Source: Pedobacter faecalis
GTDB taxonomy: Bacteria; Bacteroidota; Bacteroidia; Sphingobacteriales; Sphingobacteriaceae
Assembly (NCBI RefSeq): GCF_030182585.1
Contig: NZ_JARXOW010000001.1
Location: 992,001-1,056,000, forward strand
DNA length: 64,000 nt
Direction of reading: 5' to 3'
Under the pieces are notes generated by a model. It made no database searches. It was not told the DNA's origin and worked only from the letters and a program-made list of their open reading frames with translations. This document shows positions 1 through 64,000 of the stretch, one piece after another. The position numbers and the translations under genes were made by a program. Position 1 is the first letter of the stretch. Every line of letters begins with the position of its first letter.

Positions 1-411
1 GCCATGGTCGTGATTGCCATGTCCGGCATTCATGTCCATTCCCGCCTCTTTGTTTTTGGCAACCGTCTTCACGGGTCTATCATACTGGCAGCAACCAGCC
101 AGTTTAGCATATACGTCATCCGGCGCACGGAACTTCTCACTGTCATAACCAGCCAAAGCAATACGTTTCAGGATTTCATCCTGATTTGTTTTGTCGCCGT
201 CATAGGTGAGCGTAGCCATCTTGGTATCTTTGTTCCAGTCCACGCTGGCTACCTTTTTTACGTTACCTGCTTTTTCGATGGTGGTTTTGCACATACCACA
301 ATTGCCGTAAATCTTTACGGTTTCTGTTTTCGCATTCTTGATTTGTGCGAAGCCGTTTATTGATGATAGTAACACGGCGATTACCATCACTATTTTTGAT
401 AATGATTTCAT
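1..411 (-). CDS. Secreted heavy-metal-associated (HMA) domain protein, partial
   Basis: The gene runs off the left window edge, so only its first 137 codons are visible. It opens with a Sec signal peptide (MKSLSKIVMVIAVLLSS...INGFAQ) and then an HMA fold with the metal site GNCGMC at about residues 38-43. This is the beta-alpha-beta domain that binds Cu(I) or a similar soft metal through two cysteines. A His/Met-rich stretch with GCCQYD begins near residue 108 and ends in HGNHDHG at the edge, which suggests further metal ligands. Bacteroidota proteins with this start often continue into a DUF3347-type domain, but that part is outside the window. ATG at 411 is the only sensible start because it gives the signal peptide. 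Role inferred: periplasmic copper binding next to the CopA/CopZ genes. Confidence 0.8.
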   Translation of the reverse strand, partial: MKSLSKIVMVIAVLLSSINGFAQIKNAKTETVKIYGNCGMCKTTIEKAGNVKKVASVDWNKDTKMATLTYDGDKTNQDEILKRIALAGYDSEKFRAPDDVYAKLAGCCQYDRPVKTVAKNKEAGMDMNAGHGNHDHG

Positions 412-548
412 AATAATTACATTTTGAGAAACGGGGGATTGATAAACCCGTTTCTGTTTTAAATTTTAAGTAAATGATACAAATAGGGGATTTGCAAAAG
501 CCGGAACAGCTTCTGACAGGACACACCTATGGCTATCAGACCATAGTT

Positions 549-935
549 TTAGCTTATTTTAGGCGGTAGCCAAATGGAGAAAAAGCCCGAAGAATAGTAG
601 GCTTCTTTGAAACCGAATTTTTGCTTTTTAGCTGCTGCTAAGTGATTTTTTGCCTTTAATTCGATTATGGTTGGGACATTTAGGGAAGTGGTTGAAGCAC
701 CGCACCTGCAAGAGCTGTGTGAACAGCCGCCCCCGCATTTGTCACTTTTGCATTTTTTACAGGATTTGCCCTTGCAACCTTTTTTATGTTCTGATTTTTT
801 GGATTTCTCCTTTGAGCAGGAAGACTGCTCGGTCTTTGTTGAATTTTTGGAACAGGCATAGCTCTGACTTGGCATCATAAAGAAAACCAAACAGAACAAT
901 GTCAAAATGCCTATATGTATTCTATAACTTTTCAA
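549..935 (-). CDS. Cys/Lys-rich secreted hypothetical protein
   Basis: A 128-residue protein of unknown function. Residues 1-27 form a hydrophobic leader ending at SQSYAC, so it is exported or a lipoprotein. Residues 28-80 are extremely rich in Lys, Cys and Ser (KGCKGKSCKKCKSDKCGGGC), a composition typical of metal-binding tails. The C-terminal 45 residues look folded. The start is TTG at 935; no ATG lies upstream in frame and the first internal ATG (residue 20) would destroy the leader. A TAnnTTTG element (TAACTTTG on the minus strand, 948-941) sits only a few bases upstream, so the transcript would be nearly leaderless. The copper-cluster location suggests copper binding, but no family is recognised. 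Confidence 0.6.
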   Translation of the reverse strand: MKSYRIHIGILTLFCLVFFMMPSQSYACSKNSTKTEQSSCSKEKSKKSEHKKGCKGKSCKKCKSDKCGGGCSHSSCRCGASTTSLNVPTIIELKAKNHLAAAKKQKFGFKEAYYSSGFFSIWLPPKIS

Positions 936-1050
936 CGCAACAAAGTTACAAATTAGATTGGTTTTTTATATCGTTTTACGTTTTTTTTTGCTATATGGAC
1001 AAAAAAATGCCATATACGCAATAACCTATCGCCTTTTTTCAGAATTGATA

Positions 1051-1108
1051 AAATGCCCTTTTTCAGCAACCCAACCTCATAGAAAATTCGGTCGGAAAAA
1101 GGGCATTT
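1051..1108 (-). terminator. Rho-independent terminator of the copA-copZ unit
   Basis: A perfect 14-bp inverted repeat (AAATGCCCTTTTTC at 1051-1064, complement at 1095-1108) separated by 30 bases. On the minus strand it lies 16 bases after the stop of the small HMA chaperone and is followed by a TTTT run. The position fits termination of the minus-strand copA-copZ transcript. The loop is long for a classical terminator. Confidence 0.6.
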
Positions 1109-1123
1109 CAAAAAGTTGTTGGC

Positions 1124-1345
1124 TTAGGCGTCCAAAGGTTCAATTTTGAAGCCTGCCTTTTGCACGGTCGATATTACTTCCTGCTCGGTAATGCCCTCGG
1201 ACTTCACTGTAAGTACCTTGTCCTTGTTGGCAGTGTCCACTTCCCAATGGCAGATACCCTCTGCCTTGTCCAAGTGCGGTTTTACAGATGCGATACAACC
1301 TCCGCAATTGATGTTCGTCTTGAATTGAAATTGTTTATTTTCCAT
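1124..1345 (-). CDS. CopZ-like copper chaperone (HMA domain)
   Basis: A 73-residue protein made of one HMA domain. The metal-binding motif is NCGGC at residues 13-17, followed by the usual helix and the closing AGFKIEPLDA strand. Such proteins carry Cu(I) in the cytoplasm to the N-terminal domains of a CopA ATPase or to a sensor. There is no signal peptide, so it is cytosolic. It lies about 100 bases downstream of the copA stop on the same strand, probably in the same transcript, with a terminator-like hairpin just after it. The HMA call is firm; the metal is inferred from the neighbouring CopA. Confidence 0.85.
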   Translation of the reverse strand: MENKQFQFKTNINCGGCIASVKPHLDKAEGICHWEVDTANKDKVLTVKSEGITEQEVISTVQKAGFKIEPLDA

Positions 1346-1444
1346 TGTTAATAAATTTTAGAGTTATCTGATAATGCAAATTTCCGTACTATTCAGTTCA
1401 GTATTGTTGTGTAATTTCTTGTTTGATTTGTGAGATTTACTGTT

Positions 1445-3856
1445 TTATTTCTTCCACTTCAACCGCAGGCTGTTACTGACCACGCTCACGCTGCTCAATG
1501 CCATTGCCGCACCCGCAATCATCGGGTTGAGCAGGAAGCCGTTAACAGGGTAAAGGATACCTGCCGCTACCGGAATGCCGATTACGTTGTAGATAAACGC
1601 CCAGAACAGGTTTTGCTTGATGGTGGCTACGGTCTGTTTGGACAAACGTATTGCCTGCGGTATTTTGGTCAGGTCGGATGAAATGATGGTCATCTTGGCT
1701 ACGTCCATTGCGATGTCGCTGCCTTTGCCCATTGCGATACTTACATCGGCTGTTGCCAATGCGGTGCTGTCGTTGATACCATCGCCCACCATTGCCACTA
1801 CCTTTCCTTTACTTTGCAGTTCTTTCACAAAGTCGGCTTTGTGCTGTGGCAAAACTTCGGCTTTGTAATGCTTGATGCCTGTCTGCTCCGCAATGGCTTT
1901 AGCGGTAGCTTCATTATCTCCGGTCAGCATATACAGGTCAATGCCCATATCCTGCATTTCCCAGATAGCCTGCACCGATGTTTCCTTAATCTTATCGGCG
2001 ATAGCAATTACAGCAAGAGCCTGTTTGCTGTTTGCAAACCAAATAACGGTTTTGGACTGTTTGCCCCATTCTTCGGCCTGGTCTTGTAATTCGCTGGCAA
2101 TGGCAATGTTGTTTTCTGCCAATAGCTTTTTGTTGCCTACATAATAGGTTTCGTTGTCATGGTCTGCTTTTGCGCCTTTGCCCGTAATGCTGTCGAACAT
2201 GGATAAAGAGGTGGCCGCTACATCGTCAAGATGCTTCACTACGGCTTCTGCCAATGGATGCTCGGATTGCTTTTCGATGCTCAAAAGGACTTCTTTTGCG
2301 GTGACCTCATGGTTCAGCCATTTAATGCCCGTTACCTGTGGTCTTCCCTCGGTGATGGTTCCGGTTTTGTCCAAAACGATGACATTTACTTTTTTGGCCA
2401 GTTCCAAACTTTCGGCATCCTTTATCAAAATGCCATTTTCAGCACCTTTACCAACGCCTACCATAATAGCGGTGGGTGTCGCTAAGCCTAAAGCACAGGG
2501 GCAGGCAATGACCAATACCGTAACGGCTGCCAGCAGACCTTGAACAACCCCGTTTTCGCCTCCCAAAATCAACCATAGTGTAAATGTCAGGATGGCAATA
2601 CCTATCACTGTGGGAACAAAGATGCCCGCAATCCTATCGACCAGTTTCTGTACGGGTGCTTTGCTTCCCTGTGCATCCTGCACCATTTTGATGATGTGGG
2701 CAAGCATGGTTTCTTTGCTCACTTTTACCGCCCTGAACCGGAAGCTGCCTTTTTGGTTAATCGTTCCTGCAAATACTTTTTCTTTTTCTTTTTTCAATAC
2801 AGGTACAGGCTCACCGCTTAACATGCTTTCGTCCACATACGAATTGCCCGATATGACCATACCGTCTACCGCAATCTTTTCACCGGGCTTTACGAGTATC
2901 ACATCACTTGCGCTTACGTCTTCGATAGCGGTCTGCTTTTCCGTTCCGTCCGCCTGTACCACGATGACCGTTTTCGGCTGCAAGCCCATCAGTTTCTTAA
3001 TGGCTGAAGAGGTGTTGCCTTTGGCTCTTTCTTCCAGCAGTTTCCCCAAGAGGATGAATGCGATAATAACGGCTGCCGCTTCAAAATATACGTGGGCGTG
3101 CAGTCCCCGTTGATGCCAAAAGTCGGCAAACAGCATATTGAAAACACTGAACAGGTAGGCAATACCTGTACTCAATGCCACCAGCGTATCCATATTGGCG
3201 GAACGGTGCTTTGCCTGCTTCCAAGCGTTCACAAAAAAATCCCTGCCCAACCATATTACAACGGGTGTGGAAAAGAGCCACATTATCGGGTCTGCATAGG
3301 GCATATCCATAAAGAACATTCCTATGACTACCACGGGCAGGGAAAGGATAATTGCCCAAATGGTCTTGTTTTTCAGGGTTCGGAATTTCTTTTCGTGGAT
3401 GGCTTCGAGCGTTTCCTGCTGCTTGGTTTCGTCTTCAATCAATAGGTCGTAACCTACTCCCTGAAACGCTTTTTGCAGGGTGAAGGCATCGGTCATATTG
3501 GGCAGATATTCTACGGTAAGATTGCCCGTTGCAAAGTTCACGGAAGCATTAACTACTCCCGGTTGGTATTTCACAATGCTTTCGGCACTGCCCGCACAGG
3601 ATGCACAGGTCATGCCCAATACCGGAAAAGCACTTTTAACCGTAGGAATTCCGTAACCTAAATCTTTAATTGCCTTAACAGCCTCGCCTACGGTTTCATT
3701 GCTATCTACTGTAATCGCTGCCCTGCGGTTGTTCAGCTCTACTTTATGGGTTTCTACGCCTTTTACCTGTGCCAATCCCTTTTCAACGATTAATGCACAG
3801 TGTTCGCTTTCTACATCCTCCAATGGAATGTATATATTTTCTCTGTTTGTCGCCAT
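1445..3856 (-). CDS. copA: Copper-translocating P1B-type ATPase CopA
   Basis: An 803-residue P-type ATPase that exports Cu(I). The N-terminus has two HMA-like domains: the first has only one Cys of its metal site (ESEHCALIV), the second is canonical (GMTCASC, about residue 82). Family signatures are all present: the membrane CPC motif (VIACPCALGLATP), phosphorylation site DKTGTITEG, the SEHPLAEAV nucleotide-site motif, MLTGDNEAT and the hinge GDGINDSTAL. The CPC motif and CxxC domain assign it to the copper/silver branch. The ATG at 3856 (MATNREN) is preferred over an in-frame TTG 27 bases upstream. Neighbours are a CopZ chaperone downstream and a broken AraC-type regulator upstream. All catalytic motifs look intact. 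Confidence 0.93.
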   Translation of the reverse strand: MATNRENIYIPLEDVESEHCALIVEKGLAQVKGVETHKVELNNRRAAITVDSNETVGEAVKAIKDLGYGIPTVKSAFPVLGMTCASCAGSAESIVKYQPGVVNASVNFATGNLTVEYLPNMTDAFTLQKAFQGVGYDLLIEDETKQQETLEAIHEKKFRTLKNKTIWAIILSLPVVVIGMFFMDMPYADPIMWLFSTPVVIWLGRDFFVNAWKQAKHRSANMDTLVALSTGIAYLFSVFNMLFADFWHQRGLHAHVYFEAAAVIIAFILLGKLLEERAKGNTSSAIKKLMGLQPKTVIVVQADGTEKQTAIEDVSASDVILVKPGEKIAVDGMVISGNSYVDESMLSGEPVPVLKKEKEKVFAGTINQKGSFRFRAVKVSKETMLAHIIKMVQDAQGSKAPVQKLVDRIAGIFVPTVIGIAILTFTLWLILGGENGVVQGLLAAVTVLVIACPCALGLATPTAIMVGVGKGAENGILIKDAESLELAKKVNVIVLDKTGTITEGRPQVTGIKWLNHEVTAKEVLLSIEKQSEHPLAEAVVKHLDDVAATSLSMFDSITGKGAKADHDNETYYVGNKKLLAENNIAIASELQDQAEEWGKQSKTVIWFANSKQALAVIAIADKIKETSVQAIWEMQDMGIDLYMLTGDNEATAKAIAEQTGIKHYKAEVLPQHKADFVKELQSKGKVVAMVGDGINDSTALATADVSIAMGKGSDIAMDVAKMTIISSDLTKIPQAIRLSKQTVATIKQNLFWAFIYNVIGIPVAAGILYPVNGFLLNPMIAGAAMALSSVSVVSNSLRLKWKK

Positions 3857-3944
3857 ATTTGCCTGCTTTAATTTACAATACAAAATTGGCTATTATATTT
3901 ATGGGTACTGTTGTGAAATTTTGGATTTGATTTGTAAGATTTAC

Positions 3945-4262
3945 TTACACTTTATCCAACGGTTTTCTTTTATCCTCTTTAATCTGTTTGAAATGGCTTG
4001 GTGTTAGCCCGGTAACTTTTTTAAACTGGTTACTCAAATATGCCACGCTCGAATAATTTAGGCGGTTCGCAATCTCACTTAATGACAACTCATCATACAC
4101 CAACAATTCTTTGACTTTCTCCACCTTTTGGGCGATAAAGTATTTTTCAATGGTTGTACCCTCTACCTCTGAAAACAGATTGGACAGGTAATTGTAATCG
4201 TGATGCAATTTGTTGCATATTTCACTCAAAGTGGTCAGCTGATTTCGCTGCAAAGTGGTCAC
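3945..4262 (-). pseudogene. AraC-type regulator, 5' end replaced by an IS end
   Basis: From KLHHDYNYLSNLFSEVEG onward this is the DNA-binding part of an AraC/XylS regulator, with two helix-turn-helix segments (LSEIANRLNYSS and the GLTPSHFKQ end). Related Bacteroidota regulators beside copA are about 190 aa and carry an HMA-like N-terminal domain; that domain is absent here. The first roughly 16 codons (MTTLQRNQLTTLSEI) come from the repeated end of an IS21-like element: TGACCACTTTG occurs twice, 24 bases apart, in the same register. The reading frame stays open by chance, giving a 105-residue chimera. It has most likely lost metal sensing; whether the fragment is expressed or binds DNA is unknown. 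Confidence 0.72.
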
Positions 4263-4647
4263 ATTTTGATTGGCGAAAGAAATTCACTCCAGGGTTCGGC
4301 CGGCCTGGCAAGTTAACAAAGGGTTTTGTCTTGCCTTACAAAGGCACTTATGTTTGCGATTCTAGGGTTGTCTGATCCGTAAGTCCCATCTCCTTGACAC
4401 ACGAACTCAAATAAAGGTCTACAATCGATTTTACAGCACCTTTAGGCTTGTACCCGATGACAATCAGATCCTCTTCTTAGCGGCGCTTAAAAGATATTTT
4501 TCACGCCAGCTTAGGGAGACACCAATCGATAAACTTCTTATCTGCAGGTCAAACGGACCACTTTGCAGCGAAATTGCCTGTCACTATAGTACGGAATAGG
4601 GTGTCAGCATGTTTGCGGAATTCCTGACCAGTTTTGCCGAAATACCC
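4215..4647. mobile_element. IS21-like element remnant with multi-repeat ends
   Basis: A perfect 19-bp inverted repeat (4242-4260 and 4556-4574; GACCACTTTGCAGCGAAAT read outward on each side) bounds about 300 bases. Each arm belongs to a short series of degenerate 23-24 bp units: two on the left (minus strand from 4261 and 4237) and four on the right beginning at 4555/4556, 4579, 4602 and 4625. Several outward repeats per end are typical of the IS21 family. No istA or istB is present; the interior holds only unrecognised frame-broken stretches, for example minus-strand phases around 4380-4560. I read it as an internally deleted remnant. The outer boundaries are approximate and no target duplication was identified. 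Confidence 0.6.
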
Positions 4648-4990
4648 AGGTTGAAATTATTGCATGCAATTAAATAGTCCAATTTGTCAGTTTTGTCAAT
4701 TTTTCCAACTCATCTTTTTCCTTGATCTTCCCGCGTAGAGAGGCCAGCGACATCAAATCGCGTATGAAATCGCTCGACATCACAACGTCCTTCCACCCTT
4801 TATGGGGCAAAGTCTTTTAAGGAGATTTTGCCCTATTTTTTTGGTTTTAAAGAATTGTTTTGGGGTTGGTTAGCTTGGTGGGTCTGTCTAGTTTCGTAGC
4901 TCGACACTCCCCGTCTTATGAAGTACAACAACCTTCTACGTGTCTATATCAATTGAGATTGCGAATGATTTTGAACCGACCAACTTTGTT
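4648..4990. other. Gene-poor junction between copper cluster and RNA-repair island
   Basis: No convincing gene. One minus-strand ORF of 36 codons (4670-4780, starting MSSDFIRDLMSLASL, Lys/Glu-rich) may be the tail of a lost gene. A terminator-like hairpin is at 4804-4842. The rest, up to the WYL gene's stop, shows nothing I can identify. The stretch looks like decayed DNA left after insertion and deletion events. Confidence 0.45.
4804..4842 (+). terminator. Hairpin with T-tract
   Basis: GGGGCAAAGTC and GATTTTGCCC pair around a short AT-rich loop, followed by ATTTTTTT. It has the shape of a rho-independent terminator for plus-strand transcription, but no intact plus-strand gene precedes it, so it may be a leftover of a lost gene. 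Confidence 0.45.
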
Positions 4991-6025
4991 TTACTGAAAT
5001 GAATAAGGTTTGGGCTCATCATAATTCCCTAACGCCTTAGCCAGATTTTCCCTCATTTGCTTAACCAATATCCTTGGCCTGATCACTTTAATTTTTGAAC
5101 CAAAGCCTAACAACTCACGTTCAAGCTCAAAGTTCAGGATCACCTTGATGCTAAATATTTTACCCCCGTCTTCCTCTGCTAAAAGTTTCTGTGTATGATG
5201 CAATGGTTTTGTGATGATATAGGGGGCATTGGCATCATCTATCCAAAATACCACTTCACAATCTCGTTGACCTGGTGATTTGGTTACCCCAATCACATCA
5301 CTATAATACGTGGCCAGATCTATGAGATTATTTTCACGGTAAGCGTCCTCATGCAACTCGATGGCTTGGATTCGGTCCAATGCCAGGTTCAGCAGGTTTC
5401 CGCCGCGACCATGCCGCTGTCCTAAAACAAACCAACGATTTCGATATTCTTTTAGCAAATAACCACTGAAGCAAAATGTACTGGCATCCCTCGCTTTGAA
5501 AGATCTGTAGGTAACGCAAATTGTTTTTTTTGACACAATCGCCTTACGGATTACTTCAATGTATTCAAGCCCTTTCAGATGATCGTTCTTTTCAAAGTCA
5601 ACCACCGGCGAATTATGGGTCTTTTGTGAGTATATTTTATCTTCCAGTTTACTTACCATCTCGGTCAGATCGCTGAAATGATCAAAGCCTTTAAACTGTT
5701 TTAACAAGCCAGATACCTCGCTCAGAACATGCATATCCTGCGAACTAATTGGACTGTTCGTGATGCTATAATTCTTGTCAGCGTAAGCATAATATTTTTT
5801 ATCAACCACAACAATTGGCGCTTCGTAACCCAACTTATTACTGCGCATCATCTCAATATCCGCCTGCACCGAACGCCGGCTGACACCTTTTTCAATGCCT
5901 TCAAATTCATACAAGGCATCGGAGCAAGCTTCGATCAGGTCGTCGAGTGTCCACTTACGGTAACGGTTCTGTAGGCAGTTATCTATAGTACGGTAGCGGA
6001 TAAGGGCGTTACGGTTGACAGGCAT
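4991..6025 (-). CDS. HTH-WYL transcriptional regulator of the RNA-repair operon
   Basis: A 344-residue protein with an N-terminal winged-helix segment (residues about 8-85, with RRSVQADIEMMR as recognition helix) and a WYL domain at about residues 155-240 (KKTICVTYRSF, then RNRWFVLGQRHGRGG, the position that gives WYL domains their name). A WCX-like C-terminal extension follows. WYL proteins sense ligands, often nucleic acid or nucleotide, and control stress or phage-defence genes. It is divergent from hen1, and its ATG is about 170 bases from the hen1 start; the region between carries a tandem TGCGCA site. Control of the repair operon is inferred from this arrangement. Confidence 0.85.
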   Translation of the reverse strand: MPVNRNALIRYRTIDNCLQNRYRKWTLDDLIEACSDALYEFEGIEKGVSRRSVQADIEMMRSNKLGYEAPIVVVDKKYYAYADKNYSITNSPISSQDMHVLSEVSGLLKQFKGFDHFSDLTEMVSKLEDKIYSQKTHNSPVVDFEKNDHLKGLEYIEVIRKAIVSKKTICVTYRSFKARDASTFCFSGYLLKEYRNRWFVLGQRHGRGGNLLNLALDRIQAIELHEDAYRENNLIDLATYYSDVIGVTKSPGQRDCEVVFWIDDANAPYIITKPLHHTQKLLAEEDGGKIFSIKVILNFELERELLGFGSKIKVIRPRILVKQMRENLAKALGNYDEPKPYSFQ

Positions 6026-6069
6026 ATGCGGCGGTTGAGAATATTTTATAAATATTAAAAATATTTTTC

Positions 6070-6090
6070 ACTGCGCAAAAAGACTGCGCA
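6070..6090. promoter_or_regulatory. Tandem TGCGCA operator candidate between WYL gene and hen1
   Basis: ACTGCGCA occurs at 6070-6077 and again at 6083-6090, spaced 13 bases start to start; each copy contains the palindrome TGCGCA. An AT-rich palindrome (AAATATT-AAA-AATATTT, 6050-6066) is just to the left. The site lies in the divergent intergenic region, so it could bind the WYL regulator and affect both promoters. A weak -7-like AACCTTTG follows it toward hen1. Confidence 0.45.
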
Positions 6091-6196
6091 CTGAGTCCCA
6101 ACCTTTGTATAGTTGCAAGCGTGCATTGCCATTAAAGAGGGGAAATGTGCGCTCAAGTCAGCAGAATAATTATATTAAACCTTTCAATCAATAACT

Positions 6197-7627
6197 ATGT
6201 TACTTACCATAACCACCACACATACTCCGGCCGCTGATTTAAGCTATCTGCTGCATAAACATCCCGCTAAGATTCAGTCGGTCGATCTATCTGCCGGAAA
6301 GGCACACATTTTCTACCCGGAGGTAAGTGCAGAGAAATGTACTGCTGCTTTATTGCTCGACATCGACCCGGTTGGGTTGGTGCGAAGCGCAGGCCCGCAG
6401 GGTAATGATTTTGCATTAGAGCAATATGTGAACGACCGCCCCTATGTATGTAGTTCGTTTATGAGTGCCGCTATTGCCAAAGCATATTCGTCTGCATTAA
6501 ACGGAAGATGCAAAGATAAACCGGAACTGGTTGACGTAGCTATGCCTTTTGTGGTCAAACTTTCCGTATTACCGGTACGCGGCGGAGATACTCTTTTAAG
6601 ATCTTTATTCGAGCCGCTGGGTTATGCTGTTAATGCAACGCAGCATCAGCTTAACCCAGCTTTTCCAGAGTGGGGCATTAGTCGATACTTTACGGTCGAA
6701 CTCAGTAATCAGATCACCTTGCAGCAATTGCTGTCACATTTGTATGTACTCATTCCGGTTTGCGATAATGACAAGCATTACTGGGTATCGAAAGATGAGA
6801 TCGAAAAGCTGTTAAACAAAGGGAAGGACTGGCTGGATGAGCATCCCGCAAAGGAATTGATCGTTCGCCGTTATCTTAAAAATCAGCATTCTCTGGCTAA
6901 TAAAGCTTTCGAAGTGCTATTCAGTAAAGAAGCGACCGATGAAGATGTAGAAGAAGCAGTAATAGGAAACGAAAATAGCGTAGAAACGGAGATACCCAAA
7001 TTGCGTATACATGACCAGCGATTGCAGGCTGCAAGGGATGAGTTTCTGTCTGCCGGTGTTAAATCTGTAGCCGACCTAGGTTGCGGCGAGGGCAGGCTGC
7101 TGAGACTCTTACTGGCTGAAAAGCAGTTTGAAATGATACTGGGCATGGATGTGAGTTACCGCTCATTAGAGATCGCCCAAGAACGTCTGAAGCTTGATCG
7201 ACTGCCTGAAAAACAACGCCAAAGAATTCAACTGATACAGGGCTCATTAACTTATAGTGATAAACGGCTGGAAGGCTTCGATGGCGCAGCATTAGTAGAA
7301 GTGATCGAACACCTGGATGAATCGCGTTTAGCTGCGTTAGAACGTTCAGTTTTTGACTACGCAAAGCCGGAGATGATCGTAGTAACTACGCCTAATGCCG
7401 AATATAACGTAAAGTTTGAAAATTTTGAAGAAGGCAAAATGCGCCATACCGACCACCGTTTCGAATGGACACGAAAAGAATTTGAAGGCTGGGCAACGGA
7501 TATATCGGTCCGTTATAGCTATAATGTGATTTTCAAACCTATTGGCGATGTCGACCCGGAAGTAGGTGCACTAAGCCAGATGGCAGTATTTAGTCGGGCG
7601 TCAAAAAATGCAGAAGAATTGGTATAA
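6197..7627 (+). CDS. hen1: 3'-terminal RNA ribose 2'-O-methyltransferase Hen1
   Basis: A 476-residue bacterial Hen1. Residues 1 to about 240 form the Hen1 N-terminal (ligase-activating) region. The C-terminal half is an S-adenosylmethionine methyltransferase: SAM-binding VADLGCGEGRLL near 290, EVIEHLDESRL near 370 and HTDHRFEWTRKEF near 420, which supply the Glu/His metal ligands typical of Hen1. In the known bacterial system it methylates the 2'-OH at the 3' end of cleaved RNA before Pnkp seals it, so the repaired site resists the same ribotoxin. It heads the operon, with pnkp starting 18 bases after its stop. Length and motifs are complete. Confidence 0.93.
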   Translation: MLLTITTTHTPAADLSYLLHKHPAKIQSVDLSAGKAHIFYPEVSAEKCTAALLLDIDPVGLVRSAGPQGNDFALEQYVNDRPYVCSSFMSAAIAKAYSSALNGRCKDKPELVDVAMPFVVKLSVLPVRGGDTLLRSLFEPLGYAVNATQHQLNPAFPEWGISRYFTVELSNQITLQQLLSHLYVLIPVCDNDKHYWVSKDEIEKLLNKGKDWLDEHPAKELIVRRYLKNQHSLANKAFEVLFSKEATDEDVEEAVIGNENSVETEIPKLRIHDQRLQAARDEFLSAGVKSVADLGCGEGRLLRLLLAEKQFEMILGMDVSYRSLEIAQERLKLDRLPEKQRQRIQLIQGSLTYSDKRLEGFDGAALVEVIEHLDESRLAALERSVFDYAKPEMIVVTTPNAEYNVKFENFEEGKMRHTDHRFEWTRKEFEGWATDISVRYSYNVIFKPIGDVDPEVGALSQMAVFSRASKNAEELV

Positions 7628-7645
7628 GCTTTAGAATCAAAAAAA

Positions 7646-10207
7646 ATGTTAACTAGTAAAAATATACAAATACCAGAACTATCATTAGTGGTATTGATAG
7701 GGGCAACTGGCTCTGGAAAGTCATCATTTGCGCGCAAGCATTTCAAGGCTACTGAGATCGTATCTTCTGACGTTTGCCGCAGCATAGTAAGCGACGACGA
7801 AAATAATCAGGCAGCATCTGCCGATGCCTTTGCTCTTGCGAGGTACATAACCGGCATGCGTTTGAAGAACGGTTTGCTGACTGTGATCGATGCGACGAAT
7901 GTACAGGAAGAAGCCCGTAAAGACTGGATAAACCTGGCGCGCGAATATCATTGCCTGCCAGTAGCGATCATACTGAATATGCCTGAGAAAGTTTGTGCAC
8001 AGCGCAACGCATTACGGTCAGATCGAAACTTTGGCGCTCACGTACTTCCGCAGCATATTTCACAGTTGAAACGTAGTTTTAAAAAACTGAAGTATGAAGG
8101 CTTCCGCCAGATCATCGAGTTGCGTTCGCCTGAGGAAGTTGAGGCCATAACCGGCATTACCCGCGATCCGCTTTACAATAACAAAAAGCAAGAGAATGGA
8201 CCATTCGACATCATTGGCGACGTGCACGGCTGTTTTGATGAGCTGATAGAATTATTAGCAAAACTTGGCTATACGAATAATACCGGCACATGGGCACACC
8301 CTGATGGCAGAAAAGCTGTTTTCGTTGGCGATCTGGTTGACCGCGGGCCTAAAACGCCTGATGTTCTTAAACTGGTGATGTCAATGACCGCATCGGGCAA
8401 TGCTTATTGTGTACCGGGAAACCACGACGTTAAATTAATGCGTTGGTTGAATGGCAAAAACGTCCAAGCCAAGCACGGATTACAGGAATCAATAGATCAA
8501 TTGAATTTGGAAACACCTGAATTCAGGGAAGCAGTAAGGAAGTTTATAGATGGTCTTATCAGTCATTATGTTTTTGACGATGGTAAGCTGGTCGTATCCC
8601 ATGCCGGTTTAAAGCAGAGCATGCAGGGACGCGGCTCCGGTGCTGTTCGTGAGTTTTGTCTGTATGGGGAAACCACTGGTGAGATCGATGAATTCGGGTT
8701 GCCGGTTCGTTTGAACTGGGCTGCCGAGTATAAAGGCAAAGCTATGGTCGTTTATGGCCATACGCCTGTACCGCAGGCACAATGGCTAAACAATACCATT
8801 GATATTGATACCGGCTGTGTATTTGGGGGCTCGCTAACAGCTTTGCGTTATCCGGAACGAGAACTGGTTTCAGTTAAAGCTGCAAAAGTATATTGTGAGC
8901 CGGTAAGGCCTTTGAATCATGGCCATCAGACAACTGGGAATCTAACCATTCAACAGGAAAGTGATCATGTGCTCGATATTGCTGACTTTACCGGGAAACA
9001 GATCGTGGAAACGCGCTTAGGCAATAACATTACCATTCGGGAAGAAAACGCTATTGCTGCATTAGAAGTGATGAGTCGTTTTGCGGTAAACCCTAAGTGG
9101 TTGATATATCTGCCACCGACCATGAGCCCGTCGAAAACAAGTATCCTAGACGATTACCTGGAATTCCCAACCGAAGCATTTGAATATTACAAAGCTGCCG
9201 GTATCAATCGTGTGGTATGCCAGGAAAAGCATATGGGATCGAGAGCAGTAGTCATCGTCGGTAAAGACGAGGGCGCCATCAGTAAGGCATTTGGCATCAC
9301 CAGCGAAGGAATCGGAACGATTTATACCCGTACCGGTCGGGCTTTTTTTAATGATAAGGAAACCGAGCAGGCTTTATTGCACAGATTAAATACCGCACTG
9401 GATAATTCAGGCTTTTATGAAAAGTTCAACACCGATTGGGTTTGCCTGGATGCCGAACTAATGCCCTGGAGCGCTAAAGCGCAAGCATTGCTGCAAACAC
9501 AGTATGCCTCGGTTGGGAGTGCGGCCACCCATGCTTTAAATGATGTAAACGCAGCGTTGGAACAACTAACACAAAGAGACGCCAATGGAGCGGCTTTGTT
9601 AACTGAATACAGTGAAAGGGCACAGGAAGCAAAACAGTTTATAGCTGCTTACCAGCAATACTGTTGGCCGGTAAATGGCCTTGATGATTATAAGCTGGCA
9701 CCGTTCCATATCCTTGCATCTGAAGGAAAGCTTTGGACGAGTGAAACTCACGAATGGCACATGGAGCAGATAAAAAATATCTGCTCGGCTGATCCGGCCA
9801 TACTGTTGGCAACCCCATACAAGGTAGTCGACCTGGATAACGAAACCAGCATCGGAGATGCAACCTCCTGGTGGTTGGAATTAACCGGTAAAGGCGGCGA
9901 GGGCATGGTGGTAAAGCCTCACAATTTCATCGAAAAAGATGGAAAAGGATTAATTCAACCGGCTATAAAGATTAGGGGGCGAGAATATCTGCGCATTATC
10001 TATGGCCCGGAGTATACGGCTCCCGATAACATGGTGCGCCTGAAACAACGTGGATTGAATGCCAAACGCAGCATGGCCATGCGCGAGTTTGCCCTTGGTA
10101 TAGAGGGTTTACAACGCTTTACCGATAAGGAGCCGTTGAGGCGCGTACATCAGTGTGTATTTGGTGTACTGGCTATGGAAAGTGAGCCGGTTGACCCACG
10201 ATTATAA
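7646..10207 (+). CDS. pnkp: Polynucleotide kinase-phosphatase Pnkp (RNA end-healing and sealing enzyme)
   Basis: An 853-residue three-domain enzyme. Residues 1 to about 170: 5'-kinase with P-loop GATGSGKSSF. Residues about 180-410: calcineurin-type phosphatase with GDVHGCFDEL, GDLVDRGP, GNHD and YGHTP. Residues about 450-853: ligase-type nucleotidyltransferase with the adenylated lysine in EKHMGSRA and a late KGGEGMVVKP motif. The family phosphorylates 5'-OH ends, removes 3' or 2',3'-cyclic phosphates and, together with Hen1, seals RNA. All key motifs are intact. Its TAA is immediately followed by the ATG of the next gene, so translation is probably coupled. Confidence 0.95.
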   Translation: MLTSKNIQIPELSLVVLIGATGSGKSSFARKHFKATEIVSSDVCRSIVSDDENNQAASADAFALARYITGMRLKNGLLTVIDATNVQEEARKDWINLAREYHCLPVAIILNMPEKVCAQRNALRSDRNFGAHVLPQHISQLKRSFKKLKYEGFRQIIELRSPEEVEAITGITRDPLYNNKKQENGPFDIIGDVHGCFDELIELLAKLGYTNNTGTWAHPDGRKAVFVGDLVDRGPKTPDVLKLVMSMTASGNAYCVPGNHDVKLMRWLNGKNVQAKHGLQESIDQLNLETPEFREAVRKFIDGLISHYVFDDGKLVVSHAGLKQSMQGRGSGAVREFCLYGETTGEIDEFGLPVRLNWAAEYKGKAMVVYGHTPVPQAQWLNNTIDIDTGCVFGGSLTALRYPERELVSVKAAKVYCEPVRPLNHGHQTTGNLTIQQESDHVLDIADFTGKQIVETRLGNNITIREENAIAALEVMSRFAVNPKWLIYLPPTMSPSKTSILDDYLEFPTEAFEYYKAAGINRVVCQEKHMGSRAVVIVGKDEGAISKAFGITSEGIGTIYTRTGRAFFNDKETEQALLHRLNTALDNSGFYEKFNTDWVCLDAELMPWSAKAQALLQTQYASVGSAATHALNDVNAALEQLTQRDANGAALLTEYSERAQEAKQFIAAYQQYCWPVNGLDDYKLAPFHILASEGKLWTSETHEWHMEQIKNICSADPAILLATPYKVVDLDNETSIGDATSWWLELTGKGGEGMVVKPHNFIEKDGKGLIQPAIKIRGREYLRIIYGPEYTAPDNMVRLKQRGLNAKRSMAMREFALGIEGLQRFTDKEPLRRVHQCVFGVLAMESEPVDPRL

Positions 10208-10975
10208 ATGAAAACGAACATGAAAGAAATTATCCTGCAAAAACTGCTAGAACTGGAGCAGAATGAAAATATAAAAATACTGTACGCCTGCGAGTCGGGC
10301 AGCCGGGCCTGGGGCTTTGCTTCGCCGGATAGCGACTTTGACGTTCGTTTCATTTATACCCGAAATATTGACTATTACCTCAGTATAGCCGATTCAACAG
10401 ATGTGCTTGGCTTGCCTGTTAACGAAGTGCTGGACATTGGCGGCTGGGATATCAAAAAGGCGCTTAAGCTGTTCCTAAAATCGAATGCTCCCTTGTATGA
10501 GTGGCTGCAGTCGCCGATCATCTATCGCCAGGATATGGCTTTTGTTATGGAACTTAGTAGCCTGATGCCGGTATATTTTTCACCACGGTCTGCCGCTAAC
10601 CATTATTTATCAATGGCAACCAATACGCTCCGCGATGATCTGCAAGCAGAACAGGTGAAGCTAAAGCGCTATTTTTATGCGTTACGCCCGGCCTTGGCTT
10701 GCCTGTGGATCATAGAAAAGCAAGGCGTACCGCCGATGGAATTTAAGCCGCTTCGCGCGCTAATAACTGATGAAGTGATACAAGCGCATATCAGCAGATT
10801 GTCGGACAGGAAAAAGGATGCCAATGAGAAAGCTTTTATAGAGCGTGTTATAGAGCTAAATGATTGGCTGACCCAGACAGTCGAATATTGCAGAGGAAAG
10901 TTGCCGTTATTACCGTCAGTTAGAAAAGATACTTTAGAACTGGATGGTGTTTTTAGAAAATACCTGCTGCCATGA
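10208..10975 (+). CDS. Pol-beta-superfamily nucleotidyltransferase (RlaP-like), first copy
   Basis: A 255-residue protein with the nucleotidyltransferase signature GSRAWGFASPDSDFDVRFIY at about residues 27-46: GS followed by DxD supplies the metal-binding acids. The rest is a helical region. It matches the RNA-repair pol-beta family (Pfam RlaP) described alongside Pnkp/Hen1 systems, where it is predicted to add or trim nucleotides at damaged RNA ends. It starts with no gap after pnkp and overlaps the second nucleotidyltransferase by 4 bases. The biochemical activity is inferred; substrate and nucleotide are unknown. Confidence 0.82.
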   Translation: MKTNMKEIILQKLLELEQNENIKILYACESGSRAWGFASPDSDFDVRFIYTRNIDYYLSIADSTDVLGLPVNEVLDIGGWDIKKALKLFLKSNAPLYEWLQSPIIYRQDMAFVMELSSLMPVYFSPRSAANHYLSMATNTLRDDLQAEQVKLKRYFYALRPALACLWIIEKQGVPPMEFKPLRALITDEVIQAHISRLSDRKKDANEKAFIERVIELNDWLTQTVEYCRGKLPLLPSVRKDTLELDGVFRKYLLP

Positions 10976-12039
10976 CATTTGAAGAACTAAAAAAACATAA
11001 AGAACTGGTTCTGCTGGACTGTATAAGCGGCAGCACTGCTTACAATCTTAATGTTAAAGGATCAGACGTGGATAAGAAAGGTGTTTTCATCATGCCCCAG
11101 AATCAGTTGTACGGATTTGAGCGCCAGGAACAAATAGCTAACGATACAAATGATGAGGTATATTTTGAGATCGGCCGTTTTTTAGAGTTACTAACCAAGA
11201 ACAATCCTAATATCCTCGAATTGCTGGCCACGCCCAATGAGTTTGTGCTGTGCCGCCACCCGGTAATCGATTTGATCAAACCGACAGATTTCCTATCAAA
11301 GCTTTGTTTGGACACCTTTGCGGGGTATGCACAAACACAAATAAAAAAAGCACGCGGCCTAAACAAGAAGATCAATAAACCACTCGATGCCGAAAGAAAA
11401 TCGGTACTGGATTTCTGTTATGTGATTTACAATAATGGCAGCATTTCTCTTACAGAATGGCTGAAGGAAAGCAACTATAATCAAAATGAATGCGGATTGA
11501 CAACCGTAGATCATTTTCGAAGCACTTATCTCCTTTATCATAAAAAACAATTAAAAAACGATGCGTATTTCAGAGGAATTGTTTCAGGTCCGGATGCAGA
11601 TGATGTACAGCTAAGTCCGGTACCTAAAGGCTTGGAACCGTTGGCTGTTATGAACTTTAATAAAGACGGCTATTCGGTTTATTGCAAAGAATATCGCGAG
11701 TATCGCGAATGGGAGGAAAAGCGCAATCAGTTGCGCTATCAAAGCACCTTATCGCACGGCAAGAGTTACGATGCTAAGAACATGATGCACACCTTCCGGT
11801 TACTTACAATGGCGGAAGAAATAGCGCTTCATAAGGAAGTGATAGTTTACCGGAATGATCGCGATCATTTATTAAAAATCCGGAAGGGCGAGTTTCAATT
11901 TGAGGAATTGATGGAGATGGTGGAAGAAAAAATGGAGAATATTAAAGTTCTTTATGATAAATCTCAATTGCCCGACCGACCAGATGTGAAATTTGCAGAA
12001 AACATCTTGATACAAATACGGATGCAGATTTATAGGTAG
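10972..12039 (+). CDS. Pol-beta-superfamily nucleotidyltransferase (RlaP-like), second copy
   Basis: A 355-residue protein with a related but distinct signature: ISGSTAYNLNVKGSDVDKKGVF at the N-terminus, again GS then DxD. It is 100 residues longer than the first copy and diverged from it, so this is a functional pair rather than a recent duplication. Its ATG overlaps the stop of the previous gene (ATGA). The C-terminal half is helical and Lys/Glu-rich, with a conserved-looking SHGKSYDAKNMMHTFRLL. It is the last gene of the operon. Likely role: modification of RNA ends with Pnkp/Hen1; direct evidence is lacking. Confidence 0.8.
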   Translation: MTFEELKKHKELVLLDCISGSTAYNLNVKGSDVDKKGVFIMPQNQLYGFERQEQIANDTNDEVYFEIGRFLELLTKNNPNILELLATPNEFVLCRHPVIDLIKPTDFLSKLCLDTFAGYAQTQIKKARGLNKKINKPLDAERKSVLDFCYVIYNNGSISLTEWLKESNYNQNECGLTTVDHFRSTYLLYHKKQLKNDAYFRGIVSGPDADDVQLSPVPKGLEPLAVMNFNKDGYSVYCKEYREYREWEEKRNQLRYQSTLSHGKSYDAKNMMHTFRLLTMAEEIALHKEVIVYRNDRDHLLKIRKGEFQFEELMEMVEEKMENIKVLYDKSQLPDRPDVKFAENILIQIRMQIYR

Positions 12040-12515
12040 TCTTTTAAATTATTTACCTTTTAGAACGAAACTATCTTTACTACTAGAGAGAGTTTTATAA
12101 GGAATGGATAATTCTCTACTAGAAATAAACGGGTCGAAATAAAATGCATGCAAAGAAATCGGAATATTCTTCCATGCCAATAGTGTATAACCGGTAGTTA
12201 ACTTTAATGGTTTTGTTTATGCCCAAAATAGGTAGTCGTTTTGAGCTATTTGGCAGACTGATTCAACTCAAAAATCCCTGGATTCATATTTAGTCCCCTT
12301 TTTATATATTTCCATGTATCCACACCCCGCCGAAACACGCGAAATAGTCTATACGTTTGTAGGAGACGATCAATAACACCGAAATTATTATCAAGGCTTC
12401 CTACAGCAACCAAACCGATCGGGAAACTCGTTGACTGAGTAAAACAGGCGAGTCTGCCTGCCTTCGATGAAACTTGTCAGGTACTGGGCGAAATCATAAA
12501 GTAAACCAATAAAAA

Positions 12516-12550
12516 GATAACCCCCTGTCGCGTAGTCGGCCGGGGGTTAT
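12516..12550. terminator. Strong GC hairpin
   Basis: ATAACCCCC and GGGGGTTAT form a 9-10 bp stem around a 16-base loop. It sits about 480 bases after the last RNA-repair gene. There is no long T-tract on either side, so it may be a terminator or another structured element. Confidence 0.45.
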
Positions 12551-12646
12551 TCACAATAAGCCATAAGGGCTGGTCCTCATCTGGTATAATAACATAGTTT
12601 CTACATATTAACTTGATAATAAGTCGATAATTAAAAGAACTTTAAA

Positions 12647-12734
12647 ATATCCTTGACATATCCTTGGCATATCAAATAGATATATCAACGATACACCAAG
12701 GATATATCAACGATATACCAAGGATATACCAACC
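12647..12734. repeat. 8 x 11 bp palindromic tandem repeat, copy 1
   Basis: Eight consecutive 11-bp units, without gaps. The first two read ATATCCTTGAC and ATATCCTTGGC; unit three (ATATCAAATAG) is the turning point; units four to eight read like ATATATCAACG and ATATACCAAGG, roughly the reverse complement of the first two. The array therefore folds back on itself. A second copy of the same eight-unit design is at 56285-56372 in the opposite orientation, with similar AT-rich flanks. Confidence 0.85.
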
Positions 12735-12921
12735 CTCTATTTATTATGTAATTATTACCTATAAATTATCTATTTAATAGCATCTTGGTGTACACCGTTT
12801 AAGATGAATTTTTCTCTAAATCATAATTGCTGTTGCAGCGGGTACAGTTTGGTAGACTAAGGAATAAACTTAGTGATCGAAATGATGTTAATTCTGTACT
12901 ATATCCGGTCCAGGATTAGCG

Positions 12922-13941
12922 CTAAGTGCGGATGCTAATCACCGACTCCCTCATCAACTCCTCTGCATCTCTGACCATTTGCGCTGAACCTATAAAAATG
13001 GCCGACCGCTGGTGCAATTCTGTAGGTTCAATTTCCAAAATCCGGTTAAAGCCATCACTGGCCACTCCCCCTGCCTGTTCGACAATAAAAGCCATTGGGT
13101 TACATTCATAAAGCAACCTGAGTTTGCCTTTTGGCGAAGCCGCTGTAGTGGGATAAATATAGATTCCACCTTTAATGAGGTTTCGGTGAACATCAGCGAC
13201 CATGGAGCCTATATAGCGTGATGTGTATGGCCTGTTGGTTTGTTTATCTTCCGTTTGGGCGTACTTCAGGTACTTTTTTACACCCTCCGGAAAGTGAACG
13301 TAATTGCCTTCGTTTAAGGAATAGATATTTCCGGACTCCGGGGTTTTCATATTGGGGTGCGACAGGCAGAATTCGCCGATGGAGGGATCTAAGGTGAATC
13401 CGTTGACGCCTTTGCCCGTGGTGTATACCAGCATAGTTGATGAGCCATAAATCACATAACCGGCGGCTACCTGCTCGGTTCCTTTTTGCAGTACGTCTTC
13501 TATGGTAGCTGCTCCGCCATAGGATTTCCTTCTGTATATGGAAAATATGGTGCCCACAGCCACGTTACAATCGATATTCGAGGAGCCGTCGAGCGGATCG
13601 ATACATACGATATACTTCGCGTTTTTCGATACTGGCGAGTCTATAGGAACAAGATCATCCTCTTCTTCGGTGGCTACTACGCAGCACTCGCCGCCGCTGG
13701 TTAGTGCGCTGATGAACTGTGTGTTGGCAAACACGTCGAGTTTTTGCTGGCCCTCCCCTTGTATATTCATGGTGCCAGCGGAGCCCAGAATATCTGCCAG
13801 GCCAGCTTTATTGACCTCCCGGTTCACGATTTTTGCGGCAATGCCGATATCCCTGAGTAGTCTTGATAATTCGCCTTTTGCGTATGGAAAATCTGCCTGT
13901 TTTTCGATGATAAACTGACCCAGTGTTTTGATGCCCGACAT
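12922..13941 (-). CDS. fbp: Class 1 fructose-1,6-bisphosphatase
   Basis: A 339-residue enzyme of gluconeogenesis that hydrolyses fructose-1,6-bisphosphate to fructose-6-phosphate. The metal site is clear: ATEEEDD near residue 90 and the signature [17 protein letters not shown] near 114-130; the substrate-binding region includes [12 protein letters not shown] and the helix around [15 protein letters not shown]. Length matches the class 1 family. It heads a run of minus-strand housekeeping genes but is probably transcribed on its own; the phosphoesterase gene lies 21 bases upstream on the same strand, so read-through is possible. Confidence 0.95.
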
Positions 13942-13962
13942 ATACTTAGTGTACTTAATACG

Positions 13963-14454
13963 TTATCTTTTGCCTATTTCTATGGCGGCTAAGTTATGTA
14001 TTTTTCCATCTGTGATACAGAATTTGATCAGTGTTTTTACTTTATGCCATCCAGAATTTCCGGCAGCACCTGGGTTTATATGCAAGCAATCTATTTTTTT
14101 GTCGTAGATAACTTTTAAAATGTGTGAGTGACCAGATATGAATAATCCCGGAGGCTTAGTGTATATTATACGCTTTACTTCGGGTGCATATTTATCCGGA
14201 TACCCACCGATATGTGTCATCCATACATCGAGCCCTTCTATCTGAAAGCGAAGATGCTCGGGGTACACAGCCCTGATGTCTTTGCCGTCTATGTTTCCGT
14301 ATACTCCGCGCAGTGGTTTGAAGTTGGCAAGTGGCCCGGCTACCTCTGCCCCGAAATCTCCGGCGTGCCATATTTCATCGCAGTCGGCAAAGTGTTTATA
14401 AACGGCATCATCTAAATGATCGTGTGTATCGGAAAGCAGGCCTATGGTTACCAT
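13963..14454 (-). CDS. YfcE/MJ0936-type metallophosphoesterase
   Basis: A 163-residue calcineurin-like phosphoesterase. Metal-ligand motifs appear in order: LLSDTHDHLDD at the N-terminus, HAGDFG, YGNIDGKD, MTHIGGYPDKY and GHSHILK. Small enzymes of this type hydrolyse phosphodiester or phosphomonoester bonds; the natural substrate is unknown. No signal peptide, so it acts in the cytoplasm. It lies between fbp and trmN6, on the same strand as both, and may share a transcript with them. Confidence 0.9.
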   Translation of the reverse strand: MVTIGLLSDTHDHLDDAVYKHFADCDEIWHAGDFGAEVAGPLANFKPLRGVYGNIDGKDIRAVYPEHLRFQIEGLDVWMTHIGGYPDKYAPEVKRIIYTKPPGLFISGHSHILKVIYDKKIDCLHINPGAAGNSGWHKVKTLIKFCITDGKIHNLAAIEIGKR

Positions 14455-14491
14455 ACTGCAAATCTATGGTTTTGGCTGGCATACGCTTAAC

Positions 14492-15196
14492 TTAAAATGC
14501 CAGGAAGAAATCTTTGAGCAGGCGGCGATACGCTTCGGTGTGAACACCTTCCCTTTCATAGATATAGAAATGTTCGGTCTTTACTTCTTCCTGCGTATGT
14601 CCTAAAACAATAATTTGTCGGATAACGGGCTTGTTCTCATCAGAACTGATGTCGATACGCCTTTGAAGATGCAAGCCGTAAACTGGTGCCTGGTCTTTAA
14701 TAAAACGCGCCTGCTTTACGGGCAAAATGAGCCACATGCTGCCGCCTGGGGCAAGTAACGCAGAGGCTTTCTGAAGGAGCGCAATGAAGAAACTATGATC
14801 CGTATGCCGGGCCACGCGTTTACGCGCTTCGAGGTTCTTAAGATCATCAACAAAATAAGGCGGGTTAGATACGATCAGATCGTAACGTGTTTCGGTTTCA
14901 TAGCTGGCGATATCGGCATGATGAGCTTTTAGTCGGGCTGAGAACGGAGATGAGGCAAAATTTAAGCCGGCTGTCTGAGCAGCTTGCGCATCAATCTCTA
15001 CAGCGTCTACGCTGGCGTAGGGAAAGCGCTGGGCAAGCATCATGGCGATTACCCCGGTTCCGGTGCCGATATCGAGAATCGTACCTGCATTTTCCTGCAT
15101 GGCAGTGGCGCCGAGCAATACACCATCGGTGTTGATCTTCATGGCGCAGCCGGATTGGTCGACCGCAAACTGTTTGAACCTGAATACCCCCTTCAT
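14492..15196 (-). CDS. trmN6: tRNA1(Val) (adenine37-N6)-methyltransferase
   Basis: A 234-residue class I SAM methyltransferase. It begins with the family-typical FRFKQFAVDQSGCAMKINTD, has the SAM-binding LDIGTGTGVIAMML near residue 42 and the N6-adenine catalytic motif SNPPYF near 110. The E. coli homologue (YfiC/TrmN6) methylates N6 of A37 in tRNA-Val. Length and motif order match. It sits about 12 bases after the VOC gene on the same strand, so the two are probably co-transcribed. Confidence 0.9.
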   Translation of the reverse strand: MKGVFRFKQFAVDQSGCAMKINTDGVLLGATAMQENAGTILDIGTGTGVIAMMLAQRFPYASVDAVEIDAQAAQTAGLNFASSPFSARLKAHHADIASYETETRYDLIVSNPPYFVDDLKNLEARKRVARHTDHSFFIALLQKASALLAPGGSMWLILPVKQARFIKDQAPVYGLHLQRRIDISSDENKPVIRQIIVLGHTQEEVKTEHFYIYEREGVHTEAYRRLLKDFFLAF

Positions 15197-15207
15197 GTCA
15201 GGTACGG

Positions 15208-15591
15208 TCAGGATTCGTAAAGTTCGAGCGGAAGGCCGTCGGGATCACTGAAAAAGGTAAAGCGCTTGCCGGTAAATTCATCCACGCGCACCGGTTCGGT
15301 CTCAATGCCAAGGGCGTTAAGTCGTGTTATCTCCGCCGCCAGATCATCTACTTTAAAAGCCAGATGCCTTAAACCCGCAGCTTCGGGCCGGGATGGTCTC
15401 GGTGGCGGATTTTCGAAGGAAAAAAGCTCTATAACGTATTCGCCGTTCAGCGAAAGATCGAGTTTGTATGACTTACGTTCCACCCGATATGCTTCTGCCT
15501 GTATGTCGAAGCCGAGCTTATTTACGTAGAAGTCTTTAGACCGCTCATAATTTGAACAAATAATGGCAATATGATGGATACCTTTGAGCAT
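15208..15591 (-). CDS. VOC-family protein (glyoxalase-like, YaeR type)
   Basis: A 127-residue single vicinal-oxygen-chelate domain protein (MLKGIHHIAIICSNYERSKDFYVNKLGF... ending FSDPDGLPLELYE). Likely metal ligands are the His in GIHHIA, the Glu in YVIELFSF, the His in LRHLAFKV and the final Glu. It resembles the YaeR/SMU1112c branch rather than proven glyoxalase I, so the substrate is unknown. The ATG at 15591 is chosen because the upstream in-frame start is TTG and the fold begins at LKGIHH. It is divergent from purL. Confidence 0.82.
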   Translation of the reverse strand: MLKGIHHIAIICSNYERSKDFYVNKLGFDIQAEAYRVERKSYKLDLSLNGEYVIELFSFENPPPRPSRPEAAGLRHLAFKVDDLAAEITRLNALGIETEPVRVDEFTGKRFTFFSDPDGLPLELYES

Positions 15592-15600
15592 ATCGGGTTT

Positions 15601-15629
15601 TTTGTTTGGCAAATTTAACCGTAGATTTG
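15601..15629 (+). promoter_or_regulatory. purL promoter (Bacteroidota type)
   Basis: A perfect -7 element TAGATTTG (15622-15629) with an upstream TTTG at 15601-15604, 17 bases apart, slightly short of the usual 19. It ends 18 bases before the purL ATG. Confidence 0.65.
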
Positions 15630-15647
15630 CACTTTCATAAATAGAGC

Positions 15648-18600
15648 ATGATTTATTTCTTTCTGAGTCAGTCCGACACCGTTTACGCTTTACAAACAGA
15701 ACGGGAACTTACCTCCATTGATATCAACAAACTTGAATGGCTTTTTGGCGGAGCCAGTGTACAAAAGGAAAGCCAACTGGAGGGCTATTTTGTTGGCCCG
15801 AGAGCAGCAATGATCACCCCATGGAGCACGAATGCTGTGGAGATCACTCAGAACATGGATATCAGCGGAATTATCCGGATTGAGGAGTTTAAGAAAGTAG
15901 GCCAGGGCTTTGCGGATTTTGACCCTATGCTCTCACAGAAATATGAGGGACTGGATCAGGAGATCTATACCATTAATATACAACCTGAGCCTGTGATTGA
16001 CATCACCGATATCGCGGCTTACAACAAGCAGGAAGGCCTCTCGCTGAGTGATGAGGAGGTGGAATACCTGAATGACCTCTCGGCACGTCTTGGGCGACCG
16101 CTGACTGACTCTGAGGTATTCGGATTCTCTCAGGTGAACTCTGAACACTGCCGCCATAAAATATTCAACGGCAGGTTTATCATTGACGGTGAAGAGAAGC
16201 CTGTTTCACTTTTCAAGCTCATCCGTAAAACTTCAGAGGAGAACCCGAACGATATCGTATCGGCTTATAAAGACAATGTGGCTTTTATTAAAGGCCCGGT
16301 AGTGCAGCAGTTTGCGCCCAGAAGGGCTGATGTGCCCGATTATTACGCGACAAGCGAATTTGAGTCGGTTATATCCATAAAGGCGGAAACGCACAACTTC
16401 CCAACTACGGTTGAGCCTTTTAACGGCGCGGCTACCGGATCGGGTGGTGAGATACGGGACAGGCTGGCCGGCGGGCAGGGTGCTTTACCTTTGGCCGGTA
16501 CTGCGGTGTATATGACGGCGCTATCGAGGCTTAGCGACGATCGCCCTTGGGAGCGTGGCGTTGAAGAAAGACAGTGGCTGTATCAAACGCCAATGGATAT
16601 TCTGATCAAGGCTTCAAATGGTGCTACCGACTTTGGAAATAAGTTCGGTCAGCCCCTGATTACGGGCTCGGTGCTGACTTTCGAACATGAGGAAGCTGGC
16701 CGTAAACTTGGCTATGATAAAGTAATTATGCTGGCTGGCGGCGTTGGATACGGCAAAGCAAGTCAGGCTAAAAAACATACGCCGGCACCGGGCGACAAAA
16801 TTGTTGTGCTTGGCGGCGAAAACTACCGTATTGGTATGGGTGGCGCGGCGGTATCCTCTGCAGATACTGGCGAGCATGGAACCGGCATTGAGCTGAACGC
16901 TATACAGCGTTCGAACCCGGAAATGCAGAAACGTGCGGCCAATGCGGTTAGGGCTATGGTAGAAAGTGATAACAATACGATCGTTTCTATCCATGATCAT
17001 GGTGCGGGTGGGCACTTAAACTGTCTTTCTGAACTGGTGGAAGAGACTGGCGGAAAGATTGATCTGGATAAGCTGCCGGTGGGCGACCCTACCCTTTCGG
17101 CTAAAGAGATCATCGGCAACGAATCTCAGGAGCGTATGGGACTGGTGATCAGCCAGGAGCATATAGACACGCTGCAAAAAATCGCCGACCGTGAGCGTGC
17201 CCCGATGTATACTGTGGGTACGGTTACGGGAGATCATCGTTTCACGTTTGAATCGGAAACCACTGGCGCGAAGCCAATGGATCTCGAATTAAAAGATATG
17301 TTTGGCAGCTCGCCTAAGTTTATCATGGACGACCGGAGAGTGGCTAGAACTTATGAGGGCCTGTCGTACGACGCAGAAAGATTCAACGAATACCTGGAGC
17401 AGGTGCTGCAACTTGAAGCTGTGGCATGTAAGGATTGGCTGACCAATAAGGTAGATCGTTGTGTGGGCGGCCGGGTGGCCAAACAGCAGTGCGCCGGTCC
17501 CTTGCAACTGCCGTTAAACAACTGCGGTGTAATGGCCCTGGATTTTAAAGGTAAAGAGGGTATTGCGACTTCAGTTGGCCATGCGCCTCTTTCAGCGCTG
17601 ATCGATGCCGCAGCAGGAAGCCGAAACGCGGTGGCTGAATCTTTGTCTAACATTGTTTGGGCACCTTTGAAAGATGGCCTGAAAAGCGTATCGCTTTCGG
17701 CAAATTGGATGTGGGCTTGTAAAAACGAGGGCGAGGACGCACGCTTATATGATGCAGTGCAGGCTTGTTCTGACTTTGCAATTAGCCTGGGAATCAACAT
17801 CCCTACCGGGAAGGATTCACTCTCAATGAAGCAGAAATACAAGAATGACGAGGTTATTGCACCAGGAACCGTAATCATTTCTGCCGGCGGAAATTGTAAT
17901 GACATCACCAAGGTAGTGGAGCCGGTGTTCCAGAAAGAGGAAGGGTCGGTTTATTATATCAACCTTTCGTCTGACGACTACAAACTAGGCGGTTCTTCTT
18001 TTGCCCAGATTTTGAACAGGATTGGCAATGAAACGCCTGACGTAAAGGACGCGGCACAATTTAAACTGGCCTTCAATGCGATACAACAACTTATTAAAGG
18101 CGACTTCATACAGGCTGGTCACGATGTAGGCAGTGGTGGTCTGATCACTACCCTGCTGGAACTTTGCTTTGCCGACCGTGATCTGGGTGCTGATCTGGAC
18201 CTTTCTGCGATTGGTGAGAAAGACCTGATCAAGCTGTTGTTTGCTGAGAACATAGGTATTGTTTTCCAGGCCGCATTGGGCAGGGAGACAGAAATTGAAG
18301 ACACGTTAAATAATGAAGGCGTAAGCTTTTATAAACTAGGCAGGGTAAGCAACGAGCCGGTACTTAAGATCACTGCAGGTGCACATACGCTGAATCTGGA
18401 TGTGGATCATCTGCGGGATGTGTGGTTTAAAACTTCATACCTGCTTGATCAAAAACAGAGCGGCCCAGTAAAAGCGAAAGAGCGTTTCGACAATTATAAA
18501 CATCAGCCGCTTAAATATAGCTTCCCGGCACAGTTTGACGGTAAAAAACCAGTTATTGCTCAGGATGCTGTGCGACCTAAGGCGGCAATCATCCGCGAGA

Positions 18601-19325
18601 AAGGCAGCAACTCTGAGAGGGAGCTTGCTAACGCGATGTACCTGGCTGGCTTTGATGTAAAAGATGTGCATATGACCGACCTGATTTCAGGCAGGGAAAC
18701 GCTGGAAGACATTCAGTTTATCGGTGCTGTTGGAGGTTTCTCCAACTCTGATGTACTTGGATCTGCGAAGGGCTGGGCTGGTGCGTTCCTGTATAATGAG
18801 AAGGCACGGATTGCACTGGAAAACTTCTTCAATCGCCCGGATACACTATCGGTTGGTATTTGTAATGGCTGTCAGTTGTTTATAGAACTTGGCCTGATCA
18901 ACAAAAACCACTCGGAAAAACCAAAGATGCTGCACAATAAGAGTGGCAAACACGAAAGTATCTTTACTTCGCTTACAATTCAGGAAAACAGCTCTGTGAT
19001 GCTGTCGACACTCGCCGGCAGTACATTAGGTGTTTGGGTGTCGCATGGAGAGGGAAGATTTGAGATGCCTTACCAGGAAGATCAATATTCCATTGTGGCC
19101 AAGTACGCTTACCAGAACTATCCGGCAAGTCCGAACGACTCTGACTTCAATACAGCGATGCTGTGTGATGAGACTGGCCGCCATCTGGTGATGATGCCGC
19201 ACATTGAGCGTTCTATATTCCAGTGGCACTGGGCTAACTACCCTAAAGGCCGCAAAGATGAGGTATCACCGTGGATGGAAGCTTTTGTTAATGCACGCAA
19301 ATGGATTGAAGCCCGACAGAAATAA
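15648..19325 (+). CDS. purL: Phosphoribosylformylglycinamidine synthase (large single-chain PurL)
   Basis: A 1225-residue enzyme for step four of purine synthesis: FGAR + glutamine + ATP to FGAM. The N-terminal linker and FGAM-synthase region contain SEHCRHK, KAETHNFPTTVEPFNGAATGSGGEIRD (described here in parts: AETHNFPT, GAATGSGGE) and HDHGAGGHLNC. The C-terminal glutaminase domain begins near residue 975 (PKAAIIREKGSNSERE) with nucleophile Cys in GICNGCQLF and PHIERSIFQW near the end. Fusion of synthase and glutaminase is the large form found in Bacteroidota and Proteobacteria. All parts appear intact. It is a single-gene unit; purM of the same pathway lies 11 kb away. Confidence 0.96.
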   Translation: MIYFFLSQSDTVYALQTERELTSIDINKLEWLFGGASVQKESQLEGYFVGPRAAMITPWSTNAVEITQNMDISGIIRIEEFKKVGQGFADFDPMLSQKYEGLDQEIYTINIQPEPVIDITDIAAYNKQEGLSLSDEEVEYLNDLSARLGRPLTDSEVFGFSQVNSEHCRHKIFNGRFIIDGEEKPVSLFKLIRKTSEENPNDIVSAYKDNVAFIKGPVVQQFAPRRADVPDYYATSEFESVISIKAETHNFPTTVEPFNGAATGSGGEIRDRLAGGQGALPLAGTAVYMTALSRLSDDRPWERGVEERQWLYQTPMDILIKASNGATDFGNKFGQPLITGSVLTFEHEEAGRKLGYDKVIMLAGGVGYGKASQAKKHTPAPGDKIVVLGGENYRIGMGGAAVSSADTGEHGTGIELNAIQRSNPEMQKRAANAVRAMVESDNNTIVSIHDHGAGGHLNCLSELVEETGGKIDLDKLPVGDPTLSAKEIIGNESQERMGLVISQEHIDTLQKIADRERAPMYTVGTVTGDHRFTFESETTGAKPMDLELKDMFGSSPKFIMDDRRVARTYEGLSYDAERFNEYLEQVLQLEAVACKDWLTNKVDRCVGGRVAKQQCAGPLQLPLNNCGVMALDFKGKEGIATSVGHAPLSALIDAAAGSRNAVAESLSNIVWAPLKDGLKSVSLSANWMWACKNEGEDARLYDAVQACSDFAISLGINIPTGKDSLSMKQKYKNDEVIAPGTVIISAGGNCNDITKVVEPVFQKEEGSVYYINLSSDDYKLGGSSFAQILNRIGNETPDVKDAAQFKLAFNAIQQLIKGDFIQAGHDVGSGGLITTLLELCFADRDLGADLDLSAIGEKDLIKLLFAENIGIVFQAALGRETEIEDTLNNEGVSFYKLGRVSNEPVLKITAGAHTLNLDVDHLRDVWFKTSYLLDQKQSGPVKAKERFDNYKHQPLKYSFPAQFDGKKPVIAQDAVRPKAAIIREKGSNSERELANAMYLAGFDVKDVHMTDLISGRETLEDIQFIGAVGGFSNSDVLGSAKGWAGAFLYNEKARIALENFFNRPDTLSVGICNGCQLFIELGLINKNHSEKPKMLHNKSGKHESIFTSLTIQENSSVMLSTLAGSTLGVWVSHGEGRFEMPYQEDQYSIVAKYAYQNYPASPNDSDFNTAMLCDETGRHLVMMPHIERSIFQWHWANYPKGRKDEVSPWMEAFVNARKWIEARQK

Positions 19326-19332
19326 CCGGCGC

Positions 19333-20688
19333 TTATCTGTCGTTCTGAGCTATTCCGCTTAAGCGGATCTCCTCTTCGTCTATGGGAAAGACATACCGCT
19401 TATCGTTTGGTAATAAACGATAAGTGGTGTTATTCATGGTCCTGACCAAGGTTGTGGCAAAGCGCTCGTCGCGGTTCAGTCTCCTGAGATCGCTCCAGCG
19501 CAGGCATCTGAACACCAGCTCCTTTCTTCTCTCCTTAAGAATCAATGGCAAAACCGCATCATCTACCCGTATCTCCCTATGGGCACCGCGCCAGCGTGAC
19601 TTTAACAGAAGGCTCAGGTCGGCAATGGCGTCTTTATATCTGCCTGCCCGAGCGTAACACTCGGAACGTATGAGATACATCTCGTCCGTAGCCAGGCCGC
19701 AGAACAGATTTTTATCTCCTGAATAGCTTCCCCTGAAGGTGAAACCGTTTCTGGCCGAGACAAAGAAGAGTGTACGCCGCAGATCCGCCTCCTCATACTG
19801 CGCAAATAAATCGGGGTCGACCAGCAGCCGGGACGCGTTGAATGCTCCGTAAGTAGTACTTGCGTGAAAGATCACCTCCTCGTTGAAGCGCGGCAAGGGA
19901 TATGAACCGGCTTTTAAGGCAGCATAGTTAAGTAGGCCGTGCTGTATTTGCAATGCAGAGTCGGCATAGACGGCAGCCCGATCGTAGTCTTCCAAGCTCA
20001 GATACACCCTGGCCAGCAAGGCGTAAGCCGCCTGCTTTGATGGTCTGGTTTTAACCTTTGGGCTTGTGCCAAGATACGGAATGGCCTGTTTAAGATCACC
20101 GGTGATTTGATGGTAGGTTTGGCGGAGTGTCGACCGCCCGATATGTGCGTCAACATCAGCGCTGAGCCGCAAGGGCAGCCCCGGCTCGCGATCGGCTGTT
20201 TCATCGGTGTATCCCTTACAAAAAAGCTGTGAAAGGTTGTACAGACTGAACGATCGAAAGAACAAGGCGCTCCCGAATACATTCCTCCATTCGGGATCGG
20301 CAGCATGTCTGGCCTTGAGTTTTTGCAGCCCTTCGAGCACAATATTATGCGTAAGAATTTGCTTGTACGACGCAGCCCAGTCGGTATTTTGCTCACCGCC
20401 GTAGAACCGATCGGTGGACTCCCAGATATAGGCCGACCGCTCCTGGCGTGAAAACAAAGATTGCCAGGAATCGTATGAAATGTGGAAATCGCCCGAAGCC
20501 ACTTCCCCTAAACCCGGCTGCGCGTTGTTCAGCAGCGTCACGTTGTCAAGCAAAGCCTGATAATCGGCCACTGTTCCGGGAACTGTCAGAAACTCATCTG
20601 GCTTCTCATTGAGCCAGTTGTTGCTGCACGACAACATGCAGGGGATAACCAGCATAATGAACCATAACTGTGCGCTGCGTGTAAACAT
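19333..20688 (-). CDS. SusD/RagB-family glycan-binding lipoprotein
   Basis: A 451-residue outer-membrane lipoprotein: signal peptide with lipobox at LSCSNNWLNEKP, then the SusD fold of TPR-like helices (AAYALLARVYLSLEDYDRAAVYADSAL) and the family C-terminal end, where ELVFRCLRWSDLRRLNR and YVFPIDEEEIRLSG occur. SusD proteins cap the SusC porin and bind the glycan at the cell surface. It starts one base after the SusC stop, the usual SusC-SusD pairing. The glycan is unknown; the GH92 upstream suggests a mannose-containing one. Confidence 0.93.
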   Translation of the reverse strand: MFTRSAQLWFIMLVIPCMLSCSNNWLNEKPDEFLTVPGTVADYQALLDNVTLLNNAQPGLGEVASGDFHISYDSWQSLFSRQERSAYIWESTDRFYGGEQNTDWAASYKQILTHNIVLEGLQKLKARHAADPEWRNVFGSALFFRSFSLYNLSQLFCKGYTDETADREPGLPLRLSADVDAHIGRSTLRQTYHQITGDLKQAIPYLGTSPKVKTRPSKQAAYALLARVYLSLEDYDRAAVYADSALQIQHGLLNYAALKAGSYPLPRFNEEVIFHASTTYGAFNASRLLVDPDLFAQYEEADLRRTLFFVSARNGFTFRGSYSGDKNLFCGLATDEMYLIRSECYARAGRYKDAIADLSLLLKSRWRGAHREIRVDDAVLPLILKERRKELVFRCLRWSDLRRLNRDERFATTLVRTMNNTTYRLLPNDKRYVFPIDEEEIRLSGIAQNDR

Positions 20689-20689
20689 A

Positions 20690-23600
20690 TTATTTGATAT
20701 TCGCCTTCAAACCAAGGGCAAAGGTTTGGGGCGTACGAAAAGTCCACTGATCGCCTCTGGTGGGAACGACATCCGGATCAAGGCCAAAGTTGTTCGCTTT
20801 CCATAGCAAGCCCAGATTATTTGCATGGACATATACGTGAAGCCTGGAAAAATACCTGGAAAGAAATGGATTTTTGATATCTACCCCTGCGATGATGTCT
20901 TGCAGCCGCAGGTGGTCGGCCCGCGCAACAGTAGTGGAAGAGCCGTTATAAAAGACGTCCCTGTACGCATCCCCATTGTACGTCCCCATAGACGGAACGT
21001 TTGTTATGCTTTCATCACCCGGCTGTTGCCAGCGTTTTACGAAATCCTTTGTCATGTTATAATTCATATCAAAATTATAGATATCAGAATAATGCACAGA
21101 TGGCTTCCTGAAAAAATACCCTAGCTTATAGGTTAAATTTACGCTTAAGCTGAAGTTCCGATATGCAAAGCTATTGGTAAGACCACCGTACATAGCTGGC
21201 CTCGATGGTCCGTTGTATTCCAGGTCTTTCATCTCCGCATCGCTTACTATGCTGGCATAATCCTTACTCATAACACCGTTCAGGAAACCTTGCGGATCGC
21301 CGTTGACCGGGTCTAAACCTGCCCATTTATAACTGAAAAGAGAGAACACAGGCCGGCCTGGTATGGGACCTGGATCGGGGCTGGACCCCGACGTACCGGC
21401 ATAGTACCGCCCTCTTGGATCGGCAACATAATTTTTAACCACCCTATCTTTCACCACAGAGAGGAGCATATTGGTGTTCCATTTCACCGCTCCGTTGGTG
21501 TTCTTGCTATACAATGTCAGGTCAACACCCCTCGACTTTATATCTGCATAGTTCCCACGGAAAGCAACTACACCTGCACTTGCTGGAAAAGCCTTATCAC
21601 CAAGGATATCGGAGCCGTTTTTCAGGTACATTTCTAATGAACCCGACAGGCGCTGGTTTTTCAGACTGAAATCAATCCCGAGGTTGGTTATCGCGATCTT
21701 TTCCCAGCCCAATGACGGGTTTCCGATGTTTAAGATCGTAGCGTAGTCCAGATTGGTAAGCGCCGCCCGGATCGGAGAATATCTTATGGTGGTGACGCCA
21801 GTAAAATCATTGTCGTAATTGCCATTCACTCCATGCGAGAGCCTGAGTTTCAAAGTTCCCAGCCATTTCAAAGCTGCAAACGCTTCCCGGTCTACATGCC
21901 ACAATAGTCCGGCCGACCACAAGGGCACATTCTTTCGGTTAAACCGGACGCCAAAATAATTTGAGCCGTCTACCCTTGCACTGGCAGATGCCGTATATTT
22001 AGCATTGTAGGTGTAAGACCCATTTATATACACAGAACGGATACGGTCGAGGACAGAGAAAAGCCGACCTCCGGTAGATAACCTGCCCGTTCCGGAAGGA
22101 TAGAGCTGAAAGGTCGTAGCAGTATCCACATCTGCAGACCTTCTGCTTTGGGGATCGTAACCGTACCGGGTAGCGCTTGTGCCCTCGGATTTAAATTCTG
22201 AAAACTCATATCCTGCAAGTGCTGTTAATTCACCTCGTCCTATCTTCCTGTTCAGATCAATCTGAAACCTCGCATTATTCCCATAGGCTTCTATATCCTT
22301 TTGATACAAGATTCCGCCCAAAGGAACGTTATAGCCAGTTGGTACGCCATTGGCATCCACCACAGTATAAGTATTAATCAGATCACGCGTTGCGATCGAG
22401 TTAAGCCCCCTGTACAGCCTGGAATTTGTGTTGATGCGCTGATGCCTGTATCTGCCGCTAAAGCTAAGACCTGTAAGGATTTCATAAGTCACGGCCCCAT
22501 CGAGCCTAAGGTCATGCTGTCTGGTTCGGTCAACATCCGAACCCAGCTCACGGAGTGGTGTGTACGACCAGTCCAGCATTCCTCTGGAAACTGCATCCCT
22601 CGCGAAAGCATTGTTATACCGGTAATCAAATTCCGCCGGGCTCCCGTCCGGTCTTTTGAGTGACATATATGGCTGTACTATACGGTTCAGCATGGATAAG
22701 GTCGTGCTGTCGGCCCGGTAACTGTTATTAACGTAGTTCAATCCTGCTTCTATCGCTAATCCTTTAAGGGGTTGAAAGCTGTTTTGGAAATTGATGGTTG
22801 CGCGATCACTGCTATGGTATTTCAGTGCGGCCTGTTCGCGATCCAAACCGGCAGAGAGGTAATGCGATCGCCATGACGCCCCGCCGCTAACCGACAAATG
22901 ATACTGTTGCTGCACAGGATTGCGATAAATATATTTCTGATATTCGCGCCGAATGTCCTGCTGCCGAAAATTATCGAGTTGCTGTTTTAGGTGTTCATCA
23001 GAAAGCGCTCCTGATTTATTTTGTTGCAGCAACTGAACTACGGGCGACAGCACCGGATGATTTATGTTATCGTTGATCAAATAGTCGTACCCACCGTTTT
23101 GAAATCTAAACTGCTCCAGTTCTATATAGTCCGACCCTGCAAAATAGTTAGGATTATAAGATAGATCCGGCGAATTTCCTACGATAACGGAAGATGTCAA
23201 TGAAATTTGCGGAGATTGCGCAGAAGCTCCCTTCCGGGTATTCAGTACAATAACGCCGTTTCCGGAACGGACGCCCCAAATTGATGCCGCAGCAGCATCC
23301 TTTAGCAGTGTAATGCTTTCGATATCATTAGGATTTATCGATCTGAGATCGCCATTGAAGGGGAAATTATTCAGGATGATCAGCGGCTGATCATTCGCGA
23401 AAATGGTGCTTCGGGAGCGGATAGACATGTCAGACATGTGCATATTGTCCCTCAACGTATTCTTATTGAAAAGCAGTCCACCTGTAATTCCCTGCAAACG
23501 GAGAAACATGTCTGATGATGTTCTACTGCTGAATTGGGTCATGTCAGTCTTTGTAAAGCTACCTGTGGCACGTTCGCGCGGGACGCGCTGATAACCGGTA

Positions 23601-23986
23601 CTAACAATTTCGACCTCGCGCAACGTATCACTTCGCACCGAGATTACCTCCGGTTCCTCGATGACACCCCTTTTTGCCGGCGCCACAACCCTGCGTTCCT
23701 TCTCTTGAATTACAACCATTTTACCGGATATGACGTAAGTCACCGGGAATTGCTTCAGAACAGTCCTAAACACCTGATCCAGAGAAGCCTCGTGGAAATC
23801 CGCCCGAACTGAAGCGTTTACGTCCAGACGCTTTTCATTCCAGATTACCCGATAACCGGTCTGATGCTTAATTTCATTAAAAAGCTGATGCAGTTTAACC
23901 TGATCTTTGGAATAGCTAAACTTCTGTGCAACTGCCGGAGCAGTTGACATCAGAATGAACAGTAATCCAAAAAATATAAGGCGCAT
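20690..23986 (-). CDS. SusC/RagA TonB-dependent outer-membrane transporter with STN domain
   Basis: A 1098-residue TonB-dependent importer. After the signal peptide comes an STN (secretin/TonB N-terminal) domain at about residues 22-85 (SYSKDQVKLHQLFNEIKHQTG), the part that signals to the FecR anti-sigma factor. A plug follows (RATGSFTKTDMTQFSSRTSSDMFL, DIESITLLKDAAAASIWGVR), then the beta-barrel. The carboxypeptidase-regulatory-like domain usual in SusC proteins between STN and plug seems missing: only about 40 low-complexity residues (IEEPEVISVRSDTLREVEIV) join them. Cluster order sigma-FecR-SusC-SusD predicts ligand-induced self-regulation. Confidence 0.93.
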   Translation of the reverse strand: MRLIFFGLLFILMSTAPAVAQKFSYSKDQVKLHQLFNEIKHQTGYRVIWNEKRLDVNASVRADFHEASLDQVFRTVLKQFPVTYVISGKMVVIQEKERRVVAPAKRGVIEEPEVISVRSDTLREVEIVSTGYQRVPRERATGSFTKTDMTQFSSRTSSDMFLRLQGITGGLLFNKNTLRDNMHMSDMSIRSRSTIFANDQPLIILNNFPFNGDLRSINPNDIESITLLKDAAAASIWGVRSGNGVIVLNTRKGASAQSPQISLTSSVIVGNSPDLSYNPNYFAGSDYIELEQFRFQNGGYDYLINDNINHPVLSPVVQLLQQNKSGALSDEHLKQQLDNFRQQDIRREYQKYIYRNPVQQQYHLSVSGGASWRSHYLSAGLDREQAALKYHSSDRATINFQNSFQPLKGLAIEAGLNYVNNSYRADSTTLSMLNRIVQPYMSLKRPDGSPAEFDYRYNNAFARDAVSRGMLDWSYTPLRELGSDVDRTRQHDLRLDGAVTYEILTGLSFSGRYRHQRINTNSRLYRGLNSIATRDLINTYTVVDANGVPTGYNVPLGGILYQKDIEAYGNNARFQIDLNRKIGRGELTALAGYEFSEFKSEGTSATRYGYDPQSRRSADVDTATTFQLYPSGTGRLSTGGRLFSVLDRIRSVYINGSYTYNAKYTASASARVDGSNYFGVRFNRKNVPLWSAGLLWHVDREAFAALKWLGTLKLRLSHGVNGNYDNDFTGVTTIRYSPIRAALTNLDYATILNIGNPSLGWEKIAITNLGIDFSLKNQRLSGSLEMYLKNGSDILGDKAFPASAGVVAFRGNYADIKSRGVDLTLYSKNTNGAVKWNTNMLLSVVKDRVVKNYVADPRGRYYAGTSGSSPDPGPIPGRPVFSLFSYKWAGLDPVNGDPQGFLNGVMSKDYASIVSDAEMKDLEYNGPSRPAMYGGLTNSFAYRNFSLSVNLTYKLGYFFRKPSVHYSDIYNFDMNYNMTKDFVKRWQQPGDESITNVPSMGTYNGDAYRDVFYNGSSTTVARADHLRLQDIIAGVDIKNPFLSRYFSRLHVYVHANNLGLLWKANNFGLDPDVVPTRGDQWTFRTPQTFALGLKANIK

Positions 23987-24014
23987 TTATATGCAAAAAT
24001 ATGCATACAGAAGC

Positions 24015-25139
24015 TTATTTAGAGATTTTTATTTTTTTTCCTTCTACAGAAAAATGCACATCTCCAGTCATTTCCAGCAATTCCAGCACCTCCGCAAGAC
24101 TGGCCGACCGAGATATTGATCCGCCGAACCTTTCCTTGCCCACGGCTTTATCCTGATAAACAACCTCCATGTCATACCACCGCGCTACTTTTGCCATAAT
24201 ATTCTGCAAAGGTTCATTTCTGAACATAAACTCACCGTTTTTCCAGGAAATGGCTATCTCCGGATCGGCAGACTGTACGCTGAAACCTGTTCCGTCGTTT
24301 ATTGCTTCCTGATTAGGCTTCAACCTAACCTTGGGCGCATTGCCTGAACCACGGGAGCTTAACTCCACGGCGCCCTCAAGCAAGGAGGTTTTCGTAAAGG
24401 CATCAGCGTTGTAAGCCGAAACATTAAATCGCGTTCCTAATACCTTGATATCCTCAAAAGCCGTCTGAACGATAAAAGGACGGGCTTTATCTTTAAAAAC
24501 TTCAAAGTAGGCTTCGCCGCTGAGGGTTACTCTACGCGCCTTTGATTTTGCAAATGCGATAGGGACTTTAAGGGAAGTCGCGGCATTTAGCCATACTTTG
24601 CTGTCGTCCGACAGTGAGATTTCGTACTGCCCCCCATTAGGGACAGAGATCGTGCTGTATCCTACAGCGGTTACGTTAATTTGAGGGTCAGTTATTTTGT
24701 AGGCTAGCCGTCCGTCGCTCACTTTTATGATCTCCAATCCATTTTGGCTCGCCAGTAAACCAGTTTCCGAACTGTCTAACATAATTTCTTTACCATCAGC
24801 GAGGGTCAACACTGCTTGATTGGCAACCGGAGTTGTGCTGGTGGTGTGATTAACTTTCGGGGCTTCGCCCGGACTAAAATACAGTAACGTCCCGCCCACA
24901 ATAGCAATTATTGCAGCTGCCGCGGCCATCTTCCCTACCCATAGTTTAACTGATGATCGTCCCTTGCTTCCTGGTAGCTGTGTGTAGATCTCTTTGCCAA
25001 GCTCGCGCAGGCGCTTGTCGGACAATCCCACTCCATCTTCATTAAAGCGCAGGTACCAACCTTCAACTAAGGCTTTTTCAGCCTCGCTGCATGCTCCTTC
25101 ACGGTATTTCCGGAGTAGATCTCTCTCTTCTGCTTGCAT
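24015..25139 (-). CDS. FecR-family anti-sigma factor
   Basis: A 374-residue inner-membrane regulator. Residues 1 to about 65 are the cytoplasmic sigma-binding part (LLRKYREGACSEAEKALVEGWY); one transmembrane helix spans about 72-90 (MAAAAAIIAIVGGTLLYF); the periplasmic FecR domain (TISVPNGGQYEISLSDDSKVWLN) and the DUF4974 C-terminal domain (FMFRNEPLQNIMAKVARWYDMEVVYQ) follow. It passes the signal from the STN domain of SusC to the ECF sigma factor encoded just upstream. Gap to SusC is 28 bases. Confidence 0.93.
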   Translation of the reverse strand: MQAEERDLLRKYREGACSEAEKALVEGWYLRFNEDGVGLSDKRLRELGKEIYTQLPGSKGRSSVKLWVGKMAAAAAIIAIVGGTLLYFSPGEAPKVNHTTSTTPVANQAVLTLADGKEIMLDSSETGLLASQNGLEIIKVSDGRLAYKITDPQINVTAVGYSTISVPNGGQYEISLSDDSKVWLNAATSLKVPIAFAKSKARRVTLSGEAYFEVFKDKARPFIVQTAFEDIKVLGTRFNVSAYNADAFTKTSLLEGAVELSSRGSGNAPKVRLKPNQEAINDGTGFSVQSADPEIAISWKNGEFMFRNEPLQNIMAKVARWYDMEVVYQDKAVGKERFGGSISRSASLAEVLELLEMTGDVHFSVEGKKIKISK

Positions 25140-25205
25140 TTGCGATTGTTGGTTACTGATTTATATCAACTAAACGGTTTAGCGACCCTAAACAGGAAGA
25201 TTTAT

Positions 25206-25802
25206 TTACCATATTTTATAAAAAGCTTTTAAAACACTGATTGCTAACAGGATAAAAATCCATAAGTTCAGTTTTGACTTAAGAATGCGCCGCGCATTAC
25301 CCAATTGTTTAGACACGTTGTGTTCCGAGGTGTCCAGTTTTTGCGCAATTTCCTTCGTGGTATATCGATCTTTAATACTCAGTTCAAATATCGCCCGCAT
25401 TTTCCTTGGCAGCGCCTGTATCTCCTTTTCAATATAATCCCGAAACTGCCGCTCCCGGATACGGTGGTCGGTGTCATCCGGCCCCATAACATCGGCTGCC
25501 TCCGTCAATGAAATAGAAACGCTTTTGCCAGTGGAATGAATAAAGATATCTATGATCCTATTTCTGAGCGAGGTGTACAGATACCCCCCCAAATTTATCG
25601 CTTTGATATCTTTGTCCCGGCGTTGCCATACCATCGTGAACAATTCCTGCACTACATCTTTTGCCTGCTCTTCATCTCTCAATTTCTTATAAGCGTGAGA
25701 GATCATCAGGTAATAATACCGGTTGTAAATCTCAGTATAAGCGGTGTAATCTGATTTCTTCAGCAGATCTAATAAAGCGGCATCTGTGAGTTTCTTATAC
25801 AT
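25206..25802 (-). CDS. ECF RNA polymerase sigma factor of the SusCD locus
   Basis: A 198-residue sigma-70 factor of the ECF group. Region 2 is at about residues 25-95 (YNRYYYLMISHAYKKLRDEEQAKDVVQELF...VWQRR), region 4 at about 125-180 (LPRKMRAIFELSIKDRYTTKEIAQKLDTSEHNVSKQL). A hydrophobic C-terminal tail (LWIFILLAISVLKAFYKIW) is common in Bacteroidota FecI-type sigmas. It probably turns on the downstream fecR-susC-susD genes when released by FecR. It starts about 125 bases downstream of the GH92 stop, so it may be partly read through from there. Confidence 0.92.
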   Translation of the reverse strand: MYKKLTDAALLDLLKKSDYTAYTEIYNRYYYLMISHAYKKLRDEEQAKDVVQELFTMVWQRRDKDIKAINLGGYLYTSLRNRIIDIFIHSTGKSVSISLTEAADVMGPDDTDHRIRERQFRDYIEKEIQALPRKMRAIFELSIKDRYTTKEIAQKLDTSEHNVSKQLGNARRILKSKLNLWIFILLAISVLKAFYKIW

Positions 25803-25927
25803 ACCTCCGGGATGCTCAATATTACAACTTTAGCGGAAAAAAATAAAGTGCAAACCGCTATTCATGTTAATTCAAGGAGCCATTCAGTCTTGTAAACCTA
25901 ACCTGAATTCCATAAGCCCTTGGTGAA

Positions 25928-28144
25928 CTAAAAAGAGCTTGGATCTACATCTAGTGCCGATGGAGGCGCACTAAGGGCCTGAGCACCCCAGGTTTTATTC
26001 GGTTTATCGCCCATAGTTAAGACAAGCGTACCACCATTAATAAGATCAGAATGGGTAAACCATGGACGGTCCAGCACCTTGCCGTTCAGCCTTGCTGTTT
26101 GAATGTAGACGTTTGCGGTTGAATTGTTAGCAGCCTTTACCGTAAACTTCTTTCCTGAGGACAACCGGATGCTGGCTTCCGAAAACACCGGACTACCAAT
26201 AGTATAAACCGGGATTCCGGGCGTGACAGGAAAAAACCCAAGCATAGAAAAAACTACGAATGAGGTCATTCCGCCCCCGTCTTCGTCGCCGGGTATACCA
26301 AAATAATTGTCGGTAAACCAGGTATCGATCAACATTCTGATCCGCTTTTGGGTTTTCCAGGGAGAGCCGGTGTAATTATATAAGTAAGGTATATGAAAAC
26401 TCGGTTCATTTCCCATAACGAACTGGCCTACCAATCCGGAGGCATCTGGCTGTGTTCTCCAGAAAACGAATTTAGAAGCGCCCAGATCTTCACGGAACAA
26501 CTGATCGAGCTTAGCTTCGGCGTGTTGCCTTCCGCCCATCAGGGCAAACAACCCTTCGAAGTCATGCTTTACCGACCAGTTGTAAGTATATGCGTTGTTT
26601 TCGGTAAAGAACTCCCGACCGGCAGATTTAGGGTTCATGTCTTCTATCCACTTCCCGTTCTTGTCTTTAGCCCACATAAAACCCTTTTCTGGACGAAACA
26701 CGTTGCGATAAAATGTAGCTCTGCGGAGAAATAGTTCACCGTCGCCATCCTTTCCCAACACCTTAGCAAGATTTGCGATGTTCCAATCGCTGAAACTATT
26801 CTCGAGGGTCACCGACACCGCCTGCCGCTTTTCCCAAACATCCTCTACCTGCGGGACCGTTTCTTTCTCGCCGTAAGGCAAACCGGGCATGTAACCGTTT
26901 TTGTTGTAAAACGAATCAAGCACTGTAGCAGGCCCGTTATTCCAGGGAAGCAGTGTACCCTCCAGGGAATTCTTCCTGAGCCCCTCATAAGCGGCTTTCA
27001 GATCAAATCCTCTCAATCCTTTATAATAGGCATCAGCGAACCAGGTCGCCGCATGATTGCCCGTCATGGCAGGCCAGTCGCCAAACACTACTGCAAATGA
27101 CGGCATCCATCCGCCCTGCCGGTACATATCGATATAAGAGTTGATCTTCTGAACTTCCTTTTCTGGATTGAGAATGGTATGCAGGGGCTCCAGTGCGATA
27201 TAATTATCCCATATCCAATTGTCCACGAAAAACGGCTCGTCGCTGTTGTGGACCTTATGATCGAAACCGCTATAATACCGCCCGTATTCGTTAATATCAA
27301 CCATGCGCTCGTAGCAGCGGTACAGGGAGGTGTAGAAGACGCGCTTTTGAGCGTTAGTGCCACCTTTAATGTTTATTTGAGACAATACTTCGTTCCATTT
27401 TTCTAGAGCACTTCTCTTTACCTCCTCAAAACTGTTGGCGATATTGTCTTTCTGAAAATTAAGTTCAGCTTGTTCGGCAGAAATATATGAGATTGAATAT
27501 CGGAAAGTCACTTCATCTGGCACCTGGATCAAAAGATCACGTTTACTGGCGGAGTCCTTATAATTTGTGCTGATGATATCGGCGTCTACCTCTGCATACA
27601 GATAAGCTTTCATACCCTGAAAGGTTTCTGTCCCGGTTATTTTGCGTTTACCTGCTATTGTATACTGTCCAGCACCATTTATCAGGCCAAGCCGGATAAA
27701 ATGCTTGTCCCTACCTTTAAAGCCTATCCGGAAAATGCCACTTTTCTTGGAGGGTGAAAACTCTGCTACCGTTCCTTCATCGCCTAGCTCTGAACGGTAG
27801 TAGTACGGACTGAGGGTTTCTTTATGGTAGACCTCTTTTCTGTCCCATAGTGACGATGGATTGCCGCTGAGGGGCATGAAACTGAAAACAAAAGCGACAC
27901 GGTGCGACGCTACTGTTAAAGGAAAATAGGCTATCTGGTCGTCAAGTGCATCTTTCCGCATGGGGAAAACGCGTATCATTTCGTTTGGCAACTGGACCGT
28001 TGGACGGGTTGGCTCAAGGATGTGGCCCACCCCGCCTATAGAAGGATCAACGTACGATAAATTGGACTTTTGGGCTAAAACAGGAGATAGACAAGTTGCG
28101 GCAGTAGCAAACAAAAGCCCGGCAAGCGATACTCTTAAATTCAT
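25928..28144 (-). CDS. GH92 alpha-mannosidase (exo-acting), PUL copy
   Basis: A 738-residue secreted glycoside hydrolase family 92 enzyme, typically a calcium-dependent exo-alpha-mannosidase. It has a signal peptide (MNLRVSLAGLLFATAATCLSPVLAQ), the family start YVDPSIGGVGHILEPTRPT, and the late motifs GNEPSFHIPYLYNYTG and GIPGDEDGGGMTSF, which carry the catalytic Glu and the Asp pair. ATG at 28144 is chosen over an ORF extension because it begins the signal peptide. It is the most upstream gene of the sigma-FecR-SusCD cluster and so suggests a mannose-containing glycan. A paralogue of nearly equal length lies at 37177-39396. Confidence 0.93.
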   Translation of the reverse strand: MNLRVSLAGLLFATAATCLSPVLAQKSNLSYVDPSIGGVGHILEPTRPTVQLPNEMIRVFPMRKDALDDQIAYFPLTVASHRVAFVFSFMPLSGNPSSLWDRKEVYHKETLSPYYYRSELGDEGTVAEFSPSKKSGIFRIGFKGRDKHFIRLGLINGAGQYTIAGKRKITGTETFQGMKAYLYAEVDADIISTNYKDSASKRDLLIQVPDEVTFRYSISYISAEQAELNFQKDNIANSFEEVKRSALEKWNEVLSQINIKGGTNAQKRVFYTSLYRCYERMVDINEYGRYYSGFDHKVHNSDEPFFVDNWIWDNYIALEPLHTILNPEKEVQKINSYIDMYRQGGWMPSFAVVFGDWPAMTGNHAATWFADAYYKGLRGFDLKAAYEGLRKNSLEGTLLPWNNGPATVLDSFYNKNGYMPGLPYGEKETVPQVEDVWEKRQAVSVTLENSFSDWNIANLAKVLGKDGDGELFLRRATFYRNVFRPEKGFMWAKDKNGKWIEDMNPKSAGREFFTENNAYTYNWSVKHDFEGLFALMGGRQHAEAKLDQLFREDLGASKFVFWRTQPDASGLVGQFVMGNEPSFHIPYLYNYTGSPWKTQKRIRMLIDTWFTDNYFGIPGDEDGGGMTSFVVFSMLGFFPVTPGIPVYTIGSPVFSEASIRLSSGKKFTVKAANNSTANVYIQTARLNGKVLDRPWFTHSDLINGGTLVLTMGDKPNKTWGAQALSAPPSALDVDPSSF

Positions 28145-28275
28145 ACGGTTATAAATGGTCTGATTCGCGCGAAACGATCTTATCAAAGATAACACATTCA
28201 ACTTGTATATACAAGATGTGTGAGCCGGCATTTATATGCGGCTCTTAGCGGAAGCAGGCCGCTATCAGATCAGCG

Positions 28276-28304
28276 AACGTTGATCTCCCGATCGACGTTT
28301 TTAT
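28276..28304 (+). promoter_or_regulatory. Hairpin with T-run ahead of glnN
   Basis: AACGTTGATC-TCCC-GATCGACGTT folds into a 10-bp stem (one G-T pair) followed by TTTTAT on the plus strand. It has the shape of a rho-independent terminator but lies between two divergent genes, GH92 and glnN. It could attenuate a long glnN leader or block stray transcripts. Only the structure is seen; function is inferred. Confidence 0.4.
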
Positions 28305-28409
28305 ATAAAAATCAAAAAACACGCTAGAAATTCTCAAAAATTCTTTGATTATCTATCAACATTTGTATTTTTACAAACGATTTACACAAAATAACCAAAC
28401 AAATATTCT

Positions 28410-28417
28410 ATTTTTGA
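28410..28417 (+). promoter_or_regulatory. glnN -7 promoter element
   Basis: TATTTTTG matches TAnnTTTG and lies 19 bases upstream of the glnN ATG. No clear TTTG is found at the -33 distance, so activator dependence is possible. Confidence 0.5.
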
Positions 28418-28436
28418 TGAAATTTTAAACAAATAA

Positions 28437-30620
28437 ATGAAAAGCTTAAGAACAATCGCATTAAAAGAAGCTCAAACCAGAGTTTCACCAGAGGTAAAGT
28501 CTCCGTCGACCAGGATTTCTGAGTTTTTTGGGGTGAACGTTTTTGATAAGAAAAAAATGAAAGATTTCTTATCAAAGGATGTTTATGAAAAACTTGTTTC
28601 TGCTATCGATCAGGGAGAGTTGATCAACTTCGATGATGCCAATCAGATTGCCGCCGCAATGAAGAGCTGGGCAATGAGCAAAGGTGCTACCCATTACACG
28701 CACTGGTTTCAGCCGTTAACTGGCACTACCGCGGAAAAGCATGATTCGTTCTTTGAGCCAAGCAGCGAAGGTGCCATCGAGAAATTTGCAGGAAGCGCAC
28801 TTGTACAGCAGGAGCCAGACGCCTCAAGTTTCCCGAACGGAGGTATCCGTAACACATTTGAGGCCCGTGGTTATACGGCATGGGATCCTTCTTCGCCTGC
28901 GTTCATTATGGAAAGCAAAGCAGGTAAAACGCTTTGCATCCCTACCGTATTTGTTTCTTATACAGGCGAGGCGCTGGATTACAAAGCGCCGTTGCTTAAA
29001 GCGTTAGCGGCTATGGATAAGGCGGCGGTTGATGTTTGCCAGTATTTCGATAAGAGCATCGCTAAAGTAAATGCTTCACTAGGTATCGAGCAGGAATATT
29101 TCCTTGTCGACCTTGCATTATATAATGCTCGTCCGGATCTTGCTTTAACCGGCCGTACTTTGTTCGGACACATGTCTGCGAAAGGTCAGCAGCTTGAAGA
29201 TCATTACTTCGGATCTATTCCTGAGCGTGTATTTACATTTATGGTCGACTTCGAGAATGAAGCGCTGAAACTGGGAATTCCTTTGAAGACCCGCCACAAC
29301 GAGGTGGCCCCTTCCCAATTCGAGTGTGCACCTATCTACGAAGAGATCAACCTGGCCATCGACCACAACCAGTTGTTAATGGACCTGATGGAGAAGGTTG
29401 CTTTGAGACACAAGTTTAAAGTTTTGCTTCACGAGAAGCCTTATGCAGGAATAAATGGCTCAGGTAAGCACAACAACTGGTCGCTGATTACAGATACCGG
29501 TAAAAACCTGCTTGCTCCAGGTAAAACACCTAAGAATAACCTGATGTTCCTGACCTTCTTTGTAAACACCATCAAGGCGGTTCATGAGCATGCTGATCTG
29601 TTGAGAGCATCTATCGCTTCAGTTAGCAACGATCACCGTCTGGGCGCAAACGAGGCTCCTCCTGCGATTATTTCCATTTTCCTTGGTCAGCAGTTGAACG
29701 AAGTGTTAGACGAGATTGAGCATTCACGGATCAGCAAAAAGATCAAAGAAGATAACGCATTGTGGTTAGGTATTCCTAAAATCCCTCAGATCCTATTGGA
29801 CAATACTGACCGTAACCGTACCTCTCCTTTTGCTTTCACTGGTAACAAGTTCGAACTTAGAGCAGTAGGTTCGTCTGCTAACTCAGCAGCACCTATGACT
29901 GTTTTAAATGCTATCGTTGCAGATCAGTTGACTAAATTCAAAGTTGAAGTTGACAAATTGATCAAGAAAGGTGAGAAGAAAGACATTGCCCTGTTAACCG
30001 TTATCAAGAAATACATCAAAGAGTCGAAAGACATCCGCTTTGAAGGAAACGGCTATAGCGATGAGTGGGCTGCAGAAGCTGAAAAACGTGGTCTTTCAAA
30101 CATCAAAACCACTCCACGTGCGCTGGATGCTTATGTAAGTGAGAAATCTACTGAGCTGTTTACCAAACTCAACATTTACGGTAAGCGTGAACTTCATGCC
30201 CGCCATGAGATCCTTCTTGAGAACTATTACAAGAAACTTCAGATTGAAGCAAGGGTGATGGGTGAAGTTGCGAACAGCATGATCATTCCTGCTACCATAG
30301 CTTATCAGAATTCACTGATCGAAAACGCTAAAGGACTGAAAGATCTTGGTCTTGGAGAAGCTGCTTTAGCTACTCCTGTGGCGATCATCAATAAATTGTC
30401 TGACCATCTCAATGTCGTTAAAACCAGCATCGACAACATGCTTGAGCAACGCAAACAAGTAAATACCATCGAGGATAGCCGCGACAAAGCCATTGCTTAC
30501 GACGAGAAGGTTAAATCTTACTTCGATGAAATCCGTTATCATACGGACAAACTTGAGCAAATTGTGGACGACAGCGTATGGCCTTTGCCTAAATTCAGAG
30601 AGCTGTTGTTCCTGAAATAA
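28437..30620 (+). CDS. glnN: Glutamine synthetase type III
   Basis: A 727-residue GlnN, the large form used in Bacteroidota, making glutamine from glutamate, ammonia and ATP. Recognisable parts: the N-terminal SEFFGVNVFDKKKM, KGATHYTHWFQPLTGTTAEKHDSF with conserved His/Glu metal ligands, EQEYFLVD, VAPSQFECAPI, GINGSGKHNNWSL (ATP site) and RTSPFAFTGNKFELRAVGSSAN. The C-terminal helical extension from about residue 590 is specific to type III. A terminator-like hairpin follows the gene. Nitrogen control is expected for the family but no operator is recognised. Confidence 0.96.
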   Translation: MKSLRTIALKEAQTRVSPEVKSPSTRISEFFGVNVFDKKKMKDFLSKDVYEKLVSAIDQGELINFDDANQIAAAMKSWAMSKGATHYTHWFQPLTGTTAEKHDSFFEPSSEGAIEKFAGSALVQQEPDASSFPNGGIRNTFEARGYTAWDPSSPAFIMESKAGKTLCIPTVFVSYTGEALDYKAPLLKALAAMDKAAVDVCQYFDKSIAKVNASLGIEQEYFLVDLALYNARPDLALTGRTLFGHMSAKGQQLEDHYFGSIPERVFTFMVDFENEALKLGIPLKTRHNEVAPSQFECAPIYEEINLAIDHNQLLMDLMEKVALRHKFKVLLHEKPYAGINGSGKHNNWSLITDTGKNLLAPGKTPKNNLMFLTFFVNTIKAVHEHADLLRASIASVSNDHRLGANEAPPAIISIFLGQQLNEVLDEIEHSRISKKIKEDNALWLGIPKIPQILLDNTDRNRTSPFAFTGNKFELRAVGSSANSAAPMTVLNAIVADQLTKFKVEVDKLIKKGEKKDIALLTVIKKYIKESKDIRFEGNGYSDEWAAEAEKRGLSNIKTTPRALDAYVSEKSTELFTKLNIYGKRELHARHEILLENYYKKLQIEARVMGEVANSMIIPATIAYQNSLIENAKGLKDLGLGEAALATPVAIINKLSDHLNVVKTSIDNMLEQRKQVNTIEDSRDKAIAYDEKVKSYFDEIRYHTDKLEQIVDDSVWPLPKFRELLFLK

Positions 30621-30643
30621 CTTAGACCTTAATTTTTAGTTTT

Positions 30644-30679
30644 ATAACCTCTGCTTTAATTAGCAGGGGTTATTTTTTA
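30644..30679 (+). terminator. glnN rho-independent terminator
   Basis: ATAACCTCTGCT and AGCAGGGGTTAT form a 12-bp stem (one G-T pair) around TTAATT, followed by TTTTTTAT. It starts 24 bases after the glnN stop. The purM -7 element overlaps the end of its T-tract region. Confidence 0.88.
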
Positions 30680-30680
30680 T

Positions 30681-30688
30681 TATCTTTG
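30681..30688 (+). promoter_or_regulatory. purM -7 promoter element
   Basis: TATCTTTG matches TAnnTTTG exactly. Its last base is only 8 bases before the purM ATG at 30697, so transcription would begin almost at the start codon. Confidence 0.55.
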
Positions 30689-30696
30689 CCCCCAAC

Positions 30697-31878
30697 ATGA
30701 GCGATAACAGGTACAACCAACGCGGCGTTTCTGCCTCAAAAGAAGATGTGCACCAAGCCATCAAGAACATCGACAAAGGCATTTTCCCTCAGGCATTCTG
30801 CAAGATCATTCCGGATATCCTGGGAAACGACGAGGCTTTCTGCAACATAATGCATGCAGACGGCGCGGGTACAAAATCTTCCCTGGCCTATGCGTACTGG
30901 AAGAAAACAGGCGACATGTCTGTCTGGAAAGGAATCGCACAGGACGCTATCATCATGAACATCGACGATCTGATCTGTGTTGGAGCCACTGAAAATATCC
31001 TACTGTCGTCTACAATAGGTCGCAATAAAAATCTGATTCCGGGGGAGGTGATTGCGGCCATCATTAACGGCACAGAAGAAATTTTAGCCGAACTACGGGA
31101 GCAGGGCATTTCGATCTACTCTACCGGTGGCGAAACTGCCGATGTGGGTGACCTGGTACGCACCATTATCGTTGACTCTACCGTGACCTGCAGAATGGAA
31201 CGCAGTAAAGTGATCAGCAACGATAAAATTGCCGCAGGAAATGTCATTGTGGGATTGGCGTCTTATGGTCAGGCTTCCTATGAAAGTACCTATAACGGCG
31301 GAATGGGCTCGAACGGCTTGACTTCAGCACGGCACGACGTTTTTGATAAATCTGTTGCAAACGCATTTCCTGAAACCTATGACCCTGCTGTACCTTACGA
31401 TCTGGTATTTTCCGGAGGAAAGAAACTGACGGATGAGATTGAGATCTCTGAGGGACTGAGTGTTACAGCCGGTAAATTAGTGCTGTCGCCAACAAGAACT
31501 TATGCACCGGTGATCCAAAAGGTACTGGAGCGCTTCAGGTCACAGATCAACGGAATTGTCCACTGCAGCGGAGGGGCGCAGACTAAGGTACTTCATTTCA
31601 TCAACAACAATATTCATGTCATAAAAGACAACCTTTTCCCGGTTCCACCACTGTTTAAACTGATCCATGAGCAGTCGGGCACCGACTGGAAAGAAATGTA
31701 CAAGGTTTTCAACATGGGTCACCGCATGGAGCTTTACGTACCCGAAGCCATCGCTGCCGAGATTATCGATATTGCCAAGTCTTTCCAGATTGATGCACAG
31801 ATCATCGGCCGTGTGGAGCGCTCAGAACAGAAACAGGTTACCATCCGTTCAGCATACGGCGAGTTTGTCTACAACTAA
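30697..31878 (+). CDS. purM: AIR synthase-type phosphoribosylformylglycinamidine cyclo-ligase
   Basis: A 393-residue PurM of the Bacteroidota type, which closes the imidazole ring in step five of purine synthesis (FGAM + ATP to AIR). Visible signatures: [13 protein letters not shown] near the N-terminus, [45 protein letters not shown] and [22 protein letters not shown]. The protein is longer than the roughly 345-residue enterobacterial enzyme and its sequence fits the Bacteroidota subgroup. It stands alone, downstream of the glnN terminator; its stop overlaps the convergent GH95 stop by 4 bases. Confidence 0.9.
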
Positions 31879-34328
31879 CTTTTTCTAGGCACTAAGGTAT
31901 ACAGCTTTCCAGGTTTTGTAGGCAAGTCGTACAGCCAGGTCTTCTTTAGCGCTGCGGATTTAAGCTTCGCTTCGTCTGAAATTCGCGGATTTGGCACTTC
32001 ATCTACCCGGAAAAACGGATTATGATTCTGCCCCTTCGCGGCTTCAAGTACGCCGGAAGTTATTTGCATTTCATTTGGAATCCGAATCCGGCAGTTGCCC
32101 CCATTTAGAGACCTGATAACAACCTTTTCAACTTCACCACGTTGCCATTCCAAACGGACGATTTCAAATCCGCCCCTTGCGCGCAAGCCGCTCACTTCGC
32201 CTTCCTGCCATACGTCGGGCAGTGCCGGAAGCAGATGAATATATTCATCATAGCTTTGCATGAGCAGCTCGGCAATACCAGCGGTACATCCAAAATTCCC
32301 ATCGATCTGGAATGGTGGATGAGCATCAAACAGGTTCGGATAGGTACCACCCGATTCGGACCGGTTGGTCGCCGGGCTAAGTTGATCAGTCAGCAGTTTA
32401 TAAGCATGGTTGCCGTCCAGGAAACGCGCCCAAAGGTTAACCTTCCAGCCCATCGACCATCCGGTTGATACATCGCCTCTGAAGATCAGCGAGGTCCGTG
32501 CTGCATCGAACAGCTCAGGGGTTCGATATGGCGATATCAATCCGGCCGGGTAAACACCAAACAAATGCGACACATGCCTGTGCTTATCGCGGGGGTCGTC
32601 CCAATCCTGAAGCCACTCCTGCAACTGGCCATGCCTGCCAATTTGCATCGGTGGCAGGCGATCTCTCAGCTTTTTCAACTGCGTGGTAAATGCTTTGTCT
32701 TTTCCCAGTACGTCAGCAGCCCTTATCACATTAGAAAAAAGCTCGAAGACGATCTGGTTGTCCATGGATGTCCCCGCAGCAATAGATTTCCCCTGGGCTG
32801 CTCCAGACGCGTTTTCAGGTGAAATGGATGGAGAAACAACCAACCACTTGTTTACGGGCTCTTCCACCAAGACATCGGCGAAAAACTCTGCCGAGCCGCG
32901 CATCGTCTCATAAACAGAGGCCAGATACCGTTTGTCTCCGCTATAAAGATATTTGTCCCAAAGATGCCGGCTTAGCCAGGCACCACCCATGGGCCAGAGC
33001 CCCCAGAATGTGCCGTCGACCATGCCCGTAATGCGCCAAAGATCTGTGTTATGATGGGTAACCCAGCCGCCTCCACCGTACATTTCCCTGGCGGTTTGCC
33101 GGCCGGTGACGGCGAGTTCCTTGACCATCTCTATCAGTGGCTCGTGCATCTCCGTAAGATTGGTCGGCTCAGCAGGCCAGTAATTCATTTCCGTGTTAAT
33201 ATTTATCGTATACTTACTGCCCCATGGCGGGTTCACCTTGTCGTTCCATATGCCTTGCAGATTGGCGGGCTGACCGCCCGGGCGGGAACAGGAAATCAGC
33301 AGGTACCTCCCAAACTGGAAATAGAGCGCCGCCAGATCAGGATCATTTCCATTGGCAAAATGCTTTATGCGCAGGTCGGTAGGCATCTTTGCCGCATCGG
33401 TTACCCCCAGATGGAGCGATACCCGGTCGAAATATTTTTGGTAAGCTTGCAGATGCGCGCTCAACAGGGCGTTATAACTTTTTCCTGAGGAGAGCCCCAG
33501 ATAATCTGCCGCTCTTTTGTCTTGATCGCCACTCAGGTCTTTATAACTGTTAAAGTTGGTACCGATGGAGATGAAGAGCAAAACGCTGTTGGCATTATCA
33601 ACGCGTACAGCGCCGTCCGACACCGACACCGTACCACCCTTGGCTTTCACCTGGGTTATCGCCGAAAACTTAACCGATCCCTTAACACCGTCCTTATCGC
33701 CGGAAATGCCCGACAGCACCAGTTCATTTGAACCGCGAACGGCAACAGTAGATTTATGGGGACTTCTCATCGAGGCCGTAAAAGTGAGTTTACCTACTTT
33801 GCTCGCTGTGAGTCGTACAACGATCAGTTCACCCGGTATTGAAGCAAAAAACGTTCTGGTATAAGTCACCCCACCCACGGTGTACCTAACGGTGCTGACT
33901 GCCTGCTTCAAATCCAATTCACGGTAATAATTGGTAAAGACATCATGCCCCGGAAAACGAAGCAGAAGATCACCCACGGGCTGGTAATTCATACCGTTTA
34001 CCGGCGAGGAAAAGTTGGCCGAAGCAAGCTTATCGGCCTCCGCATATTTACCCTCAAAAATCAACCGCCTCACGTCAGGCAGCACAGCCAGGGCATTCGG
34101 GTTGTCGTTGCGGTTGGGGCCGCCCGACCATACCGTCGCTTCGTTTAGCTTGATGATTTCCATTTCAGGATTACCATAAACCATCCCTGCAATACGCCCG
34201 TTTCCTATGGGCAAGGCAGCTTCCCACACATTCCCTGATGGTTTATCATACCAAAGCTTCATTTCTGCGGTCTGACCAAAGGCCGGGACGGACAAGACCC
34301 ACACAAAAAATAATATCAGACGTGGCAC
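31875..34328 (-). CDS. GH95 glycoside hydrolase (alpha-L-fucosidase family)
   Basis: An 817-residue secreted family 95 enzyme; the family removes terminal alpha-1,2-L-fucose or related alpha-L-galactose by inversion. Signal peptide [19 protein letters not shown], then the beta-sandwich N-domain ([32 protein letters not shown]). The catalytic (alpha/alpha)6 part shows [17 protein letters not shown] (paired Asn of the active site) and [11 protein letters not shown] (catalytic Asp). The helix expected to bear the acid Glu reads [11 protein letters not shown], so activity should be checked. Start codon is GTG at 34328, 6 bases after the xylA stop, so it is the last gene of the GH92-xylB-xylA-GH95 operon. 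Confidence 0.9.
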
Positions 34329-34334
34329 GGCAGT

Positions 34335-35660
34335 TTAGATATACCTGTTGATCAAATTCTCCAGATATTCCTGTCTGCCGCTTATCACGGCTGGTTCACC
34401 ATGCTCAATAGCGTAATCGCGCAACTGTTCTAAGGTTAACGACCCCTCCTCGAAAGCCTTACCTGCTCCTGTGTCGAATGATGCATAGCGATCCGCCCTT
34501 ATCTTCCTGTATTCGGAGATTTCAAGGATATTATCCGCAATCAGCAGCGCCCTTGCGAAAATATCCATGCCGCCAATGTGCGCATAGAAAAGGTCAGCAG
34601 GATCCGTCGAATTCCTCCTGATCTTCGCATCGAAGTTTATACCCCCTCCTTTTAACCCCCCATTATCCAGAATGATCAGCATCGCCTCCACCAGCTCATT
34701 AATATTGTTCGGAAACTGATCCGTATCCCATCCGTTCTGGTAGTCGCCGCGATTGGCATCGATAGAGCCCAGCAATCCCGCATCGGCAGCTGCCTGAAGC
34801 TCATGCTGAAAGGTATGCCCGGCTAAGGTGGCGTGGTTGACCTCAATGTTAAGCTTGAAGTCGTCCATAAGGTCGAACTTCTGAAGAAAACCCAACACAG
34901 TAGCTACATCGTAATCATATTGGTGCTTGGTCGGCTCGCAAGGCTTAGGTTCAATAAAAAAATTGCCTTTGAAACCATTTTTGCGTGCGTAGTCTTTGGC
35001 TGCATGCAGGAACCTGGCGAAATGCTCCTGCTCACGTTTCATATCCGTATTCAGCAAGGTCATATAACCCTCTCGACCACCCCAAAACACATAATTCTCG
35101 CCGCCAAGCGCGATGGTTGCATCCAGCGCTGCCTTCACTTGTGCGGCAGCATGTGTAAGTACATGAAAATCGGGATTCGTCGACGCCCCGTTCATATACC
35201 TGATGTGCGAGAAGAGATTGGCCGTTCCCCAAAGCAGCTTAACGCCCGTCTCCGTTTGTTTCTCCTTAGCGTGGTCTACCAGGATTTGCAGTCGCCTGTC
35301 GTTTTCCCTGATATCGTTTCCGTAATCTACCAGGTCAACATCGTGAAAACAGTAATACGGCAGGTTCATCTTGCTTAAAAACTCGAAAGCCGCATCCATT
35401 TTTTCGCGCGCCCGGTCCACTGCGTCCGATTTCTTGTCCCATGCATGTAAATGTGTAGGCGCACCAAAAGGATCTGCCCCATTGCCGCAGAACGAATGCC
35501 AGTACGCCCCCGCAAAACGCAAATGCTCTTTTAACGTTTTGCCAGCCACCAACTGATCTGGATTATAGTATCTGAAAGCAAGCGGATTTTTGCTGTCGGG
35601 TCCTTCGTATTTAATCTGGCCGATGCCCTGGAAATATTCGTTTGAATGAGTTGCTGACAT
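34335..35660 (-). CDS. xylA: Xylose isomerase
   Basis: A 441-residue enzyme that converts D-xylose to D-xylulose with Mg/Mn/Co. Motifs: [14 protein letters not shown] near residue 50, [11 protein letters not shown] near 190, [36 protein letters not shown] and [17 protein letters not shown], giving the metal ligands Glu, Glu, His, Asp. ATG at 35660 ([10 protein letters not shown]) is chosen because the family starts there; the longer frame would overlap xylB. It lies 29 bases after xylB in one operon. A member of the 440-residue class II group common in Bacteroidota. Confidence 0.96.
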
Positions 35661-35689
35661 ATTTTTGCGATTTAATAGGTTGAATAAAT

Positions 35690-37165
35690 TCAGGATGTTA
35701 TACAACTGGTAAGTAATTCCTTCCAGTCCTGGTAGTGGTCTTCTAAGTTTTCTGTAGGTGCTATGGTGGCAATCTTTGCTCTTCGAGTGAACAGATCGTT
35801 TGCAGAGCTGTAGGTACCGATGCCAATCCCAGCACCTACTGCTGCTCCGTAGCTGCCATCGCCGCTGTGAAGTTCTACCGGTACGCGCGTCGCGTTCACA
35901 AACGATTGTGCGAAAACCCTGCTTAAAAACAGGTTGCTGTATCCGGCGCGTATCACCACAGGCTGCACACCGTTTTCTTTCAAAATATCTAAACCATAAC
36001 GGAATGAAAAAGCTATGCCTTCCTGTACCGCGCGGAAAATATGCGCCCGGGAGTGAATATTTAAGTCAATATTCCTGAGCTGCGCACCAGGAAGCCGGTT
36101 GTTCAGCATGCGTTCCGCGCCATTTCCAAAGGGCAGCACCCGAACGCCATCGCTGCCCGCGCATACTGCCGATGCCGCTTCATTTATCGCTTCATAACTT
36201 AAGGCATGCCCGGTAAGGTCCCTAATCCACCTGTTCATACTGCCGGCACCGTTTATGCAAAGCAGCACGCCCAGCCTGGGCTTGTCGGCGTTATGATTCA
36301 CGTGCGCGAAGGTGTTTACGCGCGACTGCTGATCGGCCATCATACGGTCGGTAACGCCGTAGATAACTCCAGACGTACCGGCCGTTGCGGCCACGTCGCC
36401 AGGTTCGGTTACATTGAGCGACAATGCATTATTAAGCTGATCTCCGGCTTTATAAGCTAAAGGAATCCCTGCCTTCAAACCAAGCTTTTCAGCGATGGAC
36501 TTGCTTAGTCCGCCATGCGGCCCGAACAGCGGTCGTATTTCCGGAATGAGCTCCTCCTCAAAACCAAAATACTTAAATACGTCGGCCGACAACCGGTGCT
36601 CTTTAAAATCCCAGAATACGCCCTCCGACAGTGCGGACACGGTAGTGGTCGCCTCTCCGGTAAACTTGTAGGCGATATAATCGCCCGGCAGCATGATCTT
36701 CCACACCTGCCTGTAAATATCTGGCTCCTTGTCCCGAACCCAGGCAAGCTTGGAAGCCGTAAAGTTTCCCGGCGAATTAAGCAGGCTGGACAGCACATTT
36801 TCCTTACCTATGGCCTGCATAGCCTTCTCCCCAATCTCCACGGCGCGACTATCGCACCATATAATGCTGTTCCGCAAACTTCTGCCTTGCTTGTCTACCA
36901 CCACCAAACCATGCATCTGGTAGGCAATCCCGATCGCAGAAATATCCTGCGGATCATATTTTCCTTCCTGGTTACAACGTAAAATAGCATGCTGTACGTG
37001 CGACCACCACATATCCGGATCCTGCTCGGCCCAGCCTTTCTGCGGTGTAAGAATGGGCGATTCGCTTTCGGGATACTGTGTCGACGCCAAAACATCCCCC
37101 GTTCCGGAGTCGACCACCGAAACTTTTATAGAAGACGTACCTACATCAACACCGAGTAGCAGCAT
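35690..37165 (-). CDS. xylB: Xylulokinase
   Basis: A 491-residue FGGY-family sugar kinase that phosphorylates D-xylulose to xylulose-5-phosphate for the pentose phosphate pathway. Seen: the N-terminal ATP-binding phosphate loop [40 protein letters not shown], the substrate-site motif [19 protein letters not shown] ([10 protein letters not shown]), [11 protein letters not shown] and the C-terminal [14 protein letters not shown]. It starts 11 bases after the GH92 stop and precedes xylA. Length and motif order fit xylulokinase rather than glycerol or gluconate kinase; placement beside xylA confirms the call. Confidence 0.93.
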
Positions 37166-37176
37166 GTTTTCAGTAT

Positions 37177-39396
37177 TTATTTAACGCCCCATTTTTTATT
37201 CGGTAGCGGACCCATTTCGAGTTCAATTGTGCCACCGTTAACCAGTTGCTCATGTGTAAACCATGGTGTATCCAAGGTCTTTCCGTTCAGCTTTGCACTT
37301 TGAATGTATTTATTACGATCTGAAGATTTATTGGCGATCAGCTGAAACTTCTTACCGTTTGGCAAATTAATCGCAACCTTTTCAAATATCGGGCTTCCAA
37401 TGGTGTAAACCGGTGTTCCCGGGGTAACCGGATAGAACCCCATAGCAGAGAACACTACGAATGCCGACATCCCTCCGCCATCTTCATCGCCCGGAATCCC
37501 AAAAACATTGTCTTTAAACCAAGTATCCAGCAGGAACCTGATACGCTTCTGCGTTTTCCAGGGTGATGAAGTATAATTATACAAATACGGAATATGGAAA
37601 CTTGGCTCGTTACCCATAGAAAACTGTCCGACGATACCCGTAAAATCCGGAAACTTAGCCCACAGCTCGTACTTACTTCTTCCGAGCGATTCGCGGAACA
37701 ACTGGTCAAGCTTATTCTCGAAACTGTTCACACTGCCAAAGAGATCGATTAAACCCTTCACATCGTGCTGCACCTGCCACAAGTAAGTCCAGCCGTTATT
37801 TTCATCATAGTATTCTCGGCCACCCATGCCGCCATCAAACTTCGGATCGATGGGAATCCAGTTTCCGTTTTTATCCTTCGGCAAAAACATCTGTGTCTTG
37901 CTGTCCCACAAGTTCTTATAAAAATTAGACCTGGCGGTAAACTTCGCGTAGTCAGACGTTTTACCCAGCTCCTGCGCCATTTGCGCCAGGGCCCAGTCAT
38001 CGTAACTATGCCCCAATGTTATGGCTACCGCCTGGCGCTTCTCAAATCCATGCACGCGCGGATTGGTTTCCTTTTCCCCTTCCTTTAGTGCAGGGAAGAA
38101 ACCATTGTCATAATAGAAATCTTCCAGCTCCGTTTTCGGCCCGTTTTTCCAGGGAAGCATGGTGGCTTGTGTGGCATTCTTATGCATGCCTTCATAGGCA
38201 GTCTGTACATCATAATTCCGAATACCTTTTCTGTAGCCATCTAAAAACGATATGGTGGAGTGGAAACCGTTCATACAAGGGTTATCGCCCCAAAGCAAAG
38301 GAAATGTGGGTACCCATCCGCTCTGCTGATACATCAGGACGTAAGAGTTTAACATATCGCCCTCCTGCTCCGGATCAAGGATCGTGCGTAAGGGGTGATG
38401 CGCCAGGTAACTGTCCCACACCCAGTCATCCACAAAAAACGGACGATTGGTTTGATGTACCTGCTTATCATAACCGCTGTAATACTGGCCATCCTCGGTA
38501 ATGTCTACCATGCGCTCATAGCAACGGTAAAGGGCTGTATAAAAAGAACGCTTCTGCGCGTCGGTACCGCCGGTTACGGGAATCTGGTTGATCACTTTAG
38601 CCCATGCCGCTTCGGCCTTTTTGGCCTGCTGATCAAAGCTGACCGAACTAAGCTCATTCGCATAGTTCTTTTTGGCCTGCTCCGGGCTTATAAATGAAAG
38701 GGCATATCTGAACTCAATGGTTTTTGGTGCAGAACTGTTAAAGCTGAGCAACATTTTATTGCCTTCCTTTTTCCCTTCTGCGGCGGCGTTAAATACACCG
38801 TACATATATACTTTGACGCCCGACCAGGTTTCCATGCCGGTAAGTTCTTTATCGGAGACAAGGGTGTAGCTGCTTTCGCCGCTATTATACCGGTCAAAAA
38901 TTACCGCCTTTGTAGCTGTCGACGGAAACTCGAACTTAAATATCCCCGCTTTCTTGCCTGGTGCAAACTCTACTTTAATATCATCCTCTACCAGATAGGC
39001 GGCATAATACCATGGGCGGTTCACCTCCAGGTCGTGGTCGTACGTCATACGCTTCAATCCTGTAGTTGCCAGAGCGGGCCTGATCGCGAAAACCTGGCCG
39101 TTTCGGTGCGACACGACCGTAAGCGGAAAGCTGCTGATCTGATCGTCCATATAATCCGCCCGCTGAGGTGTCATACGTATCACCTGGTTAGGCAACTGGA
39201 CTGTTGGCCGTGTTGGTTCCAGTATTGCACCAACATTCCCAATTCTCGGGTCTACATATTTAAGATTACCTTCGCCCGGGTAAGGATTGGTTTGTGCAGA
39301 AGCCGTGATGGCAACCGAACTGATCTGCGCAATAAACAACGCTGAACAAGCCAGCCTTGCCCATTTCGAGGCTTTAGCATTAAAAGAATTAATCAT
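37177..39396 (-). CDS. GH92 alpha-mannosidase, operon copy
   Basis: A 739-residue secreted GH92 enzyme and paralogue of the one at 25928-28144. Signal peptide ends near ASAQ; the mature protein opens KYVDPRIGNVGAILEPTRPT and ends with the motifs GNEPSFHIPYLYNYTS and GIPGDEDGGGMSAF carrying the catalytic Glu and Asp residues. GH92 enzymes trim terminal alpha-mannose in a calcium-dependent way. It is the first gene of a compact operon with xylB, xylA and GH95. The combination of mannosidase, xylose metabolism and a fucosidase-family enzyme suggests a mixed glycan such as plant or fungal glycoprotein; this is inference. Confidence 0.93.
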   Translation of the reverse strand: MINSFNAKASKWARLACSALFIAQISSVAITASAQTNPYPGEGNLKYVDPRIGNVGAILEPTRPTVQLPNQVIRMTPQRADYMDDQISSFPLTVVSHRNGQVFAIRPALATTGLKRMTYDHDLEVNRPWYYAAYLVEDDIKVEFAPGKKAGIFKFEFPSTATKAVIFDRYNSGESSYTLVSDKELTGMETWSGVKVYMYGVFNAAAEGKKEGNKMLLSFNSSAPKTIEFRYALSFISPEQAKKNYANELSSVSFDQQAKKAEAAWAKVINQIPVTGGTDAQKRSFYTALYRCYERMVDITEDGQYYSGYDKQVHQTNRPFFVDDWVWDSYLAHHPLRTILDPEQEGDMLNSYVLMYQQSGWVPTFPLLWGDNPCMNGFHSTISFLDGYRKGIRNYDVQTAYEGMHKNATQATMLPWKNGPKTELEDFYYDNGFFPALKEGEKETNPRVHGFEKRQAVAITLGHSYDDWALAQMAQELGKTSDYAKFTARSNFYKNLWDSKTQMFLPKDKNGNWIPIDPKFDGGMGGREYYDENNGWTYLWQVQHDVKGLIDLFGSVNSFENKLDQLFRESLGRSKYELWAKFPDFTGIVGQFSMGNEPSFHIPYLYNYTSSPWKTQKRIRFLLDTWFKDNVFGIPGDEDGGGMSAFVVFSAMGFYPVTPGTPVYTIGSPIFEKVAINLPNGKKFQLIANKSSDRNKYIQSAKLNGKTLDTPWFTHEQLVNGGTIELEMGPLPNKKWGVK

Positions 39397-39468
39397 AAAA
39401 AATATCTGTCAATTTTGGTTTCCTAGCTAAGATATAAAACTTCGGCTACAAAACCCTATAAAATCAGA

Positions 39469-40467
39469 TCAGCAGTATTTGTTGGCCCGAAACCAGTCGA
39501 GCGCCCTCTTAACTGCAACCTCCACAGGCGTATAGCTAAGATTAAGCACACGTTCCGACTTCTTACCAGAATAATAATTGTATAAACACAACATATAAGC
39601 TGCCGAATAGTCCAGCTTCAGTTGCCTGCCCGTGAGTTTACCGATCAACGAACCTGCAACACCTAACGACATCAGTATAAATTTTGGAATCGCTATCAAA
39701 ACCGGACGCTGACCAGACGTGGCATTAAGCAGCCTGAAGAACTCGCGGTATGTTAAATTGTGACCAGCCATAAGATAGCACTCACCAACCTTGCCGGTTT
39801 CAATGGCATTCGCTATGCCTCTGGCTACATCCTGAATATAGACGAAGTTCTTCCCCCCGGGCGGATGCATCACGATGCGCTTGTTGATACCGTGCAACAG
39901 TAACTGACCAGAGCTGGGTTTAGTATCATATTCACCTATCATAAAAGTTGGATTGATCACTACCGCCGGCAATTGCCTGCGTTCCACCTGTTCCAGCACA
40001 TACTGCTGCGATATGTATTTGGTGCTGACATAGCCCGACCGGATATGGGTTAATCTGAATGAATACAGTTCGTTGGCGGGCTTATTGCGTGTACCGGGGC
40101 CGATGGTATTGGCCGTACTGATATGGATTAATTTTTGAACCCCATGCTTGAGGCATGCCTCTACCACGTTCACCGTGCCTTGGATATTCGCCTGCTCATA
40201 GACCGCATAACTCACCCCCCATTGCTGGGTCACCGAAGCGGTATGGACGACAAAGTCGCAACCTTCCACGGCAGCGATCACCTCTTCCTCATTCGCGATA
40301 TCACCGTAAAAGATCTCGGCAGAGAGGTCAGATAAAGCACGCATGTCGGCCGAGCGGCGAACCATAAGCCGTACGGTGTAACCGCGACCCTGCAGTTCCC
40401 GGGCAGCATTTGCCCCTAAAAAACCGTTAGCCCCAGTAACCAGAACCCGTCCACGATCAGCCGTCAT
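39469..40467 (-). CDS. NAD(P)-dependent extended SDR (epimerase/dehydratase-type)
   Basis: A 332-residue extended short-chain dehydrogenase. N-terminal Rossmann motif VLVTGANGFLGANAARELQG, the acidic position GDIANEEEV, catalytic Tyr-Lys in SGYVSTKY and a Ser/Thr-rich IHISTANTIGPG. It resembles NAD-dependent epimerases, dihydroflavonol-4-reductase-like or hydroxysteroid dehydrogenase-like proteins; the substrate cannot be read from sequence. Its ATG overlaps the stop of the upstream SDR gene (ATGA, 40464-40467), so the two are translationally coupled and probably act in one pathway. Confidence 0.85.
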   Translation of the reverse strand: MTADRGRVLVTGANGFLGANAARELQGRGYTVRLMVRRSADMRALSDLSAEIFYGDIANEEEVIAAVEGCDFVVHTASVTQQWGVSYAVYEQANIQGTVNVVEACLKHGVQKLIHISTANTIGPGTRNKPANELYSFRLTHIRSGYVSTKYISQQYVLEQVERRQLPAVVINPTFMIGEYDTKPSSGQLLLHGINKRIVMHPPGGKNFVYIQDVARGIANAIETGKVGECYLMAGHNLTYREFFRLLNATSGQRPVLIAIPKFILMSLGVAGSLIGKLTGRQLKLDYSAAYMLCLYNYYSGKKSERVLNLSYTPVEVAVKRALDWFRANKYC

Positions 40468-41261
40468 TTATTAACCACCATTTCTTTTTTGACCGCTTTT
40501 GAGACAATTTTCAGCTTGGTACCGGTTGGCAATACGCGCATCAACCCGTAATTAAACCTGTTCCATATTCCCGGAATAATCACAGCACGGCCTGCGAGCG
40601 TCTTTTTGAGTGCGATCTGAACAATCCGGGCCGTGGGCATCAAACCAAGCCTACCCTGCGTACTCTGACTCACGATCCGCGCAGATACAGATGAGTTGGT
40701 CATGATAGGCCCCGGATATACCACACTTACCGAAACGCCGGTGCCTGCGAGTTCTTCCCTCAACCCCAGCGAAAAAGAAGAAATAAAGGCCTTGCTGGCC
40801 GGGTAAACCGTCTTATAAGCGATTGGCGTGAAAGCCGCCATGCTCGAAATATTTAGCACATAACTCCTTTCCTGTTTCAACAATACCGGAAGCAGGCCCT
40901 GGGTAATTAACACCATACTCCGGATATTCACCTGCATAATGCGGTCAATCGTTTCGCTGGAGCTCTGCGTAATTGCCGCAGTACCGCCAATACCCGCGTT
41001 ATTAATAATGAAATTTACCTCATAAAGATCTCGGATCAGGTTAATGTGTTCCTGCAGCAGGATGCTGTCTGTAAGATCAAACTCATAAACCTGGATGTCG
41101 ACACCATACTCAAGCCTTAGTTCGTGCGCAAGGGAATCAGTATTACTGTTGGGCAGCGCAATCATGATCAGGTTCATTTTCCGCTCAGCACACTGCATAC
41201 AAAATTCCCGACCGAGTCCGGAACTGGCGCCTGTGATCAGGGTGTATTTAACGGCCTTCAT
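40464..41261 (-). CDS. Short-chain dehydrogenase/reductase
   Basis: A 265-residue classical SDR. Cofactor motif TLITGASSGLGREFC at the N-terminus, NNAGIGGTA, catalytic Ser in LNISSMAAF and Tyr-x-x-x-Lys in VYPASKAF. It looks like the DltE/YqjQ-type reductases. A hydrophobic, basic C-terminus may contact the membrane. The ATG at 41261 (MKAVKYTLI) is preferred over a GTG seven codons upstream. It is the first gene of a two-gene unit with the extended SDR and is divergent from lpdA. Substrate unknown. Confidence 0.85.
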   Translation of the reverse strand: MKAVKYTLITGASSGLGREFCMQCAERKMNLIMIALPNSNTDSLAHELRLEYGVDIQVYEFDLTDSILLQEHINLIRDLYEVNFIINNAGIGGTAAITQSSSETIDRIMQVNIRSMVLITQGLLPVLLKQERSYVLNISSMAAFTPIAYKTVYPASKAFISSFSLGLREELAGTGVSVSVVYPGPIMTNSSVSARIVSQSTQGRLGLMPTARIVQIALKKTLAGRAVIIPGIWNRFNYGLMRVLPTGTKLKIVSKAVKKEMVVNK

Positions 41262-41385
41262 CGTTGTCTGGTTTTGGTTCACCGCTAATATAAATATTTA
41301 TCGGCAGCGAAGTACAGTTCTTTTTCAGCTCGTGGCCTACTATTGTAAAAGAAAAGGCTAACCTGGGTTAAATCAACATTTTTAT

Positions 41386-41393
41386 TAATTTTG
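41386..41393 (+). promoter_or_regulatory. lpdA -7 promoter element
   Basis: TAATTTTG fits TAnnTTTG exactly and lies 36 bases before the preferred ATG (41430). The -33 element is weak (no TTTG at 19-20 bases). The position supports the ATG at 41430 over the TTG-started extension. Confidence 0.55.
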
Positions 41394-41429
41394 AACCGTA
41401 TTAAACTTGAAATTCCATTATTTAAAGAT

Positions 41430-42818
41430 ATGAACTACGATGTAATTGTAATAGGTAGCGGTCCCGGCGGATATGTGGCTGCCATAAGAGCCTCCCAGCT
41501 TGGTTTAAAAACAGCCATAATAGAGCGCGAGTCGCTGGGCGGAATATGTCTTAACTGGGGATGTATACCAACCAAGGCGCTCCTTAAGAGTGCACAGGTT
41601 TTTGAATATATCAATCATGCTTCTGAATATGGGATCAAAACTGCCGGGGCGGAAGCAGATTTCGCTGCAGTAGTTAAGCGCAGCCGCGGCGTCGCCGAAG
41701 GCATGAGCAAAGGTGTTCAGTTTCTGATGAAAAAGAACAAGATCGAAGTGATCATGGGCACCGCTAAGGTAAAGCCGGGCAACAAGGTCGATGTGAAAGC
41801 AGCCGATGGAAGCCAAAAGGAATACAGCGCAAGCCATATCATACTTGCCACAGGTGGCAGATCCAGGGAATTGCCTAACCTTAAGCAGGATGGTAAAAAA
41901 GTAATTGGATACCGCCAGGCCATGGTGCTTCCGGAGCAACCGAAATCTATGGTGGTGGTAGGATCTGGGGCTATCGGTGTTGAGTTTGCGTATTTCTATG
42001 CCACCATGGGCACCAAGGTTACCATCGTAGAATTTATGGACAATGTTGTTCCTGTAGAAGATGAAGATGTATCAAAGCAATTGCTTCGCAGCTTCAAGAA
42101 AGCAGGCATCGAGATCATGACTTCGTCAAGTGTCGAGTCTGTTGACACGAGCGGACAAGGATGTAAGGTTCAGGTCAAAACCGCTTCTGGAATGCAGACC
42201 ATCGAGTGCGACATCGTGCTTTCGGCAGCTGGCGTAGTCGCCAACATTGAAAACATCGGCCTGGAAGAGACGGGTATCAAAACCGAGAAAGGCAAAGTGG
42301 TGGTAGACGAGTACTACAATACTTCGGTAAAAGGTTATTACGCCATTGGCGATATTGTAGGCGGACAGGCACTTGCCCACGTTGCATCAGCAGAAGGTAT
42401 TATCTGTGTGGAGAAAATTGCAGGTCACAAACCGGAACCGCTGGATTACAACAACATCCCCGGATGTACTTACTGCAGCCCGGAAATAGCTTCTGTAGGT
42501 TATACAGAAAAAGCAGCTAAAGCGGCAGGATATGAGCTTAAGATCGGTAAGTTTCCTTTCTCTGCATCCGGAAAAGCAAGCGCAGCTGGCGCCAAAGACG
42601 GCTTTGTGAAACTTATTTTCGACGCTAAATACGGCGAATTGCTTGGCGCGCACATGATCGGTGCTAACGTTACCGAGATGATCGCCGAAATCGTTGTTGC
42701 CCGCAAGCTGGAAACAACCGGCCATGAAATGATCAAAGCAGTGCATCCGCATCCAACCATGAGCGAAGCGATTATGGAGGCCGCGGCCGATGCATATGGT
42801 GAGGTGATCCATTTGTAG
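41430..42818 (+). CDS. lpdA: Dihydrolipoyl dehydrogenase
   Basis: A 462-residue flavin disulfide oxidoreductase, the E3 subunit of 2-oxo-acid dehydrogenase complexes. FAD-binding VIVIGSGPGGYVAA at the N-terminus, redox disulfide in GGICLNWGCIPTKALL, NAD-binding VVVGSGAIGVEFAYFYATMG near 180, and the dimer-interface motif with His-Glu catalytic pair in HPHPTMSEAIMEA near the end. ATG at 41430 (MNYDVIVIG) is chosen because the Rossmann fold begins there. The MBL hydrolase follows after one base. Confidence 0.95.
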   Translation: MNYDVIVIGSGPGGYVAAIRASQLGLKTAIIERESLGGICLNWGCIPTKALLKSAQVFEYINHASEYGIKTAGAEADFAAVVKRSRGVAEGMSKGVQFLMKKNKIEVIMGTAKVKPGNKVDVKAADGSQKEYSASHIILATGGRSRELPNLKQDGKKVIGYRQAMVLPEQPKSMVVVGSGAIGVEFAYFYATMGTKVTIVEFMDNVVPVEDEDVSKQLLRSFKKAGIEIMTSSSVESVDTSGQGCKVQVKTASGMQTIECDIVLSAAGVVANIENIGLEETGIKTEKGKVVVDEYYNTSVKGYYAIGDIVGGQALAHVASAEGIICVEKIAGHKPEPLDYNNIPGCTYCSPEIASVGYTEKAAKAAGYELKIGKFPFSASGKASAAGAKDGFVKLIFDAKYGELLGAHMIGANVTEMIAEIVVARKLETTGHEMIKAVHPHPTMSEAIMEAAADAYGEVIHL

Positions 42819-42819
42819 G

Positions 42820-43659
42820 ATGAACCTGCATACGATAGAGACAGGATTTTTTAAATTGGATGGCGGTGCGATGTTTGGCGTTGTACCGAAATCCATCTGG
42901 CAGCGCAGTAACCCGGCAGATGATAACAACATGTGCACCTGGGCAATGCGCTGCCTGCTTATTGAAGATGGCGAGAGACTGATCCTGGTCGATACAGGGA
43001 TCGGAAACAAACAGGACGAGAAGTTTATAAGCCATTATTTCCTTCATGGCGAAGATACACTGGACCGTTCCCTGGCTGCAAAAGGCTTTCATAGAGACGA
43101 TATCACAGATGTGTTCCTCACGCATCTCCATTTTGATCACTGCGGCGGCGCCGTAGTCCGCAATGGCGACCAACTCCTCCCCGCTTTCAAAAACGCCACA
43201 TACTGGAGTAACGGAAAACACTGGAACTGGGCAGTTCATCCAAATGCCAGAGAAAAAGCCTCATTCCTCACAGAGAACATCCTTCCAATACAGGAGAGCG
43301 GACAACTGCAGTTTATTGATGAGCATAATGGGATTAAGTTCCATGAGGGCGTAAGCGTACGGTTCGCCTATGGCCACACAGAAGCTATGATGCTGCCCCA
43401 AATACAATACAAGAATAAAACAATTGTCTACATGGCAGATCTTTTGCCATCTGTAGGACATATTCCCCTTCCGTATGTCATGTCTTATGATATGTTCCCT
43501 CTTCGAACGCTTACAGAAAAAAAATCATTTTTGGAGGAAGCCGCGAGCCAGGAATATATCCTGTATCTTGAACATGACCCTGTGAATGAATGCTGTACGG
43601 TGATGCAGACAGAAAAAGGCATCAGACTACAGCATGCATTTCCGCTCAGTAGTCTTTAA
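42820..43659 (+). CDS. Metallo-beta-lactamase-fold hydrolase
   Basis: A 279-residue MBL-fold protein with the zinc-site motif HLHFDHCGG near residue 104, preceded by ILVDTGIGN near 57 and followed by a later His (AYGHTEAM) and Asp (YMADLLPS). Such enzymes hydrolyse lactones, thioesters or phosphodiesters; the family resembles quorum-quenching or glyoxalase II-like members, with no specific substrate recognised. It has no signal peptide. Its ATG is one base after the lpdA stop (TAGGATG), so the two are co-transcribed. Confidence 0.87.
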   Translation: MNLHTIETGFFKLDGGAMFGVVPKSIWQRSNPADDNNMCTWAMRCLLIEDGERLILVDTGIGNKQDEKFISHYFLHGEDTLDRSLAAKGFHRDDITDVFLTHLHFDHCGGAVVRNGDQLLPAFKNATYWSNGKHWNWAVHPNAREKASFLTENILPIQESGQLQFIDEHNGIKFHEGVSVRFAYGHTEAMMLPQIQYKNKTIVYMADLLPSVGHIPLPYVMSYDMFPLRTLTEKKSFLEEAASQEYILYLEHDPVNECCTVMQTEKGIRLQHAFPLSSL

Positions 43660-43766
43660 ACAACTTTTCAGAGACATGTCATAACTGCCTCAAAGCGCTT
43701 TCTTGGAATAATTTTTGCTGTCTAAAGATAGTATAAATAACAGACGTAAAGTGTAACGTTTTCAGT

Positions 43767-43802
43767 AATTTATGTATTAGTGACATAAATTCCTTACTTT
43801 TG
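43767..43802 (+). promoter_or_regulatory. rpoD promoter with overlapping 9-bp-arm palindrome
   Basis: A perfect -7 element TACTTTTG (43795-43802) lies 36 bases before the sigma gene's ATG. Immediately upstream, AATTTATGT-attagtg-ACATAAATT (43767-43791) is a perfect palindrome with 9-bp arms filling most of the spacer between -33 and -7. The placement is that of a repressor site on the primary sigma factor's promoter. Confidence 0.65.
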
Positions 43803-43838
43803 CACGTTTCCGACAATATAACGAGTACCAAAACATAA

Positions 43839-44699
43839 ATGAGACAACTCAAGATCACGCAATCGATTACCAATCGCGAAAGTCAGTCGCTCGACAAATA
43901 CCTTCATGAGATTGGTAAGGTAGATTTAATTACAGCAGAAGAAGAAGTCATACTAGCAAGAAAGATACGGGAGGGCGACCAGGCCGCTTTAGAACGCTTA
44001 ACAAAAACAAACTTACGCTTCGTAGTTTCGGTAGCGAAACAATATCAGAACCAGGGACTTACCCTTGGCGACTTAATAAATGAAGGAAACCTGGGATTAA
44101 TTAAAGCAGCAAAGCGCTTCGATGAGACCAAAGGTTTTAAGTTCATTTCTTACGCCGTATGGTGGATACGTCAATCCATCCTTCAGGCCATCGCAGAACA
44201 AAGCCGTATCGTTCGTTTACCGCTAAACCAGGTGGGTTCGTTAAGCAAGATCAGCAAAGCCTTTTCAAAGCTGGAGCAGGAGTATGAGCGCGAGCCATCC
44301 CCGGAAGAATTGGCAGACATTCTTGAGACAACGGTAGACAAGATATCTGACACCTTGAGTAACTCAGGCCGGCACGTATCCATGGATGCGCCTTTTGTGC
44401 AGGGCGAGGAGAATACCTTACTCGACGTGTTGGAAAACCACGAACCAAACACAGACAGCAGCCTGATCAATGAATCGCTTTCAGAAGAAATAAAGCGTTC
44501 ATTGTCTACACTTACAGAGCGCGAAAGAGAAATCATTGTGTTGTTCTTTGGTTTAAGCACCAACCACCCCCTTTCACTTGAAGAGATTGGCGAGAAGTTT
44601 AACCTGACCAGGGAACGTGTTCGTCAGATTAAAGACAAAGCATTACAACGTCTGCGTCACACTTCACGCAGTAAAATATTGAAATCTTACTTAGGTTAA
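43839..44699 (+). CDS. rpoD: Primary RNA polymerase sigma factor
   Basis: A 286-residue group 1 sigma factor of the short Bacteroidota type. Region 1.2 ([21 protein letters not shown]) is present, region 1.1 is not. Region 2 ([39 protein letters not shown], with [14 protein letters not shown] as 2.4), region 3 ([34 protein letters not shown]) and region 4 ([32 protein letters not shown]) follow in order. This sigma recognises TTTG-N19-TAnnTTTG promoters, the kind seen throughout this window. Palindrome in its promoter suggests regulated expression; a terminator follows. Confidence 0.95.
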
Positions 44700-44722
44700 G
44701 TATTTATCATACCTTTTTAGAT

Positions 44723-44755
44723 AGAAAAAGATTGAGCTTCCCTCAATCTTTTTCT
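44723..44755 (+). terminator. Sigma-factor gene terminator
   Basis: AAAAAGATTGAG and CTCAATCTTTTT form a 12-bp stem around a short CTTCC loop, followed by TCTATTTT, beginning 24 bases after the stop codon. Confidence 0.9.
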
Positions 44756-44778
44756 ATTTTGTACTAAATTCCAAAAAT

Positions 44779-45705
44779 ATGAAGTCCTTTTTGCTCCTTC
44801 CCCTTTCCGTGATCCTAAGCTGCAGTACGGTAAAAAACCCCGATACCCAATCGACCAGCCAGTTGTTAAAAGATGTAGAAGTACTTTCATCAGATCGTTA
44901 TGAAGGGCGAAAGACAGGAACAAAGGGGGCCGAAATGGCGAGGACATACATTGCCGACCGCTTTAAGGAGCTTGGGGTTAAATCCTACGCACAAAATTAC
45001 GCACATCCCTTTACCTTCCAGAACCAGGGTCAGGCAGCGCAGAACGGTATAAATGTTCTTGGTTATATCCCTGGGAAAACCGATAACGTCATTGTGATAT
45101 CCGCACATTACGACCATATAGGCGTTATCAATGGTGAGATATATAATGGTGCCGACGACAATGCTTCAGGGGTGGCTGCGCTACTGGAATTCGCAGCATA
45201 TTACACAAAGAACCAGCCTGTTCACACGCTAATTTTCGCAGCCTTTGATGCGGAAGAGGTCGGCCTGCAAGGCGCAAAGGCCTTTGTAGCCAAACCGCCG
45301 GTAAGTCTTGATAAAATTGTATTGAACGTCAACATGGATATGATCAGTCACAATGACAAGGCTGAACTCTATGTATGCGGCACCTTCAAGTATCCTGAGC
45401 TAAAGAAGTATATTATAACCAGCAGCCCTGACATTAAAGTCATCCCGGGCCATGACGATCCTAAACTTGGACATGACGACTGGACCAACCAGAGTGATCA
45501 CGGTGCTTTCAACGCTAAAAACATTCCATTCCTGTATTTTGGCGTTGAGGATCATAAAGACTACCACAAAGAAAGTGATGAATTCAAAAACATCAACCAA
45601 AGTTTCTTTACGAACGCTGCAAATTCGATCCGTGAGATCATCAGCAATATAGACCAGGACCGTGATGCCCAGAAGCGATTTAAAGAAAAGCTAAAGATGA
45701 AATGA
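44779..45705 (+). CDS. M28-family zinc metallopeptidase, lipoprotein
   Basis: A 308-residue exported peptidase. Signal peptide with lipobox LSCSTVKN, then an M28 (aminopeptidase Y/S-like) domain. The two-zinc site is seen in ISAHYDHIG (His-x-Asp), GADDNASGVAALLE (Asp), AAFDAEEVGLQGA (catalytic Glu plus ligand Glu), NMDMISHNDK (Asp) and NQSDHGAFNAKNIP (His). The family cleaves N-terminal residues from peptides in the periplasm. It lies 79 bases after the sigma factor and is insulated by the terminator. Confidence 0.9.
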   Translation: MKSFLLLPLSVILSCSTVKNPDTQSTSQLLKDVEVLSSDRYEGRKTGTKGAEMARTYIADRFKELGVKSYAQNYAHPFTFQNQGQAAQNGINVLGYIPGKTDNVIVISAHYDHIGVINGEIYNGADDNASGVAALLEFAAYYTKNQPVHTLIFAAFDAEEVGLQGAKAFVAKPPVSLDKIVLNVNMDMISHNDKAELYVCGTFKYPELKKYIITSSPDIKVIPGHDDPKLGHDDWTNQSDHGAFNAKNIPFLYFGVEDHKDYHKESDEFKNINQSFFTNAANSIREIISNIDQDRDAQKRFKEKLKMK

Positions 45706-45715
45706 TAGCGTAAAA

Positions 45716-47359
45716 CTATTTTTTTCTCCTTACGCGGTCCTCAATCATACCTACAAATTCACTGTGACCTTTAACTCGTTTAATCTCATTATCACTGTTA
45801 AACGACACGCGCTTTCCGTTTACCGACATCACAGAAGCTGATGATCTCGAACTGCTGGTAGCGGACGGCCCAAACACGCTTAAGGCAGTAGCCAGATAAG
45901 GTTCGTTTTTGTCGCCAAAGTCGTAGCGCGGATCATCAAAAAGCGCAGAGGTAGCCGTTTCTTCAAAGTCCGGAACCATCCCCTCAAAATAACCGCCCTG
46001 ATCAAGCGCATTTTTAGTTTCAAACAGGGAATAATAGACGTCGTACTTGTTCTCCAGTCGGATCGGGAAGAAACCTATTGGTTTGCCATAGGTACGCTCG
46101 CCGACAAGCTTAACGTTCATCTTCGGCTTCAGACTGTTAATCACCAGTTCACTCGCTGAGGCCGTATTACCAGTCACAAGAAACACAACATTGGTAACGT
46201 TCTTGACCTCTCCGGCTTTCCTGAAGTAGTTGGTGTTGCCGGCTACCGAATAATCCACATCATCGAAATAATTAATGATCCGTCCATTGCTGCTGTACTG
46301 CACCTTCTCATTATCGTCCAGAATAGGCTGATTTTTCATGATGGTTGCCTTGCCGTTACGAAGCGTCTCATTAAAATACTCCTTATACATCACACCCGAG
46401 GCTGTCGACGGCGCAATCAGGTTGACCAGATGCTCGGCTGTGCTTACATATCCGCCACCATTATAACGCAGGTCGATCACCAATCCTGTAACCCCCGCAG
46501 ATGCGAAAGCACTGAAGGCCTCGTTGAGGGCAGCAACAGAGTTTGCGGTATTAGAAAAACGCGCGTAGGCCAGATAGCCGATCTTTTTGCCGTTATGATC
46601 AATAACGCTGCTTGTCAGCACCGGACTGCTTTTATACACCGTTTTGTTAATCGTAACATCAAAAGTCCCAACCTGCTGGCTACCCAAGTACTTTGTTCCT
46701 TCCAGTCGCACCGTACTGGCATTCATGCCGTTTTCAACAATAGACTCCTCAGTCCGGTAATTTGCGCCGATCGACTGCCCATTGATCTTTTTTATAGCCC
46801 AGCCCCGTTCCATGCCTTTTTTATCGGCGTCCGAGCCCGGGTAAACCGCCGTGATGAAAAGCAGGTACTCATTATTTGTATTACTGGTGGTATAAATGAT
46901 TGGTCTGATGCCCAGATCATTACCATTTCCTTCCAGATCTACCGACGCACTGCTGTTCGGTTTCGCTACCAAAGCGTTAGGGTTCCTGGTGGCGATATCT
47001 TCTATATAGGAATATTTAAGATACGGGCCGGCGGCCACATATTCAGGTGCCTCGGCAGCTCTGGCTATATTGAGCAGATTGTCATCATAATTTGCCAAAT
47101 CATTGCCTTTGGAGGTATACTTTCTGGGCTCATACGTATCATAACCTGGCAAAGTCGTATTCCAGTAATAGATCTGTTTGGCATACAGGAACAGCGAGTC
47201 GTTGGTTAATGCCCGCCTGTCGGTAGTAGGCGTTTGCTTTACATTCGTTTCTTCGTCGACTGGATCTTCCGGACGGTTCTTATCCTTCTTACAAGCAGTA
47301 AAAACGGTGGTCAGCACAAAGCCAAGTAACATGACGTGGCGCAGGGTATATTTTCTCAT
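45716..47359 (-). CDS. S41-family peptidase with PDZ-like domain, lipoprotein
   Basis: A 547-residue C-terminal-processing-type serine peptidase. Lipobox at TTVFTACKKDKN. A PDZ-like part lies at about 160-230 (GSDADKKGMERGWAIKKINGQS), the catalytic S41 domain at about 250-480 with LVIDLRYNGGG, the nucleophile Ser in TGNTASASELV and Lys in VGERTYGKPIG. Such Bacteroidota lipoproteins act in the periplasm or at the cell surface; substrate unknown. Convergent with the M28 peptidase gene: only about 10 bases separate the two stops. Confidence 0.9.
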   Translation of the reverse strand: MRKYTLRHVMLLGFVLTTVFTACKKDKNRPEDPVDEETNVKQTPTTDRRALTNDSLFLYAKQIYYWNTTLPGYDTYEPRKYTSKGNDLANYDDNLLNIARAAEAPEYVAAGPYLKYSYIEDIATRNPNALVAKPNSSASVDLEGNGNDLGIRPIIYTTSNTNNEYLLFITAVYPGSDADKKGMERGWAIKKINGQSIGANYRTEESIVENGMNASTVRLEGTKYLGSQQVGTFDVTINKTVYKSSPVLTSSVIDHNGKKIGYLAYARFSNTANSVAALNEAFSAFASAGVTGLVIDLRYNGGGYVSTAEHLVNLIAPSTASGVMYKEYFNETLRNGKATIMKNQPILDDNEKVQYSSNGRIINYFDDVDYSVAGNTNYFRKAGEVKNVTNVVFLVTGNTASASELVINSLKPKMNVKLVGERTYGKPIGFFPIRLENKYDVYYSLFETKNALDQGGYFEGMVPDFEETATSALFDDPRYDFGDKNEPYLATALSVFGPSATSSSRSSASVMSVNGKRVSFNSDNEIKRVKGHSEFVGMIEDRVRRKK

Positions 47360-47418
47360 GTAATTGTTGCGTTATATAGTGGCCCGGGAGCACAGTTAAG
47401 CTGTTGGTATTAACGTTA

Positions 47419-48036
47419 TTAAGTTAACAATAGTTTCTCAACATTCAAAAAATCAACACCAGCTTGTTCCGCACAGATCCGGTCTGCCTCATTACGACCT
47501 ACCAGCAATACATCCGAACGATCGAGCTGATGCTCGTCCAGGATCTGAAGAAGTCCGGCGGGCGACGGCTTTAGCTCCGACTCCACAGCAAAATACACCT
47601 TGAGATATTGCTCAAGGCCATGCCATTCCACTTGCCTGATCTTATTGAGCTGCGTAGAAGCATCGCCATTGGTAAACAGAAAAATGTGTTTCCGCTCCAC
47701 CACAACGGTCTGCAGGAACTGCAATATTTCCTGAAAAAGAAGAAGTTTGAGCGGTAGCTTGGCACTATGCATCAGCAGCTCGAAATTTAACCGGTATTTT
47801 TCCGGGAGACCAAACCGTGCAGCAGTCTTACCGAAAACCTCATCCGCGCCCTCCGTCTGATAAACCTGCTGCATGAACGGGACCATTTCCGAGGCGCTGA
47901 CCTGCTCGCCGTATTCCATAAACTGCGCAAAGAGATAGTATACCTGCAACAAATAATCCTTTTCAGGATACATCACATCGTCTAGTTCAAATACGAAGGC
48001 AGATTTGCTATTCAGGTAGTCGTTCCAAGTACTCAT
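47419..48036 (-). CDS. HAD-like hydrolase with altered nucleophile site
   Basis: A 205-residue HAD-superfamily protein. The start motif reads FELDDVMYPEKDY instead of the usual FDLDDT: the first Asp, which forms the phospho-aspartyl intermediate, is Glu (codon GAA). The general-acid Asp (LDD) is kept. Motif II is LFTNGDAS, motif III is the Lys in LKPSPAGL, and motif IV is weak (DRSDVLLVGRNEAD, where HAD members often have GDxxxD). ATG at 48036 (MSTWNDYL) is used; an earlier ATG at 48063 would overlap the upstream gene. It may be a regulator or binding protein rather than a phosphatase. Confidence 0.78.
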   Translation of the reverse strand: MSTWNDYLNSKSAFVFELDDVMYPEKDYLLQVYYLFAQFMEYGEQVSASEMVPFMQQVYQTEGADEVFGKTAARFGLPEKYRLNFELLMHSAKLPLKLLLFQEILQFLQTVVVERKHIFLFTNGDASTQLNKIRQVEWHGLEQYLKVYFAVESELKPSPAGLLQILDEHQLDRSDVLLVGRNEADRICAEQAGVDFLNVEKLLLT

Positions 48037-48046
48037 CTCATCGATA

Positions 48047-48349
48047 TTAATCTTCAGCCTCAAGGATCACTACACCAAACTCTTCAAAAAGAACCGTCGA
48101 TTTAGAAAGCGCAGAGCGTTCAAAATCATTCATCGGCAAAATGGCGTTCACCTGGTGATCCAGGCAACAGGTGAGCAAAACATGCGCCGTAATATCCTTA
48201 TTCAGTTCACCGAGAGATATAAAACTATATGCTTTTGAGGGAAATGCAGGAACTTCACCGTAATCGGCCAGCACAATTTCAGCCAGATCGAACCGCTTCA
48301 ACATCTTAAGCGCAGCAGCCGTTTTGCCGCCGGTAATCATCACTTTCAT
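48047..48349 (-). CDS. Small protein with CarB/PylC-like pre-ATP-grasp start, unknown function
   Basis: A 100-residue cytoplasmic protein, not assigned to a family with confidence. It opens with a Rossmann-type strand and glycine turn ([17 protein letters not shown]) and has [17 protein letters not shown], a pattern like the N-terminal domain that precedes ATP-grasp enzymes, but no ATP-grasp domain follows. Its ATG overlaps the ABC ATPase stop by 4 bases (ATGA), and the HAD-like gene follows 10 bases after its stop. The three genes form one unit; the function is open. Confidence 0.7.
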
Positions 48350-48996
48350 ATAATCAGACCATCTTTCATTGTCACCACCCTATCGCAGATCTTGGCCAAA
48401 TCCTCATTATGCGTCACAATCACAAACGTCTGCCGGAAACTATCCCGTAGCGTCACAAAAAAGCGATGTAAAGACGCAGCATTCTCCGAATCGAGGTTAC
48501 CCGAAGGCTCATCCGCCATGACGATAGCCGGGTTGTTGATCAGTGCACGCGCTACCGCTACCCGCTGCTGCTCCCCGCCAGAGAGCTGATTAGGTTTATG
48601 ATGTGCACGGTCAGTTAAACCGAGCAACTCCAGCAATTCAAAAGCCCGTGCTTCGGCCTGTTTGCGAGGCGTTTTAGCAATAAAGGCCGGTATGCAGATA
48701 TTTTCAAGTGCGGTAAACTCCGGAAGCAAATGATGGAACTGAAATATAAAACCGATATTCCGGTTGCGGAAAACACTGAGCAGCTCACCCGAAAGCTTGT
48801 TCACCTCCGTGCCATTCAGCAATACCGTACCCTCATCAGGCTTATCGAGCGTTCCAAGTATATGCAGCAAAGTACTTTTTCCGGCGCCGGAAGCACCGAT
48901 GATGCTCACGATTTCCCCCCGGCCTACCTCCAGGTCTACCCCCTTAAGTATATTAAGATTCCCGTACGCTTTTCTTATCCCTGTAGCCTTTAGCAT
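48346..48996 (-). CDS. LolD-type ABC transporter ATP-binding protein
   Basis: A 216-residue ATPase of the MacB/LolD class, which powers lipoprotein release or macrolide-type export. Walker A is GASGAGKST near residue 33, the signature [15 protein letters not shown] near 138, Walker [15 protein letters not shown], and the switch His in [11 protein letters not shown]. No permease gene sits beside it in this window, so its partner must be elsewhere. First gene of a minus-strand unit and divergent from the membrane operon at 49096. Confidence 0.9.
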
Positions 48997-49044
48997 AAGT
49001 GCAAACTTACTATAACAGCGGCATAAAAAATAATCTTAAAAATA

Positions 49045-49091
49045 TTTGGTATAAACATGCAATTGACTAACTTTGAAACACAAAGTACTTT
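49045..49091 (+). promoter_or_regulatory. Promoter with overlapping ACTTTG-N5-CAAAGT palindrome, copy 1
   Basis: A textbook promoter: TTTG (49045-49048), 19-base spacer, TAACTTTG (49068-49075). The palindrome ACTTTG-AAACA-CAAAGT (49070-49086) lies across the -7 element and the start of transcription, followed by ACTTT. A copy with 20 of 22 matching bases is at 50055-50076. A repressor bound here would block transcription. Confidence 0.75.
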
Positions 49092-49095
49092 AACC

Positions 49096-49731
49096 ATGAA
49101 CAAGCAGGAAGAGCAACTTAATGCGCTAAACGACATCCGGAAGATAATGGATCGTTCATCCCGTTTCATTTCCTTAAGCGGTTTATCGGGTGTTTTTGCA
49201 GGCGTTACTGCCCTGGCAGGTGCCTACATGGCTTACCGGGAACTTCAGCACTATGCCGCGGGAAATTATGGATACGGTACGGATTCCGACATCGACATTG
49301 AATATAATCTCCTGAGAATAGCGGTTCTTGTATTATTTACCGCTATTGTTGGCGGATTGATGCTTTCCTTCCGGCAAAGCAGGAAGAAAGGTCTCCCCTT
49401 TTGGGACAAAACAGCGAAGAATCTGCTGCTCAATCTGGCCATTCCGCTTGCCGCCGGAGGCATCTTCATTCTGGCGATGCTTATTGCGCATCCCAACACA
49501 TTCGGACTTGTAGCGCCCTCCTGCCTCATTTTCTACGGACTCGCCCTCATCAACGCAAGCAAGTATACCTACTCAGACATTCGTTTTCTGGGCTTCTGTG
49601 AAATCATACTGGGACTTATCTCTATGTTTTATATCGGTTATGGTCTTTATTTCTGGGCAGTGGGTTTTGGCGTGCTTCATATCCTCTACGGCGGAATCAT
49701 GTACTTTAAGTACGACCGGAGCAACGCATAA
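49096..49731 (+). CDS. Four-helix inner-membrane protein, unknown function
   Basis: A 211-residue protein. A short charged N-terminus (MNKQEEQLNALNDIRKIMDRSSRF) precedes several transmembrane helices: about 28-50 (SGLSGVFAGVTALAGAYMAY), 85-105 (IAVLVLFTAIVGGLMLSF), 120-145 (LLLNLAIPLAAGGIFILAML), 150-168 and 178-205. The domain architecture is common in Bacteroidota next to a winged-helix regulator and a DUF4173-type protein. ATG at 49096 lies 21 bases after the -7 element. No family function is recognised. It is the first gene of a co-regulated set of four. Confidence 0.75.
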   Translation: MNKQEEQLNALNDIRKIMDRSSRFISLSGLSGVFAGVTALAGAYMAYRELQHYAAGNYGYGTDSDIDIEYNLLRIAVLVLFTAIVGGLMLSFRQSRKKGLPFWDKTAKNLLLNLAIPLAAGGIFILAMLIAHPNTFGLVAPSCLIFYGLALINASKYTYSDIRFLGFCEIILGLISMFYIGYGLYFWAVGFGVLHILYGGIMYFKYDRSNA

Positions 49732-49741
49732 CATTAATCTT

Positions 49742-50038
49742 ATGAAAAACCCGATAGTAGACTTAAACAAAGTATTCGACAGCCGGATCAGACTCGGCGT
49801 GATGTCTGTCCTGATGGTCAACGACAGGGTGAGTTTTAATGATTTGAAACAGCTGCTGGAGCTTACCGATGGAAACCTGGCCTCCCATCTCAATACGCTT
49901 GAACAGGCTGAATACATCAAAATATATAAAACCTTTGTAGGCAAGAAAACAAATACCACATACGAGGTGAGCGATCTGGGGCGACAGGCGTTCAAGGCGC
50001 ATCTGGATGCGCTCGAGAAAATGATTAAAGGCGTTTAA
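49742..50038 (+). CDS. Winged-helix transcriptional regulator (MarR/PadR-like)
   Basis: A 98-residue DNA-binding protein with one winged helix: IRLGVMSVLMVNDRVSFNDL, recognition helix LELTDGNLASHLNTLEQAEY and the wing KTFVGKKTNTTYEV. It lacks a separate ligand domain. ATG at 49742 is chosen because the fold starts at LNKVFDSRIRLG; an in-frame extension to 49598 would overlap the upstream membrane gene and lacks homology. It is sandwiched between membrane genes, and palindromes of the same type lie upstream of the first gene and just after its own stop, so it is the likely repressor of the cluster. Confidence 0.85.
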   Translation: MKNPIVDLNKVFDSRIRLGVMSVLMVNDRVSFNDLKQLLELTDGNLASHLNTLEQAEYIKIYKTFVGKKTNTTYEVSDLGRQAFKAHLDALEKMIKGV

Positions 50039-50054
50039 TTTTTTTTGACTATAT

Positions 50055-50076
50055 ACTTTGAAATACAAAGCACTTT
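50055..50076 (+). promoter_or_regulatory. Operator-like palindrome, copy 2
   Basis: ACTTTG-AAATA-CAAAGC followed by ACTTT, 20 of 22 bases identical to the palindrome at 49070-49091. It lies between the regulator's stop and the ATG of the next gene, together with a TTGACTA stretch, and may drive a second transcript start. The match to TAnnTTTG is imperfect here (TATACTTTG). Confidence 0.65.
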
Positions 50077-50077
50077 T

Positions 50078-50392
50078 ATGACTAGAGAAGACAAAACTAT
50101 TAAACAGCTCACCGGGCTGACGGCTATACTGGCTGCCTTTTCCTTTATCGTTGGAACAGCCATTTTTCTAAGCGTTGTCCTTACCAGATACGCGCCCCTC
50201 ATGGTAGTCGGAGGCATCTTTACCCTGATCGCAGTCGCCGCCAACGGCATCTTACTGCTCACCCTATTGATCGCGATGATCACCTACCCGCATCGGTATT
50301 GGCAGATCCTCCAGCTTGCCGGCGTGCTACTCTGCAATATTCCGGTCGCCATCGCATACCTGTTATTCGTCGTTCACATCATCAAAATCTAA
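50078..50392 (+). CDS. Small two- to three-helix membrane protein
   Basis: A 104-residue protein with three likely transmembrane helices (about 13-38, 42-66 and 78-102) and a short charged N-terminus (MTREDKTIKQLTG). Unknown function. ATG at 50078 directly follows the second operator copy. It lies 40 bases after the winged-helix gene and 9 bases before the DUF4173-type gene, so it belongs to the same co-regulated cluster. Confidence 0.72.
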   Translation: MTREDKTIKQLTGLTAILAAFSFIVGTAIFLSVVLTRYAPLMVVGGIFTLIAVAANGILLLTLLIAMITYPHRYWQILQLAGVLLCNIPVAIAYLLFVVHIIKI

Positions 50393-50401
50393 TTAAACTA
50401 T

Positions 50402-51916
50402 ATGGAAAAGAAAATCGATACCCGGCTCTTAGCCACACTTGGCGGCGGCATCCTGTTCAGCTACCTCTTTTGGATGGAATATCAGGCGTTAAACCTGTTG
50501 GTCTACAGTGTGTTCCTGTTAACCTTCATAGCTTTAGACCGCAGCATGGAGAAAACAAAAAAAATACTACTGACCGGTGCTGCCCACCTTATATCGGCCA
50601 TCCTGGTGGTCACGCTGCATACCGATCTTACCATCGTTAGCTGGTATATCAGTCTGGCGGTATTTACCGGATACACACATTTCCAGGCGATCAGAAGTAT
50701 ATTCACTGCCGTAGGCGGCGCCTTACTCCAGTTTTTCAGCACACCGGTCAATATCATCCGCGGGCTGATCAGCGCGCATTTCGGTTCAGTATCCTTTCAG
50801 CCCGTCTTACGCCCCTTAGCCATTATCGCCATACCGCTTTTCCTGCTCCTGCTATTCACCCTGCTGTATGGCAATGCGAGCGCGACTTTCGCGCGGTACC
50901 TCGACCAGATTGGCAACGTATTCAGCATCGTTTTCGCTGGTGTATTCGACTTCCTGTTTGCCGATTTAAGCTTCCTGAGGTTCCTGCATCTGATGCTGGG
51001 CATTATGCTTACCGGTGCAGTTTTTATCGGCTTTCGCGACAAGGCGCTCGAACGGGCGGAGCTTGCGTGTACAGACCAACTGTACCGCAAAAAGCGTAAC
51101 CGGGAGTCGACCAATATAGGTCAGGAAATGCTTGAGATCCTCGCCGGAACTTTCATCAACAAAAAGATGGCGCTCAAGACGGAAAACACGATCGCCATCG
51201 CATGCTTTATTATGCTCAACCTCCTGTTGCTGAGCTTTAATGTGGTCGACCTCAACACTGTATGGCGCAACGCCTTTGCAAACCCGGCCGGGGCCAACCT
51301 CTCGGCTGCATTGCACGATGGTGCCAACGCCCTCATTGCAAGCATTATTCTGGCCATGCTGGTCATCATCTACTTCTTTAATGGCAACCTGAACTTCTAC
51401 AGCCGCAACAGGACTATCCGTATTTTAGCCTATATATGGATGGTGCAAAACGCCTTTCTCGTGCTTTCCGTGCTGGTCAGAGACCTCAACTACATTGCCG
51501 CAATGGGCCTCACTTATAAGAGGATCGGTGTCATCGTATTCCTGCTCTTATGCAGCGCCGGGCTGATCACGGTTTACATCAAGGTCTCGGCCAGGAAAAC
51601 CATCTTTTACCTGCTCAGGGTCAACACGCTGATCTGGTATTGCTTGCTACTCACCTTCAGCTTTGTAAACTGGGACGTGCTCATTGTGCAATACAACATT
51701 GCCAACAGAAACAGCATCCAATTGGACCTCGATCATCTGCAGTCTATGTCGGACAAGACCTTGCCCTTGCTTTGGGAGCATAGAGCATTATTTAAGAATG
51801 AAAACCTTCTCGACCGGGTTATGTCCTTCAAGAAGCGTTACGCTAGACAAAGCTGGCAATCCTACAATTATGCAGATCAGAAAACCTGGGAATATTTCAA
51901 AACAGCCAAAAAATAG
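50402..51916 (+). CDS. DUF4153/DUF4173-family integral membrane protein
   Basis: A 504-residue multi-spanning membrane protein; about ten hydrophobic stretches are visible from residue 10 to 420, with a soluble tail of about 70 residues (DHLQSMSDKTLPLLWEHRALF) at the end. It matches the DUF4173/DUF4153 family of unknown function, which in Bacteroidota often accompanies a small winged-helix regulator. It starts 9 bases after the preceding small membrane gene and ends the cluster. The role is unknown; membrane stress or transport is conceivable. Confidence 0.8.
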   Translation: MEKKIDTRLLATLGGGILFSYLFWMEYQALNLLVYSVFLLTFIALDRSMEKTKKILLTGAAHLISAILVVTLHTDLTIVSWYISLAVFTGYTHFQAIRSIFTAVGGALLQFFSTPVNIIRGLISAHFGSVSFQPVLRPLAIIAIPLFLLLLFTLLYGNASATFARYLDQIGNVFSIVFAGVFDFLFADLSFLRFLHLMLGIMLTGAVFIGFRDKALERAELACTDQLYRKKRNRESTNIGQEMLEILAGTFINKKMALKTENTIAIACFIMLNLLLLSFNVVDLNTVWRNAFANPAGANLSAALHDGANALIASIILAMLVIIYFFNGNLNFYSRNRTIRILAYIWMVQNAFLVLSVLVRDLNYIAAMGLTYKRIGVIVFLLLCSAGLITVYIKVSARKTIFYLLRVNTLIWYCLLLTFSFVNWDVLIVQYNIANRNSIQLDLDHLQSMSDKTLPLLWEHRALFKNENLLDRVMSFKKRYARQSWQSYNYADQKTWEYFKTAKK

Positions 51917-51938
51917 TCGTAACAATACAATGCGGTTT

Positions 51939-51970
51939 CTTGGTATAAAGACTGGGAAATTGTAGATTTG
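51939..51970 (+). promoter_or_regulatory. sucC promoter
   Basis: CTTG (51939-51942), 20-base spacer, TAGATTTG (51963-51970), then 16 bases to the ATG. The -7 element matches the Bacteroidota consensus exactly. Confidence 0.72.
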
Positions 51971-51986
51971 GACAAATTTTTTCAGA

Positions 51987-53177
51987 ATGAATATTCACGA
52001 ATATCAAGGTAAAGAAATACTTAAGAGTTTTGGAGTAGCCGTGCAGGAAGGCATCGTTGCCGACACGGTAGAACAAGCTGTAGAAGCTGCTAAAAAAATG
52101 AAAACCGACTTTAATTCCGACTGGGTTGTGGTAAAAGCACAGATCCATGCAGGCGGACGCGGTAAAGGCGGTGGCGTTAAATTAGCCAAAAACCTTGACG
52201 AGGTGAAGGAAAAAGCAGGTGCTATTATCGGCATGCAGCTCGTAACCCCGCAAACTGGTCCGGAAGGCAAAAAAGTAAATAAAGTACTTATTGCACAGGA
52301 TGTATACTACCCGGGTCCTTCAGAAACAAAGGAGTTTTACATGAGCGTACTGCTGGACCGTGCAAACGGACAAAACATCATCATGTACTCTACCGAAGGT
52401 GGTATGGACATTGAAGAGGTTGCTGAAAAAACCCCTAACCTGATATTTAAAGAAGCGGTTGACCCGAAAGTGGGCCTGCAAGGTTTCCAGGCACGTAAAA
52501 TTGCCTTCAACCTTGGGCTAAGCGGTGCAGCCTTCAAAGAAATGGTAAAGTTTGTAAGTGCTTTGTATAAGGCATACGACAATACCGATTCGGCGATGTT
52601 CGAGATCAACCCTGTATTGAAAACATCCGATGACAAGATCATCGCTGTAGATGCTAAGGTAAATCTTGACGAAAACGCCCTTTTCCGCCATGCTGATTAT
52701 GCAGCAATGCGCGACAAAACAGAAGAAGATCCAACCGAAGTTGAAGCAAGCGAGTCTAACCTGAACTATGTGAAACTTGACGGAAACGTAGGTTGTATGG
52801 TAAACGGTGCTGGTTTGGCTATGGCGACGATGGATATCATCAAAATCGCTGGTGGTGAGCCTGCAAACTTCCTTGACGTGGGCGGTACCGCAAACGCACA
52901 AACGGTAAAAGCAGCTTTCAACATCATTTTGAAAGACCCTAACGTAAAAGCTATCCTGATCAACATCTTCGGTGGTATTGTTCGTTGCGACCGTGTAGCA
53001 CAAGGTGTTATTGATGCGTATAAAGAGATCGGTAACGTTCCCGTTCCAATCATCTGCCGTCTGCAAGGTACAAACGCAGAAGAGGCTAAAAAACTGATCG
53101 ACGAGTCAGGATTAAAGGTTTATTCAGCTATCGCACTGAAAGATGCGGCAGACCTGGTAACCAAAGTACTGGCTTAA
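51987..53177 (+). CDS. sucC: Succinate-CoA ligase, ADP-forming, beta subunit
   Basis: A 396-residue TCA-cycle enzyme subunit: succinyl-CoA + ADP + Pi to succinate + ATP, together with SucD. N-terminal MNIHEYQGKEILKSFGV is characteristic. The ATP-grasp part runs to about residue 245 (KAQIHAGGRGKGGGVKLAKN, EINPVLKT, DAKVNLDENALFRH), the C-terminal ligase domain holds GCMVNGAGLAMATMDIIK, DVGGTANAQTVK and NIFGGIVRCD. Complete length. sucD is not next door here. A terminator follows. Confidence 0.96.
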   Translation: MNIHEYQGKEILKSFGVAVQEGIVADTVEQAVEAAKKMKTDFNSDWVVVKAQIHAGGRGKGGGVKLAKNLDEVKEKAGAIIGMQLVTPQTGPEGKKVNKVLIAQDVYYPGPSETKEFYMSVLLDRANGQNIIMYSTEGGMDIEEVAEKTPNLIFKEAVDPKVGLQGFQARKIAFNLGLSGAAFKEMVKFVSALYKAYDNTDSAMFEINPVLKTSDDKIIAVDAKVNLDENALFRHADYAAMRDKTEEDPTEVEASESNLNYVKLDGNVGCMVNGAGLAMATMDIIKIAGGEPANFLDVGGTANAQTVKAAFNIILKDPNVKAILINIFGGIVRCDRVAQGVIDAYKEIGNVPVPIICRLQGTNAEEAKKLIDESGLKVYSAIALKDAADLVTKVLA

Positions 53178-53218
53178 TAAGAAAAACGGACTGATCGAGC
53201 ATCAGATTCAATAATCAA

Positions 53219-53252
53219 AAAAAGGGATATCCAAACGGTATCCTTTTTTTTT
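53219..53252 (+). terminator. sucC terminator
   Basis: AAAAGGGATA, a short loop and TATCC followed by a run of nine or ten T, beginning about 40 bases after the sucC stop. Stem extends with the A-tract pairing the T-tract, so it could stop transcription in both directions. Confidence 0.82.
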
Positions 53253-53293
53253 GTCTGCTAACATATGCTCTATTTAAACTTATAGCTACTCGA

Positions 53294-54253
53294 TTATCGC
53301 TGAACTTGCAGCCACTTAAACGTTGCCGGATCCGCTTCGAGTACATCTACCCCATCCTTTCCCGGCTTAAAAGTGATATCTATAACCGCCGTTGCCCGTG
53401 GCGAAACCCGGGTGTCCGACCGGTGGGTATGCAACACATATCGCAGTTTACCTTCTTTGTCCGCAAATACATCACCGTGCCCTGAGCCATTATATCCGAC
53501 AGTCTTCCTGCTGATAATCGGATTGCCCTCATACTTCTTCCATGGTCCGGTTGGAGAAGTTGCCGTAGCATAGCCTACCGCATAATCCTTGTTACGGAAA
53601 TCATTCGAAGAATAGATCAGATAGTACAGTCCCTTATGCTTGAACACAGTCGGCCCCTCCGCCACAGGCCAGTCAGAACCCGCAGTATTCTCCCACTCAG
53701 CAGTGCTGGCTATACATTCTTTTTCCGTGCCTGGAACAATGTCCGACAAATCCTTCTTCATTTCCACCACAAAAATGCGGTTGCCCTCCTGTAATTTAAC
53801 ATGATACAAGTACACCTTACCCCCGTCAAAGAAAACAAATGGATCAATTTGCTTGCCCGATCCGCTCAGGGCGACCGGACGAGTTTGTTTAAAGGGTCCG
53901 GCGGGACTGGCGGCTTTGGCGATGGCAATTTGCTCATCGGCCGTGTAGGCCATATAATAATTACCTTTATGCTTAAATATCTGCGGCGCCCAGAAACCGC
54001 CGTTGCCAAAGGCATCACCTTTTTTAAGCGCCAGGCCGTCAGGCCGCTCAATGGCTTTCCATGAAATCAAATCGGCCGACTCATAAGCGCGAAAGCCCAT
54101 AGGGCTGCTTGTTCCGTATAAAAAATACTTACCCTTATCCGCAAACACCGTCGGATCGGCCAGGAATACCGAAGCTTGCTGGGCAATACTCTCCAGCGAT
54201 GTAAAACTGAGCGCGCCGAGCAAAAAGCCAGCTAAAACTTTAGAAAATCTCAT
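53294..54253 (-). CDS. GH43-family glycoside hydrolase
   Basis: A 319-residue secreted five-bladed beta-propeller of family 43, usually an exo-acting arabinofuranosidase or xylosidase. Signal peptide MRFSKVLAGFLLGALSFTSLESIAQ. The three catalytic acids are visible: Asp base in LADPTVF, Asp modulator in QIDPFVFF and Glu acid in VAEGPTVFKH. Substrate cannot be fixed from sequence. It is a lone gene between sucC (convergent) and a DUF1801 gene 9 bases upstream; its link to the xylose genes 15 kb away is conceivable but unproven. Confidence 0.9.
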   Translation of the reverse strand: MRFSKVLAGFLLGALSFTSLESIAQQASVFLADPTVFADKGKYFLYGTSSPMGFRAYESADLISWKAIERPDGLALKKGDAFGNGGFWAPQIFKHKGNYYMAYTADEQIAIAKAASPAGPFKQTRPVALSGSGKQIDPFVFFDGGKVYLYHVKLQEGNRIFVVEMKKDLSDIVPGTEKECIASTAEWENTAGSDWPVAEGPTVFKHKGLYYLIYSSNDFRNKDYAVGYATATSPTGPWKKYEGNPIISRKTVGYNGSGHGDVFADKEGKLRYVLHTHRSDTRVSPRATAVIDITFKPGKDGVDVLEADPATFKWLQVQR

Positions 54254-54262
54254 CCGCTAAAA

Positions 54263-54595
54263 CTAAGAAAATTTGCGCTCAATAAGCCTTAAAATCACAG
54301 CTAATGGCAAGGGTTTATTGTACGGAAAGTGCAAGGCATCCTTGGTGTTCTTCCCGCGGTACGCTAAAGCTTCAGCATCCAGCTCCTTATCATAGAAAGG
54401 ATACATGCCGATTTGCTTTTTATAACCCGCAACATATACATGCTCTCCCTGAAGCCCGAACGCAGGCATATTGTACCGGATACTTTCCTCGACCTCGGGA
54501 AAGGCCTTTAAAATTGCTTCCCGAAGCTCACGAAGCCTCAGCTGCACCGGTTCGTCCAGACCGATCAGATACGTCTCGAAATCTTTTGGTTTCAT
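54263..54595 (-). CDS. DUF1801-family protein (YdhG-like), first copy
   Basis: A 110-residue cytoplasmic protein with the DUF1801 fold: FETYLIGLDEPVQLRLRELREAILKAFPEVEESIRYNMPAF then the aromatic centre MYPFYDKELDAEAL and the closing FPYNKPLPLAVILRLIERKFS. The family is related to frataxin-like iron chaperones but the role is not established. It is co-directional with the GH43 gene, and a paralogue lies at 58438-58797. Confidence 0.85.
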   Translation of the reverse strand: MKPKDFETYLIGLDEPVQLRLRELREAILKAFPEVEESIRYNMPAFGLQGEHVYVAGYKKQIGMYPFYDKELDAEALAYRGKNTKDALHFPYNKPLPLAVILRLIERKFS

Positions 54596-54629
54596 ATACT
54601 TACTTCTATGCTTCAGCTTAAAATTGCGT

Positions 54630-54773
54630 CTATTCTTTAGCCCAAACTGTCGCCCAGATAATTACAAGCCCTGCAAGCCCACTGGTTATCGCTGCGAAAG
54701 GGAAAAAGTAAATATACTCGATTACGCCAAAATACAAATAAGCCAGGCCAAGCGGAAACATAAGTTTAGTCAC
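54630..54773 (-). CDS. Possible small membrane protein
   Basis: A minus-strand ORF ending at 54630 with two hydrophobic helices (FPLGLAYLYFGVIEYIYFF and ITSGLAGLVIIWATVW) and a final AKE. It starts at ATG 54761 (43 aa) or GTG 54773 (47 aa); the frame stays open about 30 codons farther upstream without a standard start. It looks like the tail of a membrane protein or a small one; start is uncertain. Confidence 0.4.
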   Translation of the reverse strand: MTKLMFPLGLAYLYFGVIEYIYFFPFAAITSGLAGLVIIWATVWAKE

Positions 54774-54839
54774 CGCTGGCCTGTAGGCCGCGACTAGTCC
54801 TTTGTATTTAACACAATATAATTTTCATTTGAACTATAG

Positions 54840-54861
54840 TATAAACATTTGTTTATATTTG
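54840..54861 (+). promoter_or_regulatory. Promoter with 8-bp-arm palindrome
   Basis: The -7 element TATATTTG (54854-54861) overlaps the palindrome TATAAACA-TT-TGTTTATA (54840-54857). A TTTG at 54828-54831 could be the -33 element with a long 22-base spacer. It faces the small gene at 54900. Confidence 0.5.
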
Positions 54862-54899
54862 TCGTTAAATGTACTACAAAAACATTGGTTAATAAATCT

Positions 54900-55100
54900 A
54901 TGGCAGATGTTGCTGATATCGTAAAGGTTTCTGAGGATTGGAACATTGATAAAAGTTCTCATAACGTTTTCTCGAGCGACGAAGTTATCACAGCTTATTT
55001 TAAAGGAAAAAAAGAGGGTTTGAAAGCCTATCAACAGTCGTTATTGGACTCATTGAATAAAATGTCGATGAGTGCGCAAAACAAACATACCAAATTTTAG
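54900..55100 (+). CDS. Small hypothetical protein (66 aa)
   Basis: Starts MADVADIVKVSEDWNIDKSSHN and ends SAQNKHTKF. No signal peptide or membrane segment; acidic and helical. ATG at 54900 lies about 40 bases after a -7 element, better than an in-frame upstream start at 54849 that overlaps the promoter. No family is recognised. A second open frame follows with a small overlap, so the two may be a gene pair. Confidence 0.55.
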   Translation: MADVADIVKVSEDWNIDKSSHNVFSSDEVITAYFKGKKEGLKAYQQSLLDSLNKMSMSAQNKHTKF

Positions 55101-55165
55101 ATTACCTGAATGCAAAGAAGTTCTCCAGGTCATCCGCCTACCTTAAAATCCTGCAATGGAACGTC

Positions 55166-55378
55166 TTGAAAGTGCTTATTCCTGTCAAAGAAGAGGATTT
55201 TCTAAGCAGTGATTTTCTTAGTACTTACGATTTCGTAAGCGACATAGAAGAAAAATCTTGCAGTAGCACCTATGCCGTAACATTTTCCTTCCTGGACTAT
55301 TCAGAAAATGTAAACGAGAAGAACCTTCATTCGGACGGTTTTATTTTAAAGCTGAAAAATTATATGTTAATCCCATAA
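55166..55378 (+). CDS. Small hypothetical protein downstream of 54900 (frame start uncertain)
   Basis: The frame is open from 55061 to 55378 without an ATG. The part from TTG 55166 reads MKVLIPVKEEDFLSSDF, but the codons before it also look protein-like (DYLNAKKFSRSSAYLKIL). It has a beta-rich, acidic pattern (STYAVTFSFLDYSENVNEKN). Either the true start is a rare codon overlapping the previous gene, or a frameshift broke one longer gene. Unknown function. Confidence 0.45.
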   Translation: MKVLIPVKEEDFLSSDFLSTYDFVSDIEEKSCSSTYAVTFSFLDYSENVNEKNLHSDGFILKLKNYMLIP

Positions 55379-55418
55379 AAACTCGGTCGAAATCTGTATT
55401 CTGACTTAGAAAGAGGCT

Positions 55419-55892
55419 CTATTTATACGCAATCTTGTACATCGTTCCGTTCATTTCAAGCAACTCCGGCCGCTGCTTCTTGGGATAACTGAACATCAGC
55501 ACCCTTTTTGTCTGCTCACCTGGACTTAGCTTTAAGTTAGCCCCCGCGCCAATAACCACCAATGTAGCCTGATAAATCTTTGCAACAGGGTACTTCATTT
55601 TCGTATCGGCGTTCAGCAAGTAAATTTTGGTTAGATCTACTACCTCTTCGGAATTCGTATTATTGGTAAGCAATAACCACATGTTCACAAAAGTATGGCC
55701 CTTTGGCGGAACCAGCATACGGTTTCCCCAGGCAGACTGGCCGTCGCTCGATTGGACTTTCAAGATGTCGACCTGGATATCCTTCTGGTAAGTGAGTCTG
55801 TTTTCCGCGACTTCATAATGGACTGAGCATGCAGTGAGCATGCAGATTAGGCAGAGTAGACCTGTGTGGCTAATAAATCTAGAGCTGAGCAT
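55419..55892 (-). CDS. Small lipoprotein with Ig-like fold, unknown function
   Basis: A 157-residue protein with a lipobox (LTACSVHYEV) after residue 20. The mature part has beta-strand character (NMWLLLTNNTNSEEVVDLTKIYLLN, GAGANLKLSPGEQTKRVLMFSYP), like the DUF4352-type Ig-like extracellular proteins. It should be anchored in the outer membrane or periplasm. Alone on the minus strand. No substrate or partner is visible. Confidence 0.7.
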   Translation of the reverse strand: MLSSRFISHTGLLCLICMLTACSVHYEVAENRLTYQKDIQVDILKVQSSDGQSAWGNRMLVPPKGHTFVNMWLLLTNNTNSEEVVDLTKIYLLNADTKMKYPVAKIYQATLVVIGAGANLKLSPGEQTKRVLMFSYPKKQRPELLEMNGTMYKIAYK

Positions 55893-55990
55893 GTTTGATA
55901 TTTAGATACACGAATATAGAAAATTTTCCGGCAGCTGAAACAAATCGTTAAATTATCGGTCTCATAGCTAACCACTTACAAACCATAAAA

Positions 55991-56107
55991 ATGATCCTAA
56001 AACGCTACATTTTTTTATCAATCCTCTTCGTGCCTCAGCTCTTGCTGGCACAAAACACCAACACGCTTTCTGGCGAACTAAGCACGAAAATAGACGGCAT
56101 CTTTTGA
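55991..56107 (+). pseudogene. Truncated gene: signal peptide and short start only
   Basis: An ORF of 38 codons: MILKRYIFLSILFVPQLLLAQNTN then about 14 more residues (LSGELSTKIDGIF) and a stop. The signal peptide is complete but the mature protein is cut short after about 18 residues. It resembles the beginning of a secreted enzyme, and the AT-rich repeat element follows about 180 bases later. Probably the remains of a gene destroyed by deletion. Confidence 0.5.
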
Positions 56108-56284
56108 TGGCCGCATTATGCATCCTACATTCAATAAAACTTTGCAATAACTATCAGGCCAGCTCCACAGCTTTATTAAAAGACGAAATCGGCTGTTTGT
56201 ACAACACTCATAGGTGAAACATGTGTGCTACATGCGAGCATATAATTGGATAATATATGGATAATAATTAGATAATAAATAGGG

Positions 56285-56372
56285 GGTTGGTATATCGTTG
56301 GTATATCCTTGACATATCCTTGATATATCGTTGATATATCTATTTGATATGATAACGATATGTCAAGGATAT
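56285..56372. repeat. 8 x 11 bp palindromic tandem repeat, copy 2 (inverted relative to copy 1)
   Basis: Eight gapless 11-bp units, beginning GGTTGGTATAT and CGTTGGTATAT, with turning unit CTATTTGATAT in sixth place and the last two units in reverse-complement style (GTCAAGGATAT). Read on the other strand it matches copy 1 (12647-12734) unit by unit. The AT-rich left flank also matches (AATAATTAGATAATAAATAG against AATAATTACATAATAAATAG). It lies about 140 bases upstream of the first DUF6266 gene. Confidence 0.85.
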
Positions 56373-56512
56373 TGGAATGTATTCTTAACTATCTATTTAT
56401 TATCCGGTCATATTGTAAAAATTATGTAATTATATGCCTCTATAGCCAGACTATTCTAAATGTTATAGTAAATTAGAATCAAACTACGTCACCATTAATC
56501 AAAATGTAAACT

Positions 56513-57166
56513 ATGGCTACAGCACCAAACGGCCCACTCGGCCATCATCAGGGTAAGGTCGGCAACATCGTATACTATATGTTAAACGGCCAGCCTGTCG
56601 CGCGCAATATTGGACGGAGTACCAAGCCTCCTACCGAAGATCAGAAACAGCATAGGCGTAAATTAAAGGTAGTCAATACTTTTTTAAAGACCTTCAAAGA
56701 TTTTATCAATATTGGCTTTCAGGGATTGACCCGCGGAACAAAGCAAAACGCTTTTAATCTTGCCAGTAAAGCAAATTTTCACCATATCCTGAAAGGCGAG
56801 TATCCCGACTATCAGATCGATTACTCCAGGCTGATGCTCAGCCAGGGACCGTTGAAGCCTGCGGCGAATGCCTCTGTGAAGGTTGAGGGCGATGGACTGC
56901 TGTTCAACTGGGAGACCGACCCGATGATGTTGTATGCAGAGTCTACTGAACAAGCCATGTTGCTGGCTTATTTCCCGGAAGAAGAGCAGCAGATCAATAC
57001 GCCTTTTGGCGCACTACGCCAGTCTGGAACCGCTGTGCTTCCCCTACCGGAGAACCTTAGGGAGGCCTATATGGAGGTTTATATATCATTTATTTCAGCC
57101 GACCGGTCGCAGGTGGCAGACAGCGTATACCTGGGCAGTTTGAACGGGCATGAACAGGAAGATTAA
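56513..57166 (+). CDS. DUF6266-family protein, first copy
   Basis: A 217-residue protein of unknown function, recognised by its start MATAPNGPLGHHQGKVGNIVYYMLNG followed by RNIGRSTKPPTEDQKQHRRKL, features shared by the DUF6266 family of Sphingobacteriaceae. No signal peptide or membrane helix; the C-terminal half is beta-rich. It is 21 bases before a paralogue in the same direction. The 8 x 11 bp repeat lies upstream. Confidence 0.8.
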   Translation: MATAPNGPLGHHQGKVGNIVYYMLNGQPVARNIGRSTKPPTEDQKQHRRKLKVVNTFLKTFKDFINIGFQGLTRGTKQNAFNLASKANFHHILKGEYPDYQIDYSRLMLSQGPLKPAANASVKVEGDGLLFNWETDPMMLYAESTEQAMLLAYFPEEEQQINTPFGALRQSGTAVLPLPENLREAYMEVYISFISADRSQVADSVYLGSLNGHEQED

Positions 57167-57187
57167 TAATGGCTTAAGCATATCGTT

Positions 57188-57874
57188 ATGGGTATTATAG
57201 ATTCAGGGATCCTCGGCGGCTTCCGAAACAAGACAGGCCCGGTAAGCGGCCGCAAGCATATGGGGCAGGATGTGATCACTTCTGCCTATCGAAAGAGTAA
57301 AAAACCCTTGACTCCGGCACAGCTTTACGAGCAGGAAAAGCTTGGTATGCTGAGCAGCTTTTTGAACAGTATTAGCATACTTACTGATCCTGGCTTTAAA
57401 AAGTTTGCAAAAAAAATGAGCGCCGTTAATGCTGCTGTATCTTACAATTATCCTAAGGCTTTTCTTTATTCGGAAGATTATCAGCCTGATATGAAGGAGC
57501 ACCTGCCTGGACTGATCGAGCTGAATTACCCGGCTTTGGTGTACAGCCGTGGCGACATTGCAAGTCCGGATGGACTGCGCATCAGTCGCGATGGCGATAT
57601 AGTAACCTTTAGCTGGGCCGCAAGACAGCAGTCGCAGTATTGCCAGCATACCGATCTGGCTTCTGTATTGGTGTACTTTCCACAGGCAAAGCGCGTACTT
57701 ATAAAGCACAATGCCGCTCAAAGGCACCAGCTGGGACTAGAGGTTAAGGTACCGCATTCGTTTAACGGATTGCTTCACTGCTATATTAGTTTTTGTTCGG
57801 CCGATGAAAAGATTCGCGGTAACAGCAAGTATGCGGGCTGGCTGGAGCCTATAGCAGAAGGTAATCAGGAATAA
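57188..57874 (+). CDS. DUF6266-family protein, second copy
   Basis: A 228-residue paralogue of the previous gene: MGIIDSGILGGFRNKTGPVSGRKHMG, SAYRKSKKPLTPAQLYEQEKLG and a matching later core (ELNYPALVYSRGDIASPDG). The two share the layout but are clearly diverged. Function unknown. It starts 21 bases after the first, so both are likely on one transcript, with the thioredoxin-like gene 29 bases downstream. Confidence 0.8.
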   Translation: MGIIDSGILGGFRNKTGPVSGRKHMGQDVITSAYRKSKKPLTPAQLYEQEKLGMLSSFLNSISILTDPGFKKFAKKMSAVNAAVSYNYPKAFLYSEDYQPDMKEHLPGLIELNYPALVYSRGDIASPDGLRISRDGDIVTFSWAARQQSQYCQHTDLASVLVYFPQAKRVLIKHNAAQRHQLGLEVKVPHSFNGLLHCYISFCSADEKIRGNSKYAGWLEPIAEGNQE

Positions 57875-57903
57875 TTTCTTAAATTGCGTAAAACTAAAAT
57901 GTT

Positions 57904-58416
57904 ATGAAAAGAAACCTTCTGCTCCTGCTTGCCTTTATCACGCTAACGGGGATAGTCCGCGCGCAGGAAACCAAAGATGCTAAAGCAAGTGCGGTAAACT
58001 TATATAATCCGAAGGCAGACGCACGGGCAGATATAGATGCGGCAGTGGCCCGGGCGAAGAAGGGCGACAAGCATGTTTTTATACAGGTAGGCGGCAACTG
58101 GTGTGTGTGGTGCATCGCTTTTCATAACATGGTGGAGCAAACGCCGGAGGTCAAAAACTTCCTGACCGCCAACTATGAAACGGTTCTGGTCAACTATAGC
58201 CAGGAAAATAAAAATGCTGAAGTGCTTAAAAGTCTGGGTTATCCCGGCAGGTTTGGATTTCCTGTATTTGTGATACTTAATGGCGAAGGCAAGTTGCTTC
58301 ACATACAAAACTCGGCTTACCTGGAAGAAGGAAAGGGACACAGTGTGAAAAAGGTGATGGATTTTCTGAAAGGCTGGACTTCGGCAGCAATTAAGCCAGA
58401 AAATAATAATTATTGA
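57904..58416 (+). CDS. Secreted thioredoxin-like protein
   Basis: A 170-residue protein with a signal peptide (KRNLLLLLAFITLTGIVRAQ) and a thioredoxin fold of the Thioredoxin_7 type. The redox pair is WCVWC (GNWCVWCIAFH) near residue 63, and the cis-proline is in FGFPVF. It should work in the periplasm on disulfides. It starts 29 bases after the second DUF6266 gene, so co-transcription is likely; a functional link is not established. Confidence 0.85.
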   Translation: MKRNLLLLLAFITLTGIVRAQETKDAKASAVNLYNPKADARADIDAAVARAKKGDKHVFIQVGGNWCVWCIAFHNMVEQTPEVKNFLTANYETVLVNYSQENKNAEVLKSLGYPGRFGFPVFVILNGEGKLLHIQNSAYLEEGKGHSVKKVMDFLKGWTSAAIKPENNNY

Positions 58417-58437
58417 GTATCAGCACCACACCTATCA

Positions 58438-58797
58438 ATGGCAAAAACGAACTATAAAACCATCGATGAGTACCAGGTTACCTTTCCTGCAGAGACCCAG
58501 GACAGAATGCAGCAGATCCGGGAGATTATACATGAGGTATGTCCGGATGCAGAGGAAGTCATCAGCTATCAGATTCCCTGTTTTAAGTATAAAGGTTACC
58601 TGATCTACTATTCTGCATATGCGAAGCACATCTCTTTGTCTTACCCTTTCAGTGCTGAATTACTTAGTCATTTTAAAGCGGATTTACAGCCCTACAAAGT
58701 GAGTAAATCCGCTATACAATTGCCAAACGCCGAACCCCTGCCTTTAGATTTTATCGGGAGACTTGTCGCGTTTAGGAAACAGGAAAACGAAAAGTAA
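58438..58797 (+). CDS. DUF1801-family protein, second copy
   Basis: A 119-residue paralogue of the gene at 54263, with FPAETQDRMQQIREIIHEVCPDAEEVISYQIPCF, the aromatic centre ISLSYPFS and the closing LPLDFIGRLVAFRKQ. The family is frataxin-like with no settled function. It follows the thioredoxin-like gene by 21 bases. Confidence 0.85.
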   Translation: MAKTNYKTIDEYQVTFPAETQDRMQQIREIIHEVCPDAEEVISYQIPCFKYKGYLIYYSAYAKHISLSYPFSAELLSHFKADLQPYKVSKSAIQLPNAEPLPLDFIGRLVAFRKQENEK

Positions 58798-58802
58798 TAT
58801 CC

Positions 58803-58920
58803 TGTCTTACGAACTCAGGAGCACGAACCTCCTCACTGGTCCTGGGAGTTTCAGGGGTTGCCGGGGAAATGTAAGCAGTGCATTTCCAGTTATAGAGACG
58901 TTCGGATCGGCCCTACCTGC
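58803..58920 (-). pseudogene. Decayed copy of the small gene at 61945-62166
   Basis: Read on the minus strand this stretch aligns along its whole length with the 3' half of the gene at 61945-62166; both contain GCCGATCCGAACGTCTC and end near TTCGTAA. The product reads ADPNVSITGNALLTFP and then is thrown out of frame, where the intact gene has ADPNVSLTGNAPLTAP. The 5' half is missing. A gene fragment, 3 kb from its likely parent. Confidence 0.7.
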
Positions 58921-58937
58921 AATTAACAATTAAGAAA

Positions 58938-59438
58938 ATGAGACGTTTTTATTTGCTATTATTATTTTTATACATTCCAGCCTGGCTCTTTGGTCAAAAC
59001 GCTCAAGAAAAAGAGTATACAAGAATACACAGTCTTCTAAGCGAGGCGTTTAAGATGGGTTTTGTCAAGGATACTAACGATATCGTTCTTTTTGCTTTGA
59101 AAGTAACCGTAGAAATAGGTAATGATGACAAGCTTAATATACTTAAACTAGAAGCTAATGACTCGACCGCACATCGTGTATTTCCAAATCTAGATTTTTT
59201 GAAAAAGATTGATTATAGGCAATTTATGGACAATAAAAAGCATACTACGTTTGTATTCCCAATATCGATCACGACGCTAACGGGTTCTAGTGACGTATTT
59301 GGAATGGTGCGGTCTACAAATTTTGCCAAAAAGCTGGCATCATATCTCTATATGGACAGTGCCCATGGGCAAAGAAACCCGACGTATAATTATATCTATT
59401 TTCCCGGCTGGAATACTACCGTAAACATCGACTATTAG
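58938..59438 (+). CDS. Secreted hypothetical protein (166 aa)
   Basis: Signal peptide MRRFYLLLLFLYIPAWLFGQ, then a 146-residue mature part of mixed helix and strand (FVKDTNDIVLFALKVTVEIG, DFLKKIDYRQFMDNKKHTTFVFP). No family recognised and no catalytic motif. Preceded by the pseudogene fragment; it may be an accessory gene unique to this lineage. Confidence 0.65.
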   Translation: MRRFYLLLLFLYIPAWLFGQNAQEKEYTRIHSLLSEAFKMGFVKDTNDIVLFALKVTVEIGNDDKLNILKLEANDSTAHRVFPNLDFLKKIDYRQFMDNKKHTTFVFPISITTLTGSSDVFGMVRSTNFAKKLASYLYMDSAHGQRNPTYNYIYFPGWNTTVNIDY

Positions 59439-59474
59439 GCCGTTTAGCCTTGTACTGCAATCATCGGTTAAGCC

Positions 59475-60017
59475 CTAGGTCAATTCCCCGATGCTCTTTT
59501 TAACAGATTTGATCCGCTTCAACCAAATTCTGGCGTGAAAAATTATCTGTACGACAATCAGAAGGATCAAAATCCCAAGCAGGTAATATTTTGTTGTGTC
59601 GAACTCGATGTTGTATGAAAAGAACAGCAGTAACCCTGAAGTGAAAACAACCCGCAGTACTACGGAGTTGATTGCGTACCTCTGAAGTCGGCGCAGATAG
59701 CTTTGCAGGGATTCAGAGATGGTTGTTCCATTCATAAGATTTTTCGACAAATCATAGCCGATCAGATTATGTGTTAAAGAAGCCAAAACTGCCACGATCA
59801 GGATAATATTAATGCCAAGTGGTTTCTGTTCTCCATCGAACATGGAATAATAGCATAGCAGAAAGGCTGTCCAGCCCACAACCTCTATGGTAAGTTGCTT
59901 GCGTATTTCTTTCAATACAGGATGTTTGTTTTCTAAAAGCATGCCCTGCAAATCGGCGAGGCCTTTTTCAACATTATTGGTGGCTTTCCACTCAGATTTT
60001 AGTTGTTCCAGTTCCAT
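59475..60017 (-). CDS. Membrane protein partnered with the ECF sigma, possible anti-sigma factor
   Basis: A 180-residue protein. The first 40 residues are hydrophilic (MELEQLKSEWKATNNVEKGL), followed by about four transmembrane helices from residue 48 to 168. Its start overlaps the sigma factor gene by 26 bases, the arrangement of a sigma/anti-sigma pair. No FecR or zinc-binding anti-sigma motif is present, so the role is inferred from context only. Confidence 0.7.
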   Translation of the reverse strand: MELEQLKSEWKATNNVEKGLADLQGMLLENKHPVLKEIRKQLTIEVVGWTAFLLCYYSMFDGEQKPLGINIILIVAVLASLTHNLIGYDLSKNLMNGTTISESLQSYLRRLQRYAINSVVLRVVFTSGLLLFFSYNIEFDTTKYYLLGILILLIVVQIIFHARIWLKRIKSVKKSIGELT

Positions 60018-60489
60018 GGTGCTGTAGTTTTTGAAGTTTATTTTTGATTCTGTTTAATTTTACTGCGATGTTATTTTCTGTAGTACCAATGACTTCAGCG
60101 ATTTCCTTGTGACTCATCTCGTCCAGATACAGCGCCACGATAGCGCGCTCGCCTTCGCTCAATTGTTTAAGAAGTATGAACAGCCGCTCCTGCCGGTAAA
60201 GTTGTTCCTCGCTGCGTTCAGCAGCAGGTAAGTCGGGAAGATCTGTTTCGTATCGAATGTCCGGGCGCGTTTTCCTAAAGGAGGCTAGCGCTGTATTGAG
60301 TGCCACCCGGTACATCCATGTGCTTACTTTTGATTCAGACCTATAGCCAGGACAGGCCTTCCATAGTTGATACGTGATCTCCTGGAACAGATCTTCCCGA
60401 TCTTCCGCGCTTTCTTTGTACAAACGGCAGACCTTGTGTATAATGCCTTGATGCTCGTGCAGCATCTTTAGAAATGATTGTTCATCCAT
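59992..60489 (-). CDS. ECF RNA polymerase sigma factor
   Basis: A 165-residue sigma factor. Region 2 at about residues 12-75 (IIHKVCRLYKESAEDREDLFQEITYQLWKACPGYR...VSTWMYRVALNTAL), region 4 at about 105-155 (LSEGERAIVALYLDEMSHKEIAEVIGTTENNIAVKLNRIK). Different from the SusCD-type sigma at 25206. It overlaps its membrane partner gene by 26 bases. Target genes are unknown. Confidence 0.88.
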   Translation of the reverse strand: MDEQSFLKMLHEHQGIIHKVCRLYKESAEDREDLFQEITYQLWKACPGYRSESKVSTWMYRVALNTALASFRKTRPDIRYETDLPDLPAAERSEEQLYRQERLFILLKQLSEGERAIVALYLDEMSHKEIAEVIGTTENNIAVKLNRIKNKLQKLQHHGTGTTKI

Positions 60490-60586
60490 TACCGTTATTG
60501 AATATATACCATTTTATTAGTTTATTCAATAAGTTGCAATGCTTGTGCATTTCTTACATTGGTCGACCGATTTTTATGGCTATACG

Positions 60587-61423
60587 CTAATGCCCGGGCT
60601 CGTAAATGATCCTCAGAAATGAGCTGAACCGTTCATTTTCGCGCTTTACGGGTATCCCGGTTACGATTCCGATCATGAGATTTTCAGCTATGGAAACCCT
60701 GAGCTGTGGCCTGATCGTCATGTCAAAATCGGAGTCACGGAATTCCTTATTCATTTCCAGTCCAATGAAATTTCTGCTGCCGCGGATCATGTAATGGACG
60801 CTGGTATTGTGCTGCCAGCTCATCTCCCGACGGTGTCCGCGGTGATGCGAAATGTTCGGGCCCGTATATATGAGCGAATGGAAGCTGCTCCCCCATCGCT
60901 TTGCAACAATGAAGAACGGACTGTACAGGTGACCTAGAAATGCACCGTGCCGGTAGTCACGAAAGGGCGACAATTCGAATTCATGCATATAACCCACAGC
61001 CATCGAGGTTTGCCATGCAGGCGACACAAAGAAGGAATACTGGGTAGCGAGTTTGAGGCTGTTTAAACGGTTTCCGGGAATTGAATCAGGGTTTGTATTC
61101 CGCTGGTTCCTGTAATAAAAGGTAAAGGGCAATTCTACCTCGAAGCCTAGGCGGTTGACGGGCGCAAACTCATATTCTACAAGCGCAGTGTAGGCGTCAA
61201 ACTTGTTGTTGTCGGTTAGCCCCATGCCTATGTTCCATTCGCGTTCTCCCTTGCGGGCGCCAAGGTCGCGGATCAGGTCGACATACAAAGGCTCGGCGTG
61301 CTCTACTTTGGCGGGCAGACTGTCGATGGTTTTACCTGGGGCATTTGAGTTTTGAGCGTGTATATAAAAAGAATTCGCTGTCACCATGGCAACAGCCATG
61401 AGAAAGCCAGATATAATTTTCAT
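60587..61423 (-). CDS. Outer-membrane beta-barrel protein (MetA-pathway-like)
   Basis: A 278-residue protein with a signal peptide (MKIISGFLMAVAMVTANSFYIHAQ) and alternating hydrophobic strands (EFELSPFRDYRHGAFLG, LRVSIAENLMIGIVTGIPV) ending in a typical barrel terminus. The middle (YEFAPVNRLGFEVELPF) matches proteins labelled transporter or phenol-degradation MetA-like (PF13557). Ligand unknown. It lies next to a small unknown protein upstream (minus strand), possibly co-transcribed. Confidence 0.72.
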   Translation of the reverse strand: MKIISGFLMAVAMVTANSFYIHAQNSNAPGKTIDSLPAKVEHAEPLYVDLIRDLGARKGEREWNIGMGLTDNNKFDAYTALVEYEFAPVNRLGFEVELPFTFYYRNQRNTNPDSIPGNRLNSLKLATQYSFFVSPAWQTSMAVGYMHEFELSPFRDYRHGAFLGHLYSPFFIVAKRWGSSFHSLIYTGPNISHHRGHRREMSWQHNTSVHYMIRGSRNFIGLEMNKEFRDSDFDMTIRPQLRVSIAENLMIGIVTGIPVKRENERFSSFLRIIYEPGH

Positions 61424-61508
61424 TAATCAGGATTTAAAGTGTTAAAATACGTTTGTTGAAAAGCAGTAGCAGCTAGCGAGTGCTACAGCTGTTGATTGTT
61501 AGATCGTA

Positions 61509-61889
61509 TTAACACTCTGGCGGAGGAGAGATTTCGCCCGGCAGGCAATCAGTCATCACCTCCAGATAATGAAAGTCGGGATCTGCGATTTCCTGCCAGG
61601 CTATTTTTTGAGCCGTTTGCAGTTCCAGGCTCGGTGCTATCCACATGAATTTCAGGATACCATCATCGCCCTGGTCCTGGGTTTCCGGAACGGATTTTTG
61701 GAATAAGAACTCGGAAACCAATTCATAGATACTCTCAATCCGGTTTACGCTAAGATCTTCCATGTAGGTGGGCTGACCATTAACAACGGCCAGATGGCGG
61801 GCAGGGCTAATGGACAAATTGATCATTTGCAGCAGCAACATATAGCTGATGAAACGAACGAAATGGAAGCTTGCCAGATACCTAAACAT
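61509..61889 (-). CDS. Small hypothetical protein (126 aa)
   Basis: A 126-residue protein beginning MFRYLASFHFVRFISYMLLL. One hydrophobic segment lies near the N-terminus, then an acidic soluble part (YLEVMTDCLPGEISPPPEC at the end). ATG at 61889 is chosen; the frame extends three codons to a TTG. It lies 85 bases before the beta-barrel gene on the same strand. Unknown function. Confidence 0.6.
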   Translation of the reverse strand: MFRYLASFHFVRFISYMLLLQMINLSISPARHLAVVNGQPTYMEDLSVNRIESIYELVSEFLFQKSVPETQDQGDDGILKFMWIAPSLELQTAQKIAWQEIADPDFHYLEVMTDCLPGEISPPPEC

Positions 61890-61944
61890 TGGCAGCAAAG
61901 ATAGTAAATCTATATGCTGTCTTGCGAATTTCTATATGCCCGCT

Positions 61945-62166
61945 TTACGAATCGGGAGCACGAAGCTCATCACTGGCCAATGAGTTTTTCCAGGGGTCGT
62001 CGGGAGCTGTGAGCGGTGCATTCCCGGTTAACGAGACGTTCGGATCGGCGGCTACCCCCAGGTCGTCAGATATAGTTCCGCTACGGAACATATGTTCATT
62101 TCTGATACAGTATTTTACGGCTTCGTAAATGGCTATGCCGATAAGCGCATGTTTGATGAATCCCAT
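61945..62166 (-). CDS. Small one-helix membrane protein (73 aa)
   Basis: Starts MGFIKHALIGIAIYEAVKYCIRNEHMF, a short amphipathic or membrane helix, and continues with an acidic, proline-rich tail (DDLGVAADPNVSLTGNAP). No family recognised. Its 3' half has a decayed duplicate at 58803-58920, which shows the family is mobile or repeatedly duplicated. Confidence 0.65.
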   Translation of the reverse strand: MGFIKHALIGIAIYEAVKYCIRNEHMFRSGTISDDLGVAADPNVSLTGNAPLTAPDDPWKNSLASDELRAPDS

Positions 62167-62301
62167 AACTTTCAGGTTTGCTTTTACAACAAGTACGTCC
62201 TTAAAAAGGTTTGCCGGGACTAGTCCCGGCCATATAGCCCATTAGGCTTAAATGGAATATTTGTTTATATTGTAACGGAAACATGGATTAACTCTAATTG
62301 T

Positions 62302-64000
62302 ATGCCTCATGAAACGGCCCGTCGTACGCGTGCGTTTACTTTATCTCACTTTTTAGTAAGCCTGGGGCTGATGTGCCTGGCTTCTTGCCAGAGTGACAGC
62401 GAGAACCAGCGTATAAATGACCCAAAGCGGGCAGACAGCCTTATACAGCGGGCCGATGACCTGATAAATGCGGGCGAAATAGATCGTTCCCTCAGGTATT
62501 TAGATTCAAGTTATGCCAAATTTAACAATGCCGGGCCTATCGACAACTGGAAACGTTATCGACATCTTTGTTATTTTTACCTTAATTATAAGTTCAGCGC
62601 TCAGAAAGCTAACCTGTACGTCGACAGTATGTTTCGCGTACTGAAAGGACTGGAAGATGACCACAAAAATGAGTATGCCCACAGCATGTTTAGCAGAGGC
62701 GATGTTTTGCGTGCGCAAAATCACTATAATGAAGCTTTTTATAAGTACTATGAGGGCAGGCAATACGCCCTTCAGAACCTGGATACTTGTGACCTTGGCA
62801 GTTTCACAAACAGACTGGGTTTAATCAGATACGCCCAGCAGGATTTCCTTAAGGCGGTGAGCTATTTTAAACAGGCGCAGGCAGAACTGAGCCACTGCCA
62901 GGATTCCTCATCTACTTTCGAAACCTCTTTTATGCTTCCACAGTCGGTATATAATAATATCGCTTTTAGCTACGAACAGGCCGGAAAGGCAGATAGCGCC
63001 CTCATATATTACCGTATCGGTCTTGAATACATAGAGCGTGAGCAGTCTAAATATCCAGACAGAAAAGCCTATATCGAATCGGCAGTTGGGGTGTTTTGCG
63101 GAAATCTTGGCGGTCAGTATGCCCTGATAGGGAAAACAGCAGAAGCCGAAAAATATCTGAAAAGAAGCATAGCATTGAACGACCGCGAGGGCTATGCAAG
63201 AGAGGATGCGACCACGGCCAAGACCAAACTCGCTGTTTTATACATCAAACAATCGAAACTCGACGCTGCACGACAATGGATTGAGAGTATCGAAGGCGAC
63301 CTGGCCAGAGAGCAAGGCAGCAATCATCAACAGCAAGTGAGGTACCGAAATGTGGTGAAGCTCAAGGCGGAATATTACCAAAAAGCGGGTGATCTGCAGA
63401 AGGCACTGGCTTACATGACTGAGTCGGCCGCCCTGCGGGATTCAGCTTGGAACGCCGAGAAAAAAATGCGTAGCATAGATATGGATGCGACTTTCAGGGA
63501 GGCTGAACAGGCTCATCAGCTTGAACTGGCGGAAAAGAACAGTCAGATCAAAACCTCTTATCTGGCGGCCGCTATACTCTTTTCTATCATAACTATCGCC
63601 TTCCTGCTTGTGATGTGGTTTAACCTCAGGCGTACCCGCAATCATTTGAAAGAACTAAGAATACTAAATAAAAAGGTCACCCAGCAAAACGGTCAGCTCA
63701 GCAATACTTTGAGACTCCTAAAACAGAGTCAGGAGGAAAACACACGGCTGACCCGCGTTGTTGCGCACGATTTACGAAGTCCGATCGGAGCTATATTTAT
63801 GGGCTGCTCATTGATCATGCACAAAGACTGTCCAAATGCGGAAGACATCGAGCTTATCGAAATGATGAAAAAGTCGGCCTCCGATTGTCTCGCGCTTGTT
63901 GACGACATTCTGCAGCCTAAAAACGAGAATGGCAAGCTGCAAAAGCAAGCTGAAAATCTGCACGAGATATTACGTTTCTGTACAGATCAGCTCAGAAGCA
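62302..64000 (+). CDS. TPR-containing sensor histidine kinase, partial
   Basis: The gene runs off the right edge; 566 codons are visible. A possible lipobox lies near residue 29 (LMCLASCQSDS). Residues about 45-400 are TPR-like helices (LINAGEIDRSLRYLDSSY, YNNIAFSYEQAGKADSALIYY, LAVLYIKQSKLDAARQW). One transmembrane helix at about 415-437 (AAILFSIITIAFLLVMWF) leads to a coiled coil (LKELRILNKKVTQQNGQL) and the histidine-kinase core with H-box HDLRSPIGAIFMG near residue 490. The ATP-binding part is outside the window. This is the usual layout of Bacteroidota TPR sensor kinases. Confidence 0.88.
   Translation, partial: MPHETARRTRAFTLSHFLVSLGLMCLASCQSDSENQRINDPKRADSLIQRADDLINAGEIDRSLRYLDSSYAKFNNAGPIDNWKRYRHLCYFYLNYKFSAQKANLYVDSMFRVLKGLEDDHKNEYAHSMFSRGDVLRAQNHYNEAFYKYYEGRQYALQNLDTCDLGSFTNRLGLIRYAQQDFLKAVSYFKQAQAELSHCQDSSSTFETSFMLPQSVYNNIAFSYEQAGKADSALIYYRIGLEYIEREQSKYPDRKAYIESAVGVFCGNLGGQYALIGKTAEAEKYLKRSIALNDREGYAREDATTAKTKLAVLYIKQSKLDAARQWIESIEGDLAREQGSNHQQQVRYRNVVKLKAEYYQKAGDLQKALAYMTESAALRDSAWNAEKKMRSIDMDATFREAEQAHQLELAEKNSQIKTSYLAAAILFSIITIAFLLVMWFNLRRTRNHLKELRILNKKVTQQNGQLSNTLRLLKQSQEENTRLTRVVAHDLRSPIGAIFMGCSLIMHKDCPNAEDIELIEMMKKSASDCLALVDDILQPKNENGKLQKQAENLHEILRFCTDQLRS

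Follow-up and report, generated by a model that had tools for sequence, protein, structure and literature searches.

The window, a stretch of 64,000 nucleotides from a Pedobacter faecalis contig (NZ_JARXOW010000001.1), carries between positions 4991 and 12039 a cluster of five genes, which sit exactly where an earlier note on this DNA had placed them and are as tightly packed as it had described. A WYL-WCX regulator gene (4991..6025, minus strand; Pfam WYL 41.7 bits, WCX 44.1 bits) is divergent from an operon of four plus-strand genes. These encode Hen1, a 3′-terminal RNA ribose 2′-O-methyltransferase with a ligase-associating N-domain (6197..7627); Pnkp, a polynucleotide kinase, metallophosphatase and RNA ligase (7646..10207); and two pol-beta-type nucleotidyltransferases, RlaP1 (10208..10975) and RlaP2 (10972..12039). 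Between regulator and operon lies a 23 bp palindrome (6070..6092), ACTGCGCA-AAAAGAC-TGCGCACT, a candidate operator one mismatch away from the pattern ACTrCGCA-n7-TGCGyAGT. Eleven bases past it, on the plus strand, stands a TTTG (6104..6107) which, from the box consensus, we take to be a Bacteroidota −7-type promoter box. The gaps of 18, 0 and −4 bases between the operon genes were reproduced, and the idea that the four genes act as a single unit is supported in that they are likely one transcription unit. The database version of RlaP1, like most of the homologues listed for it, has 251 residues and starts 4 residues later, so that the likely start is 10220 and the second gap would be 12. Scans for sigma-70-type promoters and terminators gave results indistinct from shuffles, and an Rfam scan of window positions 4000 to 13000 returned five matches, all sub-threshold. 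PADLOC, run on the five genes, named no complete system and returned generic WYL models (best E 8.4e-23) and cross-matches to Cas3c, mad2, mad3 and HEase.

Profile and structure searches identified the five products as a WYL+WCX protein, Hen1, Pnkp and two RlaP proteins. Hen1 scores 703 bits against TIGR04074 (cut-off 340) and 363 bits against Hen1_L, far beyond chance; its relatives in the PDB are 4dqz and 3jwh, and its motifs were located at residues 293, 368 and 416, with functional roles that we presume. Pnkp matches TIGR04075 over residues 6–853 with 1409 bits (cut-off 750), again far beyond chance. Its phosphatase and ligase motifs align with solved structures, the kinase chain match spans residues 6–169, and the P-loop and other motif residues are unchanged across a four-sequence alignment. 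The earlier reading of Pnkp and Hen1 as catalytically intact is borne out by their motifs. Judged by sequence, the Hen1-Pnkp pair is an intact repair operon, with a kinase/phosphatase/ligase Pnkp above the curated cut-off and a Hen1 that has both the N-domain and the methyltransferase domain. It resembles the bacterial Pnkp-Hen1 complex in its full-length proteins, ligase-associating N-domain, adjacent genes and conserved active sites, and differs in what accompanies the pair in the window, namely two RlaP genes, a WYL regulator and a palindrome as candidate operator. Repair by Hen1-Pnkp with 2′-O-methyl capping is already in print and is not new. PF13166 (AAA_13), the sole anticodon-nuclease family searched and presumably the one matched by PrrC/RloC-type nucleases, has no match in the window genome.

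The two nucleotidyltransferases both belong to PF10127 (cut-off 23), RlaP1 with 267.7 bits and RlaP2 with 72.5 bits over residues 8–127, scores that are likewise far beyond chance. In RlaP1, G31, D43, D45 and D76 are present in 39/39 family rows and S32 in 36/39; in RlaP2, G20, S21, D32 and D34 are present in 39 of 40 rows and E66 in all 40. Both proteins therefore have a complete set of GS, DxD and third carboxylate, which we take to be the motifs expected of an RlaP nucleotidyltransferase. They differ from the published family in forming a cassette of two diverged paralogues, and the RlaP2 match covers the nucleotidyltransferase part only, with an inserted stretch between it and the helical part. 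AF2 models reached a pLDDT of 93.6 for RlaP1 and 89.8 for RlaP2. Sequence searches of the PDB with the two proteins found no relative (two matches at E 0.81–0.86, one at E 0.094). HalB, of the Hailong system, is one of the closest solved folds to RlaP1 and was the top one for RlaP2 in a second look, at 9–14% identity over the aligned residues; its gene context differs from that in the window, where Hen1 and Pnkp are the neighbours. Some genomes of the genus carry broken relatives of the RlaP1 gene.

As for the regulator, Pfam profiles show WYL and WCX domains and nothing else, a PDB sequence search found no relative at E 0.01, and we infer that the N-terminal DNA-binding part is a wHTH. Its first 86 residues are 62–67% identical to those of WYL proteins of the slipin/TROVE-RtcB type (L130, L128 and L139), and the rest 31–48%; the DNA-binding half is thus more conserved than the effector half. 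The palindrome accompanies this gene: at all 23 loci with a WYL relative it lies upstream of the WYL gene, at most 400 bp from the start, whereas it is present at 6/78 loci without WYL. With up to two mismatches there are 45 sites, spread over 29 of 101 loci; with at most one there are 29, compared to a mean of 0.05 in 20 Markov simulations. A scan of 119 genomes of the genus yielded 78 sites versus 6 for the reversed pattern, with sites of at most one mismatch in 54 genomes, and 23 of the 30 sites fetched, among them the one in the window, had a WYL gene no more than 1.5 kb away. Because the palindrome is conserved, the WYL protein very probably controls the Hen1-Pnkp operon, in line with the earlier reading of it as a regulator.

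Could the palindrome instead be the site of some other regulator, or a structural element of the promoter, with the WYL gene a mere neighbour? A TTTG follows 11 or 12 bases downstream at 50 of 80 sites from 121 loci, a set that includes 20 loci (L191–L210) picked for holding sites and hence non-independent. Six of those 20 have no adjacent WYL gene (L199, L200, L201, L202, L203 and L206), and at four of these (L199, L200, L203, L206) the promoter spacing is the same, as another factor would predict. The difference between WYL and non-WYL loci runs counter to such a factor, as does the persistence of the site while ligase, partner genes and species change. Furthermore, the window site is the only one in its genome with at most one mismatch, and it adjoins the WYL gene. 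We consider another factor unlikely, and WYL control remains our preferred reading. At up to three mismatches the window genome has 26 sites versus 34 for the reversed control, and given this lack of excess only the window site counts. A Pnkp profile search of genome contigs, some of them short, confirmed 580 stretches, of which the best 80 were kept. Most of these loci lack this control: the WYL family occurs at 6 of the 80, and the palindrome is present at 11 and absent from 69; at one of the 11 (L043) it is probably a chance match. The stretch searched upstream of RlaP1 in L122 and L123 held no site with three or fewer mismatches.

Repressor and activator roles fit the WYL protein equally well. 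Extracts of PMC9122601 describe BrxR, a WYL regulator, as a repressor with an inverted-repeat site nearby, and extracts of PMC11804915 describe PafBC as an activator. The window protein shares the WYL regulator type with these and other regulators of defence or DNA damage (CapW, DriD), and differs from them in that its candidate targets are RNA-repair operons. Repeat geometry differs as well, with 8 bp arms and a 7-bp spacer in the window-type palindrome versus 11 bp and a 5-bp spacer for BrxR in the portion of PMC9122601 that covers it.

The palindrome stands before operons with different ligases, either Hen1-Pnkp or RtcB accompanied by slipin or TROVE. The complete five-gene set recurs at 4 of the best 80 of the 580 confirmed Pnkp stretches (L015, L024, L027 and L045), and L045 has both ligases plus two palindromes. 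In the WYL tree the slipin/TROVE-RtcB and Pnkp types fall on separate sides (support 100/100 for the RtcB-linked rows), and the RlaP1 tree shows the same split (99/100, read from part of the tree). A recent, genus-wide swap of ligases around an unchanged WYL-RlaP core was rejected, since these trees separate the RtcB-type from the Pnkp-type proteins. The RlaP2 tree differs: two changes are required for its RtcB rows, which group together in 6% of bootstrap trees, and a single clade with 99/99 support takes in 20 rows, namely the Bacteroidota Pnkp-linked ones plus the three lone pairs. The mix of ligases does extend to the closest WYL relatives: a clade of seven rows (99/96), seen only with the wider WYL set, unites four RtcB-TROVE rows with three of the Hen1-Pnkp type, of which one has RtcB as well. 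Since the same regulator type and palindrome precede RtcB-based operons of related species, regulator and site appear to be the constant parts, the sealing chemistry exchangeable and the RlaP pair optional. The pattern points to a single kind of control protein in charge of repair kits that can replace one another.

The RlaP pair has a distribution of its own. RlaP-family matches occur in 32 of the 119 genus genomes, and the Pnkp ligase in only one. Among 20 RlaP loci fetched from the 31 other genomes with a match, RtcB is the neighbouring ligase at 16, and at three neither of the two ligases nor a WYL gene adjoins the pair. RlaP1-RlaP2 is thus a separate cassette that occurs with either ligase, and these counts make it doubtful that the pair belongs within a single Pnkp circuit, as had been proposed. 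Burroughs and Aravind (2016) reportedly predicted that RlaP restores lost nucleotides. RtcB does not join the 3′-OH end that a nucleotide-adding enzyme leaves. According to the relevant part of PMC7790460 its substrates are 5′-OH and cyclic-phosphate ends, so a freshly extended 3′-OH would be no substrate, and finding RlaP beside this ligase is at odds with simple gap filling ahead of sealing. The earlier proposal that the nucleotidyltransferases rebuild lost 3′ nucleotides agrees with the published prediction, restated in section 3.4.9 of PMC7824862 for RlaP as a partner of RNA ligases, and so is not new; addition of nucleotides to damaged RNA 3′ ends by RlaP is a published prediction only.

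The RtcB neighbourhoods and the three lone pairs leave room for RlaP to act elsewhere than at the break, either on different ends (tRNA 3′ termini, for instance) or by nucleotidylating another target, which would be compatible with both Pnkp and RtcB. We regard this as possible though doubtful: the prediction, in the section of PMC7824862 concerned, rests on association with ligases, and the HalB fold comes from a system making linear DNA oligomers, which suits terminal addition to nucleic acid. A further idea is that the pair makes an oligonucleotide signal, as in Hailong, for the WYL protein to read. This is improbable. Foldseek found nothing for RlaP2 at E ≤ 0.001, and likeness of fold is not function. 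Moreover, eight loci (L191–L196, L209, L210) have WYL, palindrome, slipin or TROVE, and RtcB in genomes (G003, G007, G517, G530, G483, G011, G032, G523) outside the 32 with an RlaP match. The reading we retain is terminal addition. The role of RlaP becomes testable because the same pair adjoins ligases that need opposite end chemistries.

The operon lies in a variable part of the chromosome. Synteny with a same-species genome starts at the edge of conserved chromosome (12483..12938), with 92.1% identity over 12483–12894 and 95.6% from 12938 to 25499; window positions 1–12308 have no match longer than 80 bases in 40 kb fetched from that genome. Searches of it covered Pnkp-ligase, RlaP and the palindrome, and neither Pnkp-ligase nor RlaP had a match. 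Copper genes lie to the left of the operon, together with RteC and a gene for a transposase; at the corresponding position the same-species genome carries a different set of genes. The RNA-repair operon was probably acquired horizontally. These neighbours, like the broken RlaP1 relatives, would also suit mere passengers in a variable copper-resistance region rather than an active stress response, an explanation to which we give little credence: none of the five window genes is broken, and the palindrome is kept across families, as is the promoter box.

We know of no mechanism for the induction of RNA repair outside proteobacteria. In the window, the genes for Hen1, Pnkp and both RlaP proteins are intact and form one tight unit, accompanied by a divergent WYL gene, a conserved palindrome and a −7-type box at a fixed distance, and we consider it probable, from sequence, that this is an acquired RNA-repair operon with a dedicated WYL regulator and palindrome, Hen1-Pnkp sealing, terminal addition by RlaP and an exchangeable sealing module. 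A WYL dimer would bind the palindrome, where a −33 promoter element would lie, and binding of a broken-nucleic-acid ligand by the WYL/WCX part would turn the operon on. Pnkp would then phosphorylate the 5′-OH end and remove the 3′-phosphate or cyclic phosphate, Hen1 would methylate the terminal 2′-OH, and the Pnkp ligase domain would seal once Hen1 activates it; the RlaP pair may act as template-independent terminal nucleotidyltransferases on 3′ ends with lost bases.

The best reading of the wider pattern is a WYL-controlled RNA-repair regulon with swappable sealing modules, which may work like proteobacterial RtcR-RtcBA. The RtcR-controlled rsr-yrlBA-rtcBA operon, as described in part of PMC7790460, likewise has a divergent ligand-binding regulator beside RNA-repair genes, and its RtcB, TROVE/Ro and YrlA-like RNAs recur in sister operons of the window type. 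Unlike it, the window type has a WYL protein instead of a CARF/sigma-54 activator, and a ligase exchangeable with Hen1-Pnkp; the window regulator would thus work like RtcR without being a member of its type. Beyond what is in print, the analysis adds the palindrome with WYL, the different-ligase operons behind it, the RlaP1-RlaP2 cassette with either ligase, and the same-species genome without Pnkp or RlaP match. We propose tentatively, at a little short of an even chance, that one WYL family and one 23-bp operator form a portable RNA-damage regulon, a Bacteroidota counterpart of RtcR. Its sealing module (Hen1-Pnkp, RtcB-slipin or RtcB-TROVE-Y RNA) would be interchangeable, its RlaP1-RlaP2 cassette optional and its WYL protein a sensor of broken RNA, and it would reach DUF5677, a TPR protein and a two-gene unit. 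These uncharacterised genes may then be further RNA-damage or defence functions. A common candidate operator before chemically different repair operons points out the regulator, gives a base-level prediction of where it binds and, through the sites in the 54 genus genomes, predicts regulon members. The window genome also holds a second ligase, RtcB, outside palindrome/WYL control.

The operon comprises a minus-strand WYL-WCX regulator gene (4991-6025), which scores about twice the WYL and WCX cut-offs, and four divergent plus-strand genes, Hen1 (6197-7627), Pnkp (7646-10207) and two pol-beta-type nucleotidyltransferases of the RlaP family, RlaP1 (10208-10975) and RlaP2 (10972-12039), all scoring far above their curated cut-offs. 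The tight packing described in the earlier note was recovered when the gaps between the plus-strand genes (18, 0 and -4) were re-derived from the ORFs, and its reading of Pnkp as intact held: the ligase and phosphatase motifs are kept on alignment to solved domains, residues 6-169 match solved kinase chains, and motif residues show no variation across an alignment of four Pnkp sequences. Both Hen1 domains, N-terminal and C-terminal, match solved structures. The RlaP1 carboxylates are kept in 39 of 39 aligned rows; in RlaP2, D32 and D34 are present in 39 of 40 rows and E66 in all 40. We take this carboxylate motif to be the one expected in an active pol-beta-type enzyme.

Between WYL and Hen1, at a distance of 44 bp from the start codon of WYL, lies the palindrome ACTGCGCA-AAAAGAC-TGCGCACT (6070-6092), with TTTG, a Bacteroidota -7-type promoter box, 11 bases beyond it on the Hen1 side. 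The general form, ACTrCGCA-n7-TGCGyAGT, occurs with up to two mismatches at 45 sites in 29 of 101 fetched loci; at no more than 0, 1 and 2 mismatches we counted 5, 29 and 45 sites, against means of 0, 0.05 and 1.8 in 20 first-order Markov simulations. All 23 of the 23 loci with WYL carry it in the 400 bp ahead of the WYL start; of the 78 loci without WYL, 6 have it. Among the latter, it stands just before Hen1 in L014 and L088, at the 5' end of the Hen1 ORF as called in L013, about 620 bp before Hen1 in L022 and before an interrupted RlaP1 in L124; the copy in L043 looks like chance. In 50 of 80 sites a TTTG stands exactly 11 or 12 bases beyond the palindrome, with 26 instances on one side and 25 on the other; simple arithmetic predicts about one such site. 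Allowing one mismatch at most, a scan of the window's genus gave 78 sites spread over 54 of 119 genomes, and the reversed pattern gave 6 (counts summed by hand); a WYL gene lies within 1.5 kb of 23 of the 30 sites fetched, the window's own counted. Many slipin-RtcB loci, whose ligase is RtcB, carry two palindromes 111-113 bp apart; in loci such as L128, L132, L192 and L194 the two are separated by 111-112 bp and lie between WYL and the operon.

In its DNA-binding part, the window WYL protein shares 62-67% identity with three WYL proteins of the slipin/TROVE-RtcB type, and in the remainder 31-48%. Taken together, the palindromes at WYL loci, the TTTG spacing, the genus counts and this conserved DNA-binding part indicate that the palindrome is probably read by the WYL protein. 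Palindromes with no adjacent WYL gene were also seen (L199, 7927; L200, 7824; L202, 8122; L203, 8224; L206, 7948), with TTTG at 11 bases in all of these except L202. The genes behind them are candidate extra regulon members: an unknown unit of two genes in L199, a gene for an unknown protein of 316 aa in L200, DUF5677 genes in L202 and L203 and a TPR-protein gene in L206. PADLOC gave no match for them.

We studied recurrence around Pnkp in the best 80 of 580 confirmed stretches. Within these 80, RlaP1 was present in 21 loci, RlaP2 in 21 and both in 17; six loci had the window's WYL family, and four (Desertivirga L015, L024, Agaribacillus L027 and Mucilaginibacter OK283 L045) had all five genes. 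A palindrome site was found in only 11 of the 80, which counts against a general rule, and the Hymenobacter loci among them had neither the WYL family nor the palindrome. Two Acidobacteriota loci (L053, 7268-8996; L072, 13543-15323) have the RlaP pair in reversed order near Hen1-Pnkp.

The same regulator type accompanies different ligases. In a 37-row WYL tree, the window protein falls in a 7-row clade (support 99/96) with two other Hen1-Pnkp loci (L028 and L045, the latter also with RtcB) and four weakly grouped (94/74) RtcB-TROVE loci from the same genus (L197, L198, L204, L207). L045 (1913-13826) is a hybrid of both repair types, with WYL, RtcB, Hen1, Pnkp, RlaP1 and RlaP2 together and a palindrome ahead of each of its two transcription units. 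Eight further loci (L191-L196, L209, L210) combine WYL and the palindrome with slipin and RtcB, plus TROVE in L209, and lack RlaP; none of their genomes is one of the 32 in the genus with an RlaP match. Because of the mixed-ligase clade, L045 and these eight loci, we read the regulator and palindrome, from sequence comparison, as the constant parts, and the ligase and RlaP as exchangeable or optional. The window genome has a second ligase, an RtcB gene at C1:1890346-1891410, more than 80 kb from the nearest palindrome sites (up to three mismatches), so the local regulon appears to consist of the Hen1-Pnkp operon and its WYL gene alone. Some RtcB-type loci also contain tRNA-like and YrlA-like RNAs, either in the palindrome-slipin interval or in the one from TROVE to RlaP1 (L132, 6667-6778; L128, 6916-7030; L191, 8859-8955; L130, 7674-8017; L134, 10053-10266; L141, 9675-9895). 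YrlA scores stay under that model's gathering cut-off. With the tRNA model, five of the six loci reach the cut-off of 29 and L130 gives 26.2; ARAGORN found no tRNA in L122-L141.

RlaP forms a separate cassette. RlaP-family matches occur in 32 of 119 genus genomes, whereas the Pnkp ligase matches in the window genome alone. Of 20 RlaP loci fetched from the matching genomes, 16 have a divergent WYL followed by slipin (13) or TROVE (3), RlaP1, RlaP2 and RtcB (RtcB, Band_7 and TROVE identities were checked by Pfam on example proteins); three have the RlaP pair without WYL, slipin/TROVE or RtcB neighbours, RlaP1 being interrupted in one, and one has only RlaP1. The three lone pairs group with the Pnkp-linked lineage in the RlaP2 tree. 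In genomes G024, G013 and G527, RlaP1 is interrupted or split and the second nucleotidyltransferase gene is still open. RtcB joins 5'-OH to cyclic-phosphate ends (PMC7790460), so that adding a base and leaving a 3'-OH directly before RtcB acts would be self-defeating; this inference speaks against simple gap filling as put forward in the earlier note and in print.

The genes, motifs, palindrome, promoter-box spacing and ligase exchange can be read directly from the sequences; beyond them, we infer that a WYL dimer would bind the palindrome, at the place of the -33 promoter element, and that ligand binding would alter transcription, in either direction. The likeliest ligand may be broken RNA, by analogy with RtcR, PafBC and DriD: RtcR senses 5' tRNA halves (PMC7790460), PafBC and DriD read ssDNA, and PafBC was not activated by the ssRNA tested (PMC11804915). 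Pnkp and Hen1 would then heal, methylate and seal, as described for Pnkp-Hen1 (PMC4411300), and RlaP1-RlaP2 would extend 3' ends. Pnkp-Hen1 repair and the association of RlaP with RNA ligases are already known (for the RlaP prediction, PMC7824862 section 3.4.9). In titles and abstract openings, covering few subscription papers, we found nothing on this palindrome and no WYL-controlled regulon joining RtcB and Hen1-Pnkp operons.

Best protein hits that carry names make Mucilaginibacter the probable genus. In a phylum sample the Pnkp ligase matched in 9 of 395 genomes: four full-length and strong (the window included), one in two pieces and four weak (72-84 bits). Profile searches of a same-species genome (95% complete) gave no Pnkp-ligase or RlaP match, and it has no palindrome at up to one mismatch. 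This genome is syntenic rightwards from about 12483 (95.6% identity from 12938) and differs from the window leftwards across the 40 kb fetched. To the left of the operon lie copper genes (window 549-3883 and L146 12644-19997; the same-species counterpart holds other genes), including a P-type ATPase (in the window) and a multicopper oxidase by Pfam and, by eye, a second ATPase and small proteins, as well as an RteC protein (PF09357) and a Mutator-family transposase gene near tRNA-His. Given the leftward difference and the copper, RteC and transposase genes, the operon sits in a variable, probably mobile, region. A short array of 11-base tandem repeats (12679-12733) lies between RlaP2 and a fructose-bisphosphatase gene.
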